This document shows, one piece after another, positions 1-28,937 of a DNA stretch of 28,937 nt. Each line of letters begins with the position of its first letter. Position 1 is the stretch's first letter. The DNA lies in the IMG/VR virus record IMGVR_UViG_3300032046_002276, positions 1 through 28,937 of that record; one strand, written 5' to 3'. The stretch comes from a virus. The notes beneath the pieces were generated by a model. That model searched no databases. It was given only the letters and a program-made list of their open reading frames with translations, and was not told the DNA's origin. A program made the translations under genes and the position numbers.

Positions 1-83
1 GCGTGTTCGACAAACTCAACAATAAAAGCGTACAGATTACCAATAAAGAAGCACACGTAGTACACAACAGCTAAGCGGGACAT
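1..83 (-). CDS. Small membrane peptide, C-terminus cut by the window edge
   Basis: Read on the minus strand from an ATG at base 83, the frame stays open to the left edge (27 codons). The visible product begins MSRLAVVYYVCFFIGNLYAF and continues with hydrophobic and aromatic residues, so it is mostly one membrane-spanning segment. A modest ribosome-binding site (TTGGAGTG) lies a few bases upstream of the start. It follows two other small leftward frames and is probably in the same operon. Small membrane peptides in phages can be holins, superinfection-exclusion factors or lysis regulators, but nothing here allows a choice. The length and C-terminus are unknown. Confidence 0.55.
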   Translation of the reverse strand, partial: MSRLAVVYYVCFFIGNLYAFIVEFVEH

Positions 84-143
84 AGTACACACTCCAAGCA
101 GCCTGCCCTTGCGGGATCAGGACTTATGCCCATAAGCGCCACC

Positions 144-224
144 CTATTGATTAGATAGGGCACAGGGCTTGCACCTGTCACTATGCATAGCATAGCGGGC
201 CTTGCGGGGTGTTACCGCTGGCAT
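144..224 (-). CDS. Possible 26-residue peptide with a CxxC pair
   Basis: A 26-codon minus-strand frame starts with an ATG that overlaps the TGA of the upstream small membrane gene (TGATG), the arrangement used for translational coupling. The product is basic and contains CKPC near its end, ending in LSNQ. It has no Shine-Dalgarno site of its own. The coupled start is the only strong support, and with so few codons a chance frame is quite possible. No function can be suggested. Confidence 0.3.
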   Translation of the reverse strand: MPAVTPRKARYAMHSDRCKPCALSNQ

Positions 225-358
225 CACCGGAGCAGTGTGCCATTGAGTGCTTGATACAAAATGGTCTGCGCCCAATACCATTTTACAAAGATGTCGCATG
301 CGATATAAAAAGCAATCGCAAAGCACGTGGCGCATAACAGCTTGCCAGAGCTAGTCAT
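224..358 (-). CDS. 44-residue single-span membrane protein
   Basis: This frame starts at base 358 on the minus strand behind an excellent ribosome-binding site (AAAGGAGG at 367-374, 8 bases before the ATG). It ends in TGA at 224-226. The product begins MTSSGKLLCATCFAIAFYIA and continues through an acidic residue to a Trp/Tyr-rich stretch. Residues about 7-25 form one hydrophobic segment rich in Cys, Ala, Phe and Ile, enough to span a membrane once. It appears to be the first gene of a leftward operon of tiny membrane proteins that diverges from the structural operon. I do not recognise a family. Its strong translation signal argues that it is real despite its size. Confidence 0.6.
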   Translation of the reverse strand: MTSSGKLLCATCFAIAFYIACDIFVKWYWAQTILYQALNGTLLR

Positions 359-611
359 GGTGAGATCCTCCTTTCTATGGGGATGGGGATACCAGGACTT
401 GTGTTAGGGGAGCGCAAGAGGGGGTCTCTACTATATAACTTGACCCCACGTTCACTTCTACTCTTATCCTCCCCCCTGTATACCTACTCCCCCCCATAGC
501 CGGGTTGATACGAGAACATTTCTTCGCTAAGCTGGCCCCGCCAGGGCTTTCGCAGGTTGCCACTTTTACCAGTTTGGTGGCAAGTTACCATCAGAACGGT
601 GTTTCTGGACC

Positions 612-647
612 TATTCCCCATTCTCTCCCCGTTATTCCCCATTCTCT
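612..647. repeat. Tandem direct repeat TATTCCCCATTCTCT x2
   Basis: Two identical 15-bp copies sit at 612-626 and 633-647, offset by 21 bp, about two helical turns. A degenerate third copy (TATTCTCCCTATT) follows from about 653. The strand is strongly pyrimidine-biased. Helically phased copies suggest a protein-binding array. Confidence 0.6.
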
Positions 648-709
648 TACTACTATTCTCCCTATTTCTGGTCTTCTCAACGGCAAAAACTGCTATTTTG
701 GAGTTGACA

Positions 710-756
710 GAGCCCTTTTGGAGCCCTTTTACGTGGATATAGAGCCCTTTTACGTG
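710..756. repeat. Helically phased GAGCCCTTTT triplet
   Basis: GAGCCCTTTT occurs at 710-719, 721-730 and 742-751. The second and third copies are extended to GAGCCCTTTTACGTG. Start offsets are 11 and 21 bp, about one and two helical turns, so bound proteins would lie on one DNA face. A TTGACA hexamer (704-709) sits directly before the first copy, but no good -10 box follows at 16-18 bp. Confidence 0.65.
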
Positions 757-801
757 AAAATTTCACAAAAAGTGTCTCTTCGTATCGAAAAGTCGTTCTG
801 T

Positions 802-834
802 TATGCCCGAAAATCGTCTTCTATGCCTGAAAAT
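802..834. repeat. Direct repeat TATGCC(C/T)GAAAAT x2 with related AAAATCGTCT copies
   Basis: Copies lie at 802-814 and 822-834, offset by 20 bp. Related GAAAAgTCGTtCT, GAAAATCGTCT and AAAAATCGTCT segments recur around 787, 810 and 839, giving an iteron-like cluster just upstream of the palindrome. It may bind an origin or regulatory protein. Confidence 0.5.
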
Positions 835-858
835 TGAAAAAATCGTCTGGTTTTCTTC

Positions 859-886
859 GAGAATTTGGTACCAGTACCAAATTCTC
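859..886. promoter_or_regulatory. Perfect 28-bp palindrome, probable operator
   Basis: The left arm GAGAATTTGGTAC (859-871) is exactly reverse-complementary to the right arm (874-886) around a 2-bp CA centre. The perfect symmetry and minimal centre suit a dimeric DNA-binding protein better than a terminator, although a T-rich run (TTATTTT) follows. It lies about 78 bp upstream of the first rightward gene. Confidence 0.65.
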
Positions 887-938
887 TTATTTTGAAGCTA
901 ACGATCTTATCGAAGTGCCCGTTTTGGGAATTCCTGGC

Positions 939-944
939 TATAAT
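939..944 (+). promoter_or_regulatory. TATAAT -10 box before the first rightward gene
   Basis: A consensus TATAAT stands 20 bp before the ATG at 964, with the ribosome-binding site AGGAGA at 951-956. I find no good -35 hexamer at the usual distance, so an activator or a non-standard polymerase may be involved. The predicted leader would be almost nil. Confidence 0.4.
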
Positions 945-963
945 ATAAACAGGAGATATTTAT

Positions 964-1191
964 ATGTCTAAATCACATGTTCCGACACCTGATGAGCTTG
1001 GGCAAAACGATATTCGCAAGGGGGATGTTCGTTGGGAAGGTTTGATCGCACAGTGGCATGAAGAAAGAGAACCGATGAACATGATACTGTTCGACAGAAC
1101 CTATCTTGTGCTCCAGGACCCTGAAACTCAAGATTTTTACTTCCGTCCCGTTACGGATAAGGATATGTATTCTTCCAGGAGCTTTGGATGA
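964..1191 (+). CDS. Small hypothetical protein, first gene of the structural operon
   Basis: This 75-residue protein begins MSKSHVPTPDELGQNDIR. The start has AGGAGA 7 bases upstream. It is acidic and soluble, with a Trp/Glu-rich middle and a Tyr/Phe-rich C-terminal part (FYFRPVTDKDMY). There is no signal peptide or membrane segment. Its stop overlaps the next start (ATGA at 1188-1191), so the two are translationally coupled and lead into the large terminase. That position often holds the small terminase subunit or a DNA-packaging accessory, but there is no recognisable helix-turn-helix and I do not assign it. Function unknown. Confidence 0.8.
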   Translation: MSKSHVPTPDELGQNDIRKGDVRWEGLIAQWHEEREPMNMILFDRTYLVLQDPETQDFYFRPVTDKDMYSSRSFG

Positions 1192-1475
1192 GCAGCACCA
1201 CGCCCAAGGACGGTAGTCCGGCTTCAAAAGCTATCGAAGAGGGATTAGTCCCGATCAAGGACTATAAAACCCTCATCATGTTGATGACTTCTGGTATTGC
1301 GCACAAGAAAGTCATCTACGATGGTGATGTTTTGCTTTTTTGCTTTCTCAAGGCCGAGATTGAAGAAACGCTCAAGAAATACTTGACCACTGATGTGTTT
1401 ATGGTCAATATCTATGATGTTTGGCGTTCGATGGATACCTTCAAGAGTTACTTGAGCAGTAGACCAAATAGATGA
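1188..1475 (+). CDS. Small hypothetical protein upstream of terminase (candidate packaging accessory)
   Basis: This 95-residue protein starts at an ATG overlapping the previous stop and ends in an ATGA overlap (1472-1475) with the large terminase. It looks mainly alpha-helical, with a central segment (YKTLIMLMTSGIAHKKVIY) and a second half rich in hydrophobic and charged residues (LLFCFLKAEIEETLKKYL). The tight coupling to the terminase makes a small terminase subunit or packaging partner a reasonable guess. It is short for such a subunit and I see no clear DNA-binding motif, so this rests on context alone. Confidence 0.75.
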   Translation: MSSTTPKDGSPASKAIEEGLVPIKDYKTLIMLMTSGIAHKKVIYDGDVLLFCFLKAEIEETLKKYLTTDVFMVNIYDVWRSMDTFKSYLSSRPNR

Positions 1476-3100
1476 CGAAACGCATATACACTCTCACGCC
1501 TAGCGAGGCTGAGATCATAAAGGCCAGTAATTCTGACGCAAATGTCTTCGCCAGTTACTGGTTCAAGCCGGATGGGATAGATCTGCCCTGGACCTTCGAT
1601 TACAACTTCACCGAGGAGGGTAAATGGCAAAAGCTAACTCACGAAGCGGCTCAAACCGACATTATTGTCATTGGTGGGTTCGGAACAGGCAAAACTGGTG
1701 GCATAGGCATGTCGGCGCTCGTCTGGTCGTCAACAACCCCATATTTCAAGTTCCTAAACGTCGCTGAGAAGGCTTGGCAAGCTAAGCAGATGTACGACAT
1801 GCTTTTGCAGAACGTTGGTGGAACTCCGTTCGAGAAGTTGATTTACGAACACCCCCGCAGACCATTTCCAGCTATTTTCATCAAATATATGCTTGGAAAG
1901 ACTTTGGTTGAAAGTAGCCTGGAGTTTATGTCTGCTGATAAGGACGCCACGGGTATTTTGTCGTGGGAGGGAGATTGGATCAATGTTGAAGAAGCTGGAC
2001 TACTGGATAACCTCGAAGAGATCGTCACTTCCGTGGGTACTCGTTTGCGTGGTTCTGTTCGTTCTCGTCCTCGTCTTGGTCGCCTATCCCTCATCTCTAA
2101 CTCTTGGGATAACCCTTACCTATGGTATTTATTTGATCTCGCTCAGGACGATCCTAACGATTACCTTAGTATTGTGGTCTCTACTCGACAGAATAAAAAT
2201 GTCACGCCATCGCAGTTCGCAAAGATGCTTGCCCGTATTCCAATCGATGAAAGAGAAAGATTTATAGAAGGCACACGTCCAGAAGGCCGTGGTAACTACT
2301 TCGCCAAAAAATGTATTTATGAATGTGAAGACCAGCTTCAAGGTGAAGAAGCGCAGCGGAGGGCAGATGCAGGAGATGCGGGATGGATTGTCTTCAAGTT
2401 ACCAGGAGCAGGGGTCTACCACTACCAACAGCCACCCCAACGAAACCGTATCTACTTCATGTTGGGTGATCCTGGTGCCGGAAAAGCCCCCCAAAGAAAT
2501 GCTCCGGTTATCGGAGTGTGGGATGTTACCGACTTTCCCCGTGAGGCAGCTAGGTTGGTTGCCTTTTGGTGGGGAGATGGTGGCAATCAGATCACCCCCT
2601 TTGTCGATAAGTTGCTGGAATGGGATGAGCTTTACCGTCCTGCGCTAAAGGCTTGTGACGCCACAGGACCACAGAAAAACACCCATGAGCTTATCAACCT
2701 ACAGTACTTCAGCGACCAGGAAGTTTCGACACAGAAGATGGTGATCGGCCTGGACTTTAGCGGCAGTCATAAAATGGCCTATTTGATCGCCGCAAGACTA
2801 TTTGTGGAAGCTCAGCTATTGAGGTGGCCTAAAACGATTGTGGGTATTCGTTCTCAGCTTGCCAACTATGATCCAATGAAAGATCGAGTTGGTAAACCAA
2901 AGATCCCACAGGATATCGTCTCAATGCTCTCAATGGCGGCTCATATTATGAGGGTTTACTTCAATGTGGAAATTTCGACGTTGGCTGTCCAAGATTTGCC
3001 TGATAATGAGCAATCTCCTGATGAACATCGCAGACAAACTCGTGAGCGAAGATCCCGACGCTCAGACCATCGTGACAGGGCGGGTTACGAAGAGGTATGA
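1472..3100 (+). CDS. terL: Large terminase subunit (packaging ATPase-nuclease)
   Basis: The 542-residue product is the motor that pumps DNA into the prohead and cuts the concatemer. A Walker A loop (GGFGTGKT, residues 68-75) is followed by a Walker B-like segment with an acidic pair (WINVEEAG, E173-E174). The C-terminal RNase H-like nuclease domain shows the expected spaced acids: D333 in LGDPG, D396 in KACDATG and D481 in KIPQDI. Length is normal for the family. It is coupled by overlap to two small upstream genes and followed by a terminator and then the portal. The last ~35 residues are unusually rich in Arg, Asp and Glu and overlap another open frame (see 3006-3149), so the true C-terminus could differ. 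Confidence 0.93.
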   Translation: MTKRIYTLTPSEAEIIKASNSDANVFASYWFKPDGIDLPWTFDYNFTEEGKWQKLTHEAAQTDIIVIGGFGTGKTGGIGMSALVWSSTTPYFKFLNVAEKAWQAKQMYDMLLQNVGGTPFEKLIYEHPRRPFPAIFIKYMLGKTLVESSLEFMSADKDATGILSWEGDWINVEEAGLLDNLEEIVTSVGTRLRGSVRSRPRLGRLSLISNSWDNPYLWYLFDLAQDDPNDYLSIVVSTRQNKNVTPSQFAKMLARIPIDERERFIEGTRPEGRGNYFAKKCIYECEDQLQGEEAQRRADAGDAGWIVFKLPGAGVYHYQQPPQRNRIYFMLGDPGAGKAPQRNAPVIGVWDVTDFPREAARLVAFWWGDGGNQITPFVDKLLEWDELYRPALKACDATGPQKNTHELINLQYFSDQEVSTQKMVIGLDFSGSHKMAYLIAARLFVEAQLLRWPKTIVGIRSQLANYDPMKDRVGKPKIPQDIVSMLSMAAHIMRVYFNVEISTLAVQDLPDNEQSPDEHRRQTRERRSRRSDHRDRAGYEEV

Positions 3101-3149
3101 TCGAATGCGGGATGTCAAGAGATATGATCGGCATCAACCACGACGATGA
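3006..3149 (+). CDS. Possible 47-residue frame overlapping the terminase 3' end
   Basis: In the +1 frame relative to the terminase, an ATG at 3006 opens 47 codons (MSNLLMNIADKLVSEDPDAQ at the start) that run 49 bases past the terminase stop. The composition is more protein-like than the Arg/Asp-rich terminase frame over the same bases, with an amphipathic helix followed by a basic tail. There is no clear ribosome-binding site. It may be an overlapping small gene, or the terminase may have shifted frame here. I cannot decide from one sequence. Confidence 0.3.
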   Translation: MSNLLMNIADKLVSEDPDAQTIVTGRVTKRYDRMRDVKRYDRHQPRR

Positions 3150-3180
3150 AGCTAGATTGAGGACCAGTTCCCTATAGGGC

Positions 3181-3208
3181 TTGCGTTTCTCCAACAATCT
3201 TTTATACT
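3181..3208 (+). promoter_or_regulatory. Possible promoter upstream of the portal
   Basis: TTGCGT (3181-3186) and TATACT (3203-3208) are separated by 16 bp. The -10 matches the sigma-70 consensus at 5 of 6 positions, while the -35 is weak. Initiation near 3215 would place the 3219-3250 hairpin at the very 5' end of the portal transcript. Confidence 0.35.
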
Positions 3209-3218
3209 ATTGTTATAT

Positions 3219-3258
3219 GCACATGATATGGTAAATGCCGTATCGTGTGCTTTTTTTT
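3219..3258 (+). terminator. Rho-independent terminator between terminase and portal
   Basis: Two 14-base arms (3219-3232 and 3237-3250) pair around an AAAT loop with only G-U wobbles as imperfections, followed by eight T (3251-3258). The portal ribosome-binding site AGGAG begins at the next base (3259). It should end terminase transcripts, or it may act as a 5' stabilising or attenuating hairpin for the portal mRNA. Confidence 0.85.
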
Positions 3259-3267
3259 AGGAGACCT

Positions 3268-4863
3268 ATGACATTAGGATCGCCACTTCAGCTAGTCCAA
3301 AACTTCCTACAAACGGTAGGTGTAGTTCCGTTTGATCCGTCTAATTTTCCCAGGTTTCCTTACTCAGAGTATCTGGCTAATAAGCGGATTTACCAAGTGC
3401 TCTGGAATTGGTACATTGGTAGTTCGTTGGAAGTGGATGTGGCTCAGCAGGGGAAAAAGATTGATCTCTACCCTGTAAAGATCAACCCAATCAGAAATGT
3501 CGTCTACAAACATGCTACTGCTCTACTTGGCGAAATCCGTGATGATGATCGACCCCTGGTAGTTCCTCGTGCTCTCCCGAAGGACAGAAAGTCAGCCGTA
3601 CATAAAAAGTTAGCTAAGGAAGTCGAAGATACTCTATCTGAACTATGGGCCGAAAACAATGGTCGAGCCATAATGTCAGAGAACGCTACTCTCTCACAGA
3701 TCTATGGTGGCTGTATCTTCAAGCTAACTTACGTTCCTTGGGAAACATGGCGTAGCATTCCAATCCGCATCGAACGTATTATGCCAGACCAATTCTTCGC
3801 CTATCCAGACATGTCCGACAGTTGGAGATTGTCTGAAATGTGGATCGTCAGTGAAATCACTAACGCCACCTCCGCAGATTACGGTGTTCCGCTCGATCCC
3901 GACGCCAAAGCCTGGATGATGGAATATTACGGTCCTAGAAGGCACTATATTCAGATCAATGGACGCACAGCTACTAAAATATTCGGGGATGAAGAGCATG
4001 TATTCGATGAGGAAAATCCAGATCCCTTTGTACCCGGAGTTTATATCCCACATCTTCGTGCAGGTAAGTTTTGGGGAGAAGGTGTCATTCCGGCGATCAT
4101 TGGTCTTGTAGAAGAACTGAATATGCGCTTTGCCGACTATGGAGATGCCATTTCCGACGATAGTCACCGTTATGTTGCTATGCGTAACGTAAACGGCACC
4201 CCCAAAGTCGATAAACTGTCTAATGGCCTAAATGTCATCAACCTGGGTTCTTCACAGACCGGATTGACCGGGCAAGGCGACCAACCTGATATGTTCGAGG
4301 TGAATAAGGGTTCTGCTAGTGCGCCAATGGCAGATTTGACTGAAAAGCTCATGGCGCAGATCCGTAGAGATAGTTTTATGCCTCCAATCGCAGATGGGGA
4401 AGATGAAGGCTCCCAAAGAAGCGCAATGACCCTTGCAGTTCGTTTTTGGCCTCTTACAAGCCATATCAACCTAGAACGGGTCAATTGGACAACTGGATTG
4501 AACATTTTCAACAAAATGGCTCTCCAGATGATGGCAAGTCGTGGTTTAGCTGGAATTACGCAAGATCACGTCGATAGTATCAAACTTCGCTGTAAATGGA
4601 ATAGTATTCTTCCAAAAGATCGAGATGCACTCATTTCCGAAGTAACAAACCGCTCAGCACAAGCCCTGGGCTCTCCAGAGCATTTGATGGAGATGCTAGG
4701 CGATGTCGATGACATCGAAGAGGAAATGAACAAGATTATTGAGTGGCTCAAAGAGAAAGCCAAGATACAGGCTCTAGCACAGCCTCAAATGGGCGGCTTC
4801 GGTGCTCCAGGTGGTGGCACCCCAACCGCTACTAAAGCACCACCAAAACCTACTACGAAGTAA
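3268..4863 (+). CDS. Portal protein
   Basis: The 531-residue product forms the ring at the capsid vertex through which DNA enters and leaves. I place the start at the ATG at 3268, because AGGAG (3259-3263) is correctly spaced for it, whereas an upstream in-frame ATG at 3235 lies inside the terminator hairpin. Support comes from its length, its position between terminase and scaffold, an N-terminal helical region with aromatic segments (YQVLWNWYIGSSLEVD), a central mixed region, and a C-terminal acidic helical crown ending in a low-complexity Gly/Pro/Thr tail. No catalytic motif is expected. It is translated just ahead of the scaffold, with SD-containing spacing of 12 bases. Confidence 0.88.
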   Translation: MTLGSPLQLVQNFLQTVGVVPFDPSNFPRFPYSEYLANKRIYQVLWNWYIGSSLEVDVAQQGKKIDLYPVKINPIRNVVYKHATALLGEIRDDDRPLVVPRALPKDRKSAVHKKLAKEVEDTLSELWAENNGRAIMSENATLSQIYGGCIFKLTYVPWETWRSIPIRIERIMPDQFFAYPDMSDSWRLSEMWIVSEITNATSADYGVPLDPDAKAWMMEYYGPRRHYIQINGRTATKIFGDEEHVFDEENPDPFVPGVYIPHLRAGKFWGEGVIPAIIGLVEELNMRFADYGDAISDDSHRYVAMRNVNGTPKVDKLSNGLNVINLGSSQTGLTGQGDQPDMFEVNKGSASAPMADLTEKLMAQIRRDSFMPPIADGEDEGSQRSAMTLAVRFWPLTSHINLERVNWTTGLNIFNKMALQMMASRGLAGITQDHVDSIKLRCKWNSILPKDRDALISEVTNRSAQALGSPEHLMEMLGDVDDIEEEMNKIIEWLKEKAKIQALAQPQMGGFGAPGGGTPTATKAPPKPTTK

Positions 4864-4875
4864 AGGAGATTAGTT

Positions 4876-5568
4876 GTGGTATTTCCAAATTCTGATCCCG
4901 CTCAGAACCCCGGTTCTGGCAACCCCACCTCGCCAGCCGATCCGCAGACCCCTGTGACCCCACAGACTACTGCTGCTCAGCCAGCGACCTCGGTGCCATC
5001 CCCTGATATTCAGGAATGGGAAAAGAAATACAAGGGCCTCCAAACGCTGGTAAATAAAGCGAATGGCGAAAGAGATAAGGCGGTAGCAGATCTTGCTACC
5101 TTGCAGGTTACGGTTGAAGAGCAAAAGCTCAAGATCGGCACCCTGGAAAAACAAGTCACGGACCTGACTGCCTCTGTTGGCACGAAGGAAAAGGACGTTG
5201 AAACTGCCAAGGGCGAAACCACGGCGAAAACCCTGGAAGTAGCTCGCCTGAAACTAATCGTCAAAGAGTACCCGCAACTGGCGTCGTTCGAGGCCGCTGG
5301 TGTCTTGCCCACAGCCACAACTGAGGATGAAATGCGTACCAAGTTCAAGGCATTCCAGGATGCCATGTCCTCCATCGTTGGAGAAGATGTGAAGGCGAAG
5401 CTCAAGGGCTCCAGCCTTCCCTCCGGTACTCCCACATCTACGCAACCTACGGAAGATGAAATATATGATGAGATGTCCCACATCGCAGGTGTGCGTGGCA
5501 AAGAAGATGAGTTCCGCAAACTGCAAAAACAGTACGACGCTTTGCGTGAGGCTCGACAGCCAAACTAA
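4876..5568 (+). CDS. Capsid scaffold protein
   Basis: This 230-residue protein starts at GTG (4876), with AAAGGAG at 4862-4868. The N-terminal ~40 residues are Pro/Thr/Gln-rich and disordered. Residues about 45-135 form a long coiled coil rich in Lys, Glu and Ala, with heptad-like Leu and Val. A short Ser/Pro/Thr linker leads to an acidic and basic helical C-terminus (DEFRKLQKQYDALREARQ) of the kind that binds capsid subunits. Coiled-coil composition and position between portal and major capsid gene are typical of scaffolds that organise procapsid assembly and are then lost. No protease motif is visible, and I see no separate maturation protease in the window. Confidence 0.85.
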   Translation: MVFPNSDPAQNPGSGNPTSPADPQTPVTPQTTAAQPATSVPSPDIQEWEKKYKGLQTLVNKANGERDKAVADLATLQVTVEEQKLKIGTLEKQVTDLTASVGTKEKDVETAKGETTAKTLEVARLKLIVKEYPQLASFEAAGVLPTATTEDEMRTKFKAFQDAMSSIVGEDVKAKLKGSSLPSGTPTSTQPTEDEIYDEMSHIAGVRGKEDEFRKLQKQYDALREARQPN

Positions 5569-5585
5569 TTTCATGAGGTGTAACT

Positions 5586-6965
5586 ATGGCAGATCCCATT
5601 ACCGATTACTATTCAGATAATCCCTGGGAAGTAATCGACAAGAACCAACGACAGTGGTACGACCCCGATCTGATTGCGATGTACCGGGCGAAGTCCGTTT
5701 TCGCCCCAACTATTACTTTCGCAAAGAATATGTTGGGTGACGTTCGTACTACCAAGATGACGGTAACGGGCCTCATCGACCCGCACCCTGACTTCACCGC
5801 AATCACCAGCCGTCAGCTTTGGATGAACTCCCTGCACATCGATAGCCGTGCCATCGAGATCACGTTCGCTCGGTATGGCGGCAAGGTCAGTTATCACAAA
5901 TACGATGACATGGTGTCCTACTGGAAACAGAATGGCACCCAAGGTCTTCGTGCGATCATGAATGGCGTTCTTGGACAGCATCAGGTCGATGTCCTGGACA
6001 TGCTTGCCCGAAACGCCTACATCAAGGGTGCCCTGGATACTGGCTTCAATCTGTATACCAGTGGCTCCGCAACCAACTTCAACGGCCTGGGAATTGGTGA
6101 TAAGTTCAATCTGGATATCGCAATGGATATCTGGCTCGGCATGGCGAACCGCAACGTCGCCGCAGCCCTGGGTGCTAACGGCGCAGCCGATAGTATCATC
6201 TGCTTCACCACTCCTGGCGTCATCTATGATATCCAGAAAGACCCCGAATGGACCAGCGTCCGGCAGTATCAGGACTTGGCCTCTATCCTGCGCTATGAAG
6301 TCGGCGCATACAAGAACGTTCGGTTTGTTCAGTCTCCAAAATGCACACTGTGGAACTGTGGTGCCATTGCTGTGCGCTATCCGATCTCCGCAGCGATCAA
6401 CGCCGGAGATGGTTCCCCTGATCCCGCCACCACGAAAGTTGATGGGACATATCAGGTTGGTCAAACTGGCACTGGCGGTATCGTTCGCTACATCCAGTTG
6501 GGAACTGCGACATCGGGTTCTATCGCCAACATCGCCGTGAACGATATGATTACGATCCACAAGACCGTAACCAGCGCCTATGGTGTAACCAATGGCGTGA
6601 ACTTCAACGAAGGAAGTGCAATCACCCGGCGTGTCGTGGCAGTTGATATCCCCAATCGGCGTCTGGTCTTCGATAAGCCGATCATGGCCGACTTCACTGT
6701 GGATCTCGGCGCAGGCGTGTATGGCTACATTACCAAAGCTCGCCACATCCATGCGTCCATCTTCATCGGTGGGCCGCAGGGTATCGTGGCTGGTTCGGCG
6801 CAGCCCCCACGCTACTACACCCCACCCCCGATTGACGACTTCGAGAGTATCTATCGGTACTCGTGGGATGCCTTCATGGGTTACCAGCCGTATGCACCAG
6901 AGGTCTTCGAGTTGGTGTTCTCTGCTGGCTCCACCCGTGTCAAGGGTCCGACAGTAGTCCAATAA
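5586..6965 (+). CDS. Major capsid protein
   Basis: The 459-residue product is the expected shell subunit, directly after the scaffold with a GAGGTG ribosome-binding site upstream. The N-terminal half is alpha/beta (around TFAKNMLGDVRTTKM and GQHQVDVLDMLARNAYI). Residues about 290-385 are beta-rich and Gly/Thr-rich and may be an inserted surface domain. The overall pattern suits an HK97-fold capsid protein, possibly related to the N4 gp56-like group, but that is a guess. Codons end strongly in C or G, unlike the A/T-ending tape measure and fibre genes, as expected for the most expressed virion gene. It carries two TSGS tetrapeptides (residues 158-161 and 309-312). The codon bias keeps a long antisense frame open, which is not a gene. 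Confidence 0.88.
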   Translation: MADPITDYYSDNPWEVIDKNQRQWYDPDLIAMYRAKSVFAPTITFAKNMLGDVRTTKMTVTGLIDPHPDFTAITSRQLWMNSLHIDSRAIEITFARYGGKVSYHKYDDMVSYWKQNGTQGLRAIMNGVLGQHQVDVLDMLARNAYIKGALDTGFNLYTSGSATNFNGLGIGDKFNLDIAMDIWLGMANRNVAAALGANGAADSIICFTTPGVIYDIQKDPEWTSVRQYQDLASILRYEVGAYKNVRFVQSPKCTLWNCGAIAVRYPISAAINAGDGSPDPATTKVDGTYQVGQTGTGGIVRYIQLGTATSGSIANIAVNDMITIHKTVTSAYGVTNGVNFNEGSAITRRVVAVDIPNRRLVFDKPIMADFTVDLGAGVYGYITKARHIHASIFIGGPQGIVAGSAQPPRYYTPPPIDDFESIYRYSWDAFMGYQPYAPEVFELVFSAGSTRVKGPTVVQ

Positions 6966-6976
6966 GGCAATTACTG

Positions 6977-7618
6977 ATGGGCATTCTATTTAGCGCACTT
7001 CGTGACAAGATCTACCGCATGCTTGATGATCCTACAGGCGAAGGTTTTTCTGAAGACCTGCTGAAGGATGGTATTCATGCTGCGCTAGATGCAATCTTGC
7101 CGTGGGTTCCCATGAGAGCTACTGTGACGCTTGCTGTTACAAGCGGATCGAATGGGAATATGGAGTATGCACTACCCGACGACTGCTATGGTATCGAGGG
7201 TGTATACGATATCGATGGAGTGCCCATCAGATACGCTAGACTTGATCCAGAGATGTACCGTGGAGATGCTTCACAAGAGCAAGACTGGATTGAGTACCCA
7301 ATTGGGCATCTACTGTTCTCAAAAGAAGTCACTGACGACCTAACTGTGTTTTATGTAGCGTATTGGCCTAAACCAACGACAAGCAATAGCTACATCGCCG
7401 TTCCTAACCATTTGGTTACTGCCTTATCGCTCTACGCAACGGCTTATAGTCTAATCCCTGGTGGCATTAGTTCTGCTACCATTCGCCAGTTCAACCAGCG
7501 TGTGGATAGTGGTACACCGGAAGATAACCCGCTTGGCACCAGGGTAGAAAAGTTGCTCAGGCTCTTTGAGATAGAAATGAACCGTTATCCACCTCACCTG
7601 AGAGCTACGAGGGCCTAA
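6977..7618 (+). CDS. Head-tail adaptor (connector) protein
   Basis: This 213-residue protein starts at ATG 6977, with TAAGG ahead; a longer in-frame extension would lie inside the capsid gene. The N-terminal part is helical (SALRDKIYRMLDD, then ...DAILPWVP). A beta-rich middle carries YALPDDCYGIEGVY, a pattern seen in gp6-like adaptors. The C-terminal helices include ALSLYATAYSLIPGG and VEKLLRLFEIEMNRYP. Position after the capsid gene and helical termini flanking a beta domain fit a ring adaptor that docks below the portal. It contains one TSGS tetrapeptide. Its stop overlaps the next start (TAATG). Confidence 0.7.
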   Translation: MGILFSALRDKIYRMLDDPTGEGFSEDLLKDGIHAALDAILPWVPMRATVTLAVTSGSNGNMEYALPDDCYGIEGVYDIDGVPIRYARLDPEMYRGDASQEQDWIEYPIGHLLFSKEVTDDLTVFYVAYWPKPTTSNSYIAVPNHLVTALSLYATAYSLIPGGISSATIRQFNQRVDSGTPEDNPLGTRVEKLLRLFEIEMNRYPPHLRATRA

Positions 7619-8151
7619 TGGCACATATCACACCACTGATCTTGAATAGAATGCTAGAGCACCTCGCAAATGTGCTTATTGCTCAGGCTACAGACGATCT
7701 TGTGCCTGAGACAATCAAGATCGGACGGTTTCAGGAAAACCCTGTAAAGACTGTTGTCTATGTCTCGTTGCACCCTGGAGACCCCGAAGATCCAGCGTTT
7801 AGGGATGGAATTGTTACCCTAGAGCAAATGCAGAATATCGGGATCGACTTGGAGTATCCTAGAGAGATAGGCGGCGGTCAACTGTGGTGGCGACGTTTTA
7901 CTGCGATGATTGGCTGCTACTGGATGCAAGATCGCCTGGACGAATGGACTGCGATGGATAATAGTTATGTCATCGAGGGTCGTCTATGTAGCGCCATACA
8001 GAGCGTAGATCTAAACAATCTAATCGATGAATTCGGTGAGCAACCCCTGATGCCTTTCCTCTATGGTTCCACCTTCTTTGAAGGTGGTGGCAAGGACCAG
8101 TATATATGGAGAGGGAAGGTTTTGTGGCAAGTGCTAACCGCAAGACCATAG
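7618..8151 (+). CDS. Head-tail closure or tail terminator protein
   Basis: This 177-residue protein is translationally coupled to the adaptor gene by a TAATG overlap. The sequence is alpha/beta: an N-terminal helix (NRMLEHLANVLIAQA), then strands and loops, a central Trp-rich segment (GQLWWRRFTAMIGCYW), and a final strand (WRGKVLWQVLTARP). It lies immediately before the tail-tube gene. Size, order and the closing strand suit a tail terminator or completion protein that caps the tube and joins it to the head. I do not see a diagnostic motif, so closure protein and terminator are both possible. Confidence 0.65.
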   Translation: MAHITPLILNRMLEHLANVLIAQATDDLVPETIKIGRFQENPVKTVVYVSLHPGDPEDPAFRDGIVTLEQMQNIGIDLEYPREIGGGQLWWRRFTAMIGCYWMQDRLDEWTAMDNSYVIEGRLCSAIQSVDLNNLIDEFGEQPLMPFLYGSTFFEGGGKDQYIWRGKVLWQVLTARP

Positions 8152-8161
8152 GAGAAATACC

Positions 8162-9550
8162 ATGACTGTTATTGCTCAAGCAGGTGTCTTCGGGTTTGGA
8201 CCTCAGGGTACTATGGGCACAATTGCCTCAACCTTCTATCGTCATAAGGCAGGTGATATCGACTTAGCTCCAGTCGATGATGTCCGAACTGGTCCTCCCG
8301 AAATCGGTGGTGTTCCAGTGCCTACGATCCCGTACAAAGCGGGTTCTCTGGCTGCTGGTGGAGCAACCATCTATCCACGTCTCGAAAACACCCTGGGTTG
8401 GTTACTCTACGGCTCGATGGGTGGCTATACTGTGTCGGGTTCTGGTGGCGGCGGCGTTGGCTTTCCTGAGGTTTGTATGGGCCGTGTGTATCTCAAGGTC
8501 GCAACTCAGGTTGTTACCCGTGGCCTAACCAGCCCGACTTCTGGTTCCGGCACAAAGGTTATTATCAAAGGCTACCGAGATGGAGCCGCTCCCCTAACGG
8601 GGAACGTAATAATCAGAGGAACCACATCTGGTTCTCCAGTGCAAGAGACCATCGCTCTTAGCGATAAGAACGAAGTTCTCTCGACCTATATCTGGCAAAC
8701 TGTTACCCAGGTCGATTTGCCTGCATGGATAAATTCTGACGGTAATGATGCTGTGTCGGTTGGCTGGTACGACACAAGCATGCGTCAGCATAAGTTTGCT
8801 TTCAACAGTACGAACAACAGCCTGATCCCCTGGATGTCCTTCCGAAAACTGATCCCAGGCTCAAGCAACTCGCCAACCTTTGGTGAGCAGTTTGTTGACT
8901 GCAAGGTCCTGGGCATGACGTTCACTCTCCCCAATGAGGGCCTCATTGGTGCTCGTGTGGACGCTATGGGTCGTACCTTTGAATTTGTTGATACCCCTGA
9001 CCAATCCTGGTCGTGGGCCAACACTTACGAAGATTACACCAGCATCCCGATTGGCTGTACCGTGGGTGGCTACATCTCCGTTCCATCTTATGGAGATCGC
9101 CCACTGCCAGTTGTGGCATGCACAGTTGGAATTCAGAATGCTCCATTGGACATCCGGCAGGAACGAACCTACGGATCGCCGGACCTAGAGGACATCACCA
9201 TCACTGGACGACAACTGGTCTTCGATGTTACTTGCAAGTGGCGTGATCCTAGCCTGTATCGTGCTATCCAGACCAACTCACGGACTGGCACGGTATGGTC
9301 AACAGTGCCATTTGTGAAGTCTCTGGATGTGTACGCTCGTTCGCCAAGCTTCGCCGTTGGTGGCAACTCTCCTTACGCTCTGCGGATCGAGAGTGATAGC
9401 GTCATGTGGCAGTTGGCTGGCGGCGTTCGCCTAGTCGGAAACCAGATGGTTGCTGTTCGTATGCAGGGCGTTGCTCTGGATACCAATGGTAACTACGCAC
9501 GGATGAGCCTCATCAACCGTGTAGTTCAGTACCTCTGGCCTGCCTCGTAA
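8162..9550 (+). CDS. Major tail tube protein with an inserted beta-sandwich
   Basis: The 462-residue product begins MTVIAQAGVFGFGPQGTM behind AGGAGA. It is beta-rich throughout, with residues rising to a long hydrophobic and aromatic C-terminal half, as in tube proteins whose rings stack to form the tail. The length exceeds a minimal tube subunit. Residues about 115-200 read as an inserted Ig-like or beta-sandwich domain (KVIIKGYRDG... NVIIRG... ETIALSDK), which would decorate the outside of the tube. Three SGSG or SGSP tetrapeptides, two of them TSGS, flank or lie in this insert. No sheath gene follows, so the tail should be non-contractile. Codon use is C-ending like the capsid gene, which suits high expression. 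Confidence 0.8.
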   Translation: MTVIAQAGVFGFGPQGTMGTIASTFYRHKAGDIDLAPVDDVRTGPPEIGGVPVPTIPYKAGSLAAGGATIYPRLENTLGWLLYGSMGGYTVSGSGGGGVGFPEVCMGRVYLKVATQVVTRGLTSPTSGSGTKVIIKGYRDGAAPLTGNVIIRGTTSGSPVQETIALSDKNEVLSTYIWQTVTQVDLPAWINSDGNDAVSVGWYDTSMRQHKFAFNSTNNSLIPWMSFRKLIPGSSNSPTFGEQFVDCKVLGMTFTLPNEGLIGARVDAMGRTFEFVDTPDQSWSWANTYEDYTSIPIGCTVGGYISVPSYGDRPLPVVACTVGIQNAPLDIRQERTYGSPDLEDITITGRQLVFDVTCKWRDPSLYRAIQTNSRTGTVWSTVPFVKSLDVYARSPSFAVGGNSPYALRIESDSVMWQLAGGVRLVGNQMVAVRMQGVALDTNGNYARMSLINRVVQYLWPAS

Positions 9551-9554
9551 CAAT

Positions 9555-9611
9555 CTTCCCCCTCCTTAGGCACGGGAGAGAGGCCCCGCCCACCTCTCTC
9601 CCCAAGGGAAG
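9555..9611 (+). promoter_or_regulatory. Intercistronic hairpin after the tail tube gene
   Basis: A perfect 10-bp stem (GGGAGAGAGG at 9574-9583 with its complement at 9593-9602) encloses a 9-base C-rich loop. Outer CTTCCC (9555-9560) and GGGAAG (9606-9611) can pair as a second layer. No T tract follows, so it is more likely an mRNA-stabilising or processing hairpin, or a partial attenuator, between the abundant tube protein and the chaperones. Confidence 0.65.
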
Positions 9612-9634
9612 AATACTTATATGGAGATGAAAAG

Positions 9635-10081
9635 ATGCCCGTAAAACTAATTGCACCAATTGAAGAAACATTAGAACTAAGACGAACTGACGTTCTGCTC
9701 AAGAATGCCGGAGAGCCAACTACAGTTACTGTTCGTCAGGCTACGCAACGGCAGTTCGAGAAACGTGCCTCGACTTATGCAAACCTCGTGCAGCGTGTAA
9801 CGGATGAAGATCCTGGCTCCGTTGAGTACGTAACACGTTTTAGCCAGATTGAGCTTATGCGTATCGAGGCTAGTCTAACAGTTGTTGGATGTAACATCAT
9901 TGGGCCGGATGACGAACCGTTATTCAGGTTCAAAACGGATAATCAGGGAAAGGCTATGTTGATGGATGAAGGTGCCTTTTCCAAAGCCTGGGGAATGCTA
10001 CCATCCGAGGTAGCTGCTGAGATTTGGGAAAAAGTGCGTGAAGTGAACCTCGCCTGGAGGCCCTTGGGGGAAGTCTCTTAG
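9635..10081 (+). CDS. Tail assembly chaperone, short form (lambda G-like role)
   Basis: This 148-residue zero-frame product lies between tail tube and tape measure, the invariable place of tail chaperones. It has GGAG upstream of the ATG. It is mostly helical with a mixed alpha/beta N-terminus (RTDVLLKNAGEPTTVTVRQ) and ends EKVREVNLAWRPLGEVS. Such proteins coat the tape measure during tube assembly and are absent from virions. The stop at 10079-10081 follows a run of five G (10066-10070), where a -1 shift would give the long form. The family diverges quickly, so the call rests on position, size and the overlapping frame geometry. Confidence 0.8.
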   Translation: MPVKLIAPIEETLELRRTDVLLKNAGEPTTVTVRQATQRQFEKRASTYANLVQRVTDEDPGSVEYVTRFSQIELMRIEASLTVVGCNIIGPDDEPLFRFKTDNQGKAMLMDEGAFSKAWGMLPSEVAAEIWEKVREVNLAWRPLGEVS

Positions 10082-10386
10082 AGCAGAAGCTAGAAGAACT
10101 TAGAGTAGCCCTGGACGACTATTTTGGTGCAATAACAGAAGTCCAGATGGGAACCGGGGCTACCGTACCTGAGCCGCCACAGGCTCTGCTCTATTACAAA
10201 ATGTGCGAGAGTATGCACATCCAACTGGTCGATGGCGGTGTGTTCGATCAGCCACATATATGGTTACTAGAATATGCTATATGTCAAAAGAAAACCGAAC
10301 TATTCGATCAACAGAATAAGAGTGGGCAGGCAGTACCACCTACTATGAACGACAAGTTTGCACAGGATTACCCTGCCCCGCCCTAG
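9635..10386 (+). CDS. Tail assembly chaperone, -1 frameshift long form (lambda GT-like role)
   Basis: The downstream frame ending at 10386 is exactly -1 relative to the chaperone gene. It is open across the slip region and has no ribosome-binding site before its only ATG (10147). The shift site is TTG GGG GAA in the zero frame (10064-10072), with GGGGG at 10066-10070. A ribosome holding GGG can re-pair with GGG one base back, and the new frame reads GGA AGT CTC. Shifting there adds about 105 residues (SLLEQKLEELRVALDDYFGA onward), for a total near 250. The long form is expected to recruit the tape measure and the tube protein. The extension ends 13 bases before the tape measure start. Confidence 0.8.
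10064..10072 (+). promoter_or_regulatory. Programmed -1 frameshift slip site
   Basis: TTGGGGGAA is read TTG GGG GAA in the zero frame and CTT GGG GGA after a -1 slip. The zero-frame stop follows at 10079. The G-rich slip resembles the lambda G/GT site in principle, but it is not a perfect X XXY YYZ heptamer. The nucleotide is inferred, while the -1 direction is fixed by the two frames. Confidence 0.65.
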
Positions 10387-10399
10387 CGGAGATTAGGCT

Positions 10400-13300
10400 A
10401 TGCCTGCACAAGTGCCTCAGCCACCACAATTCACGAACCCTCTGTATGAGATGCTCAATAACGTCCTACAGCAGCGGTTTCCAGATATGTCGTTTGAAGC
10501 AGTAGAGGCTCCGGGTTCTCGTCCTGGACAGCCTGTGCGTTTTCAGGTTACACCTAAACGTGCAATGCGTAGCAACTCTGCTCAGGTTCCTGGATCGCCC
10601 AGGGGAACTTACAGTGATGCGCCATTGACCTTTCAGGCTCAATATGGGCCACCTTCCCCGTTAGGCAAAGAAGAAGACTTCAGCAATCGTTCGGTTATCA
10701 TCACAACACCTTCTAGGCAAAAGTACATCCTGGGCGCTGCTGGTATTGGTACGTGGAATTATGGTACTCAGTCTCCAGAATACAACTTCATGAACCCAAC
10801 TGAGAACCTCGCCAATATTGTTGGTGGCGCAATTGATATGGCTGGTAAGCCGTATGCAGGAACTCCAAATCAGCTATTCGAGTGGGGATTGACCAACCAG
10901 TCTCCTTCTCGTGGAATGGTTGGTGGTGCGTTGCGTCTCTCACCAAATCAAATGGGAACTCAGGCACCTGGACTTTGGGCTCAGCGTATCACAATGGCAA
11001 TGAATTATGAGCGTGGTGTCGCAGGTTCCTTCGATATTGGTCAGAGGATACAGAAACAAATGTTGGCTAATATCACTTCTGGTAGAGAGGGAACACCTTG
11101 GAGGGCTTTACAGAACTATTCAGTAATTGATCGTCTAGGAGATACATTCCGTCTCAAACCTGCTGGTGATGTCGAAATGTTTGCCCAACCAGGACAACCA
11201 GCCTTGCTTAGTATGGGTCGAGCAGAAGGTAGATTTGGTATCAAGACATCCTCTTCGATGGGTACACGCAACGCTCTGACGCCTCTTGAACTTGCACGTG
11301 ACCAGGAAACGCAACAGACCTTTTTTAGACCACTAACTTCTCAGGCTATTACCGAGGGAAATAGTTGGCGTAATTTACCACAATACGCAAGGCTCAATGC
11401 ACTATTTGGTGGAGAGGCTGGCGAGGGTGGCGATTTCATGAACCCTGCTCAGCCACAGCAGCGTTTGACTTCCTTGAGCATGTTTGCGCCTACCACGTTT
11501 CCTGGCGCAGCTATTATGAACCAATCCTCTTATTCTGGTATCTTTGGTTTTGGATATGAAAAGACCTTCAGAATAGGTTTGGGTAGTATGAACCTACAGG
11601 ATTTACTCAATCCTGATAAAGGTCTTGAGTTGTCTGGTATGCTAAGACCTGGGGGAATGATTAGGGCTGGAAGACGTCAAAACCAGACTATTGGCTACTT
11701 TGGTACGAGAGAGAATGCTCAGGGAGAAACTGAACGTACTCCAATAAGGCTTGGCCTTAGAACAAGCGATTTTATCGTTGGTAATGAGCCGGGTGCAGTT
11801 TCTTTGATGATCCCTGCAACTTATGGTAGAGACGACTATGGGCCATATGGCGAACCTACTACCGATCTATATGGTCGTCTACAGCAACGCTTTCCTGGAG
11901 TAAACATTGTACCTAGTGCAGATATCACAGAACCCTATCTAAATATTCATGGTAACTATCTTACTGGAGCTTCTGGTAAAGGCGAAACAGAGCTAAAGTT
12001 TGGTTTCAAGCGTGGCGTAATCGGTGAGATGGAAACTGGTGGCGTCAAGTACACTCCAACGTTGGTGACTGGAGAGACGAAGAGCTTACCAGCTACTTTG
12101 ATGGGAGCATTCGCTCTTCAGCCTTATGAGCAGCAGATGGAAATGCTTGCGATGGTAGATCCTCGCTTAGCTGCTGAAACTAGGAAGGCATACAAATATT
12201 CTGGTACTGGCCCATCTCCGGCGCTTCCTATCCGTGATATTGCTGCTCAGCTAACTGCTCTTCGAGCACCAGCTAACAATCCAGATGCTGTGGCTGGCGT
12301 CAACTATCCGATCACAACGCCGCTGAATATGTTTACCGAGATGCTTGGAAAGTTCCTGGGAGCCAACAATAAACAGAATGCAGCTAATATTGAACGATAT
12401 GGTATTGGTCGAACTGGAGAGCAATGGCTAACGTCACAGGTCTCAGATGAGACACGTATGCTATACCAGGGAATTATAAGTCAGCAACTCAAAGAGATAT
12501 ATCCCAAGGCTACCGAGGAACAGCGAACTGCTCTTGGCGAACAGTCCTTCACGTTCAAAAAGCAGACTGGTGGAATGTACGAAATGCGACAGCGCACATC
12601 TGGCGTTGTCATGCCAACAATTCTACCAGTTTCTGAGGAGTGGTTAGGACGATACTCAGGTAACTTTGAGGCTATGGCGTCAACGCAACAGCAGTTTCCT
12701 GAATTTGCTCAAGCTCTTGGTATGGCACCTGAGCAGGGACCATTGCAGCCTGGAGTAAGTAGAGCTACAAGATCATGGGCTGAGGCTTATAAACTTGAAG
12801 CCTATCGTCAGGATGCTATTTATGGCAATGTAGTCCAACCCCCTGGTAGTGTATCGATTGCTCAGAAAGAGGCCAAGACGATCCTTGATGTTGTGAAGGG
12901 AAAGATCTCCAAGGATACACCAGCAGAAGAAGCGATAGAAACGCTCAAAGGAGCTATAGAAAAAGTTGTTCCAGAAGCCGCAGGTGCAGGAAGCTTGTGG
13001 TTTCCAGGTGTTCAACAAGCTATTCTCGCTCCAAGTGCCTTCAGAGGCATAACTTCTATTCAGCGTGGCAAGGACGTTACTCAGATGTCCGGGGTCTACG
13101 CTAAAGCAGTACAGCAGTTGATGAAAGCAGAATGGCAAGGAAATCCAGGCGATACTGAAGGCGGTGCATATTCTGCATACCAGACATCTATAAATAGAAC
13201 TCTGTCTGGACGCCGAGCAAGATCAGCAATACGACGTATTTATGGTCGAGAGAACCAACTGGCTTTCTCTGCAAGATACGAACCAATGCCTGAGCTTGGT

Positions 13301-16300
13301 GCTCAAGAATTATTTGCTCCAAATGAAATTCTACAGAAGATGGGCTTGAATGTAAAGGAACTCAATAATATCAAGGGCCCAATCCCAATGGTAGTTGGTA
13401 GACAGCCTATCTTGAGCCGTGGTGGTGGCGTCGTCGGAATGAGTTTGGTAACAGAAGCAGAACTGGAACGTAGAGGAATTGCTTATCCAAAAACTCCATC
13501 AGTTGGAGGAAAAGCCGGAGATCCATTCTCTTGGGGTACTGTATTTACTGGCGAGGCATTCTCACGATCAATGCATGGTGATTGGGATCGTGATCTATTG
13601 TTTGCTATGCTTGGTCTTGAGCCAGGAACCAGAGAGGAAACTTATACAACCAAGGGTGGAGAAGAGCGTACCAGGACTGTAAAAACCTGGAACACTATTA
13701 TGACGCCTGATATAGTCGCCAATCTCAATATGCCAATGCAAGAGCGACTAAAGCAATACGAAAACATGATGAATGTCATGGGTCCGTTTAGTCCCAATCT
13801 GGATGTGCTTAGCAAGGCTGTGAGATCCATTCTTGAGGACCCATATAAAGAGGCTACCAAAACGTCTCGGCTAACCAAGAAGGGTGCTGTCCAAGCTGGC
13901 ATCCCGATGAATTTGGTGTCTGAAGCCTCGTACTTGACTAATGTAACAGCAGCCAGTGGAAAAGGTCGTTCATATAATGTTCGGCGCTTTATGGAAGCTG
14001 CTTTGACTGCTGAGGGTGGTCGTGGCGAAGAAGAAATCGCAATGGGATACGACACCAGCGCCTATATGTTCCAGCAATATCTGGACGTTCTGCGCACGAA
14101 AGAGCAAGGCTTTACTCCGCTAGAGGAGGCTATTGGCACAATAAATGTTGGTAGAACTGGCAAGATGACAGCTATGCAAGATAGTGGCGAGAGTAACTTT
14201 GCCTATATGACCGATAAAGGCCAGTACGATCTAGGCGCTTTGGCTCTAAATGCTGGCCTCGATCCATCTCTGTCAAATGAGTTTCTATCGGTAATGTTTG
14301 GGCAAGGTAAGGCTGGTGCTAAAGGTATCCGTAAGGCACTAAAACCATTTGGAAAGTATACCAAGGTAGAAGGCGACAAGGTAGTTCCCAATGAAGACGT
14401 TCTAGAACAGCGAGGTCAGGCCATGCAGGAGATGGCTAATAACTGGAATGGAAAAGGTCTGATTGGAGCCACATCGCCTATCTCCAATATTCTTACGGTA
14501 TCTGCTATCGAACGAGCACGAAGAAACCAGCGTACTGATAGAGAGCGTTGGGAAGGCATGCAGACCACATATGTTCCCTGGCAGGGTAAGGAAATGCAAG
14601 TCCAGGATGTCATCAAAGACGAACAGTATCGTGCCACACGTACTGCATATAGGTTACTGGTGCGTCAGGGACAAATCTCCAGGTCTGATATTGATATCTT
14701 GGCAGAACGTGGTGCTGGTCTTCCGCTTGGTAGACTTGCTAAAGGTATTTCTGAAAATGTGCTAAGGACTTCTGAGGCTCAGGCTATCGCTCAGGCAAGC
14801 TCTGCTGTGCAAGATCAGGCTATTGCAGCAACAGCACTAACTGGTATCGAGAACCTTATGCAGGGCACAGTCCGTATGCATGCTTCTGAGGTATACGAGG
14901 CTTACAACCGTCCTGAGAGTATGGCTAGTTCCAGCGATGCTATAACTCAGATTGCGGCAAGAACGGCTTTTGGAAAAGACATTCTTACCAAGGATGCCGC
15001 TATATTTGGAGTTGGTGAAGAGATCGAGCAGGCCGTTGGTCTGGTAAAGGACAAGCGTTTCCGTCAAGGTCTTGGTATTCACCTGGGAGGTCGAACCGAG
15101 AAATCTGCACTTGCCTATGTGACAGATCGAACTGTCGTAGAGGGCAATCCCGACTTCTTTGCCATGACCAGGGGTGCTCCGGGTACACAAATGACACCGC
15201 TCTTTACAGAGGTCAAGTCTACGAATAAGAATATGTTCAATGCGATAAAAGCTAGACTTGCTGGAAAGAGTACTGGCAACCAGGGCATGGACGATCAGGC
15301 AGATGAGCAGCTACGCAAATACAAACTCCAGACCCAGGGTTATGAAGAGGCTCTGGTACAGCATAGAAATCAGCTAAATTCTGCTCAGGCTGAGTTTGAT
15401 GTAAATCCAAATCCACAGTCAGAAGCTGCGCTAAAACAGGCAAAGGCCAATATGGTTGCTATTGCTGAGCAGCTTGTGCCAACTGGTGGAGGTGGAAGTG
15501 GCACAGAAAGTCTTACTCGTTCTCTTTGGCGTCAGGAGATATCTGCTGGTAGGGTAGGCGATCCGAGATCTCAGCTTGTATTAGCTAACTACGAAAGCAG
15601 AGAAGCACTTGTTGTAAGCCCTGAGCAGTTCTCTCCATATGCAACTCCAGATTACGCATCGGTAGTTCAGGGTGCTCAGGCTAAGATAGGTAGTGCGTCG
15701 GTTATGCAGCCTGTCATGGAGAGAATTTCCAATCTACCAACTGGACGTCCATCAGTTGGTGGTGCTCATGCTGAGGTTCCACTTAGCCTCTCGTCTGCGG
15801 TTCCAGCGCCTGAGTTGCAGACTGCTAGACGTGCATCGGAACAGATGGCTACATCAATGGCACTTGGTCTTCCTCCAGGACTAACAATGCTGCCGCCTAT
15901 TAGCGCACAGCAACAGGCTGCGGCCTTGGCTGCATCTCCTATAACTCCAGTTGGTGGAGGTGTAAGTCCGTCGTTCACTCTACCGACTTCTGGTGGTGCA
16001 AGTGCTGGTGGTGGCGCAGGTGGTGCTACGGCTGGTGGTGCAGGTGCTGGTAGTACTGGTGGTAATATTCCGGGAACCCCTGTGGCTCCTGCGGTTACTC
16101 CTCCTGGTGCTCCTGGTGGCGGTAGGATAAATAGAGCTTCACGAAGAGCAGCTACAGCGTCTTTAGCTAAGGCTATTGGGCAAGCAGAAAGTCTTGGTGA
16201 TATCGATACTGCCTTTGAGGGCGTACAGACTGCTGTCAACAGAATAATGGGTTTAGCTCCAGATACTGATCTAACAGAGAACACTTTCTTTGGAGCTATG

Positions 16301-19300
16301 GAAAAAGATGTACATGGGTTGATAGCAACGATTGGTCAGCAACCCATGAAGAAAATGGGCGAAGCCGTAAAGTTGAATGCCCAACTTGAAAGAGCCTACA
16401 ATCAAGCAACTGCTGCTGGAGTTGGACCAAGAACAAAGGTTAGAGGCCAGCTAAAGAAGTATCTTGGAACCACACAGGCAGATAGGCTCAATGCTCTTGA
16501 GGAGTTTGGCACTGTCTTACAGCAGTTTGGTAAAGCATCTGCTACACCGGAGGGTCTCAACGCCAGCGTATTCATGGATGTTATGGGTGGAGAAAAGGTC
16601 CAGAATGTTATCAAAGAGCTTGCGGGAATTGGTATCGATATCAATGATCCACTTTCTGTAATGGGAGGTTTACAGCCAGATATAGCAAAACAGGCTGTCG
16701 AGATAATGAATAAGGCACCTCATGCGATGGGTGCCGTAAGGGGAGTTGCAAAAACTATTGGTGATACTGGTGGATTGGTTCCTCCAACTACCGCTAATGC
16801 TGCAACCAATCTGAACTGGCTCATGGGTGGTCTAAAAAATGAGGGTCTCAAGGTAAAGTCTCCAGAAGCTGAGACAGAGATATCCAGTACTCTGAAACCC
16901 TATGCAGACAAACTTCGAGCAAGTTTTGACAAACTAACAACTGCCTCTGAAAATCTCACAAAGGCTAAAGGCGATGAAGTAAAGGTAACTCAGGAGAGTT
17001 TCGATAAGGCCAAGGCACGATATAACCTAGACCTAGCTAGGTACACACGTGTTGGCTTGCAGGAAGAATACGCTGCACTCAAGGGCCAACCTGATTTATC
17101 TAGAGAAGAGATTGCACGGCAGACACAAATAGGTGGCATGCTCGAAAGAACTGCTGGTGCAGAAAGAACTGCACTAGAAGATGTTCGAGAAGCAGAAGGT
17201 GGTGGTGGACTTACTCCAAAGAAACTATCACGCTTTGGTCGTGCCGTTATGGGTGGTTGGGGCCTATTCTATATGGGGCATCTCGCAAAGCTTGGTATGG
17301 GCGAATGGCAACAGGGTTTTGCGGCGGAAGAACAGTATCAGGCTTCGGTTGGACAAGCAGCCGGACAGTATCTTGGAGCTTATCCTGGGCAATTCAACGT
17401 AGCTACTCAGATGCAAAGAGCCGCTCAGATCCGTGGTGGTGGCGCTATGGGTGCTAATCTGGCAAGAACACAGGCTGCATTACCTATGGGTCTAATTGGT
17501 GATATTGGTGGCGCAGCTATGACTGGAGTTGGCGCAGGACTATTGACCTCCTACGTTGGAGGTGCTATGGTTGGTGCTGGCCTCGCTGCTGAAGCGACAG
17601 TAGGTGTAGCAATTCCAGTTATTGGTTTGATTGCTGGAACTCTAGCCCTTGGCGCAACACAGATATCAAATGCAATGGATAGAATGACACCTGTTCGACA
17701 AGCAACTCGTACACTAAGAATGGGTCAACTTGCTGAGCAAGGCAGAACGTTCGAGGCAATTGGTCAAGGCGCTGAGTGGATGTGGAATGCTACCAATCAG
17801 ATGATTGCCGGACCGCAGGTATTACAGAGAGAAAGTCGCTACGTGAGTGCGATGGAAGCGTATACGGGTGCTGGTGGTGCCTATGATTGGAGGAAACAAG
17901 CTGCTCGTCTTGAGGGTACTCCAAGCATTGGTATATCTAATATGGCGATGGCTACGGCTCTTGCCGATACTAGGTTCGAGGGTCTTGCTCCTGAGTATGC
18001 AGCCTCTGCGATTATGATGCAGTATTCGGGTGGCGTAAATAATAAATATCAGGTTGAGCAGGCTGCACAGTTGGCTAGTGCAATGCAAGCTGGTATGGAT
18101 ATCAATAAACTTCCTTCTCAGGTTCTCGCTGCTACGCAGGGTGGATATCCTCTTCCCTCTAGAATGCTTGGTATATCTGGTGGTATGCAGACCTTTTTGA
18201 CTGGTTCTGGTGCTCAAACGCAGGCTACGATAGCGGCTGGTGCTGGTGTTCTTGGACAGGTACCAATGGCCTATAATATTCTAAACGCCTCTGCTACCAC
18301 ACCAAGCGAAGTAAGTAGCATGTACTATTCGGATTATCCAATCCGTCCAGATATTAGTCCACCTGTTAGAGGAACCTCACGTGGAAAAATGACTAAAGGC
18401 GGTGCAAAAAGCACATACGAAAGTGATCTTGCTGCCTACAATGCTGAGATGGATAAGTATAATCAGAATATAACAAACTGGCTTGCTAAAACAACTTCAA
18501 TTGCGGCAGGTGGTGATGACGAGAAAAGATTAGCAATTACTCAGCGGTGGGCAAAAATAGCTGGTCAGCCACTTGAGAGAGAGGGTGTCACTGCGCTTAC
18601 TAACTGGTCTATTGGTGCGGCCTATGGACTTGAGACCGCAGCAACTATGCCAACTCCTGAGCAATTTCTTGGCACATGGACACCCGAACAACGAGTAGCA
18701 GAAGATCGTAAACAGTTTCGTGCTGCAAGGAGAAATGAACTAGCTCAGACTATGGTGGCAACTACCACACTAAGTGCTGAGCAAATTACAGGTATCTCCG
18801 CTGGTGCCGCTGCTGCTGGTTCCAATGCGCTAAACTTCCTACAACAGGTTGTCAATCGTGATCCACAAGCTGTGGCAATGCAAGCTTTTAGAACTGGAGG
18901 CTACAAGCAGCGTCCTGAGTTGATCTCTGTCGATCTCAATCGACAAGGTGGCGCAACGGGCTTACCACTCTATACTAGTAATATGTTCGACTTCCAGGCG
19001 CAGCAAGTTTGGGGTGCTGGCTATGCTCAAGGTCCTGGTGGCGCATTCAGGGCTGGTGCAGTACAGGGTGTCCAGAGCGAATATGGAATGCTATACGGTT
19101 CGAGAGCCTTGCAGTGGCAGCAACAGCAGAGAGGATGGGAGTACCAACAGCAACAGCAGGGCTTCCAACAGGAGAGTATAAATCTCCAGAAAACATACAT
19201 GCCACAGTTCTGGTCAATCGAGGACCGCCAGCGCCAGCTTGGTTATCGTCAGCAAGCCTGGGACTTTGGTAGAGCAGAACAAGGTATGGCTATTGGTGCT

Positions 19301-20389
19301 CGACAATTTGGTGAGCAGCAAGCACTATCTCAGCGTGGTCTTGGTCTAAGCGCCAGCCAGTTTACTGAAGGTCGGGCTCTACAATGGCGTGGCATGCAGA
19401 TGAACCAAGCCTGGGCCCAGGAGCAATGGGGTTATCAGGATGTTACTCGTCAGATGCAGTGGGGCTGGAAACAGGAAGACTTCCAAGAGAACGTTCGTTT
19501 CACTACTGGACGTCAGCGTCGTTTGGCTGAGCGCCAGATGGGGCGTGAAACGATCATGTATGGTCTGGAGACAGAGCAGATCAATAAAGAACGTGAGCAT
19601 CAGAAAGATGTGTTTCGTCTCCAGGAGCAACAGTTCAACCTTGAGAGAAAGCATTTTGGCGAGAACCAGAAAATGCAAGAGGAGAGCATGGCTCTCCAAA
19701 GAAAACACTTCGAGGAGAACCAGAAGTTCCAACTTGAAGGCATCAAGCAGCAACGTGCATTCTACGAAGAGCGAAAGGCTATAGAAGAAGAGAGTATCAA
19801 GCTGAGCCGTGAGTACCAGCAAGAGCAGATGAAGCTTAGTCAAACTCAGTTAGAAGCTCAAAAGAAGTACGCCGCCGATATGCACCAGATGGCTATTGAT
19901 ATGACCAAACTTGGTCAGACCCAGGAGGATATAGTAGGCAAGTTCCAAGAGGGTGCCAAGTTTGAGAAAGAGTTCATTGATGGCATCTTAGCTGCGGAAA
20001 CCTCGGTTACCAAGATCCACGATATGTGGATAGAGATTGCGAAATCTCTTGGTCTCGATCTTTCTAGCTCTGGTTCAGGTGGACAGGCCGCCTCTAAGGA
20101 AGCTTCAAATCTTCGCAAGCCCAAGAAGGGAAGAGCACTTGGTGGATATCTTTCTAGTGGAGAACCATCAGAAGTTGGTGAGGCTGGTAGAGAAATTTTT
20201 GTACCTGAGACAAGTGGAACGATTATTCCAATGACTAAGTTGCACAATCCCTGGCAGGATTTGCTTGGTACACGCAATATGAAACTACAGGACAGCAAAC
20301 GTGAACCACTTACTTTGCATCTGCATGTAGGTGGTCAGTACCTGGGCAAATTCATTATCGACACTGTTGAGAAGGAGTTGAACGTATGA
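10400..20389 (+). CDS. Giant tape measure protein with N-terminal RNA polymerase-like and nuclease-like modules
   Basis: This single frame of 3329 residues starts at ATG 10400 (CGGAG upstream), follows the chaperones and overlaps the distal tail gene by ATGA. The tape measure identity comes from position, size, coiled coils (about 2100-2240 and 2905-3195), a hydrophobic Gly/Ala-rich region (about 2275-2435), and a C-terminal signature common in tape measures (GGYLSSGEPSEVGEAGREIF to SGTIIP, about 3245-3280). The N-terminal 1900 residues are unusual. They contain beta-like RNA polymerase motifs (about 380-560), a beta-prime-like DxDxD motif (D1061, D1063, D1065), a PD-(D/E)XK-like motif (P1584-D1585, E1604, K1606) and a Gly/Ala/Pro linker (about 1850-1910). 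I infer a virion enzyme fused to a ruler protein. The tape measure call is secure; the enzymatic modules are motif-based. Confidence 0.92.
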   Translation: MPAQVPQPPQFTNPLYEMLNNVLQQRFPDMSFEAVEAPGSRPGQPVRFQVTPKRAMRSNSAQVPGSPRGTYSDAPLTFQAQYGPPSPLGKEEDFSNRSVIITTPSRQKYILGAAGIGTWNYGTQSPEYNFMNPTENLANIVGGAIDMAGKPYAGTPNQLFEWGLTNQSPSRGMVGGALRLSPNQMGTQAPGLWAQRITMAMNYERGVAGSFDIGQRIQKQMLANITSGREGTPWRALQNYSVIDRLGDTFRLKPAGDVEMFAQPGQPALLSMGRAEGRFGIKTSSSMGTRNALTPLELARDQETQQTFFRPLTSQAITEGNSWRNLPQYARLNALFGGEAGEGGDFMNPAQPQQRLTSLSMFAPTTFPGAAIMNQSSYSGIFGFGYEKTFRIGLGSMNLQDLLNPDKGLELSGMLRPGGMIRAGRRQNQTIGYFGTRENAQGETERTPIRLGLRTSDFIVGNEPGAVSLMIPATYGRDDYGPYGEPTTDLYGRLQQRFPGVNIVPSADITEPYLNIHGNYLTGASGKGETELKFGFKRGVIGEMETGGVKYTPTLVTGETKSLPATLMGAFALQPYEQQMEMLAMVDPRLAAETRKAYKYSGTGPSPALPIRDIAAQLTALRAPANNPDAVAGVNYPITTPLNMFTEMLGKFLGANNKQNAANIERYGIGRTGEQWLTSQVSDETRMLYQGIISQQLKEIYPKATEEQRTALGEQSFTFKKQTGGMYEMRQRTSGVVMPTILPVSEEWLGRYSGNFEAMASTQQQFPEFAQALGMAPEQGPLQPGVSRATRSWAEAYKLEAYRQDAIYGNVVQPPGSVSIAQKEAKTILDVVKGKISKDTPAEEAIETLKGAIEKVVPEAAGAGSLWFPGVQQAILAPSAFRGITSIQRGKDVTQMSGVYAKAVQQLMKAEWQGNPGDTEGGAYSAYQTSINRTLSGRRARSAIRRIYGRENQLAFSARYEPMPELGAQELFAPNEILQKMGLNVKELNNIKGPIPMVVGRQPILSRGGGVVGMSLVTEAELERRGIAYPKTPSVGGKAGDPFSWGTVFTGEAFSRSMHGDWDRDLLFAMLGLEPGTREETYTTKGGEERTRTVKTWNTIMTPDIVANLNMPMQERLKQYENMMNVMGPFSPNLDVLSKAVRSILEDPYKEATKTSRLTKKGAVQAGIPMNLVSEASYLTNVTAASGKGRSYNVRRFMEAALTAEGGRGEEEIAMGYDTSAYMFQQYLDVLRTKEQGFTPLEEAIGTINVGRTGKMTAMQDSGESNFAYMTDKGQYDLGALALNAGLDPSLSNEFLSVMFGQGKAGAKGIRKALKPFGKYTKVEGDKVVPNEDVLEQRGQAMQEMANNWNGKGLIGATSPISNILTVSAIERARRNQRTDRERWEGMQTTYVPWQGKEMQVQDVIKDEQYRATRTAYRLLVRQGQISRSDIDILAERGAGLPLGRLAKGISENVLRTSEAQAIAQASSAVQDQAIAATALTGIENLMQGTVRMHASEVYEAYNRPESMASSSDAITQIAARTAFGKDILTKDAAIFGVGEEIEQAVGLVKDKRFRQGLGIHLGGRTEKSALAYVTDRTVVEGNPDFFAMTRGAPGTQMTPLFTEVKSTNKNMFNAIKARLAGKSTGNQGMDDQADEQLRKYKLQTQGYEEALVQHRNQLNSAQAEFDVNPNPQSEAALKQAKANMVAIAEQLVPTGGGGSGTESLTRSLWRQEISAGRVGDPRSQLVLANYESREALVVSPEQFSPYATPDYASVVQGAQAKIGSASVMQPVMERISNLPTGRPSVGGAHAEVPLSLSSAVPAPELQTARRASEQMATSMALGLPPGLTMLPPISAQQQAAALAASPITPVGGGVSPSFTLPTSGGASAGGGAGGATAGGAGAGSTGGNIPGTPVAPAVTPPGAPGGGRINRASRRAATASLAKAIGQAESLGDIDTAFEGVQTAVNRIMGLAPDTDLTENTFFGAMEKDVHGLIATIGQQPMKKMGEAVKLNAQLERAYNQATAAGVGPRTKVRGQLKKYLGTTQADRLNALEEFGTVLQQFGKASATPEGLNASVFMDVMGGEKVQNVIKELAGIGIDINDPLSVMGGLQPDIAKQAVEIMNKAPHAMGAVRGVAKTIGDTGGLVPPTTANAATNLNWLMGGLKNEGLKVKSPEAETEISSTLKPYADKLRASFDKLTTASENLTKAKGDEVKVTQESFDKAKARYNLDLARYTRVGLQEEYAALKGQPDLSREEIARQTQIGGMLERTAGAERTALEDVREAEGGGGLTPKKLSRFGRAVMGGWGLFYMGHLAKLGMGEWQQGFAAEEQYQASVGQAAGQYLGAYPGQFNVATQMQRAAQIRGGGAMGANLARTQAALPMGLIGDIGGAAMTGVGAGLLTSYVGGAMVGAGLAAEATVGVAIPVIGLIAGTLALGATQISNAMDRMTPVRQATRTLRMGQLAEQGRTFEAIGQGAEWMWNATNQMIAGPQVLQRESRYVSAMEAYTGAGGAYDWRKQAARLEGTPSIGISNMAMATALADTRFEGLAPEYAASAIMMQYSGGVNNKYQVEQAAQLASAMQAGMDINKLPSQVLAATQGGYPLPSRMLGISGGMQTFLTGSGAQTQATIAAGAGVLGQVPMAYNILNASATTPSEVSSMYYSDYPIRPDISPPVRGTSRGKMTKGGAKSTYESDLAAYNAEMDKYNQNITNWLAKTTSIAAGGDDEKRLAITQRWAKIAGQPLEREGVTALTNWSIGAAYGLETAATMPTPEQFLGTWTPEQRVAEDRKQFRAARRNELAQTMVATTTLSAEQITGISAGAAAAGSNALNFLQQVVNRDPQAVAMQAFRTGGYKQRPELISVDLNRQGGATGLPLYTSNMFDFQAQQVWGAGYAQGPGGAFRAGAVQGVQSEYGMLYGSRALQWQQQQRGWEYQQQQQGFQQESINLQKTYMPQFWSIEDRQRQLGYRQQAWDFGRAEQGMAIGARQFGEQQALSQRGLGLSASQFTEGRALQWRGMQMNQAWAQEQWGYQDVTRQMQWGWKQEDFQENVRFTTGRQRRLAERQMGRETIMYGLETEQINKEREHQKDVFRLQEQQFNLERKHFGENQKMQEESMALQRKHFEENQKFQLEGIKQQRAFYEERKAIEEESIKLSREYQQEQMKLSQTQLEAQKKYAADMHQMAIDMTKLGQTQEDIVGKFQEGAKFEKEFIDGILAAETSVTKIHDMWIEIAKSLGLDLSSSGSGGQAASKEASNLRKPKKGRALGGYLSSGEPSEVGEAGREIFVPETSGTIIPMTKLHNPWQDLLGTRNMKLQDSKREPLTLHLHVGGQYLGKFIIDTVEKELNV
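11522..13609 (+). other. RNA polymerase-like region inside the tape measure (two double-psi barrel candidates)
   Basis: Residues about 375-1070. The first candidate barrel shows SGIFGFGYEKTF (379-390), comparable to GYNYEDA in RNA polymerase beta; LRPGGMIRAG (415-424), like the beta pattern of a Gly-bounded V.xGD.L turn; and a Lys/Gly segment LKFGFKRGVIGEM (532-544), like HGNKGVISKI. The second shows VVGRQPILSRGG (998-1009), like the beta-prime RAPTLHR motif, then SMHGDWDRDLLFAM (1057-1070), like NADFDGDQMAV, with three aspartates in DxDxD spacing. The order, beta-like then beta-prime-like in one chain, is that of single-chain polymerases such as YonO and the crAss-like phage enzyme. The usual Gly of DFDGD is Arg here, and the spacing between the last two motifs is longer than in cellular beta-prime. 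Confidence 0.55.
14957..15360 (+). other. PD-(D/E)XK nuclease-like module inside the tape measure
   Basis: Residues about 1520-1655. A predicted helix with acidic residues (VGEEIEQAVG) precedes GNPDFFAMTR (P1584, D1585), then PLFTEVKST (E1604, K1606), then a helical stretch ending KLQTQGYEEALV. This is the spacing and order of PD-(D/E)XK nucleases: acidic helix, PD, ExK strand, then a helix with a Gln/Tyr signature. It would be a Mg-dependent DNA nuclease carried in the virion. No structural test was possible. Confidence 0.6.
15920..16130 (+). other. Low-complexity Gly/Ala/Pro linker in the tape measure
   Basis: Residues about 1840-1910 are dominated by Gly, Ala, Ser, Thr and Pro (for example GGASAGGGAGGATAGG) and then turn basic (RINRASRRAATA). 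The stretch separates the enzyme-like N-terminal part from the helical tape measure part. It may be a flexible hinge or a proteolytic processing site. Confidence 0.75.
17220..17700 (+). other. Hydrophobic segments of the tape measure
   Basis: Residues about 2275-2435 include AVMGGWGLFYMGHLAKLGMG and, after a polar stretch, a long Gly/Ala/Val/Ile run (LIGDIGGAAMTGVGAGLLTS through VGVAIPVIGLIAGTLALG). Two or three membrane-length segments are typical of tape measures that insert into the host membrane to form a DNA channel during ejection. Confidence 0.7.
19120..19990 (+). repeat. Gln/aromatic-rich coiled-coil repeats in the tape measure
   Basis: Residues about 2905-3195 are very rich in Gln, Glu, Arg, Trp, Tyr and Phe with short periodic units, for example RKHFEENQKFQLE following KHFGENQKMQEES. 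Tryptophans recur every few residues in the first half (QWRGMQMNQAWAQEQWGY). This suits a long rod; the Trp/Gln richness is unusual. Confidence 0.7.
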
Positions 20390-20808
20390 CCCACTACAAG
20401 TATATAGTCCTAACCGACAGTGCCGCCACGAAGACTAAACGGTTCAGAGTTATGTGGGAAGGTTTCAAGCCTACTCTAGACAAGGCTCAGTCAGTCAATC
20501 GGGCTGTAAATGGTGGCCTAGATGTTAGCATGGGTGGTATTTACGAGGGCTACGAAATGGTCATTCGTGTTCGCCACACAGAAGCTGATAGCAATTATGG
20601 CACTCTGGCTGACCTGGAATATTTCTATCGTCTCAATGATCCTACGCCGACTTCTGGATCGCCAAGTAACCTAATTACCATGACTGACCACTTCGGTACA
20701 ACCAAGTATGTTTATATGCTTGGGCAATTTCCTAGACTACTAATGGGCTGTGAAATAGAAGGCACAGAAGCTTGGTACATGGTACCAGTTCAAATACAGG
20801 TGACCTGA
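20386..20808 (+). CDS. Distal tail protein (minor tail protein after the tape measure)
   Basis: This 140-residue protein overlaps the tape measure stop by ATGA and the next gene by TGATG, so all three are coupled. It is beta-rich, with YKYIVLTDSAATKTKRFRV at the N-terminus, a central GGLDVSMGGIYEGYEMVIRV and a C-terminal YMLGQFPRLLMGCEIEG. Its size and place directly after the tape measure match proteins that form the first ring of the tail tip. There is a TSGSP tetrapeptide in a loop (bases about 20650-20664). No enzymatic motif is visible. The distal-tail role is from context. Confidence 0.65.
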   Translation: MTHYKYIVLTDSAATKTKRFRVMWEGFKPTLDKAQSVNRAVNGGLDVSMGGIYEGYEMVIRVRHTEADSNYGTLADLEYFYRLNDPTPTSGSPSNLITMTDHFGTTKYVYMLGQFPRLLMGCEIEGTEAWYMVPVQIQVT

Positions 20809-23800
20809 TGCGTACTGTGAGTAATGAAGCCATAACTGCTATCGAGACGCCACGCTCATATAAGATGAGCATTGACGCAACTCTGGAGAAGTCCTTGGTA
20901 TTCTTCGATAGCATTATGGAGAACCATGCGGCTATCTCTGGATCTCCATCCTGGCAGGATACTCCAACGTTGGAGGAATTCGGAGTACCTACCTCAGGTT
21001 CTCCTGGTATCTCATGCTGGATCAACGATGGTGGAACACTCAAATATCAGATCGTGGGCGATAGCAGTCTAATAAGTACAGGTAAGTCCATTGCCGGAAA
21101 GCCTGGGATATATGGCTCTAAGATTTTCTTTGTAGAGACCAGCGGATCGAGTGGCAATCTCAATCGATATGATATTGATTGGTCTGCTGTGGTTGCAAAG
21201 AGTGCGTCTCCACTGAGCAGTCCAGAGACCCTGGCTGCTTGCACTGCTACGTGGCCTATGGTGAGCGCAGTTGCAGAGGATGGTTGTGTACTTTTCTACA
21301 CAGGAGCTTCTATTATTGGTGGTATCAAAGCAGTTTACTATGTCAAGAGTGGATCTTGGATAGCCAACTCAACCCCCTACCGTTTCATGTCTCCTTCTGC
21401 GATGAAATATTCTCCAGTTCGCACAGAGAGATCATTGATGACTTATGTAACTGCTCTGAAGTTCAATGATGATGTTTATGCCTATGTATCGAACTGCGGA
21501 ACTGGTGGGGTAGATGGGATCTGTTGGGATCACGATACTCTAACATGGGGAAATATTTTTATAGCTGTTCCAGCAGATATCAACTCGAACCTGAGCGAGT
21601 TTAGAGTTACCAATAGCTATACATCGGGCACCTCGGCCTTTATTGTTGGTCAGTTCCTGCGTCGTAATGAGGCCGAAGGTTATGTTCCATATACTCTCGT
21701 GTGTCGCAGTACGGATGGCAGAAATTACTCAATGGGTCATCTATCTATGGTCAGCAATCTTGGCTGGCGATTTATGGTTAGAGTACACGAGAATATTCTG
21801 TGGGCGAACTGTGGCAATCGTGTTTCCTATAAAGAGACTACCTACTACTACTCTGGCACGTCTGGTTCTGGACCGGGCGCAATCACCATTCCTGATACAT
21901 CCATAAAGAATTTTACAGACGATGGCTTACAGCAAGCATCGATTGATCTCAAGGCTGGTGATGAATACTACATGAACCATCCGAACATGAAGGCTGGCTC
22001 ACGTATGCAGCTTAGGATGGGCATAAAGACTAGTAATGGCATGGAGATGGTTCCTTGGGGATCATACATTGTTGACGGATTTGATGGTGGAGTTCAGGAT
22101 GGCAATCGTAGAATAACACCACGACTTGTGAGCGAGAGTGATTGGAACCTAGCTGGTATGTCCAGTCCATACTACACAGAGATGATTTCAAAGTCTTCTC
22201 TAGTTGACCCAATGACCGACTATACCTACATGTATCCAGCAGAAAACTCAGGTATGGTTGATAAAAACTTTTCGATTGACTTTTGGGATGCTCAGACATG
22301 GCATGGAGTTGATGGAACATATGAACCTGATCCAGATAATATAAATCTAAAAGGTGGAATAACCTGGGTTAGATCTCCTGATGCCGGAAGTCATGGTTAT
22401 GCTGTTAGAAGCAGAGATCTTGCGGATATGTTTGGAGAATATCCGATTATTCTCAATCCTGAGCTTTATATTAGTGTGTGGTGTTGGGACTACCAAATAT
22501 TAGCACAGGAACCAGAAGATATTTATATTTATCTAGTCTGCGAGGACCAGAATACAGGTGAAGAGTATGAGGTAAATCCAGATCCTTCATCTGACTTCAA
22601 CTACACCACACACATGGCGCAATATGACGAACCACTAATACAGTCGTACCTAAGTTTAGTTCCTGGAGATAAACTAAAGTATATAGCTGTTGGATGGGGA
22701 ACAATTGCATCGACCATTTTCAATATTGCTCGTGTGGATATATTCGGCTCAATAAAGGTTCTTCACAGAGACACAAACCCCTGGATTGTTGATAAGGGTA
22801 GAGGCTTCAAACTTCCTGGAAGTGGGCATCCCTACATTATGTTTGCCAGAAAGCCATATAATGCATTCAATTTTATTATAGGTGCAACATTTTCTTCTTC
22901 TGCTGATTTCAACATAGGAGGAACTCCAGATGATGAAGGAAACTATCCTATAGGTTTTGGTCTTGTTGGATTGGCTCTAGATGGTTCTAACTACATACTT
23001 GGTAGATATAGTATGAGAGATAGGCTTCAGATTGTACAGTCTGTAGATCGTTCGGAAACCATTCTAGCTGAAGTCGATTACTATGCACCAGAAGATACAG
23101 TTTCTTTGATGTTTCAACATCAGGATGGTCACTTTGAACTATGTGTTTTAGAGGGAGGCATTTGGGAAAAGAAGCTTGAATATGACTGGATATCCACAAC
23201 TGATCCACTTATTCCCTGGATGTTTCCAGGAGATATTCAAGCTATGCATGTGGGTATTTATGGAACTGTTGTTGTTCCACATTTCTACACAGTAGGCTAT
23301 GATCCCGGAGGTGGCGAGGAGACAACTAATGCATGTGCCATTCCATGCACGGCAGATGTACCTCTTGAGAGGCCGCAGCCCGAAGAAGATGGATATTTTC
23401 TTGAGGATTTTCCAGCTAGTGGTACAGTTGTAATTGAGGGCAATGAATATAGCTATAACGTAGTAAATTTAGCGGCCCCCACTGGCGGGAAAATACATGG
23501 CCCTTATCAGTTTAGGCAGAATGGAGATGGGTCTCAAGGTCATTATGCACCTCCGTATGGAACTGGTCAGCCAGGATTAGAATGCCTTGACTATAATCCA
23601 AATGTTGCTGATGGGTACGGAACTGGTCTTCTTGTAGCCCTAGATGATGGAGGCGTCTACGTGTGTACGGGCACCCTACAGGAAGTGTGGATTACAACTG
23701 GTGGGGTAAAGACAGGCATCATTGGGAGAACACGCTACTATGGTAGTGGCTCAATGATAGGCACATCATTCCACGATCTATCGAACCGTGTCTATCTTAC

Positions 23801-25031
23801 TGGTGGTCTTATGAATGCCAGTCTGAAGAAAGGTGAGATTGCCTATCATGGTTTTAGAACTTTGGTAGAGTTGAAATATAGTGGCGATATATACTGCTCA
23901 GGCTTCTTTGGGTCAAGTGGCGATAGCGACGTTACAGTAAGAGACCTAATCGACAAGATTAGTCGTCTATGTGGAGCGTCTGCTCAGTTCTCAGGAGACA
24001 CACTCCAGGATACGATTGTGCTTAGTTCGGGCTCTCCAGCAACACTAGACACGGACAATCTAGCTGAGGGATTTGACATCCACTTTGTTATAGACCCAAT
24101 GACCAATGGAGACTATGTACAGATCCAAAGCGATACACAGATACGTGGCTCCTCATCCACCACCAGTAGCATCAAGATATTATCTTCTGGTTCTGGATCA
24201 TATAGATTGAATTTCATGGCTGGCTCAACGGTAATAGATGCCTATAAATTCTCTTTGCCAGATCTTGCACATAGAACGAGGGTTCTGTACCACGACAACT
24301 TTGCTACTATCTACATGGATGATAAGTGGATTTATACATTCGGAATTTCAGGCGTGAAAGATCCCGATGATCCAATTCATGATATTCCTGGTATTGCCTA
24401 TTCTGACGTAATGGGTGTCAGGATACTTACTAACCACAATGGTTTGCACCTGCATGATGTTAGGGTAACAGAGTTATTTGACTGGCGTGAGGCAGTTTAC
24501 ATTGATCTGGATACAGATGGCATGGGTGCTATCTCAAGTGTAATTCAGCAACGTCCTATTGAGATTATTGTCAAGGCCAATGGTGCAGTCAACTATGCCT
24601 ACGATCCTATACGTCAAACAGTTGTGCAGGTGCCAAGTAATGTCCGAGAGCATACCTGGACAGAAGCGTTTCCAAAAGGTTCGGCTTCTGATGCTATTGT
24701 GTATTATGTGGATGCCAAGACAGTACAGGATGCGGAATATGCCAAGAGATTTGGTCTTAGCACCAAAGTATTTCGTATGCCGGATTTATGGACTGGCGCT
24801 GTCAAAGCTGCAAAGATTGCCATGCGTAGGATGCTTGAACAGTATCGAATGCATACCCTCAACATCAGACCGGATGTTCGTCTGGAGGTTGGGGATATCC
24901 TATCTGTGAGTTACGAGGCCAGCGGTACTAAAACTCAATGGAGTGTAGACATTGTTGCTGAGCAGGTTAGTACTACGCATAACGCAGATCTAACGAATAT
25001 GAGGGTAATAGGTAGAGAGATAATCTTGTGA
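20808..25031 (+). CDS. Large tail hub / tail tip protein with lectin-like inserts
   Basis: The product has 1407 residues. I choose ATG 20808, which overlaps the previous stop and has AGGTG upstream; an in-frame ATG at 20772 would extend into the distal tail gene. The C-terminal ~240 residues (IEIIVKANGAVNYAYDPIRQ to VEVGDILSVSY and the closing strands) resemble the barrel and closing domains of gp27-like or Gp37-like hub proteins. Two beta-sandwich regions, about residues 665-840 and 1060-1225, look concanavalin-like; the second contains ATIYMDDKWIYTFGI, a pattern common in LamG-type folds. They may bind host glycans. The protein carries five SGSG/SGSP motifs. No peptidase or hydrolase motif was seen. 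The role as tail tip or baseplate hub is from position, size and the C-terminus. Confidence 0.7.
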   Translation: MRTVSNEAITAIETPRSYKMSIDATLEKSLVFFDSIMENHAAISGSPSWQDTPTLEEFGVPTSGSPGISCWINDGGTLKYQIVGDSSLISTGKSIAGKPGIYGSKIFFVETSGSSGNLNRYDIDWSAVVAKSASPLSSPETLAACTATWPMVSAVAEDGCVLFYTGASIIGGIKAVYYVKSGSWIANSTPYRFMSPSAMKYSPVRTERSLMTYVTALKFNDDVYAYVSNCGTGGVDGICWDHDTLTWGNIFIAVPADINSNLSEFRVTNSYTSGTSAFIVGQFLRRNEAEGYVPYTLVCRSTDGRNYSMGHLSMVSNLGWRFMVRVHENILWANCGNRVSYKETTYYYSGTSGSGPGAITIPDTSIKNFTDDGLQQASIDLKAGDEYYMNHPNMKAGSRMQLRMGIKTSNGMEMVPWGSYIVDGFDGGVQDGNRRITPRLVSESDWNLAGMSSPYYTEMISKSSLVDPMTDYTYMYPAENSGMVDKNFSIDFWDAQTWHGVDGTYEPDPDNINLKGGITWVRSPDAGSHGYAVRSRDLADMFGEYPIILNPELYISVWCWDYQILAQEPEDIYIYLVCEDQNTGEEYEVNPDPSSDFNYTTHMAQYDEPLIQSYLSLVPGDKLKYIAVGWGTIASTIFNIARVDIFGSIKVLHRDTNPWIVDKGRGFKLPGSGHPYIMFARKPYNAFNFIIGATFSSSADFNIGGTPDDEGNYPIGFGLVGLALDGSNYILGRYSMRDRLQIVQSVDRSETILAEVDYYAPEDTVSLMFQHQDGHFELCVLEGGIWEKKLEYDWISTTDPLIPWMFPGDIQAMHVGIYGTVVVPHFYTVGYDPGGGEETTNACAIPCTADVPLERPQPEEDGYFLEDFPASGTVVIEGNEYSYNVVNLAAPTGGKIHGPYQFRQNGDGSQGHYAPPYGTGQPGLECLDYNPNVADGYGTGLLVALDDGGVYVCTGTLQEVWITTGGVKTGIIGRTRYYGSGSMIGTSFHDLSNRVYLTGGLMNASLKKGEIAYHGFRTLVELKYSGDIYCSGFFGSSGDSDVTVRDLIDKISRLCGASAQFSGDTLQDTIVLSSGSPATLDTDNLAEGFDIHFVIDPMTNGDYVQIQSDTQIRGSSSTTSSIKILSSGSGSYRLNFMAGSTVIDAYKFSLPDLAHRTRVLYHDNFATIYMDDKWIYTFGISGVKDPDDPIHDIPGIAYSDVMGVRILTNHNGLHLHDVRVTELFDWREAVYIDLDTDGMGAISSVIQQRPIEIIVKANGAVNYAYDPIRQTVVQVPSNVREHTWTEAFPKGSASDAIVYYVDAKTVQDAEYAKRFGLSTKVFRMPDLWTGAVKAAKIAMRRMLEQYRMHTLNIRPDVRLEVGDILSVSYEASGTKTQWSVDIVAEQVSTTHNADLTNMRVIGREIIL

Positions 25032-26674
25032 AGCTAAAGCCTAGATCACGCAGTATCATGCAGACAGCCAACTGGACGCCAGCCACTGTGCTAGATATCA
25101 ATGGCCCCAGGGTGACTGTTCGTCTTTCTTCGACTGCTACGATCTTGCGTAATCTTGATGTGACTGGAGAAACTCCAACTGTTGGAGCCGATGTATATGT
25201 CGATCTAACCGCAAAAACTCCTAGGGTAATAGCTTTTGCTACTGGTTTTCCAAAGCCACTTACTGGTACAGAAAAGGCATATCGCAATGTAAGTAGGGCT
25301 GGAAATGTTAGGTCGGCCTCGTCCATGATGTACTTCAATCCTCCTACTATGCTTACAGGTATCATTGTTGATAATGGTCCGTCCTACGAGCCACAGACCT
25401 TTCCTTGTAGTGATGCTGGATTTACTTCTGCTTTAGCTGCCTCCAACGTTGGAGGAGTTATCTATATTCCTGGTGGTACCTATACTCAAAGTTGGTCAAT
25501 CTATCCTGGGCGAACATTGGTGGGGATGTCTCCTGGTAGCGTGATATTTACAGGAACGCTGTCTGCTGGATCTGGCTGTGTTCTTGAGAGCATCTACATC
25601 AACCATACCTACGGAGGAAGTAGCAATATTGTCGGTCTTTACTATAATGGCGAAGTAATCCTCAAGAACTGCGATATTAGAGTAACCAGAACATCTGGAG
25701 TTGGCTACACAACACCTGCCAAAGCAGGTTCGATTGACAGTGTTTTGATTGCTCGTGAATGTGGTTTCTATTCTAATGGTGATGGGGTATGGGGTAATCA
25801 TACAGGATCATTCTCTGGAAGACCTCTATGGGTTGAGCGAGATGTTGGTGGGGTGTACGATGCTGGTCGTAGTTGGCTATTCGGAAATTGTATTCCGAAT
25901 GTTTTACATCCTGATCCTGGATATGGAAAGTTCTGGACGATGGAGCCAAAAGGACTTGGCTTTGAAAGCTGGCATGCCACTTCGGATGGCAGTAGGTGCT
26001 CTTGGTATCAACCAGATCGAAGTGGAATTGATTATATGTATTGGGTTTCTATTTCAGGCGCTCAAGAAATATATGAATGGCGGATTGTAGGACTACGTAA
26101 TGTTAGTGGTCAAATTCTTTGGTGGGAGCTAATGTATAAGAATTACTCTGTTGCCGCCAGTAAAATGACCTATTTTGGTGAGTGGTACTATCCTAACTTA
26201 GCACTACATGGTCATCCATTGTGGACCCATGTCAACAAGCCAACAGCCGTGGTTGTCCAGCCGGGTCAGAGCTTTTCCTATGAATATATAGGGATGCAGA
26301 AGTCAATCTATGGTCCTGCTAATGTAGGTTATCTTCAATGGACCGAATATATCCAAAGTAGCCATATTGATATAGCAAGCGTTTGGGCTCACATTAGGGA
26401 TAGCGAAGGTCAGGATTGGCAGGGAATTATCTGGACTGATGGATTGGATGCCAATGGCAATCCAACTGAAGAAGACGATTGGGATAAGTCTAATATTAGA
26501 ACCGAGATGTATTTCTACAATTGTATCTTTGGGATTACTGGTGGTCATCCTGCACTTAGAGTAGGCAGTGGTTCTATAGCCTATTTGATGAACTGTGAGA
26601 TCCCAACCTGGGAAGGTAATGTTCAGTTTCTTCCTGGAGACCAATCGGCATATGAAGGATGGGAGCATGTCTAG
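25028..26674 (+). CDS. Tail spike or fibre with N-terminal adaptor and beta-helix
   Basis: The 548-residue product starts at GTG 25028, which overlaps the hub stop (GTGA). An ATG at 25058 is an alternative. Residues about 10-75 form a small barrel module (ATVLDINGPRVTVRLSS; VGADVYVDLTAKTPRVIAF) that is also present in the gene at 27698. Next comes a pectate-lyase-like region with short beta-helix turns (GGVIYIPGGTYTQSWSIYPG, CVLESIYINHTYGG, GEVILKNCDIRVTR), followed by a jelly-roll-like, Trp-rich domain and another beta-helix turn (LRVGSGSIAYLMNCEIP). It ends after FLPGDQSAYEGW, where its relative at 27698 continues into a C-terminal module. It is a probable receptor-binding or glycan-degrading spike; I cannot identify catalytic residues. 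Confidence 0.7.
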   Translation: MKLKPRSRSIMQTANWTPATVLDINGPRVTVRLSSTATILRNLDVTGETPTVGADVYVDLTAKTPRVIAFATGFPKPLTGTEKAYRNVSRAGNVRSASSMMYFNPPTMLTGIIVDNGPSYEPQTFPCSDAGFTSALAASNVGGVIYIPGGTYTQSWSIYPGRTLVGMSPGSVIFTGTLSAGSGCVLESIYINHTYGGSSNIVGLYYNGEVILKNCDIRVTRTSGVGYTTPAKAGSIDSVLIARECGFYSNGDGVWGNHTGSFSGRPLWVERDVGGVYDAGRSWLFGNCIPNVLHPDPGYGKFWTMEPKGLGFESWHATSDGSRCSWYQPDRSGIDYMYWVSISGAQEIYEWRIVGLRNVSGQILWWELMYKNYSVAASKMTYFGEWYYPNLALHGHPLWTHVNKPTAVVVQPGQSFSYEYIGMQKSIYGPANVGYLQWTEYIQSSHIDIASVWAHIRDSEGQDWQGIIWTDGLDANGNPTEEDDWDKSNIRTEMYFYNCIFGITGGHPALRVGSGSIAYLMNCEIPTWEGNVQFLPGDQSAYEGWEHV

Positions 26675-27701
26675 TCATCACTTGCCTGTTGCTCCTCCTG
26701 GTGCAGTACCTATGTGGAATGGATCGGCCTGGATATGGACATCTCCATACGCTTTAGGCTATACATCTCTCATGGAGTTTGGAGACCATCTTTATGATGA
26801 GGCTAACTTTATAAGAAATCTCGACTTCACAAGTGGATCTTTAGCTCTGGCTAGAGACATGTTTGGACCAACCGATGTTTACAGAACTAAATATGGTCAA
26901 GGTAATTATGGATCAAAGTGTGTTCTTAGAATAGATACCCCGATACTTGTCACATATGTAGAGGCCAGACATGCAGATGAGCTTATTATATGTGGTGAAA
27001 GCCAGACTGGAGCCAAGTTTATTCATTTATATGGTCCACGCGGTAGCACAGGGCAGTCTAGCGAGTGGACAAGTGGATCTCCATTTGTAAAAATACCATA
27101 TAGTGCTGAGCTAGTAGTATTATCAGATACCGATGGCCCATTGTATTATAGTGATCCATCATGTGTAAGCTGGAGATGCTTATCGTATGCATATGGAAAC
27201 AATCCAGAATATCTTGCATGGTATCTAACCTATAACAAAGTTACCTGGACACAGTTTACTGGTGGTCAGTCCAACATGTATATGCACTATTGTGCATTTT
27301 CCGGCTATAGAATATCAAAGCCACTATCTCTCAAAGATCTAGGCTCAAATACAGATGGAGTAAGGATTTCCTGGATAGGGATAGGCAATATAACGTTCGA
27401 TATCCGTATTTCCTATAATGGAGGAACGACATTTCCTGCTCAAGTAACAGGATTACAGAATGGAGATATGATCCCTGGTTTGTATATAGGTCAGGATCTA
27501 ACTGATGTCGTAGTTGTTACACAGGCGAATATGACAGCGGAAGAGGGAAACTGTGTGTTACCTGCACTTTATTCTTATCAGCTTGAAGTCTCAAAGTACC
27601 ATTCTGATAAACATGGCGATGATGCTATTGACCAGCTATATGCTATTAGTTCTGGTTCCCCGGCAGTTGCATTGCCTGGGATGATATGGGTAACACCATG
27701 A
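26667..27701 (+). CDS. Tail fibre or spike subunit
   Basis: The 344-residue product starts at ATG 26667, overlapping the previous stop, behind AAGGATGGGAG; an upstream in-frame start at 26595 would lie inside the preceding gene. It begins MSSHHLPVAPPGAVPMWNG and then SAWIW, the kind of short linker found in fibre proteins before a trimerising part. The centre is beta-rich and aromatic. The C-terminal ~35 residues (HGDDAIDQL, then SSGSPAVALPGMIWVTP) match the C-terminus of the gene at 27698 (HGSGAADEL, then ASGSPSKVFPGKLWLQT). It has two TSGS motifs. A role as a fibre partner of the preceding spike is likely from coupling and shared modules. No enzymatic motif is visible. Confidence 0.68.
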   Translation: MSSHHLPVAPPGAVPMWNGSAWIWTSPYALGYTSLMEFGDHLYDEANFIRNLDFTSGSLALARDMFGPTDVYRTKYGQGNYGSKCVLRIDTPILVTYVEARHADELIICGESQTGAKFIHLYGPRGSTGQSSEWTSGSPFVKIPYSAELVVLSDTDGPLYYSDPSCVSWRCLSYAYGNNPEYLAWYLTYNKVTWTQFTGGQSNMYMHYCAFSGYRISKPLSLKDLGSNTDGVRISWIGIGNITFDIRISYNGGTTFPAQVTGLQNGDMIPGLYIGQDLTDVVVVTQANMTAEEGNCVLPALYSYQLEVSKYHSDKHGDDAIDQLYAISSGSPAVALPGMIWVTP

Positions 27702-28849
27702 GCAGACTGAACCGTGGGCTACGTAGTACTGTCAAGGAAGGCACTCTCTTTGATGCTATTCTTGTAGATCACGGTGGTGGTCGTGGGTCTGCTAGGCTAT
27801 CGAACAATGGTGCTATCTACACTAATCTGGCGATGGTGGGAGACGATAGCGATATTGAGAATGGCGATCCCTGTTGGGTTGACTTCAGCACAAGTACACC
27901 TTTTATTATTCTTGAAAAGTATCAGGAGACAGTATATGTACCTCCGAAGAAAGCGTTACCATCACGTGCTGGCCTGGGAGCCACCGCAATATCAGGAAGT
28001 CCAACATCAGGAAGCACAGGAACTGGAGACTACGGTATCATCCTATATGGATCAGGAGTTGTCAAGTCCAGTTATACAGCAAGTGGAAGTGGATTTGACC
28101 AAGCAACTGCTGCCGCAATAGCAGGAGATGTGATTTTCCTGCCAGTATGTGCAATCGATGGGGCTCATACATTGCCTATTGGCGTGATGCTGATGGGTCT
28201 GTCTCGTTATGGATCTGTTATAACGGGTCCAATGACATTCGCTGGTAACAATTATATTGAGACCCTGTCTGTATCTGGATCAGGTACATCTGGTTCGGGT
28301 CCGACATCTCATATGGTAAATATCAATGGAGACTGTACCTTTAGAAGCGTGAATATTTCACAGAGGGCGCTAAAGGAAGCTATATGGATGACAGGTGGAT
28401 ATAGTCTTTTTAGAGAGTGTCATATCGAAGCGATTGGGACGTGCGTAGGAGGCACGTCTGGCTCAGGTCACTTCTTTACAACTGACTTTGCTTGTGATAC
28501 CGATATTGATGCTACGAATTTATATGTAACTGCCTATGGGGTGTCATTCAACAAAGTTATTGGTACAATTCACTATCTAGAAGGAGACCGTTCTACTTAT
28601 GAAATCTCCGGTCACCACGCCAGCGACATTGATGACGAAACCTACGTATACCATGCGCCACACCCAACAAGCGGTTCTGGACAGACGCTCGTTTCGAGTG
28701 GGAGTGGATGGAACGCAGAATACCTGTCGCAGCCCGATTATTCTAACCACGCAGCAAATCATGGTAGTGGTGCCGCAGACGAGTTGGTTCACGTTGCGTC
28801 TGGATCACCCTCAAAGGTCTTTCCAGGTAAACTTTGGTTGCAAACCTAA
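27698..28849 (+). CDS. Tail spike or fibre, paralogue of the 25028 and 26667 products
   Basis: The 383-residue product starts at ATG 27698 (ATGA overlap with the previous stop), preferred over ATG 27686. Its N-terminal module (ILVDHGGGRGSARLS; NLAMVGDD; WVDFSTSTPFIIL) corresponds to that of the spike at 25028. A beta-helix region follows (GDVIFLPVCAIDGAHTLPIG, CTFRSVNISQRAL, YSLFRECHIEAIG), ending with YLEGDRSTYEISGHH, equivalent to the end of that spike. Its C-terminal module HGSGAADEL...SGSP...PGKLW is shared with the 26667 product. Thus it combines in one chain what the neighbouring pair carries in two. It contains eight SGSG/SGSP motifs and four TSGS, the densest in the window. Confidence 0.7.
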   Translation: MSRLNRGLRSTVKEGTLFDAILVDHGGGRGSARLSNNGAIYTNLAMVGDDSDIENGDPCWVDFSTSTPFIILEKYQETVYVPPKKALPSRAGLGATAISGSPTSGSTGTGDYGIILYGSGVVKSSYTASGSGFDQATAAAIAGDVIFLPVCAIDGAHTLPIGVMLMGLSRYGSVITGPMTFAGNNYIETLSVSGSGTSGSGPTSHMVNINGDCTFRSVNISQRALKEAIWMTGGYSLFRECHIEAIGTCVGGTSGSGHFFTTDFACDTDIDATNLYVTAYGVSFNKVIGTIHYLEGDRSTYEISGHHASDIDDETYVYHAPHPTSGSGQTLVSSGSGWNAEYLSQPDYSNHAANHGSGAADELVHVASGSPSKVFPGKLWLQT

Positions 28850-28860
28850 GGAGATATGAG

Positions 28861-28937
28861 ATGATATCAGTAATTTCGCCAGTCCACAAATCAGCAGAAC
28901 AGTACTTGCCAGCAACTTGGGATAGTCTGAGGGCTCA
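28861..28937 (+). CDS. Family 2 glycosyltransferase, N-terminus only
   Basis: An ATG at 28861 follows a good ribosome-binding site (AAGGAG at 28847-28852) only 11 bases after the fibre stop. The 25 visible residues, ISVISPVHKSAEQYL and then PATWDSLRA, match the start of GT-A fold family-2 glycosyltransferases: a first strand I.VI.P, a loop, then a helix ..L..TW.SL.. that leads to the nucleotide-sugar site. The DxD motif and everything else lie beyond the window edge. Its place in the tail operon suggests it may modify virion proteins, possibly at the TSGS motifs, but it could also modify the host envelope or the DNA. Confidence 0.72.
   Translation, partial: MISVISPVHKSAEQYLPATWDSLRA

Follow-up and report, generated by a model that had tools for sequence, protein, structure and literature searches.

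Tape measure proteins of an uncultured phage clade carry an invariant RNA polymerase signature and a predicted polymerase barrel fold in their N-terminal half

Introduction

Why should the N-terminal half of a phage tape measure protein display, in their usual order, the motifs of a cellular-type RNA polymerase? The question was raised by a preliminary description of an IMG/VR phage fragment of 28.9 kb that carries a standard head-tail module (IMGVR_UViG_3300032046_002276; 28,937 nucleotides, the whole of which was analyzed and is hereafter called the window). Five short motifs of one very long open reading frame had been read there as counterparts of RNA polymerase beta and beta' motifs, and the region as a single-chain two-barrel polymerase. 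In this work, we analyzed the locus, the conservation of the motifs among relatives and the predicted structure of the region. The observation is confirmed, and the interpretation is supported once several of the proposed residues are corrected: as judged from alignments and structural models, the N-terminal half of the tape measure combines an RNA polymerase barrel fold with an invariant catalytic signature, and does so in every readable relative. The fusion had also been taken as unprecedented, but one has already been proven for the Thermus phage P23-45, an Oshimavirus whose gp96 is a tape-measure-fused virion RNA polymerase (PDB 8H2M and 8H2N; PMC10770324), and this 2024 precedent reduces the novelty of the arrangement.

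Results

All features described below lie on the plus strand of the window. The module comprises genes for the large terminase subunit (1472..3100; phrog_2, E 3.1e-11), the portal protein (3235..4863; phrog_64, E 4e-22), the scaffolding protein (4876..5568; phrog_172, E 6.3e-5), the major capsid protein (5586..6965; phrog_1357, E 2.2e-12), a tail protein whose position suggests that it is probably the tail tube (8162..9550; phrog_290 minor tail protein, E 1.6e-5), and a 148-aa protein where a tail assembly chaperone is usually encoded (9635..10081). These are followed by an uninterrupted open reading frame of 3,329 aa (10400..20389), which terminates in VGEAGREIFVPETSGTIIP (20174..20200), a sequence of the VGExGxEhhhP..GTIIP type that we take to be the usual tape measure C-terminus; several relatives end alike. 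The tape measure part proper (15497..20386) contains a Gly/Ala-rich linker and the only hydrophobic segment of the protein (residues ~2393-2424). On the basis of the operon position, behind the tail tube and chaperone places, and of the C-terminal signature, the assignment of this long reading frame as the tape measure protein stands.

The window protein was recognized neither by Pfam, PHROGs or PDB sequences nor by tblastn against 50,697 phage records, its back-translated patterns found no match, and no polymerase was matched by the N-terminal region of the tape measure, either by sequence or by profile. Relatives were retrieved via the terminase, used as a clade marker, and the reading frame at the tape measure position (2,400-3,800 aa where not cut) was then taken from each record. 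The resulting set consisted of 15 tape measures (window, G001, G002, G005, G008, G010, G011, which is partial, G013, G017, G018, G020, G021, G022, G027 and G029), 14 of which, the window included, reach the GDxDxD site. They stem from the same uncultured phage clade and share mostly ~17-33% identity, the closest pairs being G005/G011 (58%), G020/G022 (33%), window/G001 (32%), G021/G022 (26%) and G020/G021 (25%), with the rest at ~21% or less. A scan of one genome collection returned two short MAG contigs only; no match came from 396 genomes belonging to the same class as one of these contigs.

The five motifs sit exactly at the residues given in the preliminary description: GFGYEKTF at 383-390, LRPGGMIRAG at 415-424, LKFGFKRGVIGEM at 532-544, RQPILSR at 1001-1007 and GDWDRD at 1060-1065. 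Two of them carry the signature, namely GDWDRD (13577..13594), the counterpart of beta' NADFDGD, and RQPILSR (13400..13420), the counterpart of beta' RAPTLHR. The pattern GDxDxD occurs once and only once in each of the 14 tape measures that reach it, at residue 966-1162, while, when residues 1-1,300 of each protein were shuffled, the pattern appeared in a mean of 1.5% of cases. Furthermore, R1001, P1003, G1060, D1061, D1063 and D1065 are identical in all 14 and stand among the very few invariant columns across ~1,500 aligned N-terminal residues. This conservation, the single copy and the low shuffle rate are the reasons why RxP and DxDxD hold up as motifs. The proposed catalytic aspartates are thus invariant throughout, and of the RAPTLHR parallel the RxP element is what is kept. 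The residues between the aspartates vary freely (GDWDRD, GDIDKD, GDLDRD, GDRDID, GDSDRD, GDFDLD, GDFDAD, GDWDAD, GDMDSD, GDWDID and GDIDLD), and where DFDGD has its glycine these proteins have R, K, L, I, A or S. G016, G025 and G027 encode a protein of 309-475 aa with a GDVDxD string; it lies outside the tape measure and was set aside as a decoy.

The beta-side parallels required correction. In the segment likened to the beta Gly-rich turn, LRPGG, 12 of 15 rows retain G418 but the rest of the motif does not hold. GFGYEKTF, likened to GYNYEDA, is not conserved, and the invariant glycine is instead G369 in PGAAI (15/15). Neither K533 nor K537, the lysines proposed for the first barrel, is conserved; K561 within TGETKS (12068..12085) is a lysine in 13 of 14 sequences and an arginine in the other, and at the position of K527 a K or R is present in 11 of 15 rows. 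From this pattern, K561 and, less strictly, K527 appear to be better lysine candidates, and K561 may be a basic residue of the active site. Such losses, affecting two of the five motifs (GFGYEKTF and K533/K537), together with the fact that the motifs were picked by eye from 1,900 residues, are what could be said for the motifs having arisen by chance in a long but otherwise ordinary tape measure protein. However, the DxDxD and RxP residues are conserved 14/14, and the independent fold match (Z 9.6) and the Foldseek matches reported next contradict chance, so that coincidence is in our estimation scarcely credible.

The second, beta'-like double-psi barrel was placed at residues 959-1118 (13274..13753) by the fold matches of two models, one of the window protein and one of a homologue. 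The homologue model was built for relative G022 from 14 sequences (pLDDT 63, with the barrel region mostly at 60-93; pTM ~0.34). When this core model was compared using VIA-align, the best 50 rows were all RNA polymerase entries with Z 9.2-9.6, and 512 chains matched at Z of at least 8. The tight rows superimposed on beta'/Rpb1 with an rmsd of 2.5-2.7 A over 107-111 aa, the best Rpb1 fit having Z 9.6 and 2.5 A over 110 residues. Row 44 of this list bears an influenza polymerase title; the matched chain has 1,435 residues and is probably Pol II Rpb1 within an influenza polymerase complex. In Foldseek, the two best matches of the same model were the non-virion RNA polymerase of phage AR9, with E-values of 2.8e-4 (7s00_d, probability 1.00) and 8.3e-4, and the best 50 listed were all RNA polymerases. 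Among the viral predicted structures of BFVD, the named top matches were likewise viral RNA polymerases. No T7-like fold was present among the structural matches listed, and Pfam lists no polymerase family for the protein.

In principle, a PolD-like DNA polymerase, a primase-like enzyme or some other polymerase with double-psi barrels could have the same fold, as PolD has both barrels in common with RNA polymerases (PMC10770324). The best structural matches, however, are all to RNA polymerases, that of AR9 among the phage structures, and where a barrel polymerase has been proven within a phage tape measure, it too makes RNA (PMC10770324), which makes this alternative very improbable.

The putative first, beta-like double-psi barrel region was assigned to residues ~366-600 (11495..12199), which include the invariant G369 and the near-invariant K561, from conservation and from the window model (residues 325-1500, 12-sequence alignment; pLDDT 51, pTM ~0.34). 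In this model, the counterparts of residues 386-521 are E. coli RpoB 832-1068 (Z up to 5.2) and yeast Pol I A135 803-908 (Z 5.3), and residues 959-1118 match Rpb1 366-524 (Z 4.6-4.9). The beta/Rpb2 matches (Z 4.5-5.3 with this low-confidence model) lie upstream of the second barrel, so that two different subunits are matched in the right order within one chain, in agreement with the proposed order of beta-like before beta'-like. Nevertheless, since unrelated helical rows score as high as the polymerase rows, the window model alone is insufficient, and, given its weak Foldseek E-values (0.47 and up), the case is not rested on it. Of the two barrels foreseen in the preliminary description, the one bearing DxDxD therefore has the beta'/Rpb1 fold in the models, whereas the first is supported moderately, by a low-confidence model.

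Between the barrels, the window model shows a confident helical block corresponding to a largely helical connector of ~350 aa (12197..13249); its PsbQ-like matches were taken as common helical bundles. After the second barrel there is a conserved helical element, KGRSYNVRRFMEA...FQQYLD (13961..14086), with G..YN..R and YQ..LD conserved across members. The helices at residues 1188-1229, in a low-confidence part of the models, are candidates for the bridge helix and the start of the trigger loop.

A further possibility is that the two-barrel fold was kept and catalysis was lost, leaving a tail component that guides DNA or has a structural role. The replacement of the DFDGD glycine and the extreme divergence of the sequences point in this direction, and a fused ruler might also limit the space available in the tail. 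Against it, all 14 proteins keep the three aspartates and RxP while their neighbours vary freely, and precisely these residues would have been expected to disappear from a dead enzyme. We thus regard a loss of catalysis as improbable.

Discussion

Taken together, these results point towards the N-terminal ~1,450 residues being a DNA-dependent RNA polymerase in a single chain that belongs to the two-barrel superfamily of the cellular type and is arranged as a beta-like barrel, a long helical connector and a beta'-like barrel. D1061, D1063 and D1065 would bind the catalytic magnesium, and R1001 and P1003 would belong to the usual RxP element. Made as part of the tail ruler, the polymerase would sit in the tail tube, leave with the ruler at infection and transcribe the first genes of the incoming phage genome, either ahead of the host enzyme or in its place. 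We consider this reading as a whole highly probable; its activity, packaging, ejection and template are assigned by analogy to the P23-45 gp96 precedent. With a polymerase at the start of its tape measure, the virus probably brings along, within the tail, an enzyme of its own for reading its genes.

The precedent is informative in several respects. The gp96 protein has 5,002 aa, with DFDGD at 779-783 and an active fragment at 327-1124; it was shown to extend RNA, to be full-length in virions and to be on pre-early genes at 5 min (PMC10770324). Its structure is flat and clamp-less, with a disordered connector of 67 residues between the barrels. That the enzyme passes along with the tape measure and transcribes while the DNA enters is a hypothesis for P23-45 as well (PMC10770324). 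The window protein resembles gp96 in that a two-barrel polymerase region occupies the N-terminus of a siphophage tape measure, with the beta-like barrel first (here matched at moderate strength) and DxDxD in the second, and in that RxP precedes DxDxD (FRNPVM...VDFDGD in gp96). The gene order is also similar, with terminase, portal, scaffold, capsid, tail genes and tape measure. In contrast, the glycine kept in gp96 is missing from DxDxD here, the connector has ~350 aa instead of 67 and the tape measure 3,329 aa instead of 5,002. Besides, gp96 has a metallopeptidase, whereas some members of the present clade have a PD-(D/E)XK-like domain.

Despite these likenesses, profile comparisons did not connect the two: hhalign against gp96, represented by three related sequences only, gave P values of 0.59 and 0.51, the comparison with P23-45 gp64 was not significant either, and the terminase profile did not match that of P23-45 (P 0.08). 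According to the authors of the gp96 study, such polymerase families share little outside the DxDxD region (PMC10770324). We conclude that the window polymerase very likely works like gp96 and that, on present alignments, it would form a lineage of its own, with no sequence similarity to gp96 that could be detected, whether or not the two descend from a common family.

Other phage polymerases differ more clearly. The virion RNA polymerase of N4 is a giant virion protein that is ejected and transcribes early genes, but it is a podovirus head protein with a T7-like right-hand fold and no double-psi barrels. Among solved phage structures, the non-virion RNA polymerase of AR9 (7s00_d) has the fold nearest to the DxDxD barrel; the multisubunit RNA polymerases of AR9 and phiKZ consist of separate subunits and are not known to be fused to a tape measure (for jumbo phages, PMC7598289). 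Gp66 of the crAss-like phage phi14:2, YonO and QDE-1 occur outside tape measures, gp66 being a separate virion protein, and keep the DxDxD glycine. Both barrels lie in one chain in these three proteins, as is predicted here (PMC10770324; for YonO, PMC5467207).

The arrangement was previously known only from a few Thermus phages, P23-45 and its kin, as a single published case. In the literature searched, we found no tape-measure-fused polymerases outside Thermus phages, although the supplementary survey of PMC10770324 may already list some of the present sequences. A polymerase housed in the ruler would be a recurrent design, present in phages not recognisably related to P23-45, and transcription of DNA while it enters the cell becomes testable in them. 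Moreover, the 14 very diverse sequences of this putative new two-barrel lineage help to ask which of the universal active-site residues of RNA polymerases are indispensable: the three aspartates and RxP stay, and the DFDGD glycine does not.

P23-45 has a second, non-virion polymerase. In three relatives of 82-85 kb, whose records may be incomplete, none was found, and among their reading frames of at least 250 aa the motif was confined to the tape measure. PF00940 and PF05183 had no match in the large relatives, the first search lacking a positive control and the second having a weak one in one relative. No promoter motif for such a polymerase was found in two of the three; in G021 nothing rose above shuffled sequences, and in G022 the signal was marginal only. 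It is tempting to speculate that the clade-wide ruler polymerase arose independently of the Thermus one, is the sole RNA polymerase of these phages and is injected with a nuclease as a multi-enzyme entry protein, a combination that we nonetheless hold to be rather doubtful. The nuclease-like domain concerned, of the PD-(D/E)XK type, is suggested by a motif pattern at residues ~1520-1690 of the window protein (14957..15469; GVGEEIEQ, NPDFF, FTEVKS and Q..Y). The window copy has no Pfam match and was recognized by motif only; the pattern recurs in G001, G002, G005 and G021, directly after the polymerase region, and the same place in G029 matches PF12705 (PDDEXK_1) with an E-value of 3e-5 and 24.5 bits, against a cut-off of 22.

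Additional features of the window and its relatives

In some members of the clade, a PD-(D/E)XK nuclease-like domain sits between the N-terminal two-barrel RNA polymerase region and the tape measure part, as observed at 14957-15469 of the window, at 4013-4615 (minus strand) of locus L115 and at 6545-7147 of locus L052; the domain of the related phage record G029 exceeded the PF12705 cut-off. Outside this gene, the window carries a full-length twister-sister self-cleaving ribozyme on the minus strand at 123-212 (RF02681, E 2.2e-11, 59.9 bits versus a gathering threshold of 34), and a search of about 150 kb of relatives found no twister-sister ribozyme. The reading frame at 25028-26674 gave a weak, below cut-off match to the pectate-lyase-like family PF12708 (E 0.0013), and its product is probably a tailspike or fibre depolymerase. 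An open frame of 449 aa lying antisense to the major capsid gene (5613-6962, minus strand) is probably a codon-usage artefact.

Among the related phages, G021 and G022 have in common a DUF4942 protein, encoded on the minus strand in both (L074 18136-19572, with a methyltransferase-like part, and L066 1217-2833, respectively), and G021 additionally encodes a DnaB-type helicase. The terminase family of the window is also present on the short contigs L106 and L107, binned into Anaerolineae and Magnetococcales MAGs. In G017 (loci L076-L080), the palindrome TCCTAWTAGGA occurs 16 times over 84.6 kb; many copies are intergenic, while the copy at 21432 falls within the gene for the tape measure protein and that at 12305 in the terminase region. 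These copies resemble operators or stoperators to which a repressor would bind.
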